DNA of 64,000 nucleotides, taken from contig NZ_CP022121.1 in the NCBI RefSeq assembly GCF_002224645.1, positions 2,944,501-3,008,500 on the forward strand. Direction: 5' to 3'. The DNA comes from Dehalobacterium formicoaceticum. GTDB lineage: Bacteria; Bacillota; Dehalobacteriia; Dehalobacteriales; Dehalobacteriaceae. Both the position numbers and the translations under genes were made by a program. The notes under the pieces are model-generated. The model searched no databases. It saw only the letters and a program-made list of their open reading frames with translations, and was not told where the DNA came from. Positions 1-64,000 of the stretch are shown in pieces. How positions within the stretch are numbered: position 1 is the stretch's first letter; every line of letters begins with the position of its first letter.

Positions 1-276
1 CCCTATAAAGAAAGAACTTCGATGCCGCCTACTAAGCCGGAGACAAGTGATCAGTGCATCTCTTGCGGCATTTGTGCGGAAAATTGCCCAACGGGAGCGA
101 TTGACATGAAGGATTACAGCGAAGTAGATGCTGCAAAATGCATCAGATGCTGCAGCTGTGTGAAAAAATGCCCGGTTGATGCGAAAGCGTACAATCACGA
201 GCTTGTCCAAAAAATTACCCAAAACCTGATTGAAAAATTCAGCATGGTAAGACATGAACCTGAGCTTTTTATTTAA
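1..276 (+). CDS. EFR1-type ferredoxin protein, C-terminal part (partial at window edge)
   Basis: The reading frame is open to the first base, so this is the 3' end of a gene and the ATG at 22 is probably internal. The visible part carries two 4Fe-4S clusters, CxxCGxCxxxCP and CxxCCxCxxxCP. The residues PYKER just before them and the ending EPELF resemble the tail of EFR1-family ferrodoxins, in which a flavodoxin-like domain is fused to a bacterial ferredoxin. It would be a cytoplasmic electron carrier. The missing N-terminus prevents confirmation of the flavodoxin half. Confidence 0.75.
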   Translation, partial: PYKERTSMPPTKPETSDQCISCGICAENCPTGAIDMKDYSEVDAAKCIRCCSCVKKCPVDAKAYNHELVQKITQNLIEKFSMVRHEPELFI

Positions 277-338
277 TTCGAATGATTATAGCATAGAATG
301 AAATCTATACTTCGATTGCATGCACACAGGGAGGGATA

Positions 339-620
339 TTGTTGTATACGGTACCGGTAATAATGCTGTTCGTTGGTATAGGGCTTCTGGTCTATGGATT
401 GATGAACCCAAAATCCAATGAAAGTAATGATGCCAAAGTTAATATTCTGCAAAAAAAAGTAAAAAAAATGATCAATAAGACTCCTTCTGCTAATTCTTTA
501 CAGGTGATAGAATTGCATAATCAAGGCTATTCTTATGGTGAAATTTCCGATATGCTGAATATGAATATCGGATCCGTGCGTCTGATTGTAATGAGATATA
601 TAAAGGGGAACCAATCATGA
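339..620 (+). CDS. Small membrane protein with C-terminal helix-turn-helix-like region (DUF6115-like)
   Basis: A 93-residue protein starting at TTG 339 or TTG 342 behind a GGGAGGG ribosome binding site. Residues 1-22 form one hydrophobic segment, followed by a Lys-rich linker. Residues 55-90 (GYSYGEISDMLNMNIGSVRL) read like the helix-turn-helix of DUF6115 proteins. It overlaps the next gene by four bases, so the two are translationally coupled. Function is unknown; the topology suggests a membrane-tethered protein with a cytosolic tail. Confidence 0.6.
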   Translation: MLYTVPVIMLFVGIGLLVYGLMNPKSNESNDAKVNILQKKVKKMINKTPSANSLQVIELHNQGYSYGEISDMLNMNIGSVRLIVMRYIKGNQS

Positions 621-1048
621 AAATTTCTCGCAAATATTTTCTTGGATTAGGATCAGGATTAATCATCAGCTCCTTGATTATTTTTATCATGTTGGGCAGC
701 GGAACCTGGCTCTCGGCAGATGAAATGGAGAAATTCAAAGCAGAGTATGTATCCCTCCAGCAAGAAAATAACTCTGCTAATAATTCTCAACAGAAATCCT
801 CAAATGAAATTGATCCTTCTCTTACCCAAAAGATTCAGTTTACTGTACCCAGTGGAGCAGGTGCAGGAAAAATTGCTGATTTATTGGTGCAGCAAGGCAT
901 CATCACAGATAAAAAGGCATTTTTGGACGCAGTGGACCAATTAGATATGGCTGATAAATTTCAAACAGGTACATTTACCCTCAGCAAGGATCAATCCGAA
1001 CTCGAAATTATCAACATTCTTATTAAGTCTCCCGATAAAAAAATATGA
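617..1048 (+). CDS. Membrane-anchored protein with short MltG/YceG-like domain
   Basis: A 143-residue protein with an N-terminal membrane segment (about residues 7-30), a polar linker, then about 70 residues (FTVPSGAGAGKIADLLVQQG onward) resembling the LysM-like part of YceG/MltG endolytic transglycosylases. The catalytic half of MltG is absent; full MltG has over 300 residues. It is therefore more likely a non-enzymatic envelope protein. It shares a four-base overlap with the gene before it and is followed by a strong terminator. Confidence 0.55.
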   Translation: MKISRKYFLGLGSGLIISSLIIFIMLGSGTWLSADEMEKFKAEYVSLQQENNSANNSQQKSSNEIDPSLTQKIQFTVPSGAGAGKIADLLVQQGIITDKKAFLDAVDQLDMADKFQTGTFTLSKDQSELEIINILIKSPDKKI

Positions 1049-1055
1049 ATTAAAG

Positions 1056-1104
1056 AAAACGCTGACATGAGCAAAAATGAAATTAGCTCTGTCAGCGTTT
1101 TTTC
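1056..1104. terminator. Bidirectional hairpin terminator
   Basis: Inverted repeat AACGCTGACATGAGC / GCTCTGTCAGCGTT followed by T6 on the plus strand. It sits between the convergent ends of the MltG-like gene and the DUF1657 gene and can serve both. Confidence 0.85.
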
Positions 1105-1109
1105 GTTTC

Positions 1110-1316
1110 TTAAAATCCTTTGTATTGCGGCTCCTGCTGTTCAATTTGCTGAACCCTGCCTTCCACTTGGTGAATAACCTGCTGAGTGGTCTGGGCTGCG
1201 TACTCAAAGATTGTTTTTGCTTCCTGGTTTTGAGTGCTGAGAGCAAATTGCTCCAGACTGGCCTGAGCGCCTTTTAATGATGCCAGACAAGTTTTTACAT
1301 CGGAAGAAACTGTCAA
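1110..1316 (-). CDS. DUF1657 protein of the spoVA2-type locus
   Basis: A 68-residue protein starting at TTG behind GGGAGGTGATC. The sequence (TCLASLKGAQASLEQFAL, then QNQEAKTIFEYAAQ, ending QQEPQYKGF) is the DUF1657 pattern. In many spore formers DUF1657 genes sit beside a YetF gene and spoVAC-AD-AEb, as here. This copy is divergent from the operon, so the 146-base gap at 1317-1462 must hold both promoters. Role in spores is inferred from context. Confidence 0.85.
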   Translation of the reverse strand: MTVSSDVKTCLASLKGAQASLEQFALSTQNQEAKTIFEYAAQTTQQVIHQVEGRVQQIEQQEPQYKGF

Positions 1317-1471
1317 GTTTTGATCACCTCCCTGCCTTTGATACCTTATTAGTATTTGTTCGTTTTTAAAAACTAATAAGTGGAATTATATGGCACCTTT
1401 TCTAAGCATGAAACTTCCTTTCCTATGAAATAATAGAATGAATAAATGATTCACGGGGAGGTGTGTTTTTC

Positions 1472-2329
1472 TTGGAGTGGTTGGAAATTATTTGGCGCAC
1501 CATTCTGGTAATCATCATACTTTTTACTTTAACGAAGTTATTAGGAAAACGACAGCTTGGTCAGCTTTCCTATTTTGAGTATATCACCGGTATTACCATT
1601 GGCAGCATTGCGGCCTATGTTTCTATGGATCTGGATATCACCTGGTACTATGGTATTCTTGCCATGGTAGTGTGGACGGCAGTGGTATATGGTTTAGAAT
1701 CTATCACCCTAAAGAGTAAATTTGTCCGGGATATTATCGATGGAAAAGGTGTTGTGCTCATTAAAGATGGAAAAATCATGGAGGATAACTTAACAAAACT
1801 TCATCTGACAGCTGATGATCTTCTGGAGGAAATGAGGGGAAAAAATGTCTTTAAAGTGGCTGATGTAGAATTTGCCGTGTTAGAAGCAAATGGAAAATTT
1901 AACGTCCTGTTAAATAAAGAGAATCAACCCTTAACCCCCAAAGACTTAGGTCTCAAAACGGTGCCAGAACGAGAGCCGCAAACAGTTATTATCGATGGTA
2001 AGATCATGGATGAGCCCCTGGCGACCATCGGATTAAGCCGTGAGTGGCTGCATACGGAACTTGATAAAATCGGGGTGGCAATAGAGAACGTTTTTTTGGG
2101 ACAAGTGGATGCTTACGGAGAACTATTTGTTGACTGCTTCGATGACAAGATTAAGATTCCCCAACCCCAGCAAAAGGCTCTGTTATTGGCAACTCTGAAA
2201 AAATGTGAAGCCGATATTGAAATGTTTGGTCTCAGCAGTAACAATAGCTTCGCCAGAAAAATGTATCAAGAATGTTCAGAGCAGCTTCAGAACGTCATCG
2301 CTTCCCTTTATCCAATTTTATCCAGATAA
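1472..2329 (+). CDS. YetF-type DUF421 membrane protein with C-terminal DUF1657-like domain
   Basis: A longer reading from GTG 1463 is possible, but the GGGGAGG site at 1455-1461 is only one base from that GTG and fits TTG 1472, giving MEWLEIIW as in relatives. Residues 1-75 contain three membrane segments with the DUF421 signature GKRQLGQLS and ITIGSIAA. The middle is the soluble YetF domain. The last 60 residues (LATLKKCEADIEMFGLSS) resemble the separate DUF1657 protein next door, so this looks like a fusion. First gene of the spoVAC-AD-AE operon, 11 bases before spoVAC. A loose sigma-G-like GCATG-N18-AATAATA lies at about 1407-1435, not proven. Confidence 0.8.
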   Translation: MEWLEIIWRTILVIIILFTLTKLLGKRQLGQLSYFEYITGITIGSIAAYVSMDLDITWYYGILAMVVWTAVVYGLESITLKSKFVRDIIDGKGVVLIKDGKIMEDNLTKLHLTADDLLEEMRGKNVFKVADVEFAVLEANGKFNVLLNKENQPLTPKDLGLKTVPEREPQTVIIDGKIMDEPLATIGLSREWLHTELDKIGVAIENVFLGQVDAYGELFVDCFDDKIKIPQPQQKALLLATLKKCEADIEMFGLSSNNSFARKMYQECSEQLQNVIASLYPILSR

Positions 2330-2340
2330 GGAGCTTATAG

Positions 2341-2826
2341 ATGTCTAATAAGAAAAAGAAAAAATTAACACCTGTACAGCAAGAGTATCAAAAGTTAGTT
2401 CAAAAACAAGAACCAAAAAGGCCGGTCTTCATCAATTGTCTCCGTGCCTTTATCGCGGGAGGCACGATTTGTTTAATTGGACAAGGTGTTCAAACAGGAT
2501 TTATTCGTTGGGGCGGGTTTGAGCAGAAAGAGGCAGGAAATCCCACTGTGGCCGTGATGATTATTCTGTCAACGTTACTAACTACCATGGGGTTGTACGA
2601 CAAAATTGCTCAGTGGGCCGGAGCCGGCACGGCTGTTCCTGTTACAGGGTTTGCCAATACCATGACTTCTTCCGCTCTTGAGCATAAAAGCGAAGGCATG
2701 GTTTTGGGGGTGGGCGGTAAAATGTTTGAGCTTGCCGGCCCAGTGATTGTGTTTGGCACGGTTGCCGCTTTTATCATGGCTATGCTTCATTGGATATTTG
2801 AACCTGGTATCGGAGGATTGATGTAA
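2341..2826 (+). CDS. spoVAC: Stage V sporulation protein AC
   Basis: A 161-residue membrane protein with a Lys-rich N-terminus and four to five hydrophobic segments, including FIAGGTICLIGQGVQ and GAGTAVPVTGFANTM, both typical of SpoVAC. SpoVAC is part of the inner-spore-membrane channel that takes up calcium-dipicolinate during sporulation and releases it at germination. The gene is followed after one base by spoVAD, which marks an operon. Confidence 0.93.
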   Translation: MSNKKKKKLTPVQQEYQKLVQKQEPKRPVFINCLRAFIAGGTICLIGQGVQTGFIRWGGFEQKEAGNPTVAVMIILSTLLTTMGLYDKIAQWAGAGTAVPVTGFANTMTSSALEHKSEGMVLGVGGKMFELAGPVIVFGTVAAFIMAMLHWIFEPGIGGLM

Positions 2827-2827
2827 T

Positions 2828-3841
2828 ATGCTCCAGGGCTATCAGAGCTGGGTCTATGAAAACCAGCCTGCAATAATAGGCAGGGCTGCCGTTGTGGGAC
2901 CTTTTGAGGGTCAGGGGCCTTTGGCCGACGATTTTGATATTATTCACGGTGATTTAATGTTAGGGCAAGACAGCTGGGAGAAAGCAGAAAAGACATTATT
3001 AGAAGAGTCGAATCAGCTGGCCATCGAAAATGCCGGTTTAACCAAAGAGCAGATTAACTTTTATATCGGCGGAGATCTGATGAATCAAATCATCAGCAGC
3101 AGTTTCGCCGCCCGAACCTTGTCCGTACCTTATATCGGAATCTTTGGCGCCTGCTCCAGTTCGATGGAAGGTTTATCTTTGGCTTCATTAATGATTGCTT
3201 CAGGTTCGGCAAATTATGTGTTGGCCTCTGCCTGCAGCCATAATGCCAGTGTCGAAAAACAATTTCGTTACCCCACGGAATACGGATCTCAAAAACCTCC
3301 CACTGCCCAGTTCACTGTCACCGGATCCGGATCTGCTGTTCTGGCCCGGGAAGGAAAAGGCCCCAAGGTCACATCGGTAACCATCGGACGGGTGGTAGAT
3401 ATGGGTATCACAGATCCTTTTAATATGGGCGCAGCCATGGCTCCTGCAGCCGTAGACACAATCCAGGCTCATCTGCGGGACCTGCAGATTGGTCCGGGTT
3501 ATTATGATTTAATCGTAACCGGGGATCTGTCAAAATTAGGCTATCAATTGGCTCGTGACTTATTTGATAAACACAAGATCCCCATCAATGATACCCAGTA
3601 TTTTGACTGCGGCATGATGATTTACGATTATGAAAAACAAAAGATACAAGCAGGAGCAAGCGGCTGCGGCTGTTCGGCTGTTGTCACTTACGGACATCTG
3701 TTGAAAAGGCTGCAAAAAGGTGAATTTAACCGCATGCTGGTGGTGGCCACCGGTGCCCTATTATCTCCCTTATCCTTTCAGCAAGGTGAAAGCATCCCCG
3801 GTATTGCTCATGCCGTAGCTATTGAAAGAGGGGAGGCGTAA
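2828..3841 (+). CDS. spoVAD: Stage V sporulation protein AD
   Basis: A 337-residue soluble protein with a thiolase-like fold. GIFGACSSSMEGL holds the position of the thiolase active-site Cys, and ASGCGCSAVVTYGHLL lies near the end. SpoVAD binds dipicolinic acid and docks on the SpoVA channel in the spore inner membrane. It lies between spoVAC and spoVAE with gaps of one and three bases. Confidence 0.94.
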   Translation: MLQGYQSWVYENQPAIIGRAAVVGPFEGQGPLADDFDIIHGDLMLGQDSWEKAEKTLLEESNQLAIENAGLTKEQINFYIGGDLMNQIISSSFAARTLSVPYIGIFGACSSSMEGLSLASLMIASGSANYVLASACSHNASVEKQFRYPTEYGSQKPPTAQFTVTGSGSAVLAREGKGPKVTSVTIGRVVDMGITDPFNMGAAMAPAAVDTIQAHLRDLQIGPGYYDLIVTGDLSKLGYQLARDLFDKHKIPINDTQYFDCGMMIYDYEKQKIQAGASGCGCSAVVTYGHLLKRLQKGEFNRMLVVATGALLSPLSFQQGESIPGIAHAVAIERGEA

Positions 3842-3844
3842 CAT

Positions 3845-4201
3845 TTGTTTATGGATTTTTTTTGGGCATTTGTGGCCGGAGGCTTGATTTGTGTTTTGGG
3901 ACAGATCTTATTTGATGTGTTTAAATTAACACCGGCTCACACTATGACCTTTATGGTGGTATTAGGTGCCGTCACCGGAGGATTAGGCCTCTATGAACCC
4001 TTTATTGAATTTGCCGGTGCCGGAGCCACGGTTCCCATATGCAGTTTTGGCAATTCTTTGTTCCAAGGTGCGATGCAGGAATTGAAAGCAAACGGTCTTG
4101 TTGGAGTCATTACCGGAATTTTTGAAATAACCAGTGCCGGGATTTCTTCAGCGATCATCTTTTCCTTTTTTGCCGCCTTATTTTTTAAACCCAAGGGTTA
4201 A
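3845..4201 (+). CDS. spoVAE: Stage V sporulation protein AE (SpoVAEb type)
   Basis: A 118-residue membrane protein beginning at TTG, eight bases after [24 protein letters not shown] and the four hydrophobic segments match SpoVAEb and parallel those of SpoVAC. It completes the three-gene SpoVA channel operon. Its TAA stop overlaps the TAA of the convergent DUF2935 gene by two bases, leaving no room for a terminator. Confidence 0.92.
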
Positions 4202-5112
4202 ACTTGTTTTAATAAGCGTAAATAATGATTAGCTTCCCGCAAAACATGGTCGCCCAATAATGGTAATATGATCGACTTAATTTGGCACTCCAATATGCCC
4301 TTGGTACCCTGAGCCTTAAAATTTCTGATTTCTATCGTTTCCTCCCTGCTTTCTTTTGTCACCCTTGGCAGCAAGGCCGGATTACGAAGTGCATTAGCAG
4401 CTAAAGCGGTAAGTCTTTCAAATTCTTGTGCGAACATATTAGCAATATCGATCAGGTGTTCTTCTGAAGGATCAAGCATACCTCTAATGAATTGGGCATG
4501 TTCTTCGATAATATGGTTCCAAAAATGCTCTGTTTCGGCCGCACTCCTTATCGTATCATTTTCACGTCTGTTTTGAAGCCTTTCTAAGTGATTCAAATAA
4601 TACAATGCTTCCTCTCTTATGTGTTCAATCATGGAAACGTAATTATGAGTATAAAGCCGGCACGATAAAACATCCTGATAAGCCGTTTCTTTAAAATCTG
4701 CCAGACGCTGCACGGTATTGATAATCCTGGTGTTAAGTCTTTCGACCACGGCAGCCGTGACATTTTCCTGATTTACAGACTGTTCACCTCTTAATTCAAG
4801 TTCATCCATGGTAACCGAGGTATCAATCTGGATTCCGGTGAAAAATTCGGTCATTTTTTCCGCATTTAAAGTGAAATCAGTTACAAACTCTCCTGATAAT
4901 GTTGCTTCCGGGCTTATTTTCCCGTAGGATAGATTAACTGTTTCCTGCAACAATGCTGTCAACTCATTTTTGAATTGGTCCGCCTGGGCTGACAGATCCC
5001 GATTTTTTGGTGTGAAACCCCCTTCAATAAAAATAGCGTGTTCTTTCATAATGCGTAAGAAAAATAGGTTCAGCTCCAGAGATTGTCTCACAAACTCCCC
5101 TTTTGAAAGCAT
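4198..5112 (-). CDS. DUF2935 protein (two tandem helical domains)
   Basis: About 304 residues, taking ATG 5112 (MLSKGEFV), which starts like relatives; an ATG at 5121 is possible. It contains two similar helical halves, each with His/Glu motifs: [14 protein letters not shown] near residue 20, [15 protein letters not shown] near 195, and [11 protein letters not shown] at the C-terminus. This is the DUF2935 pattern, common in spore formers, perhaps metal binding through the conserved His and Glu. The biochemical role is unknown. Its end overlaps that of spoVAE. Confidence 0.8.
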
Positions 5113-5225
5113 AAAATCCATCCCTTCATTAAAAATAACTCTGAATTATCATATTCAAGTTATTCAGTAATGGCAGAAATGAATCTTGTACCGGAATTTA
5201 TTTTTCCGCTTTCCTTATTCCATCT

Positions 5226-5834
5226 TCATTCCATCTTCAGATTTTTAAAATAGCAATGATAATCCTCCTCAGTAATTTGTCTTATTACCTTACATGGATT
5301 ACCCACAGCTACTGTATTGGAAGGAATGCTTTTTGTTACGATACTGCCGGAACCAATCACCACATTATCTCCAATGGTAATCCCCGGATTGACAAAAGTT
5401 CCCCCGCCAATCCATACATTATTACCGATTTCAATGGGAAAAGCATATTCTATCCCCTCATTACGCAGTTGGAAATGAACAGGATGACCGGCAGTATAAA
5501 GAGACACACTTGGCCCAAACAGAACATTATCTCCGATGGTGACCTTGCTGCAATCTAAAATAATACAATTATAGTTGGCATAAAAATTTTCTCCGATAAA
5601 AATGTTATAGCCATAATCGCATCTTAAGGGAGATTCTATCGTAAAATTTGCTCCGATCTTGCCAAAAAGTTTCTTTATAATTTCATTTCTCTGCTCAATC
5701 TCAGCCGGATGCAGGTGATTAAAATCAAAGAGCATTTCTTTAGCATGTTGTCGTTCGCCTGATAATTCTTTTTCAAAAGATTGATATGGTTTCCCGTTTA
5801 ACATTTTTTCTTTTTCTGTCATCACATCAGTCAA
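5226..5834 (-). CDS. Maltose/galactoside-type O-acetyltransferase (left-handed beta helix)
   Basis: A 202-residue protein. TTG 5834 is seven bases from GGAGG; ATG 5822 is the alternative. The N-terminus (KMLNGKPYQ) is the maltose acetyltransferase cap. The rest consists of hexapeptide repeats (IGDNVLFGPSV, IGNNVWIGGGTFVNPGITIG) with the active-site His in TAGHPVH. It transfers acetyl from acetyl-CoA to a sugar hydroxyl. The physiological acceptor is not evident from the neighbours. Confidence 0.88.
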   Translation of the reverse strand: MTDVMTEKEKMLNGKPYQSFEKELSGERQHAKEMLFDFNHLHPAEIEQRNEIIKKLFGKIGANFTIESPLRCDYGYNIFIGENFYANYNCIILDCSKVTIGDNVLFGPSVSLYTAGHPVHFQLRNEGIEYAFPIEIGNNVWIGGGTFVNPGITIGDNVVIGSGSIVTKSIPSNTVAVGNPCKVIRQITEEDYHCYFKNLKME

Positions 5835-5903
5835 AAGATTACCTCCTTCGTGCCCCAGCCGGGCATGAATATTCCCCCATCAGATTTTTTTCCAAAGTTT
5901 GAA

Positions 5904-6986
5904 TCAATCTCTCGCCTGTCTCAGGAATTGACGATAAATACGGCTGTAAGCATCCAGCTCCTGCCCCAAGGTAAACTTAGATGCTGTCAGTTGAGCTGCA
6001 CGCTGTCCCATCAGATGCCGCTCTACCGGGTCTTGCACTAATATTTTTGCATCCTTTACAAGTTCCTCCTGATTACTCACATAAAATCCTTCAACGCCTT
6101 GTTCGATAATATTAAGGTTCCCGGGTACCCCGGTTAAAATACAGGGTTTGCCCAGACTCATGGCTTCCAAAGCCCCCTGGGGTTGACCTTCACAGTATGA
6201 CGTATTGATTACGATATCACCCAGACGAAGTACGCTCATCATCTCTGAGTGAGGTATCTCCTCCAGATAGATCACCCAGTCCAGACCGCGCATCCGGTTC
6301 AAGATCTTTCTGGTATAATCTTCTTCAATCGCTGCACCCATAATCAGCAACCGAACCTCAGGAAATTCATCCTGTACAGCAGATAGTGAATCAATGGCCA
6401 GTTCGATATGTTTTATGCGGCGCAGACCGCTGGGCAAGAGAAATACCACCTGGTCTTCCGATAAACCCAGTTCACCACGGTTTTTTTCCGCACCCGGTTC
6501 TAGAAATACGCCCTGCGGAATCGTCACCAGTTTTTCAGCAAGAGAAAGGGATGGTCTTGCCGGATGCTGAAAACCAGGGTAAACGTCCTGAATAATCTGA
6601 TGAAAATCATCATTAAAGACCACTATTTTTTGCACAGTTTGGAAAGTGTCCAGGATCATAGATCTTTTTTCCCCCAGCAGATCACAATGTATGTCCGTTC
6701 CGGTAGTAGTCAAGATTAAGGGAATATTGCGCATTTGGGGTATTGCCTGGAGGACTTCTCCGAAATACCGAGCATGAAAACCATGGATCAGAGCATATTT
6801 TGACTTTGCTAAAGCATCTTTGAGATATTCCTGCCAATTTTCCCTTTCCAAGGATAACCGATCAATCTGAAATCCCCGGGAGGTTAAACCAACCAAGAGG
6901 CGGGCTGTGGTAATACTGTTGCCTCGCTGGTCTTTATCAAAGGGAGTAATTATGAGTACTTTTTTATTAGCAATGATTGAAACCAC
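5904..6986 (-). CDS. Glycosyltransferase family 4, SenB-like N-terminus
   Basis: A 360-residue GT-B protein, GTG start with a weak ribosome site. The N-half has DQRGNSITTARLL and TTTGTDIHCDL, the C-half the GT4 donor region (HSEMMSVLRLGDIVINTSYC, EGQPQGALEAMSLGKPCI) with the Glu pair that holds a nucleotide sugar. It is followed upstream in transcription order by a PIG-L deacetylase gene. Such a pair occurs in pathways that build a glycoside and then remove an N-acetyl group, as in BshA/BshB, but the acceptor here is unknown. Confidence 0.75.
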   Translation of the reverse strand: MVSIIANKKVLIITPFDKDQRGNSITTARLLVGLTSRGFQIDRLSLERENWQEYLKDALAKSKYALIHGFHARYFGEVLQAIPQMRNIPLILTTTGTDIHCDLLGEKRSMILDTFQTVQKIVVFNDDFHQIIQDVYPGFQHPARPSLSLAEKLVTIPQGVFLEPGAEKNRGELGLSEDQVVFLLPSGLRRIKHIELAIDSLSAVQDEFPEVRLLIMGAAIEEDYTRKILNRMRGLDWVIYLEEIPHSEMMSVLRLGDIVINTSYCEGQPQGALEAMSLGKPCILTGVPGNLNIIEQGVEGFYVSNQEELVKDAKILVQDPVERHLMGQRAAQLTASKFTLGQELDAYSRIYRQFLRQARD

Positions 6987-7021
6987 CCATCAAAAAATTT
7001 GTTTTGAAAAGAAAAATCTCA

Positions 7022-7690
7022 CTATTCACATATTTGAGCCCGGATCAATTGAAAACATTCACAATATTTTCCTTTCCCGGTCATGACACCCCGGTAACGG
7101 TTCAAACCTTGAATGGCTTCATGATAGTTAATGTGCCTGGTTTGTGATTTGTGAAGCTGCAAGGCCTCAATTTTAGCGGTTATAAACTCACTGATATCTT
7201 CACTATGGCCAACTGTCTGCAGCGGAGTCCAAATCTCGTAGCCCAGGATATTTTTGACTGACCAGGGCTCCTGGCCGCACCCCTGATGCCAGGGACCTGC
7301 TGCCCGGCGGCATCCTTCCAGACCCAAGCGGTAAGTGATCTGATGATCCGGCACATCATCCTTACTGTTAGGCAGATAAATATTAGACGGCTTTATGGCC
7401 CTGATGATAGTTACCATCCGATCTAAATTTTCTTTATTAAATTCAAGATAACCATCGGGACAGCGCAGAAAAGTCAGATCTGTGACGCCAAGTTTAGCAG
7501 CAGCACTCTTGGCTTCTGCTTCTCTGATCAAACCCAGTTCTTCTGGCGAATATTGCATACTCCCGTCTTCTCCGGAAGTCATATATAAGATAGCGACATG
7601 ATTTCCTTGCTGGATATGCCGGGCCATGCTGCCGCCGCAACCGATGATATCATCATCCGGATGGGGGGCGATCACTAGAATGGTTTTCAT
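7022..7690 (-). CDS. PIG-L family N-acetyl-sugar deacetylase (BshB-like)
   Basis: A 222-residue protein with the zinc site APHPDDDIIGCGG at residues 8-20 and a later PDHQITY motif, both diagnostic of the PIG-L/BshB/MshB family of zinc-dependent deacetylases. ATG follows AGGAGG. It lies 35 bases upstream of the family 4 glycosyltransferase and is probably cotranscribed. The TAG stop is followed at once by TGA. Confidence 0.85.
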   Translation of the reverse strand: MKTILVIAPHPDDDIIGCGGSMARHIQQGNHVAILYMTSGEDGSMQYSPEELGLIREAEAKSAAAKLGVTDLTFLRCPDGYLEFNKENLDRMVTIIRAIKPSNIYLPNSKDDVPDHQITYRLGLEGCRRAAGPWHQGCGQEPWSVKNILGYEIWTPLQTVGHSEDISEFITAKIEALQLHKSQTRHINYHEAIQGLNRYRGVMTGKGKYCECFQLIRAQICE

Positions 7691-7852
7691 AGGAACCTCC
7701 TAACTAAGAATAGAATAATACTCACTGTCTTTATTCTGCCAACCTTTAATATGCATAATTTCGTTTAGGATATCAAGCATTTACAACATATTATTTTCCA
7801 CATCATATTTTATATTCCTTGTTCATGATAAATCCTATCAACATTGGCTGTC

Positions 7853-7887
7853 AAAAAGAAAGGGACAGAGCACCTCTGCCTGTCCCC
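7853..7887 (-). terminator. Rho-independent terminator of the alcohol dehydrogenase gene
   Basis: On the minus strand GGGACAG ... CTGTCCC is followed by a T-rich tract, 17 bases after the dehydrogenase stop codon. Confidence 0.8.
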
Positions 7888-7903
7888 GTAACCCTCTAAA
7901 TAT

Positions 7904-9070
7904 TTAGAAGTTTACTTCAGTTCCGTAATAAGTAGCTTCAAATAATTTTTTCATTTGTTCTACGGATATTTCTCTTGGATTAGTACCTGTGCAAGCATCG
8001 GATATAGCACCTTCAGAAATTTTATCTAAATTAGCCTTAAAGTCCTCTTCTGATATGCCGAATTCTTTTAATGTAGTAGGCATATTCATCGCAGTTCTAA
8101 AATCTTTCACCAGTTGAATTAAGGACTGAACTAATTCATCTGTTGTTTCCCCTTTTAAACCTAATCTCTTAGCTATGTCAGCATAAATAGCTGCGGCGTC
8201 CTTGGCGTTATATTGTATCGCATATGGTAAATATATGGCATTGGCACAGCCATGGGGAATGTCGAATACTTTTCCTGTTTTATGAGCCATGGAGTGAACT
8301 ATTCCTAATATTGCATTTGAAAATGCCATTCCTGCTAAACATTGAGCCAGATGCATTTCTTTTCTGGCTTCTTCATCCCCGTTATAGGATTTGACGATAT
8401 TGTCAACAATCATTTCTATTGATTTCATTGCCAAAGCATCGGTGATTGGATTTTTAGCTGTTGAAACATAAGCCTCAAAAGCGTGAGTTAAAGCATCCAT
8501 TCCCGTATTAGCTATTAATACCTTCGGCATGTTTTGTACTAAATTCGTATCGACGATAGCAACGTCCGGGGTGATGTTATAGTCGGCTACAGGATATTTA
8601 ATACCTGTTTTTTCGTCAGTGATGATTGAGAAGGCCGTAACTTCTGAACCGGTGCCGCTTGTCGTCGGGATCGCGATAAATCTAGCCTTTTGTCTTAATT
8701 CCGGTAAGTTGAATGGCTTGGCCGCTTCTTCAAAAGTAAAATCCGGATACTCATAAAATATCCACATGGCTTTAGCTGCATCGATTGGTGAACCGCCGCC
8801 AATGCCAATTATTAAATCAGGATTGAATGCTTTCATAGCCTGAGACCCTTTCATAACCATTTCAACAGAAGGGTCATTTTCAATTCCTGAATATATTGAA
8901 GTTTCTATATTAGCTTCCTTTAACAATTCTTGTACCTTTGGAACTGTTCCGTCCTCGATCAATCTTTGGGAACCAATAACAAGCATCGCTTTAGTTCCCT
9001 TTACTGATTTTAGATACTCCAAAGCATTTTCTCCAAAATAAACATCCCGCGGTATCGTAAATCTTTGCAT
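7904..9070 (-). CDS. Iron-containing alcohol dehydrogenase
   Basis: A 388-residue group III alcohol dehydrogenase. GIGGGSPIDAAKAMW is the NAD(P)-binding glycine motif, and TGMDALTHAFEAYVS and GIVHSMAHKTGKVFDIPHG hold the metal-binding His residues. Length is normal for the family. It interconverts a primary alcohol or diol with its aldehyde; the substrate cannot be read from sequence. It is a single-gene unit with its own sigma-A promoter, an 11-base tandem repeat in the leader, and a terminator. Confidence 0.93.
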   Translation of the reverse strand: MQRFTIPRDVYFGENALEYLKSVKGTKAMLVIGSQRLIEDGTVPKVQELLKEANIETSIYSGIENDPSVEMVMKGSQAMKAFNPDLIIGIGGGSPIDAAKAMWIFYEYPDFTFEEAAKPFNLPELRQKARFIAIPTTSGTGSEVTAFSIITDEKTGIKYPVADYNITPDVAIVDTNLVQNMPKVLIANTGMDALTHAFEAYVSTAKNPITDALAMKSIEMIVDNIVKSYNGDEEARKEMHLAQCLAGMAFSNAILGIVHSMAHKTGKVFDIPHGCANAIYLPYAIQYNAKDAAAIYADIAKRLGLKGETTDELVQSLIQLVKDFRTAMNMPTTLKEFGISEEDFKANLDKISEGAISDACTGTNPREISVEQMKKLFEATYYGTEVNF

Positions 9071-9087
9071 TATATTTCCTCCTTCAT

Positions 9088-9109
9088 TTTAATCACAATT
9101 TAATCACAA
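9088..9109 (-). repeat. Tandem 11-bp direct repeat in the leader of the alcohol dehydrogenase gene
   Basis: TTTAATCACAA occurs twice without a gap, followed by AGTATTGTG. It lies between the predicted transcription start and the ribosome binding site, where a repressor could act. The TTGTG/CACAA boxes recall redox-sensing Rex sites, but the spacing is not canonical. Confidence 0.45.
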
Positions 9110-9125
9110 AGTATTGTGTAATGTA

Positions 9126-9154
9126 ATTCTACCACAATTTACACCTTTTCTCAA
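9126..9154 (-). promoter_or_regulatory. Sigma-A promoter of the alcohol dehydrogenase gene
   Basis: On the minus strand TTGAGA, 17 bases, TAGAAT. The spacing is optimal and the element lies about 55 bases upstream of the start codon. Confidence 0.7.
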
Positions 9155-9267
9155 GTATTTGTCCAATCACAGCTCTCACAGCCAGAGGAAGTTTTCATCA
9201 AGAGTATGAATTTCGGTCTACCCGACCTCAAAACCTGGTATCTTCACTTTTCACCATTAAAAAATCC

Positions 9268-9894
9268 TCAGATTCCTCCCGCTTTATTTAAGTCATTGAC
9301 AGATAATCGCCAAAGATATAATGACGCTACCGATCCATAGGGTGAATAACGTTTGCGGTAGTAGAGAAATCTATCCTTCGTCAACTCTTCCAGCCCATAT
9401 AAATTCATCATACCGCGCCGGATAGCCAGATCGCCGTAACTGACTACATCTGGACGACAAAAGGAAAATAAAAGCAACATTTCCGCAGACCACACCCCGA
9501 TACCCGGCATCTTAACAAGATGTTTAATTGCTTCTTCATCCGGCATTGTGCGCAGGGCGTCCAGATCCAGTGTTCCGTCGAGGACCGCCCGTCCGATGCC
9601 TTTGATGTAGTTCACTTTTCTCATAGACATGCCGCATTTTTGGATGGAGGTCTCTTCGGCCATGGCAATATTCTCCGGCGTAATCCTGCCCAAGAGGGAC
9701 TGCAGCCGCTCCAATACTGTATCTGCCGCCTTGCTAGAGATTTGCTGACTGATAATACAATCGATCACAGCCAAAAAAGTATCCGGTTTCACTTCCCGCT
9801 GAATATAACCAATCCGATCTATTGCCTCCCCCAGTTTGCGATCTTTCTTTTTCAGATACCTTATTTCGGTATCCCCGTATGCAAAATATGTCAT
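9268..9894 (-). CDS. DNA-3-methyladenine glycosylase II-like HhH-GPD protein
   Basis: About 208 residues starting at ATG 9894; the TTG at 9906 lies within reach of GGAGGA but is too close to it. The helix-hairpin-helix MPGIGVWSAEMLLLF and the catalytic Asp in VSYGDLAIRRG are the AlkA-type HhH-GPD signature. It would remove alkylated purines in base excision repair. It lacks the N-terminal TBP-like domain of E. coli AlkA and is the short form common in Firmicutes. Confidence 0.88.
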   Translation of the reverse strand: MTYFAYGDTEIRYLKKKDRKLGEAIDRIGYIQREVKPDTFLAVIDCIISQQISSKAADTVLERLQSLLGRITPENIAMAEETSIQKCGMSMRKVNYIKGIGRAVLDGTLDLDALRTMPDEEAIKHLVKMPGIGVWSAEMLLLFSFCRPDVVSYGDLAIRRGMMNLYGLEELTKDRFLYYRKRYSPYGSVASLYLWRLSVNDLNKAGGI

Positions 9895-10138
9895 GTAAAA
9901 TTCCAATCCTCCATTTCAGCTGTTAAGAAAAACCGATTTCTATTTATTATAATTATAACAAAAAAAGCAGCCGGAAGCACTTATGCTATCTGAATGTATT
10001 ACCCCTTGTAAAAGATGGATAATAGTGATAGATTTTTAAATGAAAAATAATTAATTATAACTTAGCACAAGTCGATATTTATAAATGATACTAACATATT
10101 GGCAGGCCGCAAAATATTGTAGAAGGCAGGAAGAAAAA

Positions 10139-11410
10139 ATGACAAAGATATTCAAAGGAAATATTCTTTTTACCCCCACGCCGGAAAAGTTTACTATCAT
10201 ACCCCATGGACATATTCTGGTAAGCGAGGGGAAGGTAAAGGCTGTTTATCAAAAACTCCCGGAAGAATATCGCAACCTTGAAATCATAGATTACCAGGAT
10301 AAATTAATTATTCCGGGCATGAATGATCTGCACTGCCATGCTTCCCAGTATAAACATATGGGCATGGCAATGGATAGAGAATTGATTCCTTGGCTGGAGA
10401 ACTATACATTTCCTGAGGAAGCTAAATTCCAAGATATTAAATATGCTGAAAAGATTTATCAAAGATTTATTAAAGAAATTTGGAAACAGGGTACGACGCG
10501 GATTGTGGTCTTCGCTACCGTTCATAAAGAATCGACCATGAAATTGTTGGACATGTTTATTCAGTCAGGGCTGGGCGCTTATGTCGGCAAGGTAAATATG
10601 GACAATAATTGTCCCGATTATATCTGTGAAACCTTGGAAGACTCCCTGAAGGATACGGAAGAAATAATTATTAAGTATGGGGACAAATCTTCTTTAGTCA
10701 AACCGATCATCACCCCCCGCTTTGCGCCCAGCTGCAGTAAGAAGCTTTTAAAAGGATTGGGGGACTTAGGTAAAAAGCATGGTATTCCCGTCCAGTCTCA
10801 CCTGTCGGAAAATAGAAAAGAGGTACAGTGGGTGAAGGAATTGTTTCCTGATGCCGACTCTTACGGAGATGTTTATAAGCAGTATGGTTTGTTTGGCGAT
10901 ACCCCCACCTTAATGGCCCATTGCAGTTTATCCTCGGAAGAGGAAATGACTTTAATGAGAGAAAACAATGTGCTCGCCGTGCATTGCCCCGCTTCCAATC
11001 TCAATGTGGGCAGCGGCATGATGCCGATTAGAAAGTTCATCAATCGAGGGATTAAGCTAGGGCTAGGCTCAGACTTAAGCGGCGGGCATACTCCTTCCCT
11101 GATGAAAACGATGGTTTATGCCATTCAAACATCAAAGATCTTTTGGGTAAATTCGGAGAAACAAATGGATTTTCTCACCAATTCTGAGGCCTTTTTTATT
11201 GCTACCAAAGGGGGAGGCAGTTTCTTCGGCAAGGTAGGCAGCTTTGAAGAAGGTTATGATTTTGATGCCTTGATCATTGATGACGGAGAATTAAATTATC
11301 TGGATTATACTTTAGAAGAACGCTTGGAAAGATTTATTTATGTAGGGGATGACCGTCACATTTTGCACCGTTATGTCCGCGGCAGCTTAATTAAAGAACC
11401 GGTTTTGTGA
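10139..11410 (+). CDS. guaD: Guanine deaminase-like amidohydrolase
   Basis: About 423 residues from ATG 10139, which follows GGCAGGAAG; an upstream ATG at 10085 has no ribosome site. Metal ligands of the amidohydrolase superfamily are present: PGMNDLHCHASQ, VQSHLSEN, MAHCSLSS and GLGSDLSGG. The pattern fits guanine deaminase, which converts guanine to xanthine. No purine riboswitch was found upstream. The gene stands alone and ends in a strong terminator. Confidence 0.83.
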   Translation: MTKIFKGNILFTPTPEKFTIIPHGHILVSEGKVKAVYQKLPEEYRNLEIIDYQDKLIIPGMNDLHCHASQYKHMGMAMDRELIPWLENYTFPEEAKFQDIKYAEKIYQRFIKEIWKQGTTRIVVFATVHKESTMKLLDMFIQSGLGAYVGKVNMDNNCPDYICETLEDSLKDTEEIIIKYGDKSSLVKPIITPRFAPSCSKKLLKGLGDLGKKHGIPVQSHLSENRKEVQWVKELFPDADSYGDVYKQYGLFGDTPTLMAHCSLSSEEEMTLMRENNVLAVHCPASNLNVGSGMMPIRKFINRGIKLGLGSDLSGGHTPSLMKTMVYAIQTSKIFWVNSEKQMDFLTNSEAFFIATKGGGSFFGKVGSFEEGYDFDALIIDDGELNYLDYTLEERLERFIYVGDDRHILHRYVRGSLIKEPVL

Positions 11411-11412
11411 AC

Positions 11413-11447
11413 AACCACCACCTCAAAAGGTGGTTGGTTTTTTTTAC
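11413..11447 (+). terminator. Rho-independent terminator after guaD
   Basis: AACCACCACCT, CAAA loop, AGGTGGTTGGTT and eight or more T residues, two bases after the stop codon. Confidence 0.92.
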
Positions 11448-11455
11448 AGAGGGTT

Positions 11456-11487
11456 GTAACAAAAATGTAACAAATAATCATTAAAAT
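11456..11487 (+). promoter_or_regulatory. Direct-repeat operator and promoter of the two-component operon
   Basis: GTAACA at 11456 and again at 11467, an 11-base period, then nine bases and a -10 box TAAAAT at 11482. The same arrangement, with identical spacings, stands before the DUF2680 gene at 13684. This is the geometry of an OmpR-family activator site overlapping the -35 region, so the regulator encoded just downstream is the likely ligand. Confidence 0.72.
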
Positions 11488-11531
11488 TTAATGGTAAAAT
11501 ATAGGCACTATGAATTTTAGGACGTGAGAAT

Positions 11532-12209
11532 ATGATTGAAAAAAATATACTGATTGCAGATGATGAGCCGCGCATGAGAAAATTAGTGGCGGATTTTCTG
11601 AAAAAAGAAGGGTATCAGATCAAGGAAGCATCTAATGGACGCGAGGCAGTAGAGGCCGTCAAAGGTAAGCATCCGATTGATCTGGTTATTTTAGATGTAA
11701 TGATGCCGGAAATGGATGGATGGACTGCATGTCGAGAAATCAGAAAAAGATCCTCCGTGCCAATTGTCATGCTCACTGCCAAAAGCCAGGAAACAGATGA
11801 AGTTTTCGGTTTTGAATTAGGGGCGGACGAATATGTAACCAAGCCTTTTAGTCCCAACATCTTAGTTGCTCGGGTTAATGCCATCTTGCGCCGCTTGGAA
11901 AAGCAGGAGGAGTCTTTATTGAAGTTCAACGGTCTGGAAATTAACCTAATGGGGCATCTGGTTTCTTTAGATGGAGAAGAAATTGAATTAAGCCCCACTG
12001 AATATGATCTGCTTCAATATTTAATAAAAAACAAAGGACTGGCTTTAAGCCGGGAACAAATTTTAAGTGCTGTTTGGGGTTATGATTATTATGGAGAAAG
12101 CAGAACAGTTGATACCCATATTACCAGGTTAAGAACCAAGCTGGGGAAGGAAAGCGGATTAATCCAAACTGTGCGTGGCTTGGGTTACCGTTTTGAGGCC
12201 AATGTATGA
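11532..12209 (+). CDS. OmpR-family response regulator
   Basis: A 225-residue protein with a receiver domain (acidic DDE at residues 10-12, phosphorylated Asp55 in VILDVMMPEMDG, Lys in TKPFSP) and a C-terminal winged helix (SPTEYDLLQYLI ... RTVDTHITRLR ... TVRGLGYRF). It overlaps the histidine kinase start (ATGA), so they form one operon. A matching direct repeat upstream of this operon and of the secreted DUF2680 gene suggests autoregulation and a local target. Confidence 0.95.
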   Translation: MIEKNILIADDEPRMRKLVADFLKKEGYQIKEASNGREAVEAVKGKHPIDLVILDVMMPEMDGWTACREIRKRSSVPIVMLTAKSQETDEVFGFELGADEYVTKPFSPNILVARVNAILRRLEKQEESLLKFNGLEINLMGHLVSLDGEEIELSPTEYDLLQYLIKNKGLALSREQILSAVWGYDYYGESRTVDTHITRLRTKLGKESGLIQTVRGLGYRFEANV

Positions 12210-13687
12210 AGAAGTCATTAAGCTTTAAGTTATTTTTAGCAATTGGCTGTTTAGGTATTGCATTTATTTTGCTTTCCTGGCTGATAAATGCCGGATTTAT
12301 GGAAAAGTTTTATCTTAGCCAAAAAAAATCTATGTTGTTGGAGAATGCTCAAAAAATTGAAGAGGTATATATGGGAGATCCCGGGGAGATTCAATCGGTT
12401 CTTAAAAGAGCGGAAAGCGAATCGGGTGGTTATACCTTTATTATTAATCCCCAAGGGCGAATTATTTACAGCTCTTTCTTTGAACCGGATAGTCCTGAAA
12501 GACCGAGGCGCTCTCCCCCTTTCCCCTTTGTCCGGGAGCCGGTAACCTGGATTAATAAATACCAGTATGAAATTAATCGGGACCACATGTCTAATAGTGA
12601 ATTTTTAACCTTCAATTATCGTTTTGATAACGAGGACCGATTGACCGTTATTGTCCCTTTAGCTGCCGTAACGCAAAATATCCGGATCATGAATAAATTT
12701 TTTCTTTTTACCGGTTTAATTATTATTGGTTTTGGAATCATCTTTGCTTTTCTCTTTTCCCGGAAATTCACCCGGCCAATTTTGCATATCAATGAGATCG
12801 CACGCAATATGGCCAACCTTGATTTTAATCGAAAATGCCAGGTGAACAGCAAGGATGAAATTGGGGAATTGGCAGAGAGTATTAATGTTTTGTCGGAAGA
12901 CCTAGAGCGCATGATTGGAGAATTAAATATCAAAAACAGCCAGTTGGAACAAGACCTTGCCAAAGAACGGGAGATTGATGAAATGAGGAAAGAATTTATT
13001 TCCAATATATCTCATGAATTAAAAACTCCCATCAGCTTAATCCAGGGTTACGCCGAAGGCTTAAAGGTAAATGTCAACGAGGATGAAGAAAATAAAGATT
13101 TTTATTGTGAAGTGATTATGGATGAAGCCTCCCGGATGGATAAAATGGTGAAAGAATTATTAAAACTATGTCAATTGGAATCAGGTTTTTCTCATCTGGA
13201 AAAAAGCATTTTTGATCTTTCCCCTTTTATTGACCGAGTGGCGGGGAAATTCCGGTCAGTTTTCCACGCGAAAAAAATCAATCTCCAAATAGAAATGGGA
13301 GAGCACCTATATGTGGAGGCGGATCAGTATCGAGTGGAACAGGTGCTAGTCAATTTTCTGAATAATGCCATTCAATTTGCTGATTATGAAAAAATCATAA
13401 AAATCCACACGGAAAAGACACATGATAAAATCGAAGTATCAGTATTTAATACGGGTAATCAAATTCCGGAAGAATACCTGGAAAAAATTTGGCTTAGTTT
13501 TTATAAGGTGGATCAAGCAAGAACCAGGAGTCTGGGCGGTACCGGTTTAGGTCTCTCCATTGTAAGAGGCATCATGGAAATGCACAACAACAAATACGGC
13601 GTTGAAAATGTGGATGAAGGAGTGAGGTTTTGGTTTGAACTGGACGCGGTGCCAGAAAAGTCTCAACAAACTGAAACTAAACAGTAA
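12206..13687 (+). CDS. Sensor histidine kinase
   Basis: A 493-residue membrane kinase. Membrane segments lie at about 10-30 and 163-185 and bound an extracytoplasmic sensor region containing a Pro-rich stretch (SPERPRRSPPFPF). HAMP follows at about 186-240, then His270 in SHELKTPISLIQ and the ATPase domain with N box (NFLNNAIQFA) and GTGLGLSIV. The stimulus is unknown; target context points to the cell envelope. Its stop codon lies inside the operator for the following gene. Confidence 0.95.
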   Translation: MKKSLSFKLFLAIGCLGIAFILLSWLINAGFMEKFYLSQKKSMLLENAQKIEEVYMGDPGEIQSVLKRAESESGGYTFIINPQGRIIYSSFFEPDSPERPRRSPPFPFVREPVTWINKYQYEINRDHMSNSEFLTFNYRFDNEDRLTVIVPLAAVTQNIRIMNKFFLFTGLIIIGFGIIFAFLFSRKFTRPILHINEIARNMANLDFNRKCQVNSKDEIGELAESINVLSEDLERMIGELNIKNSQLEQDLAKEREIDEMRKEFISNISHELKTPISLIQGYAEGLKVNVNEDEENKDFYCEVIMDEASRMDKMVKELLKLCQLESGFSHLEKSIFDLSPFIDRVAGKFRSVFHAKKINLQIEMGEHLYVEADQYRVEQVLVNFLNNAIQFADYEKIIKIHTEKTHDKIEVSVFNTGNQIPEEYLEKIWLSFYKVDQARTRSLGGTGLGLSIVRGIMEMHNNKYGVENVDEGVRFWFELDAVPEKSQQTETKQ

Positions 13688-13715
13688 CAAATCTGTAACA
13701 AACTGTGGGTACAAT
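13684..13715 (+). promoter_or_regulatory. Direct-repeat operator and promoter of the DUF2680 gene
   Basis: GTAACA at 13684 and 13695, nine bases, then TACAAT at 13710. Both the 11-base period and the distance to the -10 box equal those at 11456-11487. The first repeat overlaps the stop codon of the kinase gene. Confidence 0.75.
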
Positions 13716-13758
13716 TGCATTTGTAAGGCTAATTTAAAAAATGAAAGGAGCACAAAAA

Positions 13759-14601
13759 ATGAAGAAAAAAATTGTAGCCGCAGTTTTAAGTGGAGCACTG
13801 GCCGGAGGGATTCTGGTTTCTGCCGGTCCGATCATGGCAGACACTGCCAATGCCAATCAGCAGACAAAACCTGCTGTGATGGAAATGAGGTGCGATGGTG
13901 TTATGAAAGGACATATGGCACCGGGATTCATGGGAAAAGGTCAGGAAGGGATGTCTACTATTCTGGATGAATTGGTAGCTGACGGCACCATTAATCAAGC
14001 CAAAGCTGATCAGATTTCCAGCTTCATCACTCAAAAAGAAGAGGACACGAAGGCCCAATGGGAAGAAATGAAGAATATGACTCCGGAAGAAAGGGCTGCA
14101 GCAAGGGAAGACAGAGCAGCAGAAAAAAATGAGATCAGAGATAAAAAAGGAGGTATTTTAACCGAGCTGGTTGATGAAAAAATCATCAATCAAGATGAAG
14201 CAGATGCTATCCAAGAAAAACAACAGGGGAAGATGACAGCCCAACGGGAGGAAATGGCAGCAAAACAGCAAGCAATGATGGACGACAAGTTTAATCAATG
14301 GGTGGCAGCTGATGTCATTTCTGAAGATCAAGCGGATCAAATAAAAGATTTTTTGGCAAATAAAGCTGAGGAAAGAAAAGCTCAGATGGATAAACTGCAA
14401 AATATGACCGATGAGGAAAGAAAGTCCTTCATGGAAGAGAACAAAAATAATAATAAGGATATGAATATACTGGATGAAATGGTTGATCAAGGGATCATCA
14501 GTCAGGAACAAGCACAAAAAATTGCTGAGGAAATGCCGAAAGCCGATCATTTTGGATTTGGACATAGAAACTGGGATTCTGTGTCTCAAGAACAGGAATA
14601 A
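13759..14601 (+). CDS. Secreted DUF2680 repeat protein
   Basis: About 280 residues from ATG 13759, eight bases after AAAGGAG. A Sec signal peptide (KKKIVAAVLSGALAGGILVS, cut probably after IMA) is followed by three copies of a unit of the form ILDELVADGTINQAKADQI, each ending in a charged coiled-coil stretch with MTPEERAA or MTDEERKS. This is the DUF2680 pattern. The protein is exported, very rich in Glu, Lys, Gln and Met, and likely helical. It is the presumed target of the adjacent two-component system. Molecular function is unknown. Confidence 0.8.
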   Translation: MKKKIVAAVLSGALAGGILVSAGPIMADTANANQQTKPAVMEMRCDGVMKGHMAPGFMGKGQEGMSTILDELVADGTINQAKADQISSFITQKEEDTKAQWEEMKNMTPEERAAAREDRAAEKNEIRDKKGGILTELVDEKIINQDEADAIQEKQQGKMTAQREEMAAKQQAMMDDKFNQWVAADVISEDQADQIKDFLANKAEERKAQMDKLQNMTDEERKSFMEENKNNNKDMNILDEMVDQGIISQEQAQKIAEEMPKADHFGFGHRNWDSVSQEQE

Positions 14602-14632
14602 AGGCGAGCTCAGTTGAAATATATACCCCGTC

Positions 14633-14668
14633 ACTCCCTGGTTGGATTTAATCAACCAGGGAGTTTTC
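14633..14668 (+). terminator. Rho-independent terminator after the DUF2680 gene
   Basis: Perfect 12-bp stem ACTCCCTGGTTG / CAACCAGGGAGT followed by a short T run. Confidence 0.88.
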
Positions 14669-14713
14669 TTGTTAAGTGTGACTGGTGAGTAGCGCATACG
14701 AGACAAAAAGAGT

Positions 14714-14738
14714 CCTGACCGGCTGCTTTTTTTCGTCC
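14714..14738. repeat. 25-bp direct repeat, left copy, flanking the toxin-antitoxin region
   Basis: The 25 bases from CCTGACCGG to TTTCGTCC are identical to 15644-15668. In the right copy the sequence is the 3' half of a working hairpin terminator; here the left arm of the stem is missing. The pair brackets the toxin-antitoxin genes and the hicB remnant. Confidence 0.85.
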
Positions 14739-14754
14739 GACTATCGCCACCTTA

Positions 14755-15027
14755 TTAGAATAAATCGCTATGTGTTCCTGTTCTGGTCAAATACAAAATC
14801 AATTCATCTTCCGCAATTTCATAAATTAAAAGCCAGTCAGGAGTGATGTGGCACTCCCGACAGCTTGTATAATTGCCTTTTAACGAATGATCTCTGTAGT
14901 TTTCGGCAAGCGTTTTCCCTGCGGCAAGCTGTTTAATAACCGCCGTCAAAAGGTCGATTCTATACCCGCGTTTTGCCGCCAATCTCAAGTCTTTTTGAAA
15001 CTTCGTAGTCGGTTTTACGGCATACAT
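14755..15027 (-). CDS. YafQ/RelE-family toxin
   Basis: A 90-residue protein with the YafQ pattern: TTKFQKDLRLAAKRGYR at the start, the central LKGNYTSCRECHI, and DWLLIYEIAEDELILYLTRTGTHSDLF at the end with the catalytic His. Such toxins cleave mRNA on the ribosome. The start codon overlaps the antitoxin stop by one base (TGATG), so expression is coupled. It appears intact. Confidence 0.92.
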   Translation of the reverse strand: MYAVKPTTKFQKDLRLAAKRGYRIDLLTAVIKQLAAGKTLAENYRDHSLKGNYTSCRECHITPDWLLIYEIAEDELILYLTRTGTHSDLF

Positions 15028-15302
15028 CAGCCAAGCAACTCCTTCATCATCTGGTCAACATCGGTGTATGTCTTGCCCAAAGACGGATTGTTTTTCATCT
15101 GTTGGACTTCTTCTATTGCCGCTACCGTTTCAGCATTGGGTACATTCATGGAAATTTCAAAAGGTATTTTCTGCTGCCTGACCATCGTTCTTGCAAAAAC
15201 ATTAAACGCCGCCGTCATGGTTAAGCCTAAATCAGTGCAAAGTTTGTCAAATTCCTTCTTCAATTCTTCATCCATACGGATATTGATATTGGTCTGTGCC
15301 AT
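15027..15302 (-). CDS. DinJ/RelB-family antitoxin
   Basis: A 91-residue protein with an N-terminal ribbon-helix-helix (NINIRMDEELKKEFDKLCTD) that would bind operator DNA, and a flexible C-terminus that would neutralise the YafQ-like toxin. It is the first gene of the toxin-antitoxin operon. A near-consensus promoter lies 30 bases upstream, within AT-rich repeats likely to be its own operator. Confidence 0.92.
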   Translation of the reverse strand: MAQTNINIRMDEELKKEFDKLCTDLGLTMTAAFNVFARTMVRQQKIPFEISMNVPNAETVAAIEEVQQMKNNPSLGKTYTDVDQMMKELLG

Positions 15303-15332
15303 CGTATCACTCCTTCGCTTATTGCTATATCC

Positions 15333-15361
15333 ATTATAAATATTTTTATTTACAATGTCAA
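15333..15361 (-). promoter_or_regulatory. Consensus sigma-A promoter of the toxin-antitoxin operon
   Basis: On the minus strand TTGACA, exactly 17 bases, TATAAT. Similar ATTTTTATTTACA and AATATGTTTACA tracts around the -35 box are candidate antitoxin operators. Confidence 0.85.
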
Positions 15362-15378
15362 TAAATATGTTTACATGA

Positions 15379-15648
15379 AAACAAAATCAAAAATTTCCTG
15401 AAGCCTCGGATATTAAAGGTGTAACCCCTGATGAATACGAAAATGGTTTTGTAAGCATTATCAGTGTTGACTTAGATGAATACTCAAAGAAATACGGAAA
15501 CAAGGCTGTTAAGAAAACTTTATCTATACCGGGTTGGCTTAACTCTATTGCAGAAAAAGAAAACGTAAATTATTCTCGTGTCCTGCAAAATGCCTTAATA
15601 AAGCATCTTGGCCTGGAATCTTATCGTAAAATCAAAAAGCAGCCCTGA
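15379..15648 (+). pseudogene. hicB antitoxin remnant lacking its 5' end
   Basis: An open frame of 89 codons without a start codon, preceded by TGA at 15376. It reads KFPEASDIKGVTP, then ISVDLDEYSKKYGNKAVKKT and LSIPGWLNSIAEKENVNYSR, which is the C-terminal two thirds of a HicB antitoxin including the ribbon-helix-helix. The N-terminal part and any hicA toxin are absent. The break coincides with the promoter side of the intact toxin-antitoxin unit, which suggests that unit inserted into or replaced an older hicAB locus. Confidence 0.82.
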
Positions 15649-15668
15649 CCGGCTGCTTTTTTTCGTCC
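15638..15668 (+). terminator. Terminator of the hicB remnant, containing the right copy of the 25-bp repeat
   Basis: AGCAGCC, six-base loop, GGCTGCT followed by T6. Bases 15644-15668 are identical to 14714-14738. Confidence 0.88.
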
Positions 15669-15840
15669 CAAAAAAGAACTCCCTGCATCTGATTGTTCAG
15701 GCTCTCCAAAACTCATAGAGAAATAAAATTAAAAAAATATTGAAGCAAAAAAAGATCCACTTCTTGACTCCAAAGATGAAGACAAACCGCAAATCTTAAA
15801 TGAGCCTGTGGGTAATTTTCATCCGTTAGAAGAATGTTAG

Positions 15841-15876
15841 AAAAAAGGACCTTCGTTTTCCGAAAGCCCTTCTCCT
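15841..15876 (-). terminator. Terminator of the tRNA-Leu gene
   Basis: On the minus strand GGGCTTTCG, GAAAA loop, CGAAGGTCC and T6, about 15 bases after the CCA end. Confidence 0.75.
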
Positions 15877-15889
15877 TGTTGCTTTTGAA

Positions 15890-15972
15890 TGGTGTCGGAG
15901 ACGGGACTTGAACCCGTATGGTTGCCCACACGCCCCTCAAACGTGCGCGTCTGCCAGTTCCGCCACTCCGAC
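15890..15972 (-). tRNA. tRNA-Leu (anticodon GAG)
   Basis: An 83-base gene with encoded CCA. The acceptor arms are GTCGGAG and CTCCGAC, discriminator A; the anticodon loop is TTGAGGG on the CACGT/GCGTG stem; a variable arm GTGGGCAACCATAC and the T-arm CGGGTTCAAGTCCCG follow. The long variable arm and anticodon GAG (reading CUC and CUU) identify leucine. Confidence 0.95.
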
Positions 15973-16151
15973 ATATTTTTTTATGTGCAGATTAAAATTA
16001 ATTCATGCACAAAACGTATTATACCATAAGCCTGGCTATGATTCAACTAGAATTTATTCAATATATTCTTCATATTTTTCGTAATTCAAGAAGCCTTCCC
16101 AAATTCCAAGTGAATTTGTTTAATAACGCACTGCCACTTTTATCTTCACTT

Positions 16152-17027
16152 CTACCAATCCATCTGCAGCAAATCCGGCATCAGGCTTTTAGCTGTCTCC
16201 TTTACCCCAAAATCTCCTTTTGCTCCTAATATGGAGTAAATCAACGAAATTTGCCCCGTGATATCATCAATATTATCCACGGTTGCCATTAGCTTGCTGT
16301 GGCCATTTTGATTATAATATGGGATATATGAATAAGAAACTGAGCTTGATTCTACCCCAATCACTTTAACATCTTTCCGGATAAAGAAATCCGCCAAGAT
16401 TAAATCCAGGTTTTTGACCTGTTCTTCCGACTCCCTGTCACTGCCACCGACTAAGATCACGGCATCAATAGAATTTCCTGTCACCCCGGAAATATTGATC
16501 ATTCCTTCCTCGGCAAAATCCGACATGATTCCATTTTCATCCCCAAATAGAATTGCCTCCCCCAACAATTCCATGATCGGTTTTTCTGCATCCGTTTCCG
16601 GGAGTGTGAGGGAGCTGCTTACATGGGCCAGAGAAAAATCATTGGCAAGAGAAATCACCGCATCCACCTGGGCTCCGGCAAGCTCCAAAGGATTAATAAT
16701 CTCATTTAAACTGTTCTTTTGATTGCTGTTGGTTTGAACCACCACCACCCGGTAGTTTTCTAACTTGTTTTTAATCAAAGCGGGCATCATCTGGCGGCAA
16801 ATTTCCTGATAGGTATCTGCCTCTTCGTTAGCTGCCGCCAATTGACTTTGGGTCAGTCCGTTTTGAATGCGCAGTTGCTGAAAATCCCCTTCCAAACGAT
16901 TAATTAAGGCTTCTTGCTGGCTGCCGATAAACTCATTCCCCAAAGTCTGGCTGCCGATCAGCATACCAATCCCCAGGGCAAGAAAAATAGCCACCAGTGC
17001 TGTTACATGGTATTTAAAATCAATCAC
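16152..17027 (-). CDS. MctB/SteB-family membrane-anchored protein (copper transporter family name)
   Basis: About 291 residues from GTG 17027 (MIDFKYHVTALVAIFLALGI), seven bases after GGGAGG; ATGs at 17033 and 17042 overlap the ribosome site. One N-terminal membrane helix, a coiled coil (residues 35-75), then an extracellular alpha/beta domain. The family is called copper transporter MctB after the mycobacterial outer-membrane homologue, but in Firmicutes it usually accompanies peptidoglycan or polysaccharide genes, so the copper label should not be taken as function. TAG stop with TGA one codon later. Confidence 0.75.
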   Translation of the reverse strand: MIDFKYHVTALVAIFLALGIGMLIGSQTLGNEFIGSQQEALINRLEGDFQQLRIQNGLTQSQLAAANEEADTYQEICRQMMPALIKNKLENYRVVVVQTNSNQKNSLNEIINPLELAGAQVDAVISLANDFSLAHVSSSLTLPETDAEKPIMELLGEAILFGDENGIMSDFAEEGMINISGVTGNSIDAVILVGGSDRESEEQVKNLDLILADFFIRKDVKVIGVESSSVSYSYIPYYNQNGHSKLMATVDNIDDITGQISLIYSILGAKGDFGVKETAKSLMPDLLQMDW

Positions 17028-17137
17028 GGTCATTCCTCCCATGATGAATCTCTACCATAGCATGTCACTGAAGGCTATTTATTTATACATGGTATCTGAT
17101 TTGTCTCTTTTATTAGATATTTTTAGTCTGATGTTCT

Positions 17138-18799
17138 TTATTGTTTGAGACGGATTTCTTCATAAATTACATTGTTTGCCCTGCCTAGCTGAAAATTATC
17201 CACATTCTGGGAAACTGCTACGGAAGAGCGATAAGAATATAAATAGCGGATCCTGCTTTGAGCCATTATTTCTTTTTCCAGTTGGCGATAAAGTCTGAAT
17301 CTGCCCGCCTGATCCTGTTGTACGGCGTTGGTCAATAACTGATCCCAAGTGGAGTTAACGAAGGTTTTCTGCCATCGGGAATTAACTTCTTCCTGAAAAA
17401 AATCATCCAATTCATTGCTAAAGGCGGAATACTTCCTGGTATAAAAGGCAGCCTGCCCGTCTTTGATCGCTTGACGCAAATCCTTCTGGGAGAGATAATG
17501 GATCTTTACTTTCAGTCCCACGGATGCTAAATTCTCCATCATCTTTTTAGCGACAATTTGATCTTCCTCCGTAGAACCACAGTAAAGTGAAATTTCCGGT
17601 AAATTAGCTCCTTCCGGATATCCTGCCTGAACCAGACTCTGCATGGCCAGATTTTTGTTATAGGAAATCGGTGCCTGGTCCTGCCCCGCCTGGTCATACC
17701 AATAATCTGTCACTGTTCCCTTGATCTCCGCCCCGCCCTTACCCCGGGCAGCCTGGAGAATTTCCCCAGCATTAAGACTGTAAAGCACTGCATCCCGCAC
17801 TCCCTTATTATTAAAAGGTCTGATCCGGTCATTGATCCCTACATATCTAAATTGACGCAGGGGCTGATCCACCAAGTCCGGCAGCGTCTCTGTCTTTGGC
17901 AAAAAAGTCATATCGATGGGGTTAATATCCTGCAAAATATGAATATTCCCCGCTAAAAATTCCAGCAGAGCATCTTTCGTTTTCCCGGCAAAGGAGAATT
18001 CCAATCGAAAGATAGATGGTTTTTCCCCAAAATAAGATGCATTCCTCCCCAAGGTCAGACTGCGTCCTCCGATCCATTCAATCAACTGAAAGGGACCTGC
18101 TCCGCTGGGCATTAAGGCCGGGTTCTTCATACTGCCTGCTTTGGCATAATGAACTCCCTGCTCCACCAGCTCATAGCGATCCAAAACGGCCCCCGCCGGA
18201 TGGGTAAGAAGGTTAATGAAATTATTTTGCCTGTGGTTCAATTTTATTTGAAGGATGTATTCATTAAGAGCTGTAATCCCAGAAACCAATGTCCCTCCAC
18301 CGGATAAAACAGTTTCCGCTCCTTGAATGTTGGCAAACAGATAAGAGGCAGGCGCCCGCAGGCGCAAAACCCTTTCCCAGGAAAACTTAAAATCATCGGC
18401 CTTAATTTCCTTCCCGTTATGGAAAAGCACTCCCTTATTTAAATGGAAGGTATAGGTCAAACCATCAGGAGAAACCTCCCAGTCCCGGGCAATGCAGGGT
18501 ACCGTTTCCCCTTGCTGATTCTCCTTAACTAATCCTTGGAAAATCAGCTTGGCAATCATAATTTCGCTGTCATTTTGTACATAGGCCGGATCAATGGTGG
18601 TCACCGGAGTTTTCAGGTATTCAAAAATTACCCCCTTCTCCTGATAGGAGGTGGATTCAGATGATCTCGATGGTTCCGCCTCATTTCCTCTGCTGCAGCC
18701 TGTGATTGAAAAAAGCAGGACCATGAATATCAGAAAGAAAAGAATAAAAAAGCTCTTCCTGGTTTGTTTTATTTTTGACTTGATCGTTGTTCTTTCCAT
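17138..18799 (-). CDS. Peptide-type ABC transporter substrate-binding lipoprotein (SBP family 5)
   Basis: A 553-residue protein. The lipobox ITGC at about residue 35 follows a hydrophobic signal. Family 5 features are IDPAYVQNDSEIMIAKLIFQ, YTFHLNKGVLFHNGKEIKAD and the late VRDAVLYSLNAGEIL. It would bind oligopeptides or similar ligands outside the cell. No permease or ATPase genes adjoin it, so it is an orphan. It lies directly upstream of nothing obviously related. Confidence 0.88.
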   Translation of the reverse strand: MERTTIKSKIKQTRKSFFILFFLIFMVLLFSITGCSRGNEAEPSRSSESTSYQEKGVIFEYLKTPVTTIDPAYVQNDSEIMIAKLIFQGLVKENQQGETVPCIARDWEVSPDGLTYTFHLNKGVLFHNGKEIKADDFKFSWERVLRLRAPASYLFANIQGAETVLSGGGTLVSGITALNEYILQIKLNHRQNNFINLLTHPAGAVLDRYELVEQGVHYAKAGSMKNPALMPSGAGPFQLIEWIGGRSLTLGRNASYFGEKPSIFRLEFSFAGKTKDALLEFLAGNIHILQDINPIDMTFLPKTETLPDLVDQPLRQFRYVGINDRIRPFNNKGVRDAVLYSLNAGEILQAARGKGGAEIKGTVTDYWYDQAGQDQAPISYNKNLAMQSLVQAGYPEGANLPEISLYCGSTEEDQIVAKKMMENLASVGLKVKIHYLSQKDLRQAIKDGQAAFYTRKYSAFSNELDDFFQEEVNSRWQKTFVNSTWDQLLTNAVQQDQAGRFRLYRQLEKEIMAQSRIRYLYSYRSSVAVSQNVDNFQLGRANNVIYEEIRLKQ

Positions 18800-18829
18800 A
18801 TTAGCCTTATCTCTTTTCTGCAGGATTTC

Positions 18830-19495
18830 TTAACTGCCGCTTTTATCAGAGATCATAATTAAGATTTTTTCCGTAATTTTGTTGGTAATAGCGGCAATAT
18901 CAATGCTATTGCTATCCCCACGGATCTTTTCCCCTCGATACAACCTTTGATAATGCCGGTAATAAGTGAGGACCGTGCTCACGTAGGTGCGGGTTTCAGC
19001 AAAAGGAATTCGGTCCAGCTGACTCAGTTCCCCATTCCAGATCCCTTCTTCCAGCCAACGACTCACATTGCCCTGGCCGGCATTATAAGATGCCAATGTG
19101 ACAGGTAAATTATCCGGAAAGGTATCTTGCAGCTTGCGCAAATACCAGCATCCCATGCGGATGTTATATTCCGGATCAAATAGCATATCCTGATGGAATT
19201 CGATCTCCAATTGCTTGGAAGCCCAGTCCGCCGTATCCGGCATAATCTGCATCAATCCTCTGGCTCCGGTTGGAGAGACTGCGGTAGGAGCATAGCGGCT
19301 TTCCTTTCTGATTATCGCTGCCACTAATAATGGATCCACCTGATATTGATCAGCATATTTAAAAACATATTCCCGATATAATATGGGATAAAAAATTCTT
19401 TGCACCGGTCCGCTATAAAACACAATGAAAGCTAAACCAGCCAGAATGCCTAAGCTAACAAAAAATTTAACGAACCGCCGAAAAATAAAAGACAA
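18830..19495 (-). CDS. Membrane-anchored lytic transglycosylase (SLT family)
   Basis: A 221-residue protein with one N-terminal membrane helix (residues 8-28) and a SLT domain: catalytic Glu in AAIIRKESRYAPTAVSP, GARGLMQIMP, YNIRMGCWYLRKL and TLASYNAGQGNVSRW. It cleaves peptidoglycan glycan strands to 1,6-anhydro ends at the outer face of the membrane. It follows coaE by a short gap and in related genomes this polA-fpg-coaE-slt order is common. Confidence 0.93.
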   Translation of the reverse strand: MSFIFRRFVKFFVSLGILAGLAFIVFYSGPVQRIFYPILYREYVFKYADQYQVDPLLVAAIIRKESRYAPTAVSPTGARGLMQIMPDTADWASKQLEIEFHQDMLFDPEYNIRMGCWYLRKLQDTFPDNLPVTLASYNAGQGNVSRWLEEGIWNGELSQLDRIPFAETRTYVSTVLTYYRHYQRLYRGEKIRGDSNSIDIAAITNKITEKILIMISDKSGS

Positions 19496-19562
19496 TCCTG
19501 CCCACTCCCAAATAAAATGTAGTTCCTCTCATAAACCATATCCTTCCTGTCCGGTTATTATG

Positions 19563-20165
19563 CTATTTACCTTGATTAATCTTTTGCCAGCAATCACCCG
19601 CCTGTTTTTTAGTATCCAATAATATTCCCGATGTGTCAATCACTCGATGAGCAAATTTTATTTTTTCTTTAAGAGGCATCTGAGATGATAGCCTTTTTGC
19701 AGCCTCACTTCGGGTTAGCCCGTCTCGTTCCATTAAACGCTGCAGCTGCAGCTCCTCCGGCAGAAAAGTGAGCCAAACCTCATCTACCTTCTTCTGCATT
19801 TCCGTTTCAATCAACAAAGGAATATCCAAGACTACCACTCCATCAGGTTTCTGAACCTTGAATTCCTCTATTTGCTTATCCATTTCCCGAAAGATTGCGG
19901 GATGGGTAATTTGGTCTAATTTTTTCCGGGCAAGGGGATTTTGAAAAATAATGCTGCCTAATTTTTCTCGATTCAGTTCTCCGTCAGGCAAAAGGATGTC
20001 TCCACCAAATTCCGCTACAATTTTCTGGTAAGCAGGTTGACCGGGACATACCACTTCCCGGGCAATCTGATCGGCATCGATTACCTTGACACCCAATTCC
20101 CTTAAATAAGCGGTTACTGTACTTTTACCGCTGGCAATGCCTCCTGTTAATCCAATGATTTTCAA
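19563..20165 (-). CDS. coaE: Dephospho-CoA kinase
   Basis: About 200 residues from TTG 20165, giving MKIIGLTGGIASGKST with the P-loop at the very N-terminus as in the family; longer readings add residues with no homology. DADQIAREVV and LPEELQLQRLMERDG are further CoaE motifs. It phosphorylates dephospho-CoA in the last step of coenzyme A synthesis. The stop is TAG. It follows mutM and polA in the same direction. Confidence 0.94.
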   Translation of the reverse strand: MKIIGLTGGIASGKSTVTAYLRELGVKVIDADQIAREVVCPGQPAYQKIVAEFGGDILLPDGELNREKLGSIIFQNPLARKKLDQITHPAIFREMDKQIEEFKVQKPDGVVVLDIPLLIETEMQKKVDEVWLTFLPEELQLQRLMERDGLTRSEAAKRLSSQMPLKEKIKFAHRVIDTSGILLDTKKQAGDCWQKINQGK

Positions 20166-20214
20166 TAATATCACACCTGATCCAAACATTTTATTTAGCT
20201 TTAGATGAACGAGT

Positions 20215-21039
20215 TCACTTTTGGCATTGGGGGCAATAGTAGGCACTGCGGCTTCCGATTTTCATGCGTTCAATGACACCGCCGCAGCGGAGACAGTTGT
20301 TCCCCGCTCTTTGATAAACTTTTACATAATTTTGATGGGTACCTTTTGCCCCCAGTCCGTCCACATAATCGCTGAAGCTGGTGCCCCGATGCTCTACCGC
20401 TTCCTGCAAGATATCAATAACCGACTGAAACAAGCACTTGATTTCCTCATCACTTAAGGAATCCGCGCTCCTTTCCGGATGAATACAACTCCTGAATAAA
20501 ATTTCATCGGCATAAATATTACCGATGCCAGCAATAAAACGTTGATCCAAAAGAAGAGACTTGATTTTTGTTTTTCTCCGGTGCAATTGCTCTTGAAAAA
20601 CTTCCGGGGAAAACTCTCCTCCTAAAGGTTCCGGCCCCAAGGTGCTCAGACCGGAAATCAGAGCAATATCCTGTGCCGGTACCAGCCATATCCGGCCAAA
20701 ACGCCGGGGATCCGTAAATCTTAATTCCGCCCCATTATCCAGGGAAAAAATTACGTGGGTGTGCTTCAGCAGCGGCATTCCGGCATCGCCATAAACCAAC
20801 CGGCCGGTCATACGCAGATGAACCACCATTTTCCAATTTGAGGTTAGGTCAAAGATGAGGTATTTACCTCGTCGTCCCACTTGCAGAAAAGTTTGCTCCA
20901 AAAGATTTTCTTGGAACGCCGGAACCTCAGGTGCGGCAATCACACTATGATGATTAATGGTAATCTTTTTTATTTGTAAGCCTAATAATCGTTCCTCCAA
21001 TGATCTGCGCACAGTTTCTACTTCAGGCAGTTCCGGCAT
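20215..21039 (-). CDS. mutM: Formamidopyrimidine-DNA glycosylase
   Basis: A 274-residue protein starting at ATG 21039. This start is fixed by the chemistry, because Pro2 of PELPEVETV is the catalytic nucleophile and Glu3 the acid; GGAGAGG lies at proper distance. The zinc finger CLRCGGVIERMKIGSRSAYY with CPQC at the C-terminus is complete. It removes oxidised purines such as 8-oxoguanine and nicks the strand. It follows polA in a repair-linked operon. Confidence 0.97.
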   Translation of the reverse strand: MPELPEVETVRRSLEERLLGLQIKKITINHHSVIAAPEVPAFQENLLEQTFLQVGRRGKYLIFDLTSNWKMVVHLRMTGRLVYGDAGMPLLKHTHVIFSLDNGAELRFTDPRRFGRIWLVPAQDIALISGLSTLGPEPLGGEFSPEVFQEQLHRRKTKIKSLLLDQRFIAGIGNIYADEILFRSCIHPERSADSLSDEEIKCLFQSVIDILQEAVEHRGTSFSDYVDGLGAKGTHQNYVKVYQRAGNNCLRCGGVIERMKIGSRSAYYCPQCQK

Positions 21040-21075
21040 GATATCCTCTCCTTGATGATTAATGAAAGAGTTCAC

Positions 21076-23730
21076 TCACTCTACCTGATATTTCTCCATC
21101 TGGTACCAGTCAGGGCCTGTCTTTAAGTCTACTTTCAAAGGTACCGATAAGGAAATCGCCTGCTCCATCCGGGATTTAATCCCCTGGGCCAGAGATGATA
21201 ATTCCTCCGGGAGAACGTCAAAGATCAATTCATCATGGACCTGCAAAATCATCTTTGACCGGTAGCCCTCAGACTGCATAAATTCGGCCACATCAATCAT
21301 GGCAACCTTGATAATATCTGCCGCGCTTCCCTGAATCGGGGTATTCATGGCCGTGCGTTCCCCAAAGCTGCGCACATTATAATTGGAACTCAAGATATCG
21401 GGAAGATAACGCCGCCGCTTCAGCAGTGTCGTTACATAACCTTTATCTTTCGCTTCCGCGACAATCGCTTCCAGATAGGCGGCTACCCCCGGGTAGCGTT
21501 TAAAATATTGTTCGATATAATGTTTGGAATCATGCCGGGGAATTCCCAAATCCCGGGATAAACCATAATCACTGATCCCATAAACGATGCCGAAATTAAC
21601 TGCCTTGGCTCTTCTCCTCATTTCACCATCCACCTGATCCATAGGAACACCAAAAACCTCGGCCGCTGTTCTGGTATGAATATCCTGATCTGCCCGAAAA
21701 GCCTCCTGCAGCACCGGATCTTGGGAGATGTGGGCCAATACCCGCAACTCAATCTGGGAATAATCTCCGGCCAGAAGTATATTGTTTTCGGTCTCCGGAA
21801 CGAAGACCTTGCGAATGCGCCGCCCCAGCTCAATGCGGATGGGAATATTCTGAAGATTAGGTTCGGTGGAGGAAAGACGCCCGGTAGCTGTAACCATCTG
21901 ATTGAAAGAGGTGTGTAATTTCCCAGTTTCCGGGTTAATTAAAGGCTGCAGCCCATCCACATAGGTGGATTTTAATTTTGCCAGGGTGCGGTATTCCAAG
22001 ATCTGGGCCACAATCTCATGCCGCTCCGCCAATTGATCCAAAACCTCTGCGCTGGTGGAATAGCCGGTTTTTGTTTTCTTAAGGGGCGGAAGTCCCAGTT
22101 TTTCAAAGAGAATTACGCCTAATTGCTTGGGAGAATTAAGATTGAATTCTTCCCCCGCCTGCCGGTAAATCTCTGACCGCACCAGAGTGATGGCGGCTTC
22201 CAATTCCTTGGACATCACCTCTAATTGAGCCTTTTCCACTTTAATCCCGGCCAGCTCCATCTGAGCCAGGATTTTCTCCAAGGGAAGCTCCACCTGGCGG
22301 TAGAGATCTTCCATCTCCTGCTCTTTAAGCTTCCTTTCCAGAAGATCCGACAATTGCCAGAGGATCTGCACCCTGATGCCGTAATCCTCTTCCGCCTGTT
22401 CCTTGGCCAGCAAAGGTATCTGCAAATATTCCAAGGCCAGAGCTTCCAAGCTGTAATGAGCTGACGACCCGGGATCCAATAAATAAGCTCCTAACATCAC
22501 ATCGGAGAATTCTCCTGAAAAAGAAACCCCATGCCGGGCCAGCATTACCAGGAGTTCCTTCCCGTTATACACAATCTTTTTCTCTGGTGCTCCGGAAAAA
22601 ACAGTCTGGAGAATTTGCCTTTTCTCTTCCTCTTCCTTGTCGGCGAGGAAAATCACATAAGATTCTTCCCCGGAAAAGGCCAACGCCAGGGCCACGATAT
22701 CTCCTTGAAAATAATTCCCCTGGTGCAGGGTATAAATGGCTAGCTTCTTCCCGGTACCGGATGAAGAAATAATATTGGATAGGGATGTTCTGTCCTCCAG
22801 GACCGTAACGCGAGGAACAACCTCCCTCTTCTCCCCAGACATCACAGGTTTTTCTAGTTCTCCAGCCATGCGGTCCAGCACACCCGGCACCAGACTTTTA
22901 AATTCTAATTCCCGATAGACCTTTAAAAGTTCCTCATAATTAGGAGCACTGGACTTATAACGTGATAAGTCAATTTCCAAGGGTAGATCGGTCCGAATGG
23001 TGGCCAGATCCTTCGACAGATCCGCCAGCTGCCGGTTTTCGGCCAGTTTGCTTCTTAATTTGGGGGTCAGTTCCTCTAAATTTTCATAGATACCTTCCAC
23101 AGTTTGATACTGGTGCAATAATTTTAATGCCGTCTTCTCACCTACCCCAGGTACGCCGGGGATATTGTCGGAAGAATCCCCCATCAGGCCTTTTAAATCA
23201 ATGATTTGATAGGGCTTTAAAGCGTACTTGTCGAAAATTGCCTGCTCGTCAAAGGGCTCCAGCTCGGAAATCCCCTTTCTGATTAATAAAACCGTTGAAT
23301 GATTAGATACCAATTGCAGAGCATCCTTATCTCCGGTTAAAATCAGATTGGTAAAGCCTGCCTCTTCTCCCCTTTTTACCATGGCGCCAATGATGTCATC
23401 CGCCTCATATCCATCCAGTTCTTCATAGACCACATTAAGGGCGTTAATGATTTGCCGCACCAAAGCAAACTGAGTGGCAAGCTCCGCCGGCGTTGGTTTG
23501 CGTTGCCCCTTATAGTCCTTAAACTGCTCCGTACGAAAGGTTTTTTTATCCTTATCAAAACACACAACAACATAATCCGGTTTTTCTTCGTCAAGGATTT
23601 TAGTAAACATGGTGGTGAAGCCATAAGCCCCATTGGTAAACTGACCTTGGGCATTAGAAAGCAGGGGCAGAGCGTAAAAAGCCCGGTGAATCAAACTGTT
23701 TCCGTCTACAATCAAGAACTTTTTCATCAA
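21076..23730 (-). CDS. polA: DNA polymerase I
   Basis: An 884-residue protein. Residues 1-300 form the 5'-3' exonuclease (LIVDGNSLIHRAFYAL, GDSSDNIPGVPGVGEKTA). The middle domain lacks the Asp-x-Glu metal ligands of a 3'-5' proofreading exonuclease, as in many Firmicutes. The polymerase domain has motif A (AGDYSQIELRVLAHISQD), motif B (RRRAKAVNFGIVYG) and motif C (LQVHDELIFD). Repair and Okazaki fragment processing. First of the polA-mutM-coaE group. Confidence 0.97.
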   Translation of the reverse strand: MMKKFLIVDGNSLIHRAFYALPLLSNAQGQFTNGAYGFTTMFTKILDEEKPDYVVVCFDKDKKTFRTEQFKDYKGQRKPTPAELATQFALVRQIINALNVVYEELDGYEADDIIGAMVKRGEEAGFTNLILTGDKDALQLVSNHSTVLLIRKGISELEPFDEQAIFDKYALKPYQIIDLKGLMGDSSDNIPGVPGVGEKTALKLLHQYQTVEGIYENLEELTPKLRSKLAENRQLADLSKDLATIRTDLPLEIDLSRYKSSAPNYEELLKVYRELEFKSLVPGVLDRMAGELEKPVMSGEKREVVPRVTVLEDRTSLSNIISSSGTGKKLAIYTLHQGNYFQGDIVALALAFSGEESYVIFLADKEEEEKRQILQTVFSGAPEKKIVYNGKELLVMLARHGVSFSGEFSDVMLGAYLLDPGSSAHYSLEALALEYLQIPLLAKEQAEEDYGIRVQILWQLSDLLERKLKEQEMEDLYRQVELPLEKILAQMELAGIKVEKAQLEVMSKELEAAITLVRSEIYRQAGEEFNLNSPKQLGVILFEKLGLPPLKKTKTGYSTSAEVLDQLAERHEIVAQILEYRTLAKLKSTYVDGLQPLINPETGKLHTSFNQMVTATGRLSSTEPNLQNIPIRIELGRRIRKVFVPETENNILLAGDYSQIELRVLAHISQDPVLQEAFRADQDIHTRTAAEVFGVPMDQVDGEMRRRAKAVNFGIVYGISDYGLSRDLGIPRHDSKHYIEQYFKRYPGVAAYLEAIVAEAKDKGYVTTLLKRRRYLPDILSSNYNVRSFGERTAMNTPIQGSAADIIKVAMIDVAEFMQSEGYRSKMILQVHDELIFDVLPEELSSLAQGIKSRMEQAISLSVPLKVDLKTGPDWYQMEKYQVE

Positions 23731-23747
23731 TATTTTCCTCCATCCTG

Positions 23748-24938
23748 CTAACTGTCCCCCGGCATTATGAGCCCTTTTCCGTCTTTGATCCGCACCTGGG
23801 TCCCCAATTGTTCCGAAAGATAAGCGGTACGCTTCATAATCCCCGCTCCTTTTTCCCCTTCTGCCACTTCCGGCTGTCCCTGGTTAATATAGATAGGGAA
23901 AACCTCTGCTTGTCGGAGAGCAGCTTCTTGCATTTTCAAATGTAACAGCAAGCCTTCTTGGGTTCTGGCATTCTGATTTTGATCAAAGACAAAGTTCCCC
24001 AGAGAATAAGCAATCAATCCTCCCTGATACCACTCCAACCCTTGGATTGTATGGGGATGATGTCCTAAAATCACATTTGCCCCGGCATCGATCAGTTGAT
24101 GGGCGATTTCCCTTTGTTCGTTCTTAGGATGATCCTGATACTCCCCACCCCAATGGAGGGAGATAATCACAATATCGGCCTTTTCCTTTGCTTTTTGAAT
24201 ATCCTTTTTGATTTCTTCCATGATCAGAGGTGCGATCCCCGGAATACCTTGCCCCCCTTTAGTTTTGGATATCTGCTGATGAAGCTCCGTTATATCCTCG
24301 ATCTTACAATAAGCCAAAAAAGCAATGCTCATCCCTTTTTCATTAATTATGACCGGTTGGCGGGCTTCATCCGTATTCTTCCCCCCACCCACGGTACTGA
24401 TACCGGAGCCATGCAAAAGAGTCATGGTCTGGGACAACGCCCGAATACCATAATCCAAAGCATGATTATTGGCCAGACTGACCACGTCAAAACCCGCCTG
24501 GGATAAGGCTTGGGCATATTCCGGTTGTCCCCGGAACAAAATCTCCTTCTCCGGAGAGGGGTTCCCTTGGTTGAAGAGTGGAGTTTCCAAATTGGCAAAG
24601 GCAATATCCGCCTGTCCCAGAAGAGGTGCCGTCTTTAAGAAAGGATATCCCATCCCTTTTGTGCGCATCACATCATCAATTTTCCGCCCCAGCATCACAT
24701 CACCCACAGCTACAAGAGATAACGCTTCCTGCTCCACTTTTATTGCTATCTGAGCTTTCTCCCCCGTCTTCTCTTGATCTGTTCCAGCCATGATGAGAGC
24801 AGTTTGATCCATAACACTTTGCCCCATCTTCCCGTCTTCTTTCAGCAGCGCATAAACCCCCGATACAATAAAAAAACCACAAAACAAAAGGGCCAGAAAT
24901 AATAATCGCCGGTGCTTGGTCCATTCCCTACTGGCCAT
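23748..24938 (-). CDS. CapA/PgsA-like metallophosphatase-fold protein
   Basis: A 396-residue protein with one N-terminal membrane helix and an external PGA_cap domain: AVGDVMLGRKID, FANLETPLF, VVSLANNHALDYG, ISLHWGGEYQDHP, GHHPHTIQG and YSLGNFVFDQ. These hold the di-metal site of the calcineurin-like fold. The family is named for poly-gamma-glutamate synthesis, but no pgsBC partners are present, so the substrate is unknown. Its ATG overlaps the stop of the sigma factor gene by one base, implying coexpression. TAG stop with TGA six codons beyond. Confidence 0.85.
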   Translation of the reverse strand: MASREWTKHRRLLFLALLFCGFFIVSGVYALLKEDGKMGQSVMDQTALIMAGTDQEKTGEKAQIAIKVEQEALSLVAVGDVMLGRKIDDVMRTKGMGYPFLKTAPLLGQADIAFANLETPLFNQGNPSPEKEILFRGQPEYAQALSQAGFDVVSLANNHALDYGIRALSQTMTLLHGSGISTVGGGKNTDEARQPVIINEKGMSIAFLAYCKIEDITELHQQISKTKGGQGIPGIAPLIMEEIKKDIQKAKEKADIVIISLHWGGEYQDHPKNEQREIAHQLIDAGANVILGHHPHTIQGLEWYQGGLIAYSLGNFVFDQNQNARTQEGLLLHLKMQEAALRQAEVFPIYINQGQPEVAEGEKGAGIMKRTAYLSEQLGTQVRIKDGKGLIMPGDS

Positions 24939-25552
24939 TAATTTCCTCCCTCCCTAAGGACGCGACTCGTATCCGATGAGGGGTTTTCCCCGCCTCTTAC
25001 TATCCGTTCTTTTAAATATTTCCTGGCACGATTCAGTCTGGATTTCACCGTGCCCAAAGTAATGTCCAATTCCTGGGCTATTTCTTCGTAACTTAATCCT
25101 AACATTTCCCGAAGGATAATCACCATACGATACTCCGGATTAAGGGTATTGATCAGTCCCTGAATGTATTCTGCCGATTCTTTGCGCTCATAAGCATCTT
25201 CAGGGTTAAAGGTATCATCTGCTACTTCCTTATGCACCTCACCATCATAGAGAGATACAGGTTCATCCAGATAGGAGACCTGGTGACGGCTGCGTTTTCT
25301 AAGTTCGTCCCGGCAGACATTGGTTACAATATGATAAACCCAGGTACTGAAAGATGAATCATACCGGAAACTTCCGATGGATTTATAAACTTTTATCAAG
25401 GCTTCCTGAGCCAAATCACCCGCATCATGATGATTGCCCATCAAACGATAGGCAATATTGTATGTTTTTTGCTGGTGCTGAGATATTAACTCCTCAAAAG
25501 CGGCAATATCCCCTTGCTGGCTCCGGCGCACTAATTCTTCAACCGTAGACAT
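24938..25552 (-). CDS. ECF sigma factor (SigW-like)
   Basis: About 204 residues if it starts at ATG 25552 (MSTVEELVRRSQQGD); in-frame ATGs upstream (25573) are possible. Region 2 (YRLMGNHHDAGDLAQEALIK, FSTWVYHIVTNVCRDELRK) and region 4 (YRMVIILREMLGLSYEEIAQ, LGTVKSRLNRARKYL) are complete. Helix features match the SigW group of envelope-stress sigma factors. No anti-sigma gene follows; the CapA-like protein takes that position. Confidence 0.93.
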   Translation of the reverse strand: MSTVEELVRRSQQGDIAAFEELISQHQQKTYNIAYRLMGNHHDAGDLAQEALIKVYKSIGSFRYDSSFSTWVYHIVTNVCRDELRKRSRHQVSYLDEPVSLYDGEVHKEVADDTFNPEDAYERKESAEYIQGLINTLNPEYRMVIILREMLGLSYEEIAQELDITLGTVKSRLNRARKYLKERIVRGGENPSSDTSRVLREGGN

Positions 25553-25858
25553 TTTTCCAAATTCTCCATTCATTGATTTCCATAGGGATTGCATCAGAGA
25601 ATTCAATATTTCAACAAAAAAAACTGAATTTCTTGCATTTTTTCCTGCTAGCAAATAAAATGTATAATATCATTATAATTATAACAGACCGAATCAATTA
25701 ATTGGCAAAAAAGAAAAAATATTGTCCGACCAAAAAATAGCAGAAGCTCTCTAAAAACACAAGTTTAAGCATCATAATTTTGTAAAAGAATTCATACCAT
25801 AAGAAAAAATAGGCGGCTTATAAATTTATTCGGCAATCATTTATTTTTCTGGGGGGTG

Positions 25859-26362
25859 ATGAAGATAGGAATATCTTATCAGGATATCTTATTACGTCTT
25901 CTGGTGGCCACCATCGTGGGTATCATTTTAGGTATTGAACGCAGCATAAAGCACAAAACAGCCGGTCTTAGAACCCATACCCTGGTCTGCATATCCACCA
26001 CATCTATTGCCATTATTTCTGCTTATGGATTTGAAGAATTTCGCGGTGTGACGACCATGGATCCGGCCCGTTTAATTGTAGGGATTATCACCGGAATCGG
26101 TTTTTTGGGTGCCGGAATCATCTGGCGGGAACCTTTAGGGGGCGTCCAAGGGGTTACAACTGCGGCAAATATCTGGGCCACGGCCGGATTAGGGATTGGT
26201 GTTGGCTTGGGACACTTCTTTTTAGTCTTTGCCACCGTAGCCTTCATCTTTGTGGCTCTGCATATCTCAAATGTATTTGAAAAACTTAATTTTGTAAAAA
26301 AAACGCCCCCCAATTGTGAATCTGAATCAGAGCATCCTGTGCATCATCAAGAGGAAAGCTAA
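25859..26362 (+). CDS. MgtC/SapB-family membrane protein
   Basis: About 167 residues, five membrane segments. LLRLLVATIVGIILGIERS, TAGLRTHTLVCI and GIGFLGAGIIWREPLGGVQGVTTAANIWATAG carry the family signature. Start GTG 25856 or ATG 25859, both very close to GGGGGG, so the start is uncertain. Members bind or affect magnesium or ATP-synthase activity; many are uncharacterised. The gene is divergent from the sigma factor gene. Confidence 0.9.
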   Translation: MKIGISYQDILLRLLVATIVGIILGIERSIKHKTAGLRTHTLVCISTTSIAIISAYGFEEFRGVTTMDPARLIVGIITGIGFLGAGIIWREPLGGVQGVTTAANIWATAGLGIGVGLGHFFLVFATVAFIFVALHISNVFEKLNFVKKTPPNCESESEHPVHHQEES

Positions 26363-26384
26363 CCCCAATCATAATGATTTGATG

Positions 26385-26415
26385 AAAAAAAGCGCCTGAG
26401 AACAGGTGCTTTTTT
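26385..26415. terminator. Bidirectional terminator between mgtC-like gene and rpmF
   Basis: AAAAAAAGCGCCTG / CAGGTGCTTTTTT with an AGAA loop; A and T runs on both sides allow use by the convergent genes. Confidence 0.9.
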
Positions 26416-26428
26416 AATGATTTGCTGA

Positions 26429-26608
26429 TTATTCTGCTTTGGAAACAACTTCTTTTCCTTTATAATAGCCACATTCCGGACAAACGTGGTGTGGTGATTT
26501 AAAGGCATGACATTGCGGACACTCAGATAAAGAAGGCGCACTGATCTTTTGCGTTGCCCGACGCATTCTTTTATTCGCCTTCGATGTTTTCCCCTTTGGT
26601 ACTCCCAC
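26429..26608 (-). CDS. rpmF: 50S ribosomal protein L32
   Basis: A 59-residue protein from GTG 26608 (MGVPKGKTSKANKRMRRA); AAGGGGG precedes it. The Zn site CPQC ... CPEC is intact, so this is the zinc-binding form. The gene begins inside the 3' end of the yceD-like gene, a classical arrangement, and is followed by a terminator; the usual plsX does not follow here. Confidence 0.96.
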   Translation of the reverse strand: MGVPKGKTSKANKRMRRATQKISAPSLSECPQCHAFKSPHHVCPECGYYKGKEVVSKAE

Positions 26609-27137
26609 TGCTAACACCCCCTTCAGTAAAACTCTGACTTGCAAACTTTTCCAATACCGCGAAACGAGGATCGATCGTTTCTTTAACACATTGGCATTTT
26701 TTTAAATTTAAATTAATCCCGCATTCCGGGCAAAGACCTTGACAATCTTCTTTGCACATTACCTTCATCGGCAATTCCAACATAATTGCCCGGGAAATAT
26801 GAGGTGTAATATCCAGTTCATCACCTTCGTAAAGAAATATTTCATCTTCATCTTCATCAGCGATTATATGGTTGGCGAAAATTTCTTTTAAAGGAGCATG
26901 AATCGGAATGCTTGTGGGTTCCATACAACGGCTGCATAATAATTCGACGGCAGTATGTATTGCTCCTTCGATCAAGAGCCTGTCACCCAGGTTTTCTACC
27001 TGCCCGGAAAATTTCAAAGGAGCAGTCAGCTTAATAATATCCCCGCCTTCTACAATAAGTTGAGGCAGAGATTCCTCATATTCCAGAGAATCATTTTTCC
27101 CAAAAACATTTTTGATCTTACCGACATTAATTTTCAT
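26571..27137 (-). CDS. YceD-family (DUF177) protein
   Basis: A 188-residue protein with CSRCMEPTSIPIHAPLKEIF and CKEDCQGLCPECGINLN, Cys pairs typical of DUF177. It is the standard partner upstream of rpmF and is linked to 23S rRNA processing in other organisms. It overlaps rpmF by 38 bases. Strongly acidic in the middle (ADEDEDEIFLYEGDELDI). Confidence 0.93.
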   Translation of the reverse strand: MKINVGKIKNVFGKNDSLEYEESLPQLIVEGGDIIKLTAPLKFSGQVENLGDRLLIEGAIHTAVELLCSRCMEPTSIPIHAPLKEIFANHIIADEDEDEIFLYEGDELDITPHISRAIMLELPMKVMCKEDCQGLCPECGINLNLKKCQCVKETIDPRFAVLEKFASQSFTEGGVSSGSTKGENIEGE

Positions 27138-27240
27138 CTCAACCGCACTCCATTTTGAGCTTCAGGTAAACCCATTGCTTATTATATAAATCTCAGGACA
27201 GAATGTCAAGAAAAAAGCATCTTATCATGACAAACCAGTC

Positions 27241-28434
27241 TTATTTTACCAAAGTAGCTGTATCCCGGGCGATCATCAATTCTTCATTGGTGGGAATGAC
27301 AAATACCTTGACTTTTGAACCCGGCCGGCTGATTTCCCTTTCTTCCCCACGGAATTTGTTCTTCTCTTTATCAATAAACAAGCACAGGAATTCCAGCTTG
27401 TCACATACTGCTTCCCGCATTTGAGGTGAATTTTCACCGATCCCGGCGGTAAAGACCAGAACATCAATCCCGTTGATCTCAGCCACAAATGCACCGATAA
27501 AACGAACGATTTTTTGATAAAACATATCAATCGCCAGCTGGGCATGATAATTACCCTCTGAAGCTGCCTCTTCCACATTTCTTAAATCGCTGCTTACCCC
27601 GGAAACACCCAGGAAGCCGCTTTTCTTGTTCAATAATTCGTCTACTTCTTTAATGGTCAAGTTTTCTTTTTCCATGATAAAGCTGATAATTGCCGGATCC
27701 ACATTACCGGATCTGGTTCCCATCATTAATCCTTCCAAGGGGGTGAAACCCATGGTGGTATCCATTACCTTTCCTTTATCAATAGCAGCAATGCTGGAAC
27801 CATTGCCCAAATGACAGGTAATCATTTTCAGATCTTCCAGGGGTTCACCCAAAATTTCTGCCGCGCGATGGGAAACATAGCGGTGGGAGGTACCATGGAA
27901 ACCATATCTCCTGATGCCGTACTTTTCAAAATATTCATAAGGCAGTCCATAAATATAAGAAACTTCCGGCATACTCTGATGAAAGGCCGTATCAAAAACA
28001 GCCACCTGAGGTACATTAGGCAAAATACTTCGGCAAGCTTTAATGCCGGCGATGCCCGGAGGGTTATGTAAAGGAGCTAAAGGTATTAACTTTTCTATTT
28101 CAGCAACCACTTCATCATTAATAATAGTGGTCTCCGTAAAGACAGAACCGCCATGCACTATCCGATGACCAACAGCACCGATCTCATCCATAGAAGAAAT
28201 CACGCCATAATCCGGGTTAGTCAAAGCATCCAAAACCAATTGAATCGCTGTTGTATGATCTGGAATATCAGTGTTGATCACTTGTTTTTCTTTGTTCGCC
28301 GGGCGATGGGTGAGCAATGAGCCCTCTAAACCAATTCTTTCCACCAGACCTTTAGCCAAAACCGATTCATCAGTCATATCAAATAATTGGTACTTTAAAG
28401 AAGAGCTCCCCGAATTCAATACTAAAATTTTCAT
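27241..28434 (-). CDS. ackA: Acetate kinase
   Basis: A 397-residue protein from ATG 28434 ([16 protein letters not shown]), eight bases after GCAGGAGG. Family motifs: [65 protein letters not shown]. It makes ATP from acetyl phosphate in acetogenic or fermentative metabolism. No pta gene adjoins. Upstream of yceD-rpmF in the same direction. Confidence 0.97.
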
Positions 28435-28647
28435 TACATTGACCTCCTGCAATATCATATTATTATGATCTTAATAACTGTAATTTATTTATTTAACCTA
28501 TTATAAATGATTTTTTTCACAAATTAAACCCATTTCTTTTTATTTAGTGTTCAAGATATTGTGTTCATCATTTCTTTACCTGGTCTAAAGTGATCCTTAA
28601 GAAGAATATATTTAGTAATATGAGCTTTCCGAATCAGGTGATCTGTC

Positions 28648-29841
28648 ATGAAAATGCTTTTGCCATTAACCACAATACTTCTATGCATCTCCATGCTCAT
28701 CTTCCCGAAAGAAACCCTGGCAGCAGCCACCATGGGGTTGGAAACCTGGTGGACCATTGTCTTACCTGCCTTACTGCCTTTTTTTATTATGGCAGAGCTT
28801 TTCTTAGGGTTGGGCGTTGTGCATTTTATCAGTATCCTCCTGGAACCTATAATGCGCCCTATTTTTAATCTGCCAGGCTCTGCTGCCTTTGTTGTGGCCT
28901 TAGGCTATTCCTCCGGTTTTCCCGTGGGCGCATCTTTGACTACCAAGCTTCGCAATCAGCACCTATGTACCCGAATTGAAGGGGAACGCTTGATATCTTT
29001 TACCAATAACGCCAGCCCCCTTTTTATTTTTGTCGCAGTATCTGTAGGAATTTTTCAAAATCCGGCATTAGGACTGCTCCTTGCCACCGCCCATTATCTC
29101 TCCAATTTATGCCTGGGCTTTCTGCTGAGATTCTACGGTGCCGATGATCCGGAGAAGATCCCTGGAAAAATCAATTATGATCATCTGATCAGTAAAAGTT
29201 TCCAAGCTATGTTTGAAGCCCAAAAAAAGGATGGCCGCTCTTTAGGTAAACTCCTATCGGATGCCATCAGCAAATCCATTCAAAGTTTGTTAACTATCGG
29301 CGGATTCATTGTCCTCTTTGCCGTGATTATAGCTGTTTTGGGAACTTCAGGCATCCGTCAGTATTTGGAAATAATTCTGGCTTTGATTTTTTCTCCTTTA
29401 CATTTTCCTGACCCCTTAATTACGGCCCTTTCCGGAGGTCTCTTCGAAATGACCCTGGGCGTAAAAATGGTCGGAGAATGCAGTGCCGCCCTCCCCCTGC
29501 AAATCATTGCCGTGAGCATGATTATGGGATGGGGGGGCCTCAGCATTCAGGCCCAAGTCATGGGTATCATCAGCGACTCGGACCTGCGTTTTTTCCCTTT
29601 TTTTCTCACCCGGATTGCTCATATGCTACTAGCAGGATTATTTACCTATGTATTAATCCAAAGCCAGGTTATGGGTGTGGTAAATATGATGTTTGTTCCT
29701 AAGATTCCCCACCATCCGCTCTTATATGTCCTCATTCCCTGGGGACTTTGTTTGGCTTCACCTTTATGGTCCATAATGGTTGCTTTCTTTTGGATTTTAG
29801 TTTTTAATATCAGAGATAGGTTAAAAAAGTTTAAATTTTAG
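28648..29841 (+). CDS. ylbJ: Sporulation integral membrane protein YlbJ
   Basis: A 397-residue polytopic protein of the nucleoside-recognition/YlbJ type, ATG preceded by AGGTGAT. Signature parts: LETWWTIVLPALLPFFIMAE, YSSGFPVGASLTTKL and TNNASPLFIFVAVSVG. It is needed in Bacillus for spore maturation under sigma-E control. It lies opposite a coiled-coil gene and rsmD, as in related genomes. Stop TAG, with TAA three codons later. Confidence 0.9.
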   Translation: MKMLLPLTTILLCISMLIFPKETLAAATMGLETWWTIVLPALLPFFIMAELFLGLGVVHFISILLEPIMRPIFNLPGSAAFVVALGYSSGFPVGASLTTKLRNQHLCTRIEGERLISFTNNASPLFIFVAVSVGIFQNPALGLLLATAHYLSNLCLGFLLRFYGADDPEKIPGKINYDHLISKSFQAMFEAQKKDGRSLGKLLSDAISKSIQSLLTIGGFIVLFAVIIAVLGTSGIRQYLEIILALIFSPLHFPDPLITALSGGLFEMTLGVKMVGECSAALPLQIIAVSMIMGWGGLSIQAQVMGIISDSDLRFFPFFLTRIAHMLLAGLFTYVLIQSQVMGVVNMMFVPKIPHHPLLYVLIPWGLCLASPLWSIMVAFFWILVFNIRDRLKKFKF

Positions 29842-30322
29842 TGTTGGCGTTAATATTGGTATTGACATTAGGACGGGGCTGTTGTCCCTGGAGTTCCTCC
29901 CGGCCTTTTTTCACGGTATAAAGAGCTTTTTCGATATTAAGCTCTAATTGATGCAAAACATCATTGGCATAGACCTTCGCCCCCTGTTTGATTTCGGCAG
30001 AGGTTTTTCGTGCCTGCTGCAGCAGCTCTTCCGCTTCCGTCTGAACCTGACGCATGATTTGATCCTCAGAGAGAATTTTCTTGGCCTGGCTTTCCGCTTC
30101 TTCCAACACCCGGGAAGCCCGGCTTTGCGCCTCCTGCATCATCTTTTCTTTTTCCAAGTTCACATACTTGGCCTGTTTTATTTCCTCCGGCAAGGAAGTT
30201 CTGATGCGGTCCATACATTCCAAAAGAGTTTCAGCATCAATAATCACCTTACCCACTAATGGTATCCGTGACCCTGAATCAATAATATTCTCCATTTCAT
30301 CCAAAAGTTTTACTACATCCAT
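29831..30322 (-). CDS. Coiled-coil protein, ATPase-stalk-like, linked to rsmD
   Basis: A 163-residue soluble protein, almost entirely helical with Ala/Glu/Lys heptads from about 50 to 150 (EEAESQAKKILSEDQIMRQ). The N-terminus (VVKLLDEMENIIDSGSRIPL) is conserved in Peptococcaceae-like neighbours of rsmD. The Asn/Thr-rich tail NVNTNINANTKI ends it. It resembles DivIVA or F0 subunit b helices without their signatures. Function unknown. Its ribosome site GGAGGA overlaps the rsmD stop; it overlaps ylbJ tail to tail. Confidence 0.65.
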   Translation of the reverse strand: MDVVKLLDEMENIIDSGSRIPLVGKVIIDAETLLECMDRIRTSLPEEIKQAKYVNLEKEKMMQEAQSRASRVLEEAESQAKKILSEDQIMRQVQTEAEELLQQARKTSAEIKQGAKVYANDVLHQLELNIEKALYTVKKGREELQGQQPRPNVNTNINANTKI

Positions 30323-30333
30323 GAAAAATCCTC

Positions 30334-30876
30334 CTAACGAAATTGGTAATATAAAACTGCGGTATCGCCATAAACCGATTCTTTCACTAAAACAAGTTCT
30401 TCCTCCTGGGGTAGTTCTTTTTCCTTGCTGCCGGTTTCAATGATTATCACCCCATGCTCACTTAATAATCCGTATTTAATTATTAAGGAAACGGCTTGCA
30501 GCACAAATCCTTGATGATAAGGCGGATCAAGAAAAATCAGATCATACCTTTCCTTCAACCGTGCTAACAGAAAAGCAAAATCCCCCTGGAGAACCTGGGC
30601 CTTTGGGCTTAAGCCTGTATGCACCAGATTATTTTGCACAATCGAAGCAGCTTCCCTGTTTTTTTCAATAAAGTGGGCCAGCGTCGCACCTCTGCTTAGA
30701 GCTTCGATCCCCAAACCTCCCGTTCCGGCAAAAACATCAAGGACGGCACTGCCCGGAATTTTGGCTGATAAGACATTGAAAATAGCCTCCTTGACGCGGT
30801 CGGTCGTTGGTCTGGTGGCAAAACCTTTCGGAGCCTTCAATCTGCGTCCTTTTGCTTCCCCGGAAATTACCCGCAA
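30334..30876 (-). CDS. rsmD: 16S rRNA (guanine966-N2)-methyltransferase RsmD
   Basis: A 180-residue protein, TTG start after AGGGG. Motifs: RVISGEAKGRRLKAPKG, RPTTDRVKEAIFNVL, LDVFAGTGGLGIEALSRG (SAM site) and the catalytic DPPY in LIFLDPPYHQG. It methylates one base of 16S rRNA. coaD, the usual next gene, is not here. Its TAG stop overlaps the ribosome site of the next gene. Confidence 0.95.
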   Translation of the reverse strand: MRVISGEAKGRRLKAPKGFATRPTTDRVKEAIFNVLSAKIPGSAVLDVFAGTGGLGIEALSRGATLAHFIEKNREAASIVQNNLVHTGLSPKAQVLQGDFAFLLARLKERYDLIFLDPPYHQGFVLQAVSLIIKYGLLSEHGVIIIETGSKEKELPQEEELVLVKESVYGDTAVLYYQFR

Positions 30877-31045
30877 ATCAATTCACCCCTTTACCAACAA
30901 ATTATAACATATTGTTCTTCAAATCACGATGTTTTTACACCAAGTTGTCTCATCTATTTATTTTCGACAAGATTCACAAATTCTTGTCCTTAATTTTTAA
31001 TATTTTCCGGTATATTTTTACCGGCAAAGGTACAAAATACTTATC

Positions 31046-31184
31046 AGAAACCACTCAAAGGAGAGCTGCAGGTTATTAATTTTTGATAACCATCCCCCAT
31101 AAGCTCTACCTTGGTTTCTCCTCTCCCAGGTTGTGAAAGCAACCACTATCCGCAGAGCATAGGAGCTTCTGCGGAATTTTTTTT
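31046..31184 (+). ncRNA. Candidate structured RNA with intrinsic terminator
   Basis: No protein is encoded, yet the plus strand folds in nested fashion: AGAAACCA (31046) pairs with TGGTTTCT (31112), AGAGCT (31062) with AGCTCT (31102), and GGTTAT with ATAACC inside. A second hairpin GGTTG-TGAAAG-CAACC follows, and CCGCAGA / TCTGCGG with T8 at 31150-31184 ends it like a terminator. No gene follows on this strand, so it is more like a small RNA than a riboswitch. It matches none of the families I can recognise. Confidence 0.5.
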
Positions 31185-31205
31185 GAAATCCGGATCTGAA
31201 AAGGA

Positions 31206-31241
31206 AACAGGCACGATCGAAGGAATCCGATCGTGCCTGTT
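31206..31241. terminator. Perfect 14-bp inverted repeat, likely terminator of the two microprotein genes
   Basis: AACAGGCACGATCG, eight-base loop, CGATCGTGCCTGTT. On the minus strand it is followed by a T-rich tract and lies 27 bases beyond the first microprotein stop. Confidence 0.75.
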
Positions 31242-31267
31242 TTGACCCTATGCCAATATTTTCTTTT

Positions 31268-31408
31268 TTAGCAACATCTGTTATTGTTGTTTAACACACA
31301 TGTACATAAAAACTGCAATACGATCAGAATAATGATTAAATCAACTATGTCGTCGAACATTCCGTTACAACCACCGTTAAATCCTGTCAATCCGCCTAAA
31401 ATACCCAT
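31268..31408 (-). CDS. 46-residue hydrophobic microprotein, spore-coat YjcZ-like
   Basis: ATG 31408 stands behind a strong AAAGGAGGT. The product has a Gly/Asn/Cys head (MGILGGLTGFNGGCNGMF), one hydrophobic segment (IVDLIIILIVLQFL) and a Cys/Asn tail ending NNNNRCC. Composition and layout resemble the tiny Gly- and Cys-rich coat proteins of spore formers. A sister gene lies just upstream and shares the core FDLIIxLIVxQFxC. Confidence 0.7.
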   Translation of the reverse strand: MGILGGLTGFNGGCNGMFDDIVDLIIILIVLQFLCTCVLNNNNRCC

Positions 31409-31437
31409 GAAATTACCTCCTTTTAATTTTTTCCCCT

Positions 31438-31548
31438 TTAATCATTCACAAAGCTGCAAAAAAACTGCATGACAATCAAAACAATGATCAAATCAAAAAT
31501 CCCTTCAAAACCAAAACCATTGCCATTGCAATTTCCATTCCTGCCCAT
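31438..31548 (-). CDS. 36-residue hydrophobic microprotein, paralogue of the preceding one
   Basis: ATG 31548 lies seven bases after AGGAG; an ATG at 31554 is too close to the site. The product MGRNGNCNGNGFGFEG plus IFDLIIVLIVMQFFCSFVND has the same Asn/Gly head and membrane segment as its neighbour. Likely a local duplication and a cotranscribed pair, probably sporulation proteins. Confidence 0.65.
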   Translation of the reverse strand: MGRNGNCNGNGFGFEGIFDLIIVLIVMQFFCSFVND

Positions 31549-31624
31549 ATACATGCTCCTTTCCCTTTGTTATACAATACATGTTATGCTTGTCTGGACC
31601 GATTTGACACAAAATCACATAATA

Positions 31625-31657
31625 AAACGGACCAAAATTTTTCCTTTTGGTCCGTTT
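31625..31657 (-). terminator. Terminator after cphA
   Basis: Perfect 13-bp inverted repeat AAACGGACCAAAA / TTTTGGTCCGTTT. On the minus strand it begins 33 bases after the cphA stop and is followed by TTATT. Confidence 0.85.
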
Positions 31658-31689
31658 CCCAATGTAACTGCTTTTAATTCAACTGCAAT

Positions 31690-34401
31690 TTAGCTTGGAT
31701 GTGCTGAAAGGTAAGGATTTCCCTGCTCCAACTGGGGAGGTATGAAATTGATTTCATTAATGCGACTTTTGTCCGGCATGAAATCCTCACTCATATCGGA
31801 TCTCTTTTCGATCAATTTTTGCAGGATGTCAAAAACATGCTGAAAATTTTCATAAAACAAAACAATCAAATCTCCCGGAAGAGCCTCTTCGACAGCGATT
31901 TGTAATGATTCTGTCTCGGAAGGCACCACGCTGATCTCTCCTTCATCTCCCCCGCCCTCCATGATTCCCTGATACAAAAGATGGGCCACCTCGCCAGGCG
32001 CTCTTTGGCGCAGATCCCGGTCTTCTCTGATATAGATTTTTGAAAATACTCGGCCTGCAATCTTTCCTGCTTCAATAATATTTTCATCCATTCTGTCACC
32101 GGGCATGCCGATAATGCCCACTGCCCTTTCGGTACCAATATATGGGATTAATTGCCCGACAGCTTCATAAGCGGAGATGTTATGTCCATAATCCAACATC
32201 ACTTTACAATCACCCAGATCAAAAAGATTAAATCGTCCCGGATTGGTGTTCACATCCGGGTGAAAGGACCTGAGTCCCATGGCAATGATGTGCTCGGATA
32301 TATTTAGAGCGTAGAGGGCGGAAACAGCTGCCAGGGCATTTTCAATGTTGCATTTGGAGCTTCCTCCAAAGGTAATGGGAATTTCCGGCACAGAAATAAG
32401 AGGTATCTTTTTTCCATCCTGATCAAGAACGATCATCTGATCCATAACCATTACAGCCTGGCCGCCTTTTTGCACATGGTTTTTGATCAGATCATTATCA
32501 TGATTTTGGGAAAAGTAAATAATCTTACCGTGAATTCGTTTCGCAAAATAAGGGGTCATAGGATCATCTGCATTCAAGACAGCACAGCCTCCGGGTTTAA
32601 TGGCTTCAATGACCAGAGACTTGGCAAAGGCCAGATCTTCCAGGGTATCAATGCCGTCTTGCCCCCGATGATCATCACTCACATTAATAATGACACCCAC
32701 ATCAGCCAAATCATAGCCTAGCCCTCGCCGCACAATGCCGCCACGGGCAGTTTCCAGCACCGCCGCTTCCACCTCCCGGTTGGAGAGCACTAGTTGAGCG
32801 CTCATAGGTCCGGTATTGTCCCCCATGGAGATACATTTTCCTCCGATATAAGTGCCTTGAGTACAGGTCATCCCCACCCTTTTGCCCGTTAAGGATAAAA
32901 CATGTTTTAATAAACGGGTGACTGTGGTTTTCCCGTTGGTACCGGTGACTGAGATGATGGGAATGGTTACGTCCTCACCCTGGGGATACAGGAAGTCAAT
33001 GATCTCCTGACCCACATCCCGGGAGGACCCGAAAGTAGGAAAAAGGTGCATTCTTAAGCCCGGCCCGGCATTTACCTCCACAATCGCACCCTTTCCTTCT
33101 TGAAGGGGCCGGGCAATATCAGCCATCACAAAATCAATGCCGGCAATCTCTAGACCAATAATTTTTGCTGCCCGCACTGCGATTTCCTGATTGACCGGAT
33201 GAACTTCTGCCGTACAATCCCGGGCAGTTCCCCCGGTGCTGATGTTGCCGTTTTCTCTTAAAGCAATTACTTCCGACTTTCCGGGAATATCATTTTCGGA
33301 AAGTCCATTTTTATGCAAAAAATGTTTGGCGACATGATCCAATTTAATTTTTGTCAAGGGTTTTTCATGACCTACTCCTCTTTGCACATTGCGGTTTTCC
33401 CTATGCACCAATTCTTTAATGGAATGGATTCCATCCCCCGTCACAAAAGGAGGCTTTCTTTCTGATGCTGCCACAACCCGGTCACCCACCACCAAAACCC
33501 GGAAATCATTCCCGGAAATAAACCGTTCTACGATTAAGGCCGTGCTGTATTTCGCTGCAGCACGATAAGCGCTTCTCAGCTGATTTTCATCACGAATATT
33601 CAGGCTCACTCCCCGACCTTGATTCCCGTCAAAAGGTTTGAGCGCTAAAGGATATCCTAAAGCCTTTCCTGTTGCAAGAGCTTCTTCCTCATCATAGACA
33701 ATCCTTCCTTCCGGCACGGGAATACCATAAGCGCCCAGCATTTGCTTTGTCAAATCCTTGTTTTTTGCAATATCAGTAGCCAGACAGCTGGTTCCGTCAG
33801 GAAGGGAAGCTTGAATCAAGCGCATTTTATTGCCATAGCTTAATTGCAGCAAGCTTTCATGACCCAGCCGCCGGACAGGAATTTTTCTTTTTTCTGCTGC
33901 CTGATAAATGGCTTTGGTGCTTGGCCCCAGGGCGGTTTCTGCGGCCAGCCTTTTAATCTTTTCCAGCTGTGCCTTAGTAGAGACGGATTCATTATGAGCC
34001 AGGCAGGAGATAATTTCAACAGCTGCATAGCCGCAAGCTAACCCGATTTCTTCATCCATATATTCATAAATGATATGATACAAAGAGGGGTTTTCTGCCC
34101 ATCTCGTTTTGCCGAAATAAACATCAAAACCAGCCATGGATTGTAATTCAAGGGTTAAATGCTCCGCCACATGGCAGACATAGGTTCCTTCCTTTAACCG
34201 GGTGACAAAACCGCCTTCATAGCCAAGAGAGCAATAATGTTTTTTCAGCCCGGGAAAATTGCTCAGCAATTGCTCATTAAATCCTGACAGATCTTTTGTC
34301 GGAATATCTGATAATGCTCCTGCATCTACCAAAAGCTTGATTACCGGCTTATGGCAATAGATATTTCGTCCCCGGTAGATATGCTGTTCTTTAATGTCCA
34401 A
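31690..34401 (-). CDS. cphA: Cyanophycin synthetase
   Basis: A 903-residue protein, TTG start after AGGAGG. It has the N-terminal domain, an ATP-grasp domain (about 220-480: PLALKPFDGNQGRGVSLNI, VEVNAGPGLRMH), and a Mur-ligase domain with P-loop VTGTNGKTTVTRLL near 484-497 and ARGGIVRRGLGYD. This order is specific to CphA, which adds Asp to the polymer backbone and Arg to each side chain with ATP. Last gene of an iadA-cphB-cphA operon, so polymer synthesis and breakdown are encoded together. Confidence 0.95.
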   Translation of the reverse strand: MDIKEQHIYRGRNIYCHKPVIKLLVDAGALSDIPTKDLSGFNEQLLSNFPGLKKHYCSLGYEGGFVTRLKEGTYVCHVAEHLTLELQSMAGFDVYFGKTRWAENPSLYHIIYEYMDEEIGLACGYAAVEIISCLAHNESVSTKAQLEKIKRLAAETALGPSTKAIYQAAEKRKIPVRRLGHESLLQLSYGNKMRLIQASLPDGTSCLATDIAKNKDLTKQMLGAYGIPVPEGRIVYDEEEALATGKALGYPLALKPFDGNQGRGVSLNIRDENQLRSAYRAAAKYSTALIVERFISGNDFRVLVVGDRVVAASERKPPFVTGDGIHSIKELVHRENRNVQRGVGHEKPLTKIKLDHVAKHFLHKNGLSENDIPGKSEVIALRENGNISTGGTARDCTAEVHPVNQEIAVRAAKIIGLEIAGIDFVMADIARPLQEGKGAIVEVNAGPGLRMHLFPTFGSSRDVGQEIIDFLYPQGEDVTIPIISVTGTNGKTTVTRLLKHVLSLTGKRVGMTCTQGTYIGGKCISMGDNTGPMSAQLVLSNREVEAAVLETARGGIVRRGLGYDLADVGVIINVSDDHRGQDGIDTLEDLAFAKSLVIEAIKPGGCAVLNADDPMTPYFAKRIHGKIIYFSQNHDNDLIKNHVQKGGQAVMVMDQMIVLDQDGKKIPLISVPEIPITFGGSSKCNIENALAAVSALYALNISEHIIAMGLRSFHPDVNTNPGRFNLFDLGDCKVMLDYGHNISAYEAVGQLIPYIGTERAVGIIGMPGDRMDENIIEAGKIAGRVFSKIYIREDRDLRQRAPGEVAHLLYQGIMEGGGDEGEISVVPSETESLQIAVEEALPGDLIVLFYENFQHVFDILQKLIEKRSDMSEDFMPDKSRINEINFIPPQLEQGNPYLSAHPS

Positions 34402-34445
34402 TCTAAAGTCCTCCTATTAGCTTCTATTGCTGCCCATGGAATCTA

Positions 34446-35252
34446 TCAATGCAATCTCATAACTTCCCTCTTCTTTAAATCAAAACCATAGCCCTGGGAT
34501 AAAACATGGACGGTCACATTGGTGATGGTCAAGATTTCATCCGGCTTCGATTCCGATACATTTGAGCTTTTGATCGATTTTCCGTCGATAACCGTGACCG
34601 CATTGTTGCCGATCACCTTAAAATGATCATCAGCATAGACACGAATTGCAGTATCTTCATCAATCCCAATCCCTAAAATGCCGGGATTTTCTGCGACACC
34701 GCAGAGCAGACGGCCAAATCTTCCCCTTTGATCAAAATGCTGATCAATAATGACACCGTCCAGAAAATTAAAACCCGGGGCCATTTTCAGAGTACACTTG
34801 CGCGCCGGATCGTTATTATTCCCTTCCACAATCATGGTATTGCTCATCACAGAGGCTCCGGCACTGGTGCCGGCAATCACCGCTCCCCCTTGAAAAGCGT
34901 CATGCAAAGCTTCATACGTTCTTGTACCCGCTAAAATACTGGTAATTCTCAACTGATCCCCGCCGGTAAAAAAAATGCCCGAAGCTTGAGAAATTTGTTC
35001 TGCATGTTCTTCCATATTAGCTTCATCTCTGGTATTAATATCCATAATATCAATCTGTTTAACCCCCAAGCGGGAAAAAACTTTTTTGTATTCATCTCCT
35101 ATAGCCCCAGGTTCCTGAGTCGCTGTCGTGAATACGATCAAATGAGCATCATGGTCTCCGGCGATGGTCACAATCTCCTCCAAAATCTTCTTTTCCCCTT
35201 TTTTATCCTCAGCACCTCCAATGATGATCAGGTTTCCCTTGGTCTCACCCAT
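34446..35252 (-). CDS. cphB: Cyanophycinase
   Basis: A 268-residue S51 serine peptidase: IIGGAEDKKGEKKILEE, the catalytic Ser in IAGTSAGASVMS, and IDQHFDQRGRFGRL. It cuts cyanophycin to beta-Asp-Arg dipeptides. No signal peptide, so it works on cytoplasmic granules. Its start overlaps the end of iadA by eight bases, and cphA follows after 44 bases. Confidence 0.95.
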   Translation of the reverse strand: MGETKGNLIIIGGAEDKKGEKKILEEIVTIAGDHDAHLIVFTTATQEPGAIGDEYKKVFSRLGVKQIDIMDINTRDEANMEEHAEQISQASGIFFTGGDQLRITSILAGTRTYEALHDAFQGGAVIAGTSAGASVMSNTMIVEGNNNDPARKCTLKMAPGFNFLDGVIIDQHFDQRGRFGRLLCGVAENPGILGIGIDEDTAIRVYADDHFKVIGNNAVTVIDGKSIKSSNVSESKPDEILTITNVTVHVLSQGYGFDLKKREVMRLH

Positions 35253-36414
35253 GGCAGTCTCCCTCTTTTCTTCCGTCTATTTCAAAAGTACCTCTTTGCA
35301 CCAATTTTTGATCCTTCACTAAAAACTTCCCTCGGGCAAGAAGCAGCTCGATGGAGAAATCCTCTTCCCTCAGCACCAAAATATCAGCATCGCTTCCCGG
35401 TGCCAAAATGCCTTTCTGGGGAAATATTTTTAAATTCTTAGCCGGATTCATCGTCACCGTTTTTAATAACTGAGGGAAAGGGATTTTTCCTTCCCTTGCC
35501 ATCCGGCAAAAATCTTCAAACAGATCTGCCACCTGACCAATTTCCCATCCGTACCGTCCGGGTACACTTCCGTTCCCATCAGAGGTAATGGTCACCTGTT
35601 CTAAAGAAAGCTGATCTTTCATGATTCCGGCAAGGGCTGCCGGAACACTGACACCGTTCTTCTCCCCCGCTGTCAAATCGATGCGGCCTCCCTGAGACAA
35701 ATACTTAATCCCTTGATCGAAAAGATCCCGGGTGCGATTAATGTGGGTGGGCAGAAACATTTCCTTGGGAAAATCCGACTCCTTCAGGAGCTGAAAAAGA
35801 GGGTTCAAGCCTTCTTTTCCATCCCCCACATGAAGATGGACCAAACCTGCTTTTCCGCCCAGCATGCCCCCTCTTTTTGCTTCACCGGCTAATTTACGCA
35901 ACAACTCCACTGAAGGATAAGAAGATCGAAAATCAGAAATCGCAATCTCCCCGACACCTACGACTTTATCAATTAAGGCAATATCGGTGAGCACACTGCC
36001 CGTTAAGGTAGCCATAGGTGTACCGTAACTGCCGGAATAGATATAGGTAGAAATCCCCTCATTTTCCAAAGCCCTTGCTTTTGCCAACAGCCCGGCAATA
36101 CCTCTGGTAATACTGTCAAAACCCAAAACACCTACGACTGTTGTCACACCTGCCTGAATGATATTACTGAGCATGATCTCCGGTGTCCTGCTATGGGGTC
36201 CTTCTTCACCACCGCCTCCGACGATATGGACGTGTTGATCAATAAATCCCGGGACGGCAATACAGCCCCTGCAGGGAATCACCTCTATACCAGGTAACAG
36301 CGTCCCATTGATATCATCTTCGATGAAACCTATTTTATCAAAAATGATCAATATATCCTTTTTCCCTATATCACAGGGCGCAAAACAACGCACTTCTTTT
36401 AATAATTTAAACAC
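35245..36414 (-). CDS. iadA: Isoaspartyl dipeptidase
   Basis: About 389 residues from GTG 36414, five bases after AGGAGG; an ATG at 36441 lies upstream of that site. Amidohydrolase motifs: PGFIDQHVHIVGGGGEEG, VGEIAISDFRSS, HLHVGDG, LPTHINRT and ITSDGNGSVPG. It hydrolyses beta-Asp-Arg and similar isopeptides, the final step of cyanophycin use, and may also clear damaged isoaspartyl peptides. First gene of the cyanophycin operon. Confidence 0.93.
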   Translation of the reverse strand: MFKLLKEVRCFAPCDIGKKDILIIFDKIGFIEDDINGTLLPGIEVIPCRGCIAVPGFIDQHVHIVGGGGEEGPHSRTPEIMLSNIIQAGVTTVVGVLGFDSITRGIAGLLAKARALENEGISTYIYSGSYGTPMATLTGSVLTDIALIDKVVGVGEIAISDFRSSYPSVELLRKLAGEAKRGGMLGGKAGLVHLHVGDGKEGLNPLFQLLKESDFPKEMFLPTHINRTRDLFDQGIKYLSQGGRIDLTAGEKNGVSVPAALAGIMKDQLSLEQVTITSDGNGSVPGRYGWEIGQVADLFEDFCRMAREGKIPFPQLLKTVTMNPAKNLKIFPQKGILAPGSDADILVLREEDFSIELLLARGKFLVKDQKLVQRGTFEIDGRKEGDCHG

Positions 36415-36504
36415 AACGCCCTCCTGGGAATCCTTTCTCATATCCTTTAATATTTCACAGAAAAAAGAGGACTATTCTTTAAAAAATTACCAAGAAAATT
36501 AAAA

Positions 36505-36546
36505 GGCGAAGCTCAGACAAACTTGAAAAATTGTCTGAGCTCCGCC
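36505..36546 (-). terminator. Terminator of the DUF2197 gene
   Basis: GGCG-A-AGCTCAGACAA / TTGTCTGAGCT-C-CGCC, long hairpin, with TTTTAATTTT on the minus strand. It separates this gene from the iadA promoter region. Confidence 0.85.
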
Positions 36547-36572
36547 AAAATTGTTTCATTTAGCTTTTTTCA

Positions 36573-36740
36573 CTATATTGGTTTCGGCATATCCTGAGCA
36601 CACTTGGCTTGATGCTTCACACGCATGGAACATCGTTGACAAAAATAAGGTGTCTCTTGGTTCTTCGCCAATTTACTGTAATCCTTATGTATTTTCGTGA
36701 TGTCCTCTACCTTGCCGCATAAAGAACATTTTACCTGCAT
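36573..36740 (-). CDS. YlaI-like DUF2197 small zinc-finger protein
   Basis: A 55-residue protein, ATG 36740 after CGGGGGAAC. MQVKCSLCGKVEDI at the start and PYFCQRCSMR later give a CxxC-x27-CxxC four-Cys zinc site, as in Bacillus YlaI. Role unknown; probably a small cytoplasmic zinc-ribbon protein. Its TAG stop is followed directly by TGA. Confidence 0.8.
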   Translation of the reverse strand: MQVKCSLCGKVEDITKIHKDYSKLAKNQETPYFCQRCSMRVKHQAKCAQDMPKPI

Positions 36741-36920
36741 TTTCGTTCCCCCGTTTATATCTTTTATATTGATAGCAGTTTTTCAAAATTATTATTCTTC
36801 TTAATTATTATCTTATTAATTATTCTTCCTAAAATAAAAATTTCCTGCCTGCACCCGAAGAATAATTTCCATTAATTCAGTTATCCTAATCTAAGAACAA
36901 AAACGAAAAGGAGAATCAAT

Positions 36921-37907
36921 ATGCGTACCTTGGAAGCTTTTAATAAACTAGGCATATCCCTGGATTTGGCTTTGGAAGCTCATGAATTACTACGGGGGGC
37001 AACCAAAGAGGAAATCCCGGGGGTCCAGGAAGACAAAGAAAGTTATGACTACGCAGAAGTCACCACTGTCACGATTTTAAATGATCAAGGGGCTCAAATT
37101 ATGGGTAAACCAATGGGTACCTACATTACAATTGAAGCTCCCCGGATCCGCTTTGAAAGCAAGGAAATCATGGATGATATCAGCGAATTATTAGGTAAAA
37201 AGCTGGAAACCTTGTTGAAAATCCCTCCGGACAGTCCCATTCTGGTGATCGGTTTGGGGAACTGGAACGCTACACCAGATGCTCTAGGACCCAATGTGAT
37301 CGATGCCACCATGGCCACCCGTCATTTATTCCAATATGCTCCGGAAGTGGTGGGGGAAGGATTACGTCCCGTTTGCGCCTTAGCGCCCGGGGTCTTGGGA
37401 ATTACAGGAATTGAAACAGCGGAAATTATTAAAGGTGTGGTGGAACGTGTCAAACCCAGCCTGATTATTGCCATCGATGCCTTGGCCGCCGCCAACATTT
37501 CCCGCATCAGCACCACCATCCAACTTGCCGATACCGGCATTAACCCCGGTTCCGGTCTGGGCAATAAAAGAATTGGTATCAACCAGGAATCCATGGGCGT
37601 CCCCGTGATTGCCATTGGTGTTCCCACTGTGGTTCATGCCTCTGTTATTGTCCATGAAGCATTGTCAAACTTAAATGAAAAATGGTCCGGCAATGTCATG
37701 ACAGCTACTTATGCCCAAAAAATAACCCCTGATCTTTCCCGGGAATTATCTCAAAGTATATTCCAGCCTTTTGAAGGAAATCTGGTGGTTACTCCGAAAG
37801 AAATTGATGATTTAATTCTTAATGTAAGTAAGATTATCGCGGCCGGTATTTCACAAGGAATGCATCCGGGGATTAATCGGGGTAATTATCAACAATATCT
37901 TCAATAA
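36921..37907 (+). CDS. gpr: Germination protease Gpr
   Basis: A 328-residue protein with AAAAGGAG ribosome site. The family motifs VIGLGNWNATPDALGP, VCALAPGVLGITGIETAEI and IAIDALAAANISRISTTIQ are present, and the short propeptide region ends near residue 10-15. Gpr degrades alpha/beta SASPs at germination. Its substrates are encoded on the other strand just beyond the shared terminator. Confidence 0.96.
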   Translation: MRTLEAFNKLGISLDLALEAHELLRGATKEEIPGVQEDKESYDYAEVTTVTILNDQGAQIMGKPMGTYITIEAPRIRFESKEIMDDISELLGKKLETLLKIPPDSPILVIGLGNWNATPDALGPNVIDATMATRHLFQYAPEVVGEGLRPVCALAPGVLGITGIETAEIIKGVVERVKPSLIIAIDALAAANISRISTTIQLADTGINPGSGLGNKRIGINQESMGVPVIAIGVPTVVHASVIVHEALSNLNEKWSGNVMTATYAQKITPDLSRELSQSIFQPFEGNLVVTPKEIDDLILNVSKIIAAGISQGMHPGINRGNYQQYLQ

Positions 37908-37980
37908 TTGTCTCGAAATTATGTCGGCAAACTACTTTCACCATCATCTTTCATCTTTCATCTTTCATTTTTTAAAAATA

Positions 37981-38006
37981 AAAAGCAGGGTCGATGCCCT
38001 GCTTTT
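37981..38006. terminator. Bidirectional terminator between gpr and sasp genes
   Basis: AAAAGCAGGG, TCGATG, CCCTGCTTTT; A and T runs on both sides serve gpr and the convergent SASP gene. Confidence 0.92.
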
Positions 38007-38023
38007 ATTATTGCGATTGCTGT

Positions 38024-38305
38024 TTACTGCATGGGTTGCCCAAAAACCTCCTGGGGCTTTTCTGTTTGAGCAGAACTACTGATGGCTCCACTTTGACCCT
38101 GCTCCAATGCTTGCTCTGCAAAAGCAACCATTTTCTTGGTCATATTACCACCCACATAGCCATTTTGACGGGAGGTTAAATTACCCTTATCAATATCCTG
38201 ATAGTTGCCAAGTCCCAATTCAGCGGCAACTTCAGCTTTAAATCTATTTAATGCGGAGGCGGCACCACGTCTTACAGGTTCATTGCTGTTATTATTATTA
38301 GGCAT
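38024..38305 (-). CDS. Alpha/beta-type small acid-soluble spore protein
   Basis: A 93-residue protein: ALNRFKAEVAAELGL with the Gpr cleavage region, then LTSRQNGYVGGNMTKKMVAFAEQAL, the DNA-binding helix pair. It binds and protects spore DNA. It has a Gln/Ser-rich tail longer than that of its neighbour. GGAGG at proper distance. Shares about four fifths of its core with the next gene. Confidence 0.96.
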   Translation of the reverse strand: MPNNNNSNEPVRRGAASALNRFKAEVAAELGLGNYQDIDKGNLTSRQNGYVGGNMTKKMVAFAEQALEQGQSGAISSSAQTEKPQEVFGQPMQ

Positions 38306-38363
38306 TAAATTTCCTCCTTTTAGTAAGACTCAGATCCGTTTTCGCTGGCGAACATCCGTTAAA

Positions 38364-38624
38364 TTATGCTTTCGGTTGTTCTGTATAAGCCGAGTTTCCA
38401 ATCGCGGCGTCCTGACCTTGTTGCAACGCTTGTTCAGCAAAAGCAACCATTTTCTTGGTCATGTTTCCACCTACATAGCCATTTTGACGGGAAGTCAAAC
38501 TACCTTTGTCAATCTGATCATAGTTTGCTAATCCTACTTCAGACGCCACTTCCATTTTGAAGCGATTAAGAGCGGATTCAGCACCACGTTTGACCGGTTC
38601 ATTGCTGCTGTTATTACTTGGCAT
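38364..38624 (-). CDS. Alpha/beta-type small acid-soluble spore protein (tandem paralogue)
   Basis: An 86-residue protein with ALNRFKMEVASEVGL and the same GYVGGNMTKKMVAFAEQAL core. It lies 58 bases upstream of the other copy, each with its own GGAGG site, and is the product of a tandem duplication. Substrate of Gpr at germination. Confidence 0.96.
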   Translation of the reverse strand: MPSNNSSNEPVKRGAESALNRFKMEVASEVGLANYDQIDKGSLTSRQNGYVGGNMTKKMVAFAEQALQQGQDAAIGNSAYTEQPKA

Positions 38625-38704
38625 TTAATATCACCTCCTTTCATATCTTCATGATCCTATTCTTTTCTTTTGCTTTTGTTATTATGCTAGCAGTATTTTC
38701 CTCA

Positions 38705-38843
38705 TTACTTTTTCTTTTTATCAGCGGAAGCCATTTTGTCCTTTCCTTCTCGTTCAGGAGGCATGATACCAAATTCTTGCATAAACTCATATTTCGTTTT
38801 TTCCATTTTATCAAAAAGTTTTCTTGATTTTTTTCTTGGGCAA
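38705..38843 (-). pseudogene. Small SASP-like gene interrupted by an apparent +1 frameshift in an A7 run
   Basis: TTG 38843 follows CAGGAGGTGA at seven bases and reads MPKKKIKKTF before a stop. Dropping one A from the run at 38828-38834 joins this to MPKKKSRKLFDKMEKTKYEF and a body MQEFGIMPPEREGKDKMAS, ending KKKK at 38705: 45 residues in all. EKTKYEFMQEFGI resembles the first helix of SASP proteins. Either a recent mutation, a sequencing error in a homopolymer, or slippage at A7 would explain this. Confidence 0.55.
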
Positions 38844-38933
38844 GATAATCACCTCCTGCTGATATCTTGTACTTATTTAATAAAAGCATGCCCGGAAGTT
38901 TCCGCAAACAAAGACATTCCCTGGCAAAAATAA

Positions 38934-38961
38934 AACTCTTTTAGTTTTCACCAAAAGAGTT
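38934..38961 (-). terminator. Terminator after the DAK2-domain gene's end or the small SASP-like gene region
   Basis: AACTCTTTT / AAAAGAGTT hairpin followed on the minus strand by TTATTTTT. It lies 29 bases beyond the DAK2 gene stop at 38990, so it ends that operon. Confidence 0.85.
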
Positions 38962-38989
38962 CACTTTTCCAATTATTCAACTGATTCAA

Positions 38990-40624
38990 TTATTCTACCG
39001 AGATGAAGTAATAGTATAAAGGCTGTCCGCCGAAATGCAATTCTATTTCCTTTTCCGGCCATCGCTGAGCTATTTTTTCTTGAAGCTGAGATGCCTGCTC
39101 TTCCGTAACCTGTTCACCATAATATAATGTGATCAATTCATGATCCGGCTGTACCATTTTTTGGAGCAAATCCAGCACCACCTGATCCAGTTCCTGACCG
39201 ATGATTTGAATATCATCATCTACCAAACCTAACAAATCATTTTCCTTGATATCAAAGCCATTAAATGAAGAATTGCGCACCGCATAGGTCACCGCTCCCG
39301 ATTGCACATGGGAAAACGCATCCGACATGGACTTCTGATTATGAGCGGCATTTTGTTCAGGATCAAAAGCCAGCATCGCCGCCAATCCTTGAACAATGGA
39401 TTTCGTAGGGATCACCGTAACTTTTTTTTCCGATAAGGATTGTGCCTGTTGAGCAGCTAAGATAATGTTACTGTTATTTGGCAGCACCACCACTTCCCGG
39501 GCATTCACGCCTTGAATGGCTGTCAGTAAATCTTCCGCACTAGGGTTCATTGTCTGCCCCCCATTGATGACGGTATGGACACCTAAACTTTTAAAAATTT
39601 GGGCTAATCCGACTCCCGTTGTCACCGCAACAACACCACATGGGGATTCAGGAATATCCGTCTCTTCTGTCTCAGCTGCCGGTTCTGTCATTGACGATTT
39701 TTCCATGATTGTTTCCCTGTGTTGTTCCTGCATATTATCGATTTTTATATCATGGAGTGCACCGCGTTGAAGGGCATACTCCAAGATCGTACCTGGATGG
39801 TTAGTATGAATATGTACTTTAATCAAATCATCGCTGCCTACCACTAAAAGGGAATCTCCCTGATTTTGAAAATGATGCTTGATATCTTCCACGGACAGGT
39901 TCTTCCCCGTCAGAAGAAACTCTGTGCAATACTGAAAAGGAATCTCTTTGTGATCCAGGGAAGGTTTTTCCTGGGCTTCTTTTTCCGGCATCCTTTGCCG
40001 CACCTCCCAGGTTTCTCCTTGGAGCGCCTTTAAGCCCCCTTCAATAATTAATAAAAAGCCTTTGCCGCCGGCATCCACCACCCCGGCCTCTTTCAAAGCC
40101 GGTAATTGATTGGGCGTGTTATCGAGAGCAAGATGTCCCTGTTCCACCCCATAGGTCAAAATCTCAATAATATCATCAGATTGCTGACTTTGTTTTACAG
40201 CACCTGTGGCCACAGCCTTACTCACAGTTAAAATGGTCCCTTCCACCGGTTTCATCACGGATTTATAGGCTAGTTCCACTCCCTTTTGCAGGGCAAATGC
40301 CAAATCAGTTCCCTTCAGGATTTTCTTTTCTCCTACACCTTGCGCAAAGCCGCGAAACAATTGGGAAAGAATGACCCCGGAATTACCCCGTGCACCCATC
40401 AAGGCACCTCGCGCAACAACTTGAGCCACTTGGTTTGTCGTGCTCAAGCCGTTTAAATCTTTCGTGGCCGAATTCATCGTCAGAGACATATTGGTTCCTG
40501 TATCTCCGTCCGGCACAGGAAAAACATTTAGTGCATTGATATCATCCTTATTGATTTCCAAAAAACCACATCCCCCGATAAAAAACTGGATCAGGGAATC
40601 TGCAGTAATTTCTGTCAAATTCAA
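38990..40624 (-). CDS. DAK2-domain protein, FakA/YloV-like
   Basis: A 544-residue protein, TTG start after GGGAGG. The N-terminal DhaL/DAK2 nucleotide-binding domain has NVFPVPDGDTGTNMSLTM and ARGNSGVILSQLFRG with the three Asp for magnesium. The C-terminal half is the YloV region with a DegV-like partner site. FakA phosphorylates fatty acids bound by FakB. No fakB is visible in the window. It follows the Asp23-family gene by 14 bases. Confidence 0.88.
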   Translation of the reverse strand: MNLTEITADSLIQFFIGGCGFLEINKDDINALNVFPVPDGDTGTNMSLTMNSATKDLNGLSTTNQVAQVVARGALMGARGNSGVILSQLFRGFAQGVGEKKILKGTDLAFALQKGVELAYKSVMKPVEGTILTVSKAVATGAVKQSQQSDDIIEILTYGVEQGHLALDNTPNQLPALKEAGVVDAGGKGFLLIIEGGLKALQGETWEVRQRMPEKEAQEKPSLDHKEIPFQYCTEFLLTGKNLSVEDIKHHFQNQGDSLLVVGSDDLIKVHIHTNHPGTILEYALQRGALHDIKIDNMQEQHRETIMEKSSMTEPAAETEETDIPESPCGVVAVTTGVGLAQIFKSLGVHTVINGGQTMNPSAEDLLTAIQGVNAREVVVLPNNSNIILAAQQAQSLSEKKVTVIPTKSIVQGLAAMLAFDPEQNAAHNQKSMSDAFSHVQSGAVTYAVRNSSFNGFDIKENDLLGLVDDDIQIIGQELDQVVLDLLQKMVQPDHELITLYYGEQVTEEQASQLQEKIAQRWPEKEIELHFGGQPLYYYFISVE

Positions 40625-40638
40625 CTTCTTGTACCTCC

Positions 40639-40998
40639 CTAGTCAACCACCCGCACGCCTTGTACAGAAACCTGTACATGATCCACAACCAAGCCCGTAT
40701 GGTGCCCAACTGTATATCTGACTTTCTCAATGACATTGTTGGCGATCTCTGATATTTTTGTACCATAGCTGACAATAACATAAACATTGATACTGATTTG
40801 ATCATTTTTTATGATTACTTCGACCCCTTTACTAAGGGCTTCCATTCCAATTAACTCGGCAATCCCATCTTTAATTTTTTGGGATGACATCCCAACGACG
40901 CCGTAACACTCCATGGTACCAATTCCCGCCAGTGTAGCAATAACCTCCTTGGAAATAATTAGTTTGCCTCGCTCATTGGTGATCACCTTGCTCATCAT
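40639..40998 (-). CDS. Asp23/Gls24-family protein (YloU-like)
   Basis: A 119-residue protein with ATLAGIGTMECYGVVGM and the regular ISINVYVIVSYGTKISEIA pattern of the Asp23 family, possibly membrane associated through partners. It regularly stands upstream of the DAK2 gene and downstream of rpmB's divergent promoter, as here. TAG stop within the ribosome site of the DAK2 gene, with TGA five codons beyond. Confidence 0.93.
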   Translation of the reverse strand: MMSKVITNERGKLIISKEVIATLAGIGTMECYGVVGMSSQKIKDGIAELIGMEALSKGVEVIIKNDQISINVYVIVSYGTKISEIANNVIEKVRYTVGHHTGLVVDHVQVSVQGVRVVD

Positions 40999-41253
40999 TC
41001 ACACCCCCCTGGAATTTAATAATATATTATGAGCATCCTGCTTTCATAACGAATGGATGCGCCGCAACGCTTTTCATAAGGATACCTAATGATATCTGCC
41101 AATAAAGATCACCCAAAAAAGCAATATAATATATTTATTGTACCATTTTACATAGAAAAATCAATTTAACCTTGCTTGTATCAAGAAGTTTTGCTAAAAT
41201 GTTATGAGGTGCTTATTTTTTACAGCCTAGTCATTTGAAGGAGGTGGAACCCT

Positions 41254-41442
41254 ATGGCAGTATGTTCAGTTTGCGGTAAAGGAGTACATTCCGGCATGAA
41301 AGTCAGCCATTCTCATATTAGAACCAAAAGAACCTGGAAGCCCAATCTGCAATCAGTTCGTGCAATCGTAAACGGGTCGCCCAAGAGAATTTCTGTTTGT
41401 ACCAGGTGCCTGCGTTCAGGCAAGGTACAACGCGCCATTTAA
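41254..41442 (+). CDS. rpmB: 50S ribosomal protein L28
   Basis: A 62-residue protein with GAAGGAGGTGG site: CSVCGKGVHSGMKVSHSHI, RTKRTWKPNLQSVRA and CTRCLRSGKVQRAI. The CxxC pairs show the zinc-binding form. Divergent from the Asp23 gene, with its own terminator. Confidence 0.98.
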   Translation: MAVCSVCGKGVHSGMKVSHSHIRTKRTWKPNLQSVRAIVNGSPKRISVCTRCLRSGKVQRAI

Positions 41443-41477
41443 TTGGCAGAATAGCTGAATATGATTTAATCCGGTAA

Positions 41478-41528
41478 GAAGGGAGTATCACAAAACTGCT
41501 TTTTAAGTAGTTTTGCGACACTCCCTTC
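41478..41528 (+). terminator. Terminator after rpmB
   Basis: GAAGGGAGT / ACTCCCTTC with an inner AAAACTGCTT / AAGTAGTTTT hairpin, followed by TTTC. Confidence 0.85.
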
Positions 41529-41632
41529 TTTCAAATTTAAAGCCTCTTTTATTTTTCTCTTTCTGACCACATTCCTCACACATTCATCCTCTAAAAAATA
41601 TTAATATATAAAGACTTATGGAGGTGATCTGT

Positions 41633-41851
41633 TTGAGGACGCAAGAAGAAGTGATGCAAAAAATCAATTACTATAAAGAAAAGCTCGCCGACGCCATGGA
41701 GGAAAAAGAGGAATTTTCCTGTACTTCTTATCCGGAGCTGGATTTAATCATTTTTTCCTTAGTTGATAAATTAGAAGCCCTATTATGGGTTTTGGAGGTA
41801 GATTTGCCTGATGGAGACATCCTGGAGCGTATTGTGGGGATTAATCATTGA
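41633..41851 (+). CDS. Small conserved hypothetical protein
   Basis: About 72 residues from TTG 41633, eight bases after GGAGGTGAT; an ATG at 41618 would overlap that site. The sequence is two helices with many Glu and Lys, then LDLIIFSLVDKLEALLWVLE and an acidic end. The layout loosely recalls Spo0E-type phosphatases, but the expected SxxxD motif is not clear. Function unknown. Confidence 0.5.
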   Translation: MRTQEEVMQKINYYKEKLADAMEEKEEFSCTSYPELDLIIFSLVDKLEALLWVLEVDLPDGDILERIVGINH

Positions 41852-41890
41852 TAGATCCTGTCCACAATTATTATAGTTCTTCTTTAGCCA

Positions 41891-41921
41891 GGAAAAGGAC
41901 GCTGTCGCAGCATCCTTTTCC
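41891..41921. terminator. Hairpin between the small gene and the SNF remnant
   Basis: GGAAAAGGACGCTG, TCG, CAGCATCCTTTTCC. It can stop transcription of either convergent unit, including the methyltransferase unit that ends at 41939. Confidence 0.75.
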
Positions 41922-41938
41922 CCTGATGAATTACATGA

Positions 41939-42396
41939 TCAGATTGGTTTATGATAGTTGTTAAAAGCACCGTTTTTTCCGTTTTTCCTATCAGTCGGCA
42001 TATCCCCAATGTCAAGAGGAACAGGATGTCGAATCGCCGTATAAAAGATAAATACATTTAAAACAACAATGCTGATGATAATGCTCCAGGCAATAGGTGC
42101 CGGCACAGACGGCAGTAACCATGCTTTAAAGAAACCATAAGAAGCAAAAATGATTAATCCGGGAGCAACAAATTTTACCATTACATTCCACCAAGGTCCA
42201 AATTCAATATCTGATCCATAATTCAACACATTTCTCCTCACGCGATCAGCACCCCAGGCCCAACCAACAAAGATCAAAATAAATAAGCCGCCAAGCAGAA
42301 TGGCATAGGTCCCAATCGTCATATCCAGCCAGTCAAGGGTAGTTTTACTGATGAAAGAAGGAAGCGCCCCAAAATTCAATAAAAAATAAATAAGTC
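41939..42396 (-). pseudogene. C-terminal remnant of an SNF-family Na+ symporter
   Basis: The 146 residues after TTG 42379 (ALPSFISKTTLDWLDMTIGT and GWAWGADRVRRNVLNYGSDI) align end to end with the last third of the intact symporter at 49001-50470 (ALPSCLSKNTYDWIDSTIGT). The frame is open from 42396, but the first two thirds, including the sodium-site region, are gone. It starts 5-20 bases after the stop of the MttB-like gene, so a deletion joined the two. Confidence 0.88.
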
Positions 42397-42400
42397 CCCC

Positions 42401-43813
42401 TTATCCTTGTTGTGCCGCAGCAATAATACGATCAAATTCGGCATCAACTTCCGCACTAACCGGTGTCACAACATGTCTTGCTAAGATATCCTTGGCCATC
42501 TGACGCGCCTTTTCTTCGACAGTCTCCCCCTTTATTTCCCATTTCTCGAATGTGTTGCGATCACTCAGAATAGGCTGCCATAGCTCACCGGCACGTAAAG
42601 CTTTTCTGGTGTGTTTATGTTCCAGGAAGGTCATTCCTTGACTGATTACTTCACCGATCACTTTTACAGCCAGAGTATCCTCAGAAACAATAGGACCGCG
42701 GACCGTTCTCTGAATCACTGAAGATAACTCGTTATCCAAAACCAACATGGCAAAGCAAGAGGTCAAACAATTATCCAGGGATCCAGCAGCTGCTAAAATA
42801 TCAGTGCCAATCAAAGCAGGAAGCAAGGCATTATAGAGATGTTCATAAGAGCTTTGTGCATCGGCAATTTTCCCGGCGCCGGAATACCCGGTAGCGGTGG
42901 AAGGAATGCCGTAATGTCTGGCCATTTGAATAGAAGCTGCTGCTGCCAGTCCCATTTCCGGCATTGCCCACAGCCCCACACCGGAACTCATATCCATAAA
43001 TGTTACCCGAGGTGACATAATCACCGGGCTGCCTGGTTTGATTAATTGACTGGCGATTACGCCGGCCAAGATTTCCGCATTATGTTGGGCTACACAGCCA
43101 ACCAGTGTCATCGGCCCGGTGGCGCCCATCATCGGACAAGGAATAACACCCAAAGGCAGTCCTGATTCTACGATATCAATTAAAGCTTCCGCCGGATGGA
43201 ATCCATATTCCAAAGGACTGATGGGTGATACTTCAATATAAGCAAGAGGTTTTTCCTGCAATTCTTTTTTTCCACCGGCAGCAGCGGTTAATACCTCCAA
43301 AATCGATTTCATTTCATGGCTTGATTCAGCGCAAATGCGCAATGGCTTGGTAGAATTGCGCAGCATGGTCGCCGTTTCCACAGTAACAATAACGTCTTGG
43401 GATACATCCCGGGGGAAAACCGGCGAAACAAGATGGATAAATTCCAACCCGTCGGCCAGACGGCAAAAGTCTGCCAAATCTTGCACCATACAATCTCTTT
43501 TTTGATTCGTCTCCAAATCCATAATGGAAGGAGTGCCCACACAGGTCTGGGCATAAGCTTTGTTTTTACCAAACTCAACCACATTTTTTTCGTTACGGCC
43601 ATAAATATTGAAACTTCTCGGCGGGGTGCTCATCCCCCTGTCAATCACTTCCTGAGTAAAGAGAATTCTATCGCCCCTCTCTTGACAGCCATTGTCTAAA
43701 AGAAGCTTTTTGAATCGTTCAGATGTTGTCCGAATTCCGATGGTCTTCAAAATTTCCAAAGTTGCCTCATGAACCTGATCGAGTTCATTATCAGAAAAAT
43801 AGTCAAATCTCAT
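42401..43813 (-). CDS. MttB-superfamily methyltransferase without pyrrolysine
   Basis: A 470-residue protein, AGAGGTGG site. It is a full MttB homologue: FDYFSDNELDQVHEATLEIL at the start and GYSGAGKIADAQSSYEHLYN where the pyrrolysine enzyme has its UAG; here the aligned residue is a Ser or Gly and the frame is uninterrupted. Such homologues act on quaternary amines such as glycine betaine rather than trimethylamine, moving a methyl group to a corrinoid protein. The corrinoid protein gene is immediately upstream (30 bases). The substrate is not known. Confidence 0.88.
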   Translation of the reverse strand: MRFDYFSDNELDQVHEATLEILKTIGIRTTSERFKKLLLDNGCQERGDRILFTQEVIDRGMSTPPRSFNIYGRNEKNVVEFGKNKAYAQTCVGTPSIMDLETNQKRDCMVQDLADFCRLADGLEFIHLVSPVFPRDVSQDVIVTVETATMLRNSTKPLRICAESSHEMKSILEVLTAAAGGKKELQEKPLAYIEVSPISPLEYGFHPAEALIDIVESGLPLGVIPCPMMGATGPMTLVGCVAQHNAEILAGVIASQLIKPGSPVIMSPRVTFMDMSSGVGLWAMPEMGLAAAASIQMARHYGIPSTATGYSGAGKIADAQSSYEHLYNALLPALIGTDILAAAGSLDNCLTSCFAMLVLDNELSSVIQRTVRGPIVSEDTLAVKVIGEVISQGMTFLEHKHTRKALRAGELWQPILSDRNTFEKWEIKGETVEEKARQMAKDILARHVVTPVSAEVDAEFDRIIAAAQQG

Positions 43814-43843
43814 GTTTTTCCACCTCTCATTTCATTGTTTTAT

Positions 43844-44488
43844 TTATCTACCAATGAATTTCTTGGCCACATCCACAGCGACTGTGGCATCTTCAGCATA
43901 TCCATCTGCACCAATCTGATCCGCCCATGCTTGATTGATCGGTGCACCCCCAATCATAACTTTGACATCCTTACGCAAACCTTCTTCTTGCAGCAATTCA
44001 ATGATTTCTTTTTGTCTGGCAACGGTAGTAGTTAGCAGTGCTGAAATTCCAATAATTTGCGGCTTGATTTCTTTGATTTTATCAATAAATTTTTGTGATG
44101 GCACATCGATACCTAAATCTACTACTTCAAAACCTGCGGTTTTTAACATCATAATGACAATGTTTTTCCCAATTTCGTGCAAATCACCTTGTACCGTACC
44201 CATCACAACCGTGCCGGCAGACTCACGATTGGCCCCGGCCAGCAATGGTTCAATTTTCTTAATTCCAGCTTCCATGGATTTTGCCCCCAGAAGCAAGTCA
44301 GGAAGATAGTATTTTCCTGCAGAAAAATATTCCCCAACAATTTCGATCCCTTTCGTTAAACCATCATTAATGATCGCTAACGGTTCTATTCCTTCGGAAA
44401 TGGCTTTATCAGTTAATACCTCTACCAGTTCTTGCTCTCCCTCTGTAACCGCTTCAGCTAGTTGTCGTAAAATTTCTTCTTGTGCCAT
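43844..44488 (-). CDS. Methyltransferase corrinoid protein (MttC-like)
   Basis: A 214-residue protein, AGGAGGG site. The helical N-domain is followed by a B12-binding domain with the cobalt-ligand motif DLHEIGK (about residue 103), then DLGIDVP, ISALLTTT and MIGGAPINQAWADQIGADGY. It carries the methyl group from its partner methyltransferase. It pairs with the non-pyrrolysine MttB homologue downstream; the region upstream is occupied by an mttB remnant rather than a clear promoter. Confidence 0.94.
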   Translation of the reverse strand: MAQEEILRQLAEAVTEGEQELVEVLTDKAISEGIEPLAIINDGLTKGIEIVGEYFSAGKYYLPDLLLGAKSMEAGIKKIEPLLAGANRESAGTVVMGTVQGDLHEIGKNIVIMMLKTAGFEVVDLGIDVPSQKFIDKIKEIKPQIIGISALLTTTVARQKEIIELLQEEGLRKDVKVMIGGAPINQAWADQIGADGYAEDATVAVDVAKKFIGR

Positions 44489-44644
44489 AACTAAAACCCT
44501 CCTGCTTTTTAAAATTTAATATAAGAACCTTTTTCTGCTCATTCCTCAGGTATAAAAATAGGTAATCCCGACCTTGGGAAATACACCTGTTATCCCTTAT
44601 GAAGTTTCTATTATTTTAATTCCAGATCATATTTAGCCTCAGCT

Positions 44645-44950
44645 TCAGGTATGTTCATTGCTGGCGCACTCACCAGCGGTACCTACCTGATAGATTAGGT
44701 TCACAGCCATTTCCTCTTCATACACCTTGAAAGAGCTGCTTCGATGTATTAGTTGAATTAATTCTACCTTATGTAATGGACCACCTTGACGGGAACATCC
44801 TGAGCGGCCTCAGTCCGTTTATGAACATCAATGTTGCCCAGAGAATCTCATACCAAAGCAATATTACCAGTATCCTGTTTCGTATTTTTTCGATATTCTT
44901 TGGTGTATTGATCAATGATCATAACATCCTCACCAAAGTTTGTACAATAA
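44645..44950 (-). pseudogene. Decayed mttB copy (two conserved pieces with internal deletion)
   Basis: Two blocks on the minus strand match the intact mttB at 52069-53535. Bases 44779-44950 correspond to the intact 53061-53227 (about residues 103-158) with many changes. Bases 44645-44741 encode EEEMAVNLIYQVGTAGECAS then NEHT and stops, matching [20 protein letters not shown] and NEHT at about residues 390-415. The part between, which would carry the amber codon, is deleted. No open frame survives. Confidence 0.85.
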
Positions 44951-44986
44951 AGAAAGCCCAGATATATTATCCTCCGGGCTTTCTTT
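44949..44986 (-). terminator. Terminator after the TIGR04076-like gene
   Basis: AAAGAAAGCCC / GGGCTTTCTTT, perfect 11-bp stem with ATT after it on the minus strand, 27 bases past the stop at 45013. Confidence 0.9.
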
Positions 44987-45012
44987 GATTCTTCTATTAC
45001 TTTTATCATATA

Positions 45013-45354
45013 TTATTTTAACTTTTCTTTAATTTTTCTAATATCAAATAATACTGTGCCACAAGGGCAAGTAACATGATAACATTTTTGCTCACTATCA
45101 TAGTCTAAAATATCTGTTTCTACATCAAAGCGTGATACCATGATCCATGGATAAATAGCATTGAGAGCAGTTAAGCAAACAGGACCGGACTTTTCATAAT
45201 TAATACAAGGTCCTTCCAGAATTACCTCATTATCTTGAGGCATTAGATCACACTTAGATTCAGTTACTTTAATTTGAACAATCGAAGGAGCTTTTGCCTG
45301 GCATTCATTTAACATATAAACACCTACTTTGTTAATATTTTTTAAATCCTTCAT
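45013..45354 (-). CDS. TIGR04076-like small protein
   Basis: A 113-residue protein: an N-terminal strand region IVQIKVTESKCD, then ILEGPCINYEKSGPVCLTAL, WIMVSRFDV, and VTCPCGTVLFDIRK. The pattern of small beta-rich proteins with Cys pairs fits TIGR04076. Its role is unknown. It sits between mttB and tauE remnants inside the methylamine cluster and remains intact with its own terminator, which argues for selection. Confidence 0.6.
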   Translation of the reverse strand: MKDLKNINKVGVYMLNECQAKAPSIVQIKVTESKCDLMPQDNEVILEGPCINYEKSGPVCLTALNAIYPWIMVSRFDVETDILDYDSEQKCYHVTCPCGTVLFDIRKIKEKLK

Positions 45355-45439
45355 TGCTTGTTTATCTTCATTACAGATAGTAATTTTACCATTTACTTCA
45401 TCTTTAGATTAATAATTCTTTAAATCGAGGAGAGGTGGT

Positions 45440-45660
45440 ATGATCAGTTTTTCAAATGCCATAGGAATCACGTTTGCCGTATTGAGTGTGCCGGGAATTA
45501 ATCGATCCGGTATCATTTTAAAGGACTTAAATACAGTCGTTTGGGAAGCATAGCTTCCAATACCTAAATATCAAAAAATATAGTTATAATACCCACAAGA
45601 GACAAACCTCCCCAGATTATTTTAGAGAATTCTTCTCTAAAACTATGCCGGCTATCTTTA
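45440..45660 (-). pseudogene. Decayed tauE/safE permease fragment
   Basis: The plus-strand text from about 45449 (GTTTGCCGTATTGAG, CCGGGAATTAATCGATC, then TATCAAAAAATATAGTTAT) matches the intact permease at 51575-51730 (CAAGTATTTAAAG, CCCGGAATTAACCGATC, TATCAAAAAACATGGTTAT) over about 160 bases with stops and indels. Only the N-terminal third is represented. It is a dead copy in the same orientation. Confidence 0.8.
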
Positions 45661-45782
45661 TATTCAACTTATGCAAACCAGATATCCATTACTTCAACAC
45701 CGCCTCGAACGATGTTTAGAAAATTCATTAATATTCCTTCCCAAATATTTCAAAGTACTCTTATTAAAATCTCTAATCTTTT

Positions 45783-45839
45783 AAATGAAGAGTGCACATT
45801 GCTATTAATTAAAATTTTGGCATAGTGCACTCTTCATTT
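45783..45839 (+). terminator. Perfect 15-bp inverted repeat
   Basis: AAATGAAGAGTGCAC ... GTGCACTCTTCATTT followed by TTTAT on the plus strand, within the decayed region between the tauE remnant and mtbB. No intact plus-strand gene precedes it, so it may be a relic or act on the minus strand after mtbB, 350 bases further on. Confidence 0.6.
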
Positions 45840-46188
45840 TTATCATAACGCTCAAAATTCAGTTTTACATAAGAAATCCAGCTTATAATTAATTGCTTGA
45901 TCCCAGTGCAGAAGGTAACATTTTGCGATTTCACACTCTATTTGCAACCTGCTAAAGTAAAAAATTGGGGTTTCAGCAGCAGAATCATTGCTGGCTTTGC
46001 GAAAAAATTTTGTGACGATTGTATTCTAAACAGGCTCCTACCTGATTATCATTTTCTTGGTCAAATCTTTTTTCGCACATTAAAGTTCATCATATATCAG
46101 ATTGGCGATTTGGAATCTTCAAAATCAAGGATCTGACTACCTGTTTTATCCATTCAAAATTTCCCTGAATTTAGAATGAATAATCAAA
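45840..46188. other. Gene-poor stretch with one unrecognised frame
   Basis: Between the inverted repeat and the end of mtbB. A plus-strand frame of 79 codons (45897-46136) has no ribosome site and no family I recognise; it may be a relic. Nothing else was seen. Confidence 0.4.
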
Positions 46189-47589
46189 TCAATCATTCTT
46201 CATTTTAAATTCCAGCTTCTTTTTGAATTTTTCTACACAATTAATGGAAATCCCCAAAATTTCCGCTATACGGAATTTTGTCTGAATACCTACTCCAGCA
46301 TTAGGACGGCTTTGGGTAGTACCAATATTTAGTTCCTCGCGAAGATCTTTCATCACAGCGCAATCAGCAAGATCCTCAACGCTAACATGTAATTTCTCCG
46401 CAACAAATGCTTTCGCAGCATTTATTTTCATTCCTGCCATTTGCATCCGGAAAACCAGATCTCCTGCAGACCTTATTCCACCCATTCCTGCTACAGATTC
46501 GTGGGTAACAGCCATGCCGAAGGTATCTCCCGCACCTACCTACAATCCATCTACCTTTGCGATTTCAATCAGGGCTTTATCAACTCTGGAAACTGCATCG
46601 GTAGCTGGAATCAAAGATAGAGGAATACCTCCAACACCCATACCTACGTTGGCATGAACCGGGATACTAGAAACTTTCACCGTTTCCTTAGCAAAAGTGC
46701 AAACACGAGCCAAATTCCATGCTAAGGACATGCTGCTATTCGTATTCACCGCCATCCCAAAGATGGAAACACCGCATGCTTCTGCCATTTTTACCTGATT
46801 ATGAGGATATAGACCGGCAATTCTCTTTCCGTCAATCTCCAATTCTCCATGCATACCCATATTGAATTCACCGGCCATACCTGTTTCAAAACCAATATTA
46901 GGGTATTTTTGCCTCAAAATTCTGATAGCTTCTAAACTCGCTTTTACATCCGCATCCCCGGAAGCTCCCACTGTATCAAGGTTGATACCGTCAGCTCCAC
47001 TATCAATCATATTGGAAGCGACATAAACAATATCCTTTATTGCGTGCTCAATAGCTTCTTCCTGTGCTTCTCTCGCTTCTTCGATTTTACCAGCCGGCAG
47101 AAGTTCCGACCAGTTGCCCACTGGCCCATCAGGTTTGGTATAAAGACCCAGATTAGGCATCGCGCCATACAACAAAGGCAAAGTTGTCATCAGTTGAGCC
47201 TGCTCCATCGTCTGTTTTTCTTCACTAACAATCGCCTTAACCGGTTTGTAACTATAATCCACATGGCAAAGTTCAATACTATCAGAAGCTAATGCTCTTT
47301 CTTGTGTCAGAATGGCTTGTAGACGATCCATAGGTATTCCATTTCTGACAGGGAGTTTTAAAGTACCGGCATCGAAGGACACTACAACTTCATTACCTGG
47401 TTCTACGGAAACAATTTTCTGTGGGTTGGTGATTATTTCATAAAGATAATCCATCTCATCCTGCGTTAACGGAGGAATTTTACCCCGGTTTGCTGCATCC
47501 TGTGTACCGTTTTCAATATCTGACCTGATTTCTTCTCCAGTCAAAAAACCAGAATAGTTATCTCCATATCTGGTAAAATACTTTGTCAA
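46189..47589 (-). CDS. mtbB: Dimethylamine:corrinoid methyltransferase MtbB with in-frame UAG (pyrrolysine)
   Basis: The frame runs from TTG 47589 (AAAGGAG at proper distance) to TGA 46189, 466 residues when the TAG at 46540-46542 is read through as residue 350. Before it stands ALIEIAKVDGL, after it VGAGDTFGMAVTHESVAGMG; both sides belong to the MtbB family, whose archaeal members have pyrrolysine at this site (356 in Methanosarcina). Length fits the family. The methyl group of dimethylamine goes to the corrinoid protein MtbC encoded just upstream. Split reading would give two useless pieces. A ribosome site for a second start is lacking. Confidence 0.93.
46540..46542 (-). other. In-frame amber codon of mtbB, predicted pyrrolysine
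   Basis: TAG in the context GAT GGA TTG TAG GTA GGT GCG. Residues GL-Pyl-VGAGD match the MtbB active-site strand. Confidence 0.92.
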
Positions 47590-47785
47590 GTCTTTCCTCT
47601 CCTTTCACATCTTTACTTAATTTAAATGTTATCATAAAAACTCCTATCGATAAGAAATCATTTTTTTCATGCAGTATGGATCTTTATAAGTGATTCCGTT
47701 TAGAAATTGCTGATTAGGAAGTCAGAAAGAGATATTACTTAAACCAAAAATTTTGTGTATATTCGGACATTTCTTGGAAATCAAA

Positions 47786-48433
47786 TTACTTAGTTGATAG
47801 AAGTTCCAATGCTTTGTTCACAGCTTCAGAGGCATCTTCACCATAGGCATCGGCGCCGATTCTATCGGCCCATCGTTGAGTGACCGGGGCACCGCCAACC
47901 ATTGTCATGATCTTTCCCTTTAAACTATTCTTTTTCAATTCGTCCTCCAGCTTTTTTTGTTCAACCATTGTCGTTGTCAATAATGCACTTGTTCCAATCA
48001 GGTCTGCATTCTCTTTTACTGCCACTTCGATAATTCTGCTCACAGGAACGTCTCTGCCAAGATCAATGATTTCAATACCTTGGGTTTTAACTAGAGATAT
48101 AACAATTCCTTTTCCAATATCATGAACATCTCCTTCAACTGTCGCAAAAACCATTTTTCCAATTTTTTCACTAGATTTTCCCTGCAACGCATCGTCAAAA
48201 ATTTTCGTGACTGTTTGCATCACACCAGCAGCCAGCATTAACTCCGGTAAAAACATCTCACCTCTTCCAAAAAGATCTCCCACTTGCTTGATCCCGACAC
48301 TAAAACCCTTCGTCAACACCTCAACAGGATTCAGTCCTTCTGACAGTGTCTGTTCTGCAAGCTGTACTGCCTTATCATTGTTGATTTTTAAAATTGACTC
48401 AATCGCTTCTTGAATAATTTGTTCTTTGGACAT
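47786..48433 (-). CDS. mtbC: Dimethylamine corrinoid protein MtbC
   Basis: A 215-residue protein with GAGGAGGG site. VEGDVHDIGKGIVISLVKT holds the DxHxxG cobalt-ligand motif; DLGRDVP, IGTSALLTTTMVEQKK and MVGGAPVTQRWADRIGADAY follow. It lies 196 bases upstream of mtbB in the same direction, and a sigma-54 promoter stands about 80 bases ahead of it. It would receive methyl groups from MtbB and pass them to a methyl-acceptor enzyme that is not in this window. Confidence 0.93.
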   Translation of the reverse strand: MSKEQIIQEAIESILKINNDKAVQLAEQTLSEGLNPVEVLTKGFSVGIKQVGDLFGRGEMFLPELMLAAGVMQTVTKIFDDALQGKSSEKIGKMVFATVEGDVHDIGKGIVISLVKTQGIEIIDLGRDVPVSRIIEVAVKENADLIGTSALLTTTMVEQKKLEDELKKNSLKGKIMTMVGGAPVTQRWADRIGADAYGEDASEAVNKALELLSTK

Positions 48434-48513
48434 TCATATACCCTCCTCTAAATTATTTAGTTGCCACCTTTTTTAGTTTCAATGAGACTGATGACCTATG
48501 TATCCATATATAA

Positions 48514-48530
48514 AGCAAAAATCTTGCCAA
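48514..48530 (-). promoter_or_regulatory. Sigma-54 (-24/-12) promoter of mtbC-mtbB
   Basis: On the minus strand TTGGCAAGATTTTTGCT: GG and GC separated by ten bases, as in TGGCACG-N4-TTGCA/T. About 80 bases before the mtbC start. The sigma-54 activator gene lies at 54210-55949 on the same strand. Confidence 0.85.
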
Positions 48531-48578
48531 CTTTCATATATTCAGGAACCCAATAAATCCACACAATTTCATTATCAA

Positions 48579-48790
48579 TAAAAAATTAATGATGAATTTA
48601 TTGTTCATTTTGCATTTTTTTGTTTAAAATTTTGACGTACATTAAGTGCCGCTTGATTTTTTTGTTTGAGTAATTTTTAACTTAATAGAGTAAATTATTA
48701 CTCAATCAAATTTTCTAGCATTTTTACCCTCATAACTCTTTAAAATAATTGCTCCTCCATCTTATTCTTTAATATCAATTCTGACCAAAA
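48579..48790 (-). pseudogene. Remnant of a sigma-54 activator gene tail and its terminator
   Basis: The minus strand around 48705-48745 reads VKMLENLIE and a stop, aligning with AKILKNLNK and the stop of the intact activator (54210). The following 130 bases, including the degenerate hairpin AATGATGA / TTCAT at 48579-48622, align with the intact activator's downstream region and terminator at 54092-54200. So a second copy of the activator once stood upstream of mtbC. The alignment is short and partly degenerate. Confidence 0.6.
48667..48704 (-). promoter_or_regulatory. Candidate enhancer site (UAS) upstream of the mtbC promoter
   Basis: Inverted repeat TGAGTAAT ... ATTACTCA about 150 bases before the -24/-12 box. 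It aligns in place with another inverted repeat at 54176-54199 but not in sequence detail. Confidence 0.35.
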
Positions 48791-48865
48791 AAAACAGAGT
48801 ACTTAACATAAAATGGTTTTTACACTATCTGACCTTTAGAAATCGTTATCTAGGAACTAATGTCA

Positions 48866-48918
48866 CTGAAAAAGGGTATGTCGCTCACGTTATCGCATCA
48901 AAGGTTTGCAACATACCC
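48866..48918 (-). terminator. Terminator after the SNF symporter
   Basis: GGGTATGTTGC ... GCGACATACCC with TTTTT on the minus strand, about 80 bases after the stop at 49001. Eleven-base stem with one wobble pair. Confidence 0.78.
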
Positions 48919-49000
48919 CCGGGCAGAAGATCGAAACCGGTTTTACATTAAAATCAATATCAGGTACCTAGAGTCATATTACACAAACATAAGCGAAATA

Positions 49001-50470
49001 TTATTGATTATGATTCGAATCAAAGGAAGACGGCGTTTCATCAGGATTTTTTGTAGACCCTTGTGTAGTTATTATCGGGTTTCTGATCGCTTCAATAAAT
49101 ACCATCAGATTAAAACCTATAATAGATATAATAATTGGCCAAGCAATATAACCTGGTATATATGGAAGAAGCCAAGATACGACAAAAGTATATCCGGCAA
49201 TGATTAAAAGCAATGGACCAATAAATTTGACACAGAAATCCCACCATTTCCCGAATTTTATATCCGCTCCGATATTGAGAATATTCTCTCTGACATATGT
49301 TGCACCCCAGGCATATCCCACAAAAATGAAAATGAGAAAACCTCCAATCAAGATACCATAAGTTCCGATCGTGCTATCAATCCAATCATAAGTATTCTTA
49401 CTGAGACAAGAAGGCAAAGCAGCGATATTCCATAATATAAACAATGGAGGGATGATTTTTTTTCTTGTAATATTCCACTCCTCTATAAGTGATTTTACAA
49501 TTGCCTCAATGCAACCAATGGCAGCACAAAGTCCGGAAACCAAAAGAGCACCAAAAAACAAGATCATGAAAATGTGACCGTAAGGCATACCATGGAACAT
49601 CTCCGGTAAAACAAGAAAAGCCAAACTGGTACCGGAATCCAAAGGAACGTTGTATACAACACAAGCAGGAATAATCGCCAAACCGACAAACCAGGAAATT
49701 CCTCCGTCCAGCAAGGTTGTTTGAGTGATCGTTGAACCAACATCATCATACTTTTTCATATAGCTACCCATGGCAATCATAATACCCCAGCCAAAACATC
49801 CGGACCACAAGCCCTGTCCGATTGCTTGCATCCAAGTTTCCATTTGTATTAGGTAGCTCCAATCAGGGATCAGGTAATACTCTAATCCTTTCTCCACACC
49901 AGGTAAAAACAATGTCCGTACTACCATAATTGCCATGATCAGGAACAAAAGTGGACCCATGACACTAGTCACTTTTTCTATTCCATTATTCATGCCAAAC
50001 CATAATACACCAAAGACAATTATATTCACCATGATAGCCCAAATTATGACTTGCGGCGTATCAATAAAACTATTATAAAAAGCTTGGGGCGATTCAGCTA
50101 TCCATACGGACCCGGAAAAACTGGTCGCAAAGTATCGTAACACCCAAGAAATTAAAACGTTATAATAAACCATAACTATAAAGTTTAAACAAAGTAGCAC
50201 CCAACCGCAAATACGCCATATTTTTTTCTTTCCTATAGTCGTAAATGCGCCGACAACGGCCTTGCGTGAATATTTTCCCATACATACTTCGCATTGATTA
50301 CCTATGCTGACAATTAAAATTAAGGCGATGATATAGGCAACAACAAAAGCAGCGCCCCCATATTTTGCACATAAATACGGGAAGCGCCATATATTTCCTA
50401 ATCCCAAACTAGTCATAATAATGACGAGAAACCCGCTAAATCTGGAACTAAATGTTTCTCTTGTATCCAA
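49001..50470 (-). CDS. SNF-family Na+-dependent symporter
   Basis: A 489-residue protein from TTG 50470, after GAAGGGGG; longer readings run into the neighbour. Twelve or so membrane segments; ETFSSRFSGFLVIIMTSLGL and GLGNIWRFPYLCAKYGGAAF form the sodium and substrate site of the family. Placement among methylamine methyltransferase genes suggests uptake of a methylated amine or betaine, but this is inferred. Preceded by a small membrane partner. A second, truncated copy ends at 41939. Confidence 0.9.
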   Translation of the reverse strand: MDTRETFSSRFSGFLVIIMTSLGLGNIWRFPYLCAKYGGAAFVVAYIIALILIVSIGNQCEVCMGKYSRKAVVGAFTTIGKKKIWRICGWVLLCLNFIVMVYYNVLISWVLRYFATSFSGSVWIAESPQAFYNSFIDTPQVIIWAIMVNIIVFGVLWFGMNNGIEKVTSVMGPLLFLIMAIMVVRTLFLPGVEKGLEYYLIPDWSYLIQMETWMQAIGQGLWSGCFGWGIMIAMGSYMKKYDDVGSTITQTTLLDGGISWFVGLAIIPACVVYNVPLDSGTSLAFLVLPEMFHGMPYGHIFMILFFGALLVSGLCAAIGCIEAIVKSLIEEWNITRKKIIPPLFILWNIAALPSCLSKNTYDWIDSTIGTYGILIGGFLIFIFVGYAWGATYVRENILNIGADIKFGKWWDFCVKFIGPLLLIIAGYTFVVSWLLPYIPGYIAWPIIISIIGFNLMVFIEAIRNPIITTQGSTKNPDETPSSFDSNHNQ

Positions 50471-50499
50471 AACTAAGCCCCCCTTCTTGCTTTTGTTAT

Positions 50500-50742
50500 T
50501 TAAAGCCAATGGAGCACACCTTTGATTGTTCCCAAATGAATAAGCCAACTGGTACCAACACAAATAGCCATTATAATTATTATTTCCCATGTTTTTGAAA
50601 CCTTTATTTCTTCGTCCACGCTCACCGTCCACTGCTCTAATTCATTTCTTTCTACTTTGGGATTATGAATAAACAAACTTATTGGTGCGATCCATAAAAA
50701 GAACACGACGAAAACCAACCAAAACCATGCTGATCCAGTCAT
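50500..50742 (-). CDS. Small membrane accessory protein of the SNF symporter
   Basis: About 80 residues from ATG 50742 after TAGGAG. Two hydrophobic segments (AWFWLVFVVFFLWIAPISLF and IIIIMAICVGTSW) flank a soluble loop. It lies 29 bases upstream of the symporter, like the small subunits known for other bacterial SNF carriers (for example MetS). Role inferred from position. Confidence 0.6.
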   Translation of the reverse strand: MTGSAWFWLVFVVFFLWIAPISLFIHNPKVERNELEQWTVSVDEEIKVSKTWEIIIIMAICVGTSWLIHLGTIKGVLHWL

Positions 50743-50950
50743 TCTTAACACTCCTATCATTATTTTGCTTCTGTTTTCCTCTTTATCAATGACAACTTCT
50801 TATCATTTTTTTTATTCCTGAATCAATTTACTGATTTCGTTAAGAATTTGCAGCTGGTGACGACAAGTAAACAGGAACAGAGGACATTATTGAAGCAATG
50901 ATAAAAAACACCTCTGTTCCCATATTCCTTGCAGTAGCCTCGTCAAAATT

Positions 50951-51850
50951 TTATACAGTTGTTATCGGCGGCACGCTATCGATTTCTTTTTTGCTGAAGG
51001 CCGATTTAAACATGGAAATCGAAGTATATACCAATACGAAAATAACCAACCATTTTAAAGCATACAACGGTATTTCCTTTACGATATAGGCAGCAACAAA
51101 AATTCCTAAAAGTCCACCTAAAGGAATGGCAATATTAGATTTGTAATCATAAGAGTCTTCCTTTACAAATCGCATTCCAGCAACGGGAATTAAAAAGGCG
51201 CAAGAACCCATCATCAGGGGAAATGCAACCCGGGGGCTTAAACCCAAGGCATAGACTAAAGCCATCATCGGGGCAAAAATACCAATGCCAATGGTCATAA
51301 ATGCACCTAACAAAAAGGTCACGATGATCGCAACAATTAGCTTAGCACCACTCAGGCCAGTTGCCTCTCCCCCCGTAGGCATCAGTCCCAATTGCCCTGC
51401 CAGCATGAATAAAGCTACGATCAAAAGAGCAAATCCCATCCCAATTTGGATCTTTTTTTCCGGTAATTTCGCTACAATACCGGCACCAAAAAATGCACCA
51501 AGGGTGGAAGAAATAATAATCGAAAACAATGTTAATGGTTCCACATCGATAATTGTAATATAAATAAGCCCTTCAATAGCCGTTGGCAAAACGGTGCAAG
51601 TATTTAAAGTTCCCGGAATTAACCGATCAGACATTGTCTTGAATTTTTTGAAAATAGCGGTCAATGTCCCATACGACCCAATGCCAAGTGTATCAAAAAA
51701 CATGGTTATAACTCCAACAATTGAAAGAAAACTCCAGCTACCATTAGATCGCGCAATTTTTTCCTTTTTATTGGGTACACGTAGTAGAACATAACCAAAT
51801 GCTGCAGCAAAAGCAACAATACCTGCCTGAAGAATCGGCACTAAAGGCAT
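50951..51850 (-). CDS. TauE/SafE-family permease
   Basis: A 299-residue protein with about eight membrane segments and two repeats: FDTLGIGSYGTLTAIFKKFK and IFAPMMALVYALGLSPRVAF are the family's paired motifs. Members export or import sulfite, sulfoacetate and other organic anions. It lies 218 bases after mttB. A decayed copy is at about 45440-45660. Substrate unknown; in methylamine clusters it may handle a methylated compound. Confidence 0.87.
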   Translation of the reverse strand: MPLVPILQAGIVAFAAAFGYVLLRVPNKKEKIARSNGSWSFLSIVGVITMFFDTLGIGSYGTLTAIFKKFKTMSDRLIPGTLNTCTVLPTAIEGLIYITIIDVEPLTLFSIIISSTLGAFFGAGIVAKLPEKKIQIGMGFALLIVALFMLAGQLGLMPTGGEATGLSGAKLIVAIIVTFLLGAFMTIGIGIFAPMMALVYALGLSPRVAFPLMMGSCAFLIPVAGMRFVKEDSYDYKSNIAIPLGGLLGIFVAAYIVKEIPLYALKWLVIFVLVYTSISMFKSAFSKKEIDSVPPITTV

Positions 51851-51854
51851 ACTG

Positions 51855-52060
51855 ACACCTCCTTAAATTTTTGACCTTCCCTTACTTTACATTAAATCTT
51901 CGTCAAACTCGTTGATCGCTTTCTTCTTTTCAGATGGCAAAATCTCATTCAATAAATTGATATGAGCCGGGATCAATGGAACCAAAGGGTCACTAATGGC
52001 ATATGACCCTTAAGATTCCGTTTTCAATCCCATAAACAACTGTTTGATCCTCAAATTACG
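51855..52060 (-). pseudogene. Decayed gene tail between mttB and tauE
   Basis: The minus strand shows QTVVYGIENGILR, a one-base frame shift, then GSYAISDPLVPLIPAHINLL and NEILPSEKKKAINEFDEDLM before TAA. No start codon or ribosome site. The sequence looks like the end of a binding or enzyme protein, which I do not identify. A hairpin AAGGGTCA / TGACCCTT lies in it (51985-52011). Confidence 0.4.
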
Positions 52061-52068
52061 CTTACTTA

Positions 52069-53535
52069 TTAACTCCAATATTCCTTTTCAGCTTCTTCCA
52101 CAATAATGCGCATGGTTTCAGCCGCACCGGAGACCAAGGGATCTGGCTTATAGTTTTCCAAAATATGCTTCGCTTCATCATATGCTCTTTCTGTCATATC
52201 TTTTGCGCCATCGGCTAACCAGGAATCCCGCATTTTGCGGTCTATCAGTCTATTTTGAGATTGTTCTCGAAAATGTCGGTAAGTATGTTCATTGCTCACA
52301 AATTCACCACCAGCACCTACTTGCTCAATGACATTGACAGCTAATTCTTCCGAATTAACATTGATGCCCCCTACAGATTTCTTCACCATACGGGCAATTT
52401 CATTGTCTATCAATAGCTGCGCATAATCGAAAGTCATTCCCAATTCCAACATTCCTAACCCATAAATCAAATTGGCACCTGCCAATGCGGGTAAAATTGC
52501 TGTCAGGGTTTTTTCATGTGCAGCTTGTGCATCGGGAATCTTACTATCTGCCTATCCTCCGGCAACCCAACTAGGCAATAGATAATACTGCGCCATTTTT
52601 GCCACAGCGGCATTGATCATACCTAATTCAGGGCAGCCTACGGGAGAAGTAGTATGCTTCATGTCCATTATGGTGGTGGAACTTCCGTAAATAACAGGTG
52701 CTCCCTTTTTCGATAATTGACTAAGCACAATACCACCCAATACCTCAGCATTATGTGTGACCAGCGTGCCCGACAAAGTGACTGGAGATGTTCCCCCGGC
52801 AAGTGCCATAGAAAGAATATTCATGGGAATCCCTTCTCTGGCGCACTCAATAATGACATCAGTACTTTCCGGCACCAACTGTAGTGGGCTAACCGGACAA
52901 GTAATACAGCTGTAGATCGGTCTTTCTCTTAATTTATCCCGTCCTCCCACCACAGCGGAAGCCATGTCAATAATTTTGCGCAAATTTTCCACACCGCCGC
53001 AACCTTGAAATAGATGTTTGGAAGTATTAGTAAAATTGACTTCCACCTCATGAAGGGGCGCAACCTGTGCCGGAACATCCTGGGCCGATACTGCCCGTTC
53101 ATGAACATCAACACAATCAAGGGCATCACAGACTCTTGCAATATCACCCGTATCTTTTTTAGTGGTTTTTCGGTATTTTCTGGTATAAGGGTCGATAATC
53201 ATTACACCTTCACCAAAATTTGTAAAGCCAACCTTACTCCCTTCCAGTACGAAATCGTTTTTTGGATTACGTCCAGCCAAAAGCAAGGTTTTTGGTGCAC
53301 TCGCAATAGCATCTTCCACAAGATAGCCTGGAATTTTTACCATATTGTTCATGCGGTCCACAATGGCGCCTCCGCCATCATAAATATCCTGGGCTTCCTG
53401 ACTAAGAATTCTAATACCGGTATGCTGCAGCACATGCAATGTAGCACAATGAATGGCATACAGCTCATCATCGGACAACACATGCAAACCAAACCCGTTT
53501 AAAAGATTCTGTCCCGCATATGGATTAAAACCCAT
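52069..53535 (-). CDS. mttB: Trimethylamine:corrinoid methyltransferase MttB with in-frame UAG (pyrrolysine)
   Basis: ATG 53535 follows GGGAGGTG. The frame continues to TAA 52069, 488 residues when the TAG at 52552-52554 is residue 328. It stands between LLPSWVAGG and [16 protein letters not shown], matching the MttB active site, where Methanosarcina MttB has pyrrolysine 334. The rest is MttB throughout ([49 protein letters not shown]). It moves a methyl group from trimethylamine to a corrinoid protein. No intact corrinoid gene adjoins it; mtbC or the 43844 protein could serve. Probably transcribed from the sigma-54 promoter at 54028. Confidence 0.94.
52552..52554 (-). other. In-frame amber codon of mttB, predicted pyrrolysine
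   Basis: TAG in the context GCC GGA GGA TAG GCA GAT AGT, between AGG and ADSKIPDAQ. The equivalent codon in the non-pyrrolysine homologue at 42401-43813 is a sense codon. Confidence 0.93.
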
Positions 53536-53639
53536 AAATTACACCTCCCTAAATTATTTTTGATGGAACTTACACACCCTCCAATATCTCATATTGCATC
53601 ATCACAAGGATGCTACATTATGAAACAAAAAGAAGGGAT

Positions 53640-53995
53640 ATTTCAATGGATACTTATTTGTCTAACTTTGGCAGCTCAAAATTCGCTTCTGAAGTATTCT
53701 GTATCTCACATAGGAACCGTGTAATTGTCCCTGCATCGAAAGAAACCATAATTTCGTTACCAAATCCAACTTTACTGATACAACTTGTTGCGGATACGTT
53801 ATGATTTCATAAAGATGATCTATCTCAACCTTGTTTACCATGGGCGTATTCTAGCGGTTGAAAGTTCATCACCTGTCATGAACCAATGTAACTATCTCCA
53901 CATCTTACAAAATTAATTTGACTTGAAAACTCTTCTCCTTTCATTTTATTTTACTTACCATCGTTGTAGTGAATAATGCATTGGTTTCAATTAAA
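53640..53995 (-). pseudogene. Decayed mtbC-mtbB copy between promoter and mttB
   Basis: From right to left on the minus strand: EHLIETNALFTTTMV (mtbC residues near 150, ADLIGTSALLTTTMV), then AAAGGAG and a frame matching the mtbB start (RCGDSYIGS for RYGDNYSGF), then EIDHLYEIITYPQQVVSV for EMDYLYEIITNPQKIVSV, and after a frameshift VSFDAGTI. Stops and frameshifts make it dead. It shows a second mtbCB copy that has been lost except for its promoter. Confidence 0.87.
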
Positions 53996-54027
53996 TGTTC
54001 AGACTTCATAGCGATACAGATAAGATA

Positions 54028-54044
54028 TGCAATAATCTTGCCAA
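54028..54044 (-). promoter_or_regulatory. Sigma-54 (-24/-12) promoter upstream of the mtbCB remnant and mttB
   Basis: On the minus strand TTGGCAAGATTATTGCA: same core as the mtbC promoter with two changes. About 500 bases upstream of mttB, with only dead sequence between, so it can drive mttB. Confidence 0.83.
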
Positions 54045-54091
54045 AATTTATGTTTAAAAAACTCAATGAATATGAGGAATGAATGCCCCTC

Positions 54092-54134
54092 AAAAAAAGC
54101 AATGATGAATATTTTGTTCATCATTGCTTTTTTT
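54092..54134 (-). terminator. Terminator after the sigma-54 activator gene
   Basis: AAAAAAAGCAATGATGAA / TTCATCATTGCTTTTTTT, perfect 18-bp inverted repeat, 76 bases past the activator stop; it isolates the activator from the promoter behind it. Confidence 0.92.
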
Positions 54135-54175
54135 GTTTATTCTTTTGTCGTAAACCTAACTATGATTGGTTTTTG

Positions 54176-54199
54176 ACTTAAGCAATATTTCACTTAAGT
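54176..54199 (-). promoter_or_regulatory. Candidate enhancer site of the second sigma-54 promoter
   Basis: Inverted repeat ACTTAAG ... CTTAAGT about 140 bases upstream of the -24/-12 box, close to the activator stop codon. Possible binding site for that activator. Confidence 0.35.
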
Positions 54200-54209
54200 A
54201 ATTCATTTT

Positions 54210-55949
54210 TTACTTATTTAAGTTTTTTAAGATTTTAGCAACCGTTGATTGACTTACATCTAATGCATCTGCCGCCTTATATGTCGACTTATATAGATCA
54301 TAAGCTTTTTTTACCAAATGCACTTCTAGTTCACGTTTTGCCGATTTCCAAGGCATCAGTCCAGTGCAAATCACACGGCCGCGTGTTTCTCCTTCCACAG
54401 CTGGCAATAAGTTAAAATCTTCTTTTGTAATCAGATCAGAATCGCTATTTATGATTGCTTTCTCTACAGTATGCTCAAGTTCTCTAACGTTACCTGGCCA
54501 ATAATAATTAATTAATTCCTCAAAAACCTCTGGGGTAATTTTCTTATTGAATTTATATTTGTCATTGAATTTACCCAGAAAATACTCCAGAAAAACAGGT
54601 ATGTCATCCTTCCTGTCACGTAACGGTGCGATGTGCAAAGGAAATACATTCAAGCGATAATAGAGGTCTTTGCGAAAGGTACCCTTTATAACCATGTCAT
54701 GTAAATCACGATTTGTAGCCGCGATAACTCTGGTATCAATTTCGATTCTTTTGGTACCTCCAATACGTGTAATCTTTCTATCTTGCAGAAATTCCAGAAG
54801 TTTCACTTGAAGAAGCAATGGCATCTCACCAATTTCATCCAAGAATAGGGTAGAGTTATGCGCAAGCTCTATTTTCCCAAGCTTACCATTTTTATTCGCA
54901 CCGGTAAATGCACCGCTTTCATAACCGAATAGTTCCGATTCAATCAGGTTTTCCGGTATCAAACCACAGTTTATTTTTATGAGTGGATATTTGCTGCGCG
55001 CACTAAGATTATGCAATAATCGAACTACAACTTCCTTGCCTACACCGGATTCACCCTGAATCAAAACAGTTAGATCCGTATTGGCAATTTTAAGGAATTT
55101 CTCCTTAATTTCCTCTAATTGCTCATGGGAACAGACAAACTCTGTCTGCCGAAATAATGCTTCGCGCATTTTATCTATTTGTTGATTTTTTTCAATAATT
55201 TCCCTGCTTTGATTTTCTACTTTACTTTTCAAACTATTGATCTCATCCACATCTTTCGAAGTGCATATAACTCGTTTGATGTTGCCTTGCTCGTCAAAAG
55301 TAGGTACAGCCGTAGCTAATACTGTTTTTCCTGATTTTAGATGCTGCATCATATCTACTTTTTCTTTCTTTTGATATACCATTAATGAAATACTAGTTGA
55401 AATAATATTTTCTTTTTCTAAATCCCTGACATGTTTCCCCAAAAGATCTTTTTCTTTCACTCCATTCACAGTTTCAGCAGCAGGATTTAAATATAAAACA
55501 ATCCCGCCTCCATCAACAATTAACACTTCTTCGCCTAAATGGTGAAGAACACTTGCGTATTCATCTTTTTCTAGATTTCCGTGTTCGAAAAGCGCGGGAG
55601 CAGCCAGTTTCTTTAAGATTTTCAAACCATCTATAACGCCCACAGGCTGTTGCTCGCGGTCAACAACAACTGCCATATTCTGGTCTAAACGAGAAAGGGT
55701 TGTAACGTTATCCTGGTCGGATAAGACAGCAAAGTTTTCTTTGCTTTTAATATTATCCATAGTTCCGTTAGGACATGAAGAATAAGCCTCAATCAACTCC
55801 CATATTGTAAAGATATCTCTAATGCGATTCTTTTCCTTGACCACAATATAGGTCGCTCGTTGATCCATTGCAATTTTGTGAACGTTTTTTATAAATTCAT
55901 GACTCGTAACAGCAATGAAATTATTCTGAACGCATTCCCTTATCAGCAT
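54210..55949 (-). CDS. Sigma-54-dependent activator with CBS, PAS, AAA+ and HTH domains
   Basis: A 579-residue protein. Residues 1-115 form two CBS repeats (TYIVVKEKNRI, MAVVVDREQQPVGVIDG); 125-240 a PAS domain (VLIVDGGGIVLYLNPAAETV); 270-510 the AAA+ module with Walker A GESGVGKE (299-306), GAFTGA (346-351) for sigma-54 contact; and a Fis-like HTH at the end. CBS may sense adenosyl ligands, PAS a small molecule. No receiver domain. The two nearby -24/-12 promoters are the obvious targets. Confidence 0.93.
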   Translation of the reverse strand: MLIRECVQNNFIAVTSHEFIKNVHKIAMDQRATYIVVKEKNRIRDIFTIWELIEAYSSCPNGTMDNIKSKENFAVLSDQDNVTTLSRLDQNMAVVVDREQQPVGVIDGLKILKKLAAPALFEHGNLEKDEYASVLHHLGEEVLIVDGGGIVLYLNPAAETVNGVKEKDLLGKHVRDLEKENIISTSISLMVYQKKEKVDMMQHLKSGKTVLATAVPTFDEQGNIKRVICTSKDVDEINSLKSKVENQSREIIEKNQQIDKMREALFRQTEFVCSHEQLEEIKEKFLKIANTDLTVLIQGESGVGKEVVVRLLHNLSARSKYPLIKINCGLIPENLIESELFGYESGAFTGANKNGKLGKIELAHNSTLFLDEIGEMPLLLQVKLLEFLQDRKITRIGGTKRIEIDTRVIAATNRDLHDMVIKGTFRKDLYYRLNVFPLHIAPLRDRKDDIPVFLEYFLGKFNDKYKFNKKITPEVFEELINYYWPGNVRELEHTVEKAIINSDSDLITKEDFNLLPAVEGETRGRVICTGLMPWKSAKRELEVHLVKKAYDLYKSTYKAADALDVSQSTVAKILKNLNK

Positions 55950-56178
55950 TTTAAAACTCCCTTCACCAGGATAATATTTATTCTTTTATCTATCTTCTCG
56001 ACCTTTCTGTCAATTCCTCTTTTCTAACCAATAAAGCAGTTGCTATACAAAAGGAAAATTTACCTGAGACAATATAAATCTATCCCTCTTAGATTCTGTG
56101 AAAAATGAAATAAACACTATATCAGCAATAATAGATCTTACACAGTACTATAAATCAAGGTACTATCTATAAAGCATA
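55950..56178. other. Spacer between activator and EF-G paralogue
   Basis: AT-rich; it should hold the activator's own promoter, but no convincing -35/-10 pair or repeat was found. Confidence 0.4.
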
Positions 56179-56234
56179 ATAAAAAGAGGCGTGTCACCCT
56201 ACGTTTTCAATTAAACGTTTTGCAACAGCCTCTT
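56179..56234 (-). terminator. Terminator after the EF-G paralogue
   Basis: AAGAGGC ... GCCTCTT with TTTATT on the minus strand, 34 bases after the stop codon at 56268. Confidence 0.7.
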
Positions 56235-56267
56235 GATAAATGAATCAAATATTAAACTATCTTATTT

Positions 56268-58301
56268 TTACTCTTTGGCAGCTTTGGCAGCGGCAATAAT
56301 CTTTTCTGACATCATGGAGGGCACTTCTTCATATCTGGAGAACTCCATGACAAAGGAGCCTCTGCCCTGGGTAATGGATTTTAAATCAATAGCATACCGA
56401 TACATCTCGGAAAGGGGTACATTGGCTTTAATCACCTGCATGTTTCCGCTTTTTTCCATACCAAGAATGCGCCCGCGTTTGCTGTTTAAATCCCCCATAA
56501 TATCACCCATAAATTGATCCGGAACATGAATTTCTACATTCATAATGGGTTCTAAAAGGGCAGGCTTTGCTTGTTCACAAGCTTTGCGGAAAGCTAAGGA
56601 AGCAGCAATCTTAAAAGCCATCTCTGAAGAATCCACGGGATGGAAGGAACCATCCTGTAAATTTACCTTAATATTGGTCACAGGATAACCGGCCAGAATC
56701 CCCTCTACCATAGATTCCCGCACCCCTTTTTCTACGGCCGGAATATATTGGCGCGGTACGGAACCACCAAAAATAGTTTCCGTAAACTCAAACTCACCCT
56801 CTGGGTATGGGGCCACATCAATATAAACATGCCCGAATTGGCCATGGCCGCCAGATTGTTTTTTGTGTTTTCCTTCCACTTTAGTGGCAGAACCTCTAAT
56901 GGTTTCACGATAAGGTACTAACGCCTCATTTGTTTTTACCTCTACGCCAAACTTTCGCTGCAAACGGTCGATGGTAATATCAATATGGGCTTCCCCCATT
57001 CCCGTTAAAAGGGTTTGATGGGTCTCCACATTTTTCTCTAAACGCAGGGTAGGATCTTCTTCCAATAAACGGCTGATACCGGTACCTAATTTATCTTCAT
57101 CCCCTTTTGTCTTTGGTTCAATGGCAACAGTCAGAGTGGGGATGGGGAAATCAATCCCATCCAGAACAACACCGCTGTCCTTGGTGGTTAAGGTATCTCC
57201 GGTGTTGGTTTGGGCCAATTTCGCCACAATCCCGATATCCCCAAATTTTAATTCCGGCAACTGCAATTGGTTCTTCCCTTGCATGGTAAAAAGCTGGCTG
57301 ATTTTTTCATCAGCTTCTTTTCTGGGATTATATGCTGTAGAATCACTTTTAAAAGATCCTTGATATACTCGGAAAAAGCTGATGCGGCCCACATAGGGGT
57401 CGGCCATGGTCTTAAATACCAAGGAAGCCATCGGTTTATTGGGAGCATCCTGATCCTCCAGCTTTTCTAGAGGAGTAGGAGCATAGTGCACCAAAATGTT
57501 CAGTAAAAGATCTGCACCAATATTTTTAAGGGCAGAACCACATAAAACCGGAACGACTTTTCCTGCCATCACACCGGCTTTTAATCCGGCAATGATTTCT
57601 CCGTCGGTCAGTTCTTCCCCTTCCAGATATTTCATCGTTAATTCGTCTTCACCTTCAGCCGCGGCCTCAATCATCATTTCCCGATAAGTTTCCGCATCCG
57701 CCATCAAATCATCCGGGATGGGAATTTCTGAGGATTTTCCCCCGTCGTATTGATATGCCTTCATCTCAATTAAATCGATGATGCCGTTAAAATTCGCTTC
57801 TGACCCGATGGGAAACTGGATGGGCACAATTTGCTGCGTCAGTTTTTCCCGCATGGAATCCAGTGCCTTGACGAAATCAGCATTCTCCCGATCCATTTTG
57901 TTAATAAAAGCGATGCGGGGAAGATTTGATTCATCAGCCAGCTCCCAAACGATTTCCGTACTTACTTCAACACCTGCCACGGCATCAACCAGCATCAGCA
58001 AACAATCTGAAACGCGCAAAACGCCTTTCACTTCACCAAAAAAGTCAGAAAAACCAGGGGTATCCAGCAAATTAATTTTCGTATCTAGCCACTCACAGGC
58101 AACCAAGGAAGCATTAACCGTACTTTTACGTTTAATCTCCTCAGGATGATAATCAGCTACGGTATTGCCCTCATCAACCTTGCCTAAACGATTGGTTGCC
58201 CCCGTATTAAATAGCATGGACTCAGTCAATGATGTTTTCCCAGCGCCCTGGTGAGAGACAATACCGATATTTCTAATACTTTCCGACAAGTAAACCTTCA
58301 T
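56268..58301 (-). CDS. EF-G-like translation GTPase (EF-G paralogue)
   Basis: A 677-residue protein: G1 SHQGAGKTSL, G3 DTPGFSDF, G4 NKMDRENA, and domains II-V with GHGQFGHVYI and SMMSEKIIAA. It is shorter than canonical EF-G (about 690-700) and lacks its usual str operon context (rpsL, rpsG, tuf). It belongs to the EF-G paralogue branch whose job is unclear, possibly ribosome recycling or stress. No other translation genes adjoin. Confidence 0.9.
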   Translation of the reverse strand: MKVYLSESIRNIGIVSHQGAGKTSLTESMLFNTGATNRLGKVDEGNTVADYHPEEIKRKSTVNASLVACEWLDTKINLLDTPGFSDFFGEVKGVLRVSDCLLMLVDAVAGVEVSTEIVWELADESNLPRIAFINKMDRENADFVKALDSMREKLTQQIVPIQFPIGSEANFNGIIDLIEMKAYQYDGGKSSEIPIPDDLMADAETYREMMIEAAAEGEDELTMKYLEGEELTDGEIIAGLKAGVMAGKVVPVLCGSALKNIGADLLLNILVHYAPTPLEKLEDQDAPNKPMASLVFKTMADPYVGRISFFRVYQGSFKSDSTAYNPRKEADEKISQLFTMQGKNQLQLPELKFGDIGIVAKLAQTNTGDTLTTKDSGVVLDGIDFPIPTLTVAIEPKTKGDEDKLGTGISRLLEEDPTLRLEKNVETHQTLLTGMGEAHIDITIDRLQRKFGVEVKTNEALVPYRETIRGSATKVEGKHKKQSGGHGQFGHVYIDVAPYPEGEFEFTETIFGGSVPRQYIPAVEKGVRESMVEGILAGYPVTNIKVNLQDGSFHPVDSSEMAFKIAASLAFRKACEQAKPALLEPIMNVEIHVPDQFMGDIMGDLNSKRGRILGMEKSGNMQVIKANVPLSEMYRYAIDLKSITQGRGSFVMEFSRYEEVPSMMSEKIIAAAKAAKE

Positions 58302-58585
58302 GTGTATCCTCCTTCAGCTCCGAAAAATTTAGATTGATCCAACTAAATAAGATAAGAATTAATTAATTTATTGTTAAGTTATATATTATCCCTGAATCCC
58401 CAAAAACCCTTTTTTCAAGAAGAATTTTTCCCATACTTTTTTATACTGATCATGTATTTAACATGTTCCCCATTAATTGGTAATATAATACCCCAAACCC
58501 GCATATTTCTATCCTAAGAACAAGCTAAAACTTTTGCTGCATTGATTGTCAAACAGGTCATGCTTGATCCTACAGTGAGGTTAAA

Positions 58586-60145
58586 ATGAAAAAAGAAGGT
58601 TATTTATTTGGAGCCATGATTCTTTTAATATCGAACTTTTTAATCAAGATCTTAGGCTTCTTATATCGGGTCATCCTGGTCAGGTTTCTTGGTGCGGAAG
58701 GCATTGGTTTAATCGAGATGGTCAATCCCTTTTATACCTTTATCTTGGTCCTGACAACCTGGGGTATCCCCTTGGCCATGTCAAAAATGATCGCTCAGGA
58801 AACAGCAGAAGGTAATTGGGGTAATATTAACAGAATTTTTCGTTTAACCCTCATCCTGTTAACCGCTTCCGGACTCATCACTACCACCCTGGTTATTTAT
58901 TTTGCCCCTGTGATCGTCAAACACTTTGTTCCGGACAGCCGCATTTATTATTGTTTTGTCACCATGATCCCTGCTATTTTCCTCGTTGCCGTCTGCTCCG
59001 TTTATCGTGCCTATTTTCAAGGTACAAAACAAATATCCGCCATTGGTTTCAGTCAGACCATTGAACAAATCATTCGGGTAATTGTGGGCCTGACCTTAAC
59101 CATTAAGCTTCGCAAATATGGTCTTGAAATTGCAGTGGTAGGTGTAGCTGTGGCATCAGTCGCGGGGGAATTAGGCGGTCTTCTTTTTATGTTGGCTAAG
59201 TATCATTGGCAAAAAAGAAGAAGCAAAGTTCTCCTTCCTGCTCCTGCAACAAGCAGCTCCCTCTCCATCCTGAAAGGGCTGTTTACCTTTGGCACCCCTG
59301 TGACATTAACCAGGCTCCTGTCCAGCACCCTCTTGACATTGGAAGCTTCTTTGATCCCCAGGGGATTGATTTTAGCAGGGAACAGTATGCGCACAGCGAC
59401 CGAGATCTATGGGCGTTATTCCGGCGTCGCGATGACGCTGCTCCATTTACCCAGTATCATTACCATGTCTTTGGCTGTATCTGTGATGCCTGCCGTAGCG
59501 GAGCTGTCGGCAGGAGGTCAGAAAAAGCTCCTGGAACATCGCATCACAGAATCCCTATGGATCACATCTGCCTTTACCATTCATAGCATGACCATCTTGT
59601 TTTTTTATGCCACAGAATTGTGCGGTTTGGTTTTTCATGCCCCGGAAGCGGGAGAAGCTTTGAAAGTTCTGGCTCTGGGCGGCCTCTTTTGCTATCTCCA
59701 GCAGACCATGAACAGTATTCTTCAGGGATTAGGACGCGTAAAAATGCTTCTTTTTAATAATTTATGTTCCGGACTATGTCTCATCCTGGGTATTTTGCTG
59801 CTCACACCTGTAAAGGGTCTGGAAATAAAAGGTGCAGCCATCGCGTTAAGTTTAAGCAATTTCACCGGCTGCACCTTAAATATTTTTTATTTGATGAAAT
59901 TCACGGGCATCGCATTACCCTTAAACAAAATCATTATCAAACCTATGATCTCAGGGATGATATCATTATCAGCACTGATGCTCTTGGATCATTGGCTCAG
60001 ACCGATCATCAATAATCTGCCTTTAACCATCCTGCTTCTGATTGGACTTACTTCCCTCTTATATTTTGGGATTCTTTTAATGATTGGCGGTTTGCCCCTT
60101 CATACTTTAAAAAGGCTGCCCTTTTTCAATAAATGGCTTTCCTAG
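58586..60145 (+). CDS. spoVB: Stage V sporulation protein B / polysaccharide flippase
   Basis: A 519-residue protein of the MVF/MATE flippase group with about 14 membrane segments. GFLYRVILVRFLGAEGIGLI and VSVMPAVAEL are typical SpoVB-type motifs. SpoVB is needed for spore cortex synthesis, most likely lipid-linked precursor export; other members handle cell-wall polymers. It is convergent with surE: the two TAG stop codons share the CTAG at 60142-60145. Confidence 0.85.
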   Translation: MKKEGYLFGAMILLISNFLIKILGFLYRVILVRFLGAEGIGLIEMVNPFYTFILVLTTWGIPLAMSKMIAQETAEGNWGNINRIFRLTLILLTASGLITTTLVIYFAPVIVKHFVPDSRIYYCFVTMIPAIFLVAVCSVYRAYFQGTKQISAIGFSQTIEQIIRVIVGLTLTIKLRKYGLEIAVVGVAVASVAGELGGLLFMLAKYHWQKRRSKVLLPAPATSSSLSILKGLFTFGTPVTLTRLLSSTLLTLEASLIPRGLILAGNSMRTATEIYGRYSGVAMTLLHLPSIITMSLAVSVMPAVAELSAGGQKKLLEHRITESLWITSAFTIHSMTILFFYATELCGLVFHAPEAGEALKVLALGGLFCYLQQTMNSILQGLGRVKMLLFNNLCSGLCLILGILLLTPVKGLEIKGAAIALSLSNFTGCTLNIFYLMKFTGIALPLNKIIIKPMISGMISLSALMLLDHWLRPIINNLPLTILLLIGLTSLLYFGILLMIGGLPLHTLKRLPFFNKWLS

Positions 60146-60918
60146 ATTTTAGAGATCAAATCTTCAAATCCCCAGGATTTTATGGTATCGATGACCTGAT
60201 AATTGGTTAAATCAAAATGGATCGGGCTGACCGAAACAAAATTATTCTTGACGGCTTCAACATCAGAATTTTCATCGCCCTCCTGGTTGATCACATCACC
60301 GGCCAGCCAAAAATATTCTCTGCCCCGGGGATCTTTGCGGCTTTCAATGGTATTAGTGTAACGGCGGTCACCTAACTTAGTCACCCGTACCCCTTGAATA
60401 TACTGGGCTTCGACACCAGGCACATTTACATTTAATAAGGTTTGTGACGGGAAGCCTTTCAATCTTAAAAGCTGACACAATCTGGCTGTAAAATCAGCGG
60501 CAAAACTAAAATCAACCAGGGCATCATCATCCAAGGAAACTGCGATGGAAGGCAATCCGTTGATCATGCCTTCAATGGCGGCAGAAACAGTACCGGAATA
60601 GAGAACATCTGTCCCCAGATTGGCCCCGTGATTGACACCGGAGACTATCAAATCAGGAGGTTCCGATAGTAGTGTTTCTAAGGCTAATTTCACGCAATCA
60701 GCAGGTGTTCCCACCACAGACCAATGATCCTGATCCGAATCTTTTAATTTGATCTTTTGGGCCCGAATTGGTTTATGCACGGTAATGCCATGACCGGTTG
60801 CACTTCTTTCATAACTGGGGGCCACCATATTAACAGTACCAATTTCGCTGAGCGCTCTTCTTAATGCCTGGATCCCCTCTGCCTGAATCCCATCATCATT
60901 CGTTATCAGAATTTTCAT
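60142..60918 (-). CDS. surE: 5'/3'-nucleotidase SurE
   Basis: A 258-residue protein with KILITNDDGIQAEGI, the Asp pair of the metal site, VVGTPADCVKLAL and VSGVNHGANLGTDVLYSGTV. It removes phosphate from nucleoside monophosphates. It follows lepB with one base between. Stop TAG. Confidence 0.96.
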   Translation of the reverse strand: MKILITNDDGIQAEGIQALRRALSEIGTVNMVAPSYERSATGHGITVHKPIRAQKIKLKDSDQDHWSVVGTPADCVKLALETLLSEPPDLIVSGVNHGANLGTDVLYSGTVSAAIEGMINGLPSIAVSLDDDALVDFSFAADFTARLCQLLRLKGFPSQTLLNVNVPGVEAQYIQGVRVTKLGDRRYTNTIESRKDPRGREYFWLAGDVINQEGDENSDVEAVKNNFVSVSPIHFDLTNYQVIDTIKSWGFEDLISKI

Positions 60919-60919
60919 T

Positions 60920-61462
60920 TTAATCCTCCTCAGACTCCAATCTCCCCATACGTTTTAACGGCCAATAACGAAAAAAAGCTTTTCCTTTTACGGAGTCCAT
61001 GCTCAAGAATGGATCGCTCCAAAGATGGCTGTCAAAGCTCATGTTTCTATTGTCTCCCAAAACAAATAAATAATCCTCAGGTACTTGCTGCGGTCCAAAT
61101 TGATATTGGGGTGCTTCGTTTTGATACAGTTCCGTCAATGGCAGGTCATTGATATATACTGTCCCTTCTTTTATTTCCACCTTTTCTCCCGGCAGCCCAA
61201 TCACCCTTTTAATCATATCATCCCCACTTATCTCCGGTTCCGGCGGAGCTTCAAAAACGATGATATCCTTTCGCTCAGGATCTCCAAAACGATAAACCAG
61301 CTTATTGACCAGAACCATATCTCCTGCAAAGATGGTTGGATACATGGATGAAGTGGGAATGATCCGATTATCAAAAAGAAAAAACTTCACAATAAGGGTA
61401 ATCAATCCGGCAATGATAATCGTGCTGACAATTTCCCAAATAACTTTTTTGGCTCTGCCCAT
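60920..61462 (-). CDS. lepB: Signal peptidase I
   Basis: About 180 residues from ATG 61462, seven bases after GAGG; an in-frame ATG at 61468 overlaps the previous stop. One N-terminal membrane segment (VSTIIIAGLITLIVKFFLF), then the serine site in IIPTSSMYPT and the lysine in KRVIGLPGE, GDNRNMSFDSH at the end. It cuts exported preproteins at the outer face of the membrane. Confidence 0.95.
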   Translation of the reverse strand: MGRAKKVIWEIVSTIIIAGLITLIVKFFLFDNRIIPTSSMYPTIFAGDMVLVNKLVYRFGDPERKDIIVFEAPPEPEISGDDMIKRVIGLPGEKVEIKEGTVYINDLPLTELYQNEAPQYQFGPQQVPEDYLFVLGDNRNMSFDSHLWSDPFLSMDSVKGKAFFRYWPLKRMGRLESEED

Positions 61463-61464
61463 GA

Positions 61465-61662
61465 TCAAACCTCATAAATAGTGATGGTCATGGCAGCTGA
61501 GTCTCCTTTTCTCAGTCCAAACATCAGATTATGTGCTTTCAAGCTTTTATTCAAAAAATCCACTACCTGGTACATATCATCCCAGGCCGCAAAATCCTTG
61601 ACAGCGATGAGCTCCATTTTACCTGAAGTTTTGTGGTCGGTTTCTATATTTGTCTCATCCAT
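61465..61662 (-). CDS. YpmA-like DUF4264 protein
   Basis: A 65-residue protein: DMYQVVDFLNKSLKAHNLMFGL and SAAMTITIYEV match the DUF4264 pattern. Role unknown. It overlaps the lepB start (ATGA), and the folE gene lies 12 bases upstream. Confidence 0.75.
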   Translation of the reverse strand: MDETNIETDHKTSGKMELIAVKDFAAWDDMYQVVDFLNKSLKAHNLMFGLRKGDSAAMTITIYEV

Positions 61663-61674
61663 GACCGCCCCTCC

Positions 61675-62238
61675 TTAAATTTTAATTAAAGAAAAAGCTT
61701 CCGCTCTTGTTGCCTGGCTGGTGGCAAATCTGCCTCGGACTGCAGAGGTAAGGGTCGCGGAGCCCGGCTTTTTGACCCCTCTCATGGTCATGCACATATG
61801 CTCTGCTTCAATCACAACTAATACGCCCTGAGCATCCAAGGTTTCCATAATCGCATCCGCAATCTGCGTGGTCAGCCGTTCCTGAACCTGGGGACGTCTG
61901 GCAAAGCATTCTACCGTGCGTGCTAATTTGGATAATCCGGTAATCTTACCATCTCTTTTCGGGATATAGGCCACATGAGCTTTTCCGTAAAAAGGCATCA
62001 AATGGTGTTCGCACATGGAATATAAAGGGATATCCTTTACCAGGATCATTTCCTCATGTTTTTCATCGCAAAATTGTACCTTTAAATGCTCTCTCGCATC
62101 TTCTGTTAAGCCGCTGAAAATTTCCTCGTACATGCGGGCTACTCTTTTTGGTGTGTTCACCAATCCTTCTCTTTCCGGATCTTCTCCGATCGCTTCAATG
62201 ATCTCTCTCACTGCTCTTTCTATCCGTGCTTTATCCAT
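61675..62238 (-). CDS. folE: GTP cyclohydrolase I
   Basis: A 187-residue protein: YEEIFSGL, the zinc site [38 protein letters not shown] and [10 protein letters not shown]. It converts GTP to dihydroneopterin triphosphate, the shared first step of folate and queuosine synthesis. It follows queE in the same direction, which suggests supply for queuosine. Confidence 0.97.
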
Positions 62239-62252
62239 TTCATTTATCCTTT

Positions 62253-62990
62253 CTACAGTAAATTTAAAATTTTATGAGTTTGTGGAATCACTCTGACATT
62301 TTTTAAAGCAGTTCCAAAATAATCCTGGATCTGTATATATTTCCCCGGAATCATCTCCCGCACCCTATTAACAGGAGTAACCGGTTGTAAAACCAAAGGA
62401 ATCCCTGGATCAGCCTTTGCCATCAGCTTCATGATTTGCTCCAGCTCTTCCTGGGTGGTATTTTCAGTCAACACCACCTTCACATATAGCTCTTTTTCTA
62501 AAGCAATATTGATAAATTCTTCCTGATCATGCCAACAGGCATAGTTGGTCACACTGGGCAGTTTGATGTCCATACTGATAATATCAAGATAGGGCAGCAG
62601 CTTGCTTAAATTTTTCGGTAAGGTACCGTTGGTCTCAAGAAACACGGGACATCTGCCCCTGAACAAAGGAAGAAACTCTGCTAAAAAATCAGCTTGCAGC
62701 AACGGCTCTCCCCCTGTCAGACTAAGGGAATGATGGATTTCCGGCTTCAGCTGCAGCACAATTTTCAGCAGCTCTTCCGGCGCAACCGGGTTTCGATAAT
62801 ATTCAAAACGGCTTGTCCCAGGATCCATTTCTACAGGGAATTTCTCCCGATAGCCTGCAGTGGAGTCATTGGTGTCACAGTAGCTGCAATGGAGATTGCA
62901 TCCCGTAAAACGAAGAAAAATCTGCCGCACACCAACATAAAGACCTTCCCCTTGAATGGAAGAAAAGATTTCATGCAAGGTTCCTTTCAT
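62253..62990 (-). CDS. queE: 7-carboxy-7-deazaguanine synthase
   Basis: A 245-residue radical SAM enzyme. The start [22 protein letters not shown] and [10 protein letters not shown] form the SAM and iron-sulfur site; [10 protein letters not shown] follows. It turns 6-carboxytetrahydropterin into 7-carboxy-7-deazaguanine. ATG after AGGTGCC. The stop is TAG with TAA two codons later. It lies between queD and folE. Confidence 0.95.
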
Positions 62991-63002
62991 CCGGGCACCT
63001 CC

Positions 63003-63377
63003 TCATTCTTTTTCAAAATAAGCAGCTGCCGCTCCCGGGGATTCCCAAACGGTCACCCGGGATACCCAGACCGGATAATTACTCAGGGCTTTGGACATCT
63101 CCTGAAAAATATAACAGCTAATATTTTCCGCAGTCGGATTCGTCTCATGAAAAGCTGTGAGTTCATTGATCAAAACATGATCCAAAGGATCTAAAACCTT
63201 CTTCAGTTCATTTTTGACCACAGAAAAATCAACTACCATCCCGGTTTTGTCTAAATCTTCTCCCTGAATTTTTATTTCTACCTGCCAGGTATGACCATGG
63301 ATCTTGGCACATTTGCCCTGATATTCTTTTAAAAAATGAGCAGCATCAAAATGATCCTGTACAGAAATTTCAAACAT
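63003..63377 (-). CDS. queD: 6-carboxytetrahydropterin synthase
   Basis: A 124-residue protein with zinc ligands in FDAAHFL and KIHGHTW, and DFSVVKNELKKVLDPLDHVLIN. It makes 6-carboxytetrahydropterin from dihydroneopterin triphosphate. It is the first gene of the queD-queE-folE group. queC, the next enzyme, is not in the window. Confidence 0.96.
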   Translation of the reverse strand: MFEISVQDHFDAAHFLKEYQGKCAKIHGHTWQVEIKIQGEDLDKTGMVVDFSVVKNELKKVLDPLDHVLINELTAFHETNPTAENISCYIFQEMSKALSNYPVWVSRVTVWESPGAAAAYFEKE

Positions 63378-63606
63378 ACAATTCCTTCCTCTATCATAAG
63401 ATTAATAATTCAAATATCAACAAAATCTTAAAAAAATTAACATAAAACACTTCTCTTATTTTATGTATTTTATCCACATCAGTCAAGCAAAACCAATCGA
63501 TTAGATATATATCTTAATACAAAGTTCTTGAAGGCAAATTTAAAAATCATAATTTCCATTTTTTCCGCATAGATTGTACAAATCAATTTATAAAGGAGGC
63601 CTTCCT

Positions 63607-63987
63607 TTGGCAATAAAAAACAAGCTTTCCTGTAACTTTCCAGGCAGATTGAATCCTATGCTTCGAGGTCTGATGATAACATATCTTCTGATCATTCTGC
63701 TCTCCTTATTGTCTGGTTTCGTTTTTTACTTCTCGCCATTAAATGAACAATGGATGCAGCCTTTAGGCGTGATCATTACCGCCGCCGCCTTGTTTTTCGG
63801 TGGCCGCATAGCTGCTCAAACCGCAGGAAATAAAGGGATGATCCACGGACTGACCATCGGGGTGACCTTTGTCATCATTTCCCTGCTCCTGTCTCTCGGC
63901 AGCGATATTTCCTGGTCTGCCCTGGCCATGAAAAGTGTCTATGCAGTACTGGCATCCATAATCGGCGGCATAACCGGGGTAAAATAA
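63607..63987 (+). CDS. TIGR04086-family membrane protein
   Basis: About 126 residues from TTG 63607, six bases after AAAGGAGG. Four membrane segments (LMITYLLIILLSLLSGFVFY, GVIITAAALFFGGRIAAQ, LTIGVTFVIISLLLSLG, SVYAVLASIIGGITG), as in TIGR04086. Such proteins are common in Firmicutes and have no known function. Divergent from queD; the 229-base gap shows no preQ1 riboswitch pattern. Confidence 0.8.
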   Translation: MAIKNKLSCNFPGRLNPMLRGLMITYLLIILLSLLSGFVFYFSPLNEQWMQPLGVIITAAALFFGGRIAAQTAGNKGMIHGLTIGVTFVIISLLLSLGSDISWSALAMKSVYAVLASIIGGITGVK

Positions 63988-64000
63988 TCATATTCAAAAT

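Follow-up and report, generated by a model that had tools for sequence, protein, structure and literature searches.

How is the single in-frame UAG of an mttB-like gene in Dehalobacterium formicoaceticum read, and on what would the resulting enzyme act? The gene lies in a stretch of 64,000 nucleotides (bases 2,944,501-3,008,500), hereafter the window, from a genome that forms a single contig of 3,766,545 bases:

52069..53535, minus strand: mttB, trimethylamine:corrinoid methyltransferase, 488 codons, predicted to be read through one UAG

The frame opens with ATG, just 3′ of a good ribosome-binding site (AGGGAGGTG), and closes with TAA; its sole internal TAG is codon 328, at 52554-52552 on the minus strand. 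An earlier note on this DNA had the TAG and its coordinates (52552-52554) right but left the strand unsaid; the plus strand of 52069-53535 is non-coding, with a frame full of stops, and reads CTA at these three positions. The note's identification of the product as MttB is borne out by TIGR02369, the equivalog for MttB of the pyrrolysine (Pyl) type, which the product passes over the model's full 469 positions with 748.8 bits (cut-off 525), the top score of the genome, and by its alignment with the Methanosarcina barkeri enzyme. Residues 4-486 match PDB 7XCM/7XCL end to end (E ~1e-131), with 47.8% identity to chain 7XCM, the second highest among 60 MttB-family proteins, and UAG codon 328 aligns with Pyl334. 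The alignment to Methanosarcina and bacterial MttB that the note had proposed as a check places the TAG on Pyl334, and the same column holds the TAG in all amber MttBs examined. The note's placement of this residue on a "pyrrolysine strand" fails, as Pyl334 of MttB sits above the barrel, off any beta-strand, and the strand location is that of MtmB (PMC9842639). Taking the list of active-site residues from the same structure paper, we find Gly110, Met249, Tyr364 and Gly372 of M. barkeri MttB matched by G108, M243, Y358 and G366; Gly110 and Tyr364 are reportedly 100% conserved in Pyl-MttB (PMC9842639). Thr111 is replaced by Glu, the commonest residue at that position (15 of the 25 amber MttBs examined).

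We consider it very likely that the gene encodes an intact Pyl-MttB, in which UAG 328 would be decoded by tRNA-Pyl and which would demethylate trimethylamine via a corrinoid protein. Pyl-MttB is a known kind of enzyme, reported for D. formicoaceticum in general terms: PMC6778437 credits the species with pyrrolysine biosynthesis and with methylamine methyltransferases. The locus offers a clean, independently supported instance of bacterial genetic-code expansion in an environmentally relevant dichloromethane fermenter, and gene callers that stop at UAG will split mttB.

The gene stands in a minus-strand cluster whose order of transcription is sigma-54 activator, mttB, permease, small membrane protein, SNF transporter, corrinoid protein and mtbB, followed by another corrinoid protein and an MttB homologue that lacks Pyl:

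54210..55949, minus strand: sigma-54-dependent activator, PrdR-like (NF041552, 405.6 bits, under the equivalog cut-off of 795)
50951..51850, minus strand: predicted membrane permease that reads as TauE/SafE-like and matches no NCBIfam model
49001..50632, minus strand: sodium-dependent SNF-type transporter (NF037979, 91.2 bits against 50)
47786..48433, minus strand: corrinoid protein of the MtbC type, adjoining mtbB (TIGR02370, 222.8 bits against 215.3)
46189..47589, minus strand: mtbB, dimethylamine:corrinoid methyltransferase, TTG start (TIGR02368, 503 bits against 369)
43844..44488, minus strand: corrinoid protein, MttC candidate (TIGR02370, 231.9 bits, cut-off 215.3)
42401..43813, minus strand: non-Pyl MttB-superfamily methyltransferase (TIGR02369, 365.6 bits, under the cut-off of 525)

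The earlier note had also counted a second amber-containing gene in the cluster. Such a gene is present, but it is mtbB rather than mtmB, and its TAG lies about 6.0 kb away. This mtbB holds a single UAG at 46542-46540 in the context KVDGL-O-VGAGDTFG, scores 618 bits against PF09505 with one TAG, and matches PYLIS_2.

The partners of the two methyltransferases can be read from 'Ca. Formimonas warabiya' DCMF, which has the closest mttB orthologue (81% identity) in a cluster of the same type. Its gene order is mtbB-mtbC-regulator-MFS transporter-mttB-mttC-mttB2-pylB2-pylC2-methyltetrahydrofolate methyltransferase. The 47786-48433 product is 74% identical to the protein adjoining mtbB in DCMF. The 43844-44488 product is 78% identical to that of L077 11372-12013, directly after the DCMF mttB (9842-11302), and from the DCMF order mttB-mttC-mttB2 it is likely to be MttC; it is thus most likely the cognate partner of mttB, going by gene order and homology. 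The 42401-43813 gene, which has TCC (Ser) in the Pyl column, is 72% identical to the gene after mttC. The activator is 50% identical to the regulator of the DCMF cluster and likely regulates the methyltransferase cluster here, and the 49001-50632 transporter likely serves amine uptake, judging its substrate from gene position only. The transporters differ: MFS in DCMF, SNF and TauE-like in D. formicoaceticum, where decayed duplicates are present as well. The second pylB-pylC pair of DCMF (L077 13608-15897; 487 and 342 bits, over the cut-offs) follows directly after mttB-mttC-mttB2.

Four decayed pieces, all on the minus strand, lie among or beside the intact genes of the window: an mttB remnant at 45000-44648, in which a stop is present and the Pyl region has suffered a deletion; an mtbB remnant at 53859-53723; a tauE-like remnant at 45621-45418; and, at 42391-41945, the terminal 3′ part of an SNF transporter. 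They are what remains of a methylamine cluster that had been duplicated or rearranged earlier; the cluster has been reshuffled in this genome.

From these data we infer the decoding, the trimethylamine substrate, the corrinoid pairing and the control by the sigma-54 activator. tRNA-Pyl(CUA) would read UAG 328 as pyrrolysine, an amino acid that PylB, PylC and PylD would synthesize and that the split synthetase PylSc/PylSn would load onto the tRNA. Trimethylamine would add to the pyrroline ring of Pyl328 in the 488-residue enzyme, and one methyl group would pass to the Co(I) of the cognate corrinoid protein, most likely that of 43844-44488, before entering the Wood-Ljungdahl pathway by way of tetrahydrofolate. 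The leftover dimethylamine would go to MtbB (46189-47589, likewise with a UAG), and dimethylamine and monomethylamine would be handled by the Pyl enzymes MtbB and MtmB, in two copies each. We propose the MttB chemistry from the Methanosarcina enzyme and the tetrahydrofolate step from the acetogenic lifestyle.

The same protein could be made, with UAG read as Pyl, yet act mainly on some different methylated amine or on a related compound, having arisen by paralogous expansion. We regard this as unlikely, although several observations speak for it. Six Pyl-MttB paralogues with 38-61% mutual identity share the genome, and the species is known to grow on dichloromethane only (PMC10344839). DCMF has 23 genes for Pyl-containing methyltransferases (PMC6778437), and its metaproteome showed several Pyl-MttB proteins, seven of the superfamily in all (PMC9768040), yet trimethylamine gave no growth (PMC8163858); the substrate may therefore differ between Pyl-MttB paralogues, and a possible new role for the DCMF proteins has been suggested (PMC9768040). 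Against this, the window mttB is the genome's best TIGR02369 scorer, is among the closest of the 60 proteins to M. barkeri MttB, retains the substrate-pocket residues of the structure paper, and is clustered with mtbB, its DCMF orthologue adjoining mttC. Trimethylamine stays our preferred substrate for this copy. Pyl-type genes number ten in D. formicoaceticum (six mttB, two mtbB and two mtmB), and why an organism whose growth is known on dichloromethane alone keeps all ten under purifying selection is a testable question. Two further MttB paralogues, considered as amber-bearing, were rejected, their TAG being merely terminal, a few codons ahead of the next stop. In a proteome paper on strain EZ94, pyrrolysine and MttB are absent from the main text.

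The reading of UAG itself is best judged from the decoding machinery. The earlier note held that its interpretation would fall with the loss of this machinery; pylT, pylSc, pylSn, pylB, pylC and pylD are all in the genome. The tRNA gene is as follows:

L020 16469-16540, minus strand: pylT, tRNA-Pyl with a CUA anticodon

PylSc scores 365 bits (cut-off 178), PylSn 141 (51), PylB 506 (348), PylC 459 (248) and PylD 238.5 (150). The genes pylT, pylSc, pylB, pylC and pylSn are grouped at 3.66 Mb (L020 12886-16540); pylD lies at 1.20 Mb (L083 6585-7307; G000 1204569-1205288), about 2.4 Mb along the contig. An ORF beside pylD reads by eye as formyltetrahydrofolate ligase, and in DCMF pylD is likewise distant from pylSc. 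The Pyl-MttB systems of Acetohalobium arabaticum and Bilophila (PMC7593587) share the UAG-encoded Pyl, the split PylSc/PylSn and PylBCD, but differ from D. formicoaceticum with its remote pylD and its six Pyl-MttB genes. Code expansion in Acetohalobium is reported to be induced. Among 398 genomes drawn evenly from the phylum, a TAG-bearing MttB over the cut-off occurs in 25 and PylS in 23, with both in 22 (hypergeometric P = 7e-32, for genomes that are mutually non-independent). Completeness is 61-89% in the three genomes that have MttB but no PylS and 83% in the single genome of the opposite kind; among those with an amber MttB and at least 90% completeness, PylS is found in 19 of 19.

Suppression of the UAG with a standard amino acid, by a near-cognate or suppressor tRNA, would leave the protein without pyrrolysine. 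This is very improbable given a tRNA-Pyl (CUA) with its dedicated synthetase in the genome and the company that amber MttBs keep with PylS across the phylum. What lends it some weight is that the site is occupied by Gln, Ile, Val, Leu or Trp in some relatives from inside the Pyl clade, proteins that may work as enzymes without pyrrolysine. In a maximum-likelihood tree built with the Pyl column removed, a single clade of amber MttBs was rejected (AU p = 5e-6); nested in the Pyl clade are the archaeal Pyl enzyme and three Pyl-less groups, whose residues at the Pyl site are:

L009: Gln; L044: Ile; L072: Val
L055: Leu; L068:1486-3121: Leu
L067:11702-13373: Trp

Support differs among these groups: the Leu group has starred branches, the Gln/Ile/Val group moderate values (85/92), and the Trp member weak ones (87/49) on a long branch. 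The simplest reading of the tree is one gain of Pyl followed by at least two, probably three, losses. The Pyl-less members retain Gly110, Met249 and Gly372, and also Tyr364 save in the Trp member, which has Phe. A tentative wider reading, which we rate as possible though short of probable, is that the Pyl-MttB clade of this bacterial family is diversifying rather than made up of redundant trimethylamine demethylases, with the six amber-bearing copies here (25 in the four genomes of the order) acting on different methylated compounds, and that Pyl has been replaced at least twice, probably three times, while most active-site residues around it were kept, so that Pyl would be losable without loss of the enzyme. 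What the Pyl-MttB paralogues and the Pyl-less relatives act on is a second testable question. His occupies the Pyl site in a further high-scoring MttB relative, L126 (G031), whose genome lacks PylS. Two other D. formicoaceticum genes, L033 and L034 (G000 2380194 and 1931837), are of the MtmB family, with no amber codon in either. A dichloromethane-induced non-Pyl MtmB protein has two D. formicoaceticum homologues (PMC9768040), an agreement in number with these genes.

For mttB of the window we return to pyrrolysine: UAG 328 is, on the comparative evidence, almost certainly read as such. The TAG occupies the identical aligned column in all six amber-bearing MttB genes of the genome, in 25 of 25 amber MttBs from four genomes of the order Dehalobacteriales, and in every amber MttB examined from the wider phylum and Desulfohalobiaceae; the single-protein scan of named genomes yielded only four relatives, and the wider survey was that of the 398. 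Protein identity to the DCMF orthologue is 82% on the 5′ side of the TAG and 77% on the 3′ side. Synonymous sites between these two genes are saturated. Over the orthologue pairs with a computable synonymous distance (five of seven on the 3′ side), dN/dS is 0.03-0.07 on either side of the TAG and about 0.04-0.07 on the 3′ side. Purifying selection acts on both sides of the codon and is strong in the part beyond the TAG. The shared column in paralogues and relatives together with this selection excludes a chance origin of the TAG, so that the earlier judgement that chance stop mutations are very unlikely holds.

A pseudogene, in which the TAG would be a plain nonsense mutation and the 3′ half would be decaying, might be suspected in a region strewn with decayed mttB, mtbB, tauE and transporter remnants, but is highly improbable here, where the amber paralogues and relatives hold the TAG at one column, the 3′ part is intact up to the TAA and selected, and the full Pyl machinery is in the genome. 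A sequencing or assembly error can be dismissed for practical purposes, given a single-contig genome and a TAG at the same place in the orthologue from another genus and in five paralogues here.

The codon has not been given over to pyrrolysine in this organism. Amber usage was measured on stretches of the genome; UAG terminates about 20% of the window genes (9 of ~45), for example 28648-29841, 23748-24938 and 58586-60145. With about one fifth of window genes ending in UAG, the codon would be both stop and Pyl in this cell, and decoding has to tolerate or limit read-through. After the UAG-ended genes a second stop usually follows 0-17 codons downstream, with one at 31.

Setting the protein against its best-characterized counterparts clarifies which features are shared. 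M. barkeri MttB (7XCL/7XCM/7XCN, PMC9842639) is alike in full-length identity (48%), Pyl position and Gly110/Met249/Tyr364/Gly372; in contrast, the protein here is bacterial, has Glu at the Thr111 position, and tetrahydrofolate, not coenzyme M, is the expected methyl acceptor after its corrinoid protein. The MtgB-type, non-Pyl members of the MttB superfamily (glycine betaine methyltransferase, 2QNE/9YCE) share the fold and the role as corrinoid methyltransferase, but are without Pyl and match the mttB product at 226 bits, against 443 for Pyl-MttB, when it is used as query against the PDB.

Next to the codon and ahead of the genes, three nucleic acid elements were located:

52455..52554, minus strand: match to Rfam PYLIS_3 (RF02510), just 3′ of the UAG, 84.9 bits
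54028..54043, minus strand: sigma-54 -24/-12-like site TGGCAAGATTATTGCA, upstream of mttB and the flanking mtbB remnant
48514..48529, minus strand: sigma-54-like site TGGCAAGATTTTTGCT, lying 80 bp 5′ of the corrinoid-mtbB pair

The PYLIS_3 segment is predicted to fold no better than its shuffles (z = +0.83), short of the stable hairpin looked for just downstream of the UAG. We therefore make no claim of a structural recoding signal at this place, and take the match as homology of the mttB coding sequence. TGGCAAGATTATTGCA and TGGCAAGATTTTTGCT are near-identical 16-mers, one ahead of each methyltransferase unit. A looser sigma-54 pattern shows no enrichment in the 64-kb window (31 found, 31.4 expected), and sigma-70-like sites are near expectation (9 against 7.0). 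In the D. formicoaceticum genome, several methyltransferase genes or the genes of their corrinoid partners are preceded, at a distance of about 80-490 bp, by sigma-54 -24/-12-like sites: the two of the window and those at L021 5141, L023 5425, L024 5043, L025 4984 and L028 6213. Common control of these operons is suggested, and only suggested, by these sites. Farther along the window, at 31690-36441 on the minus strand, three adjoining genes read by eye like cyanophycin synthetase, cyanophycinase and isoaspartyl dipeptidase.
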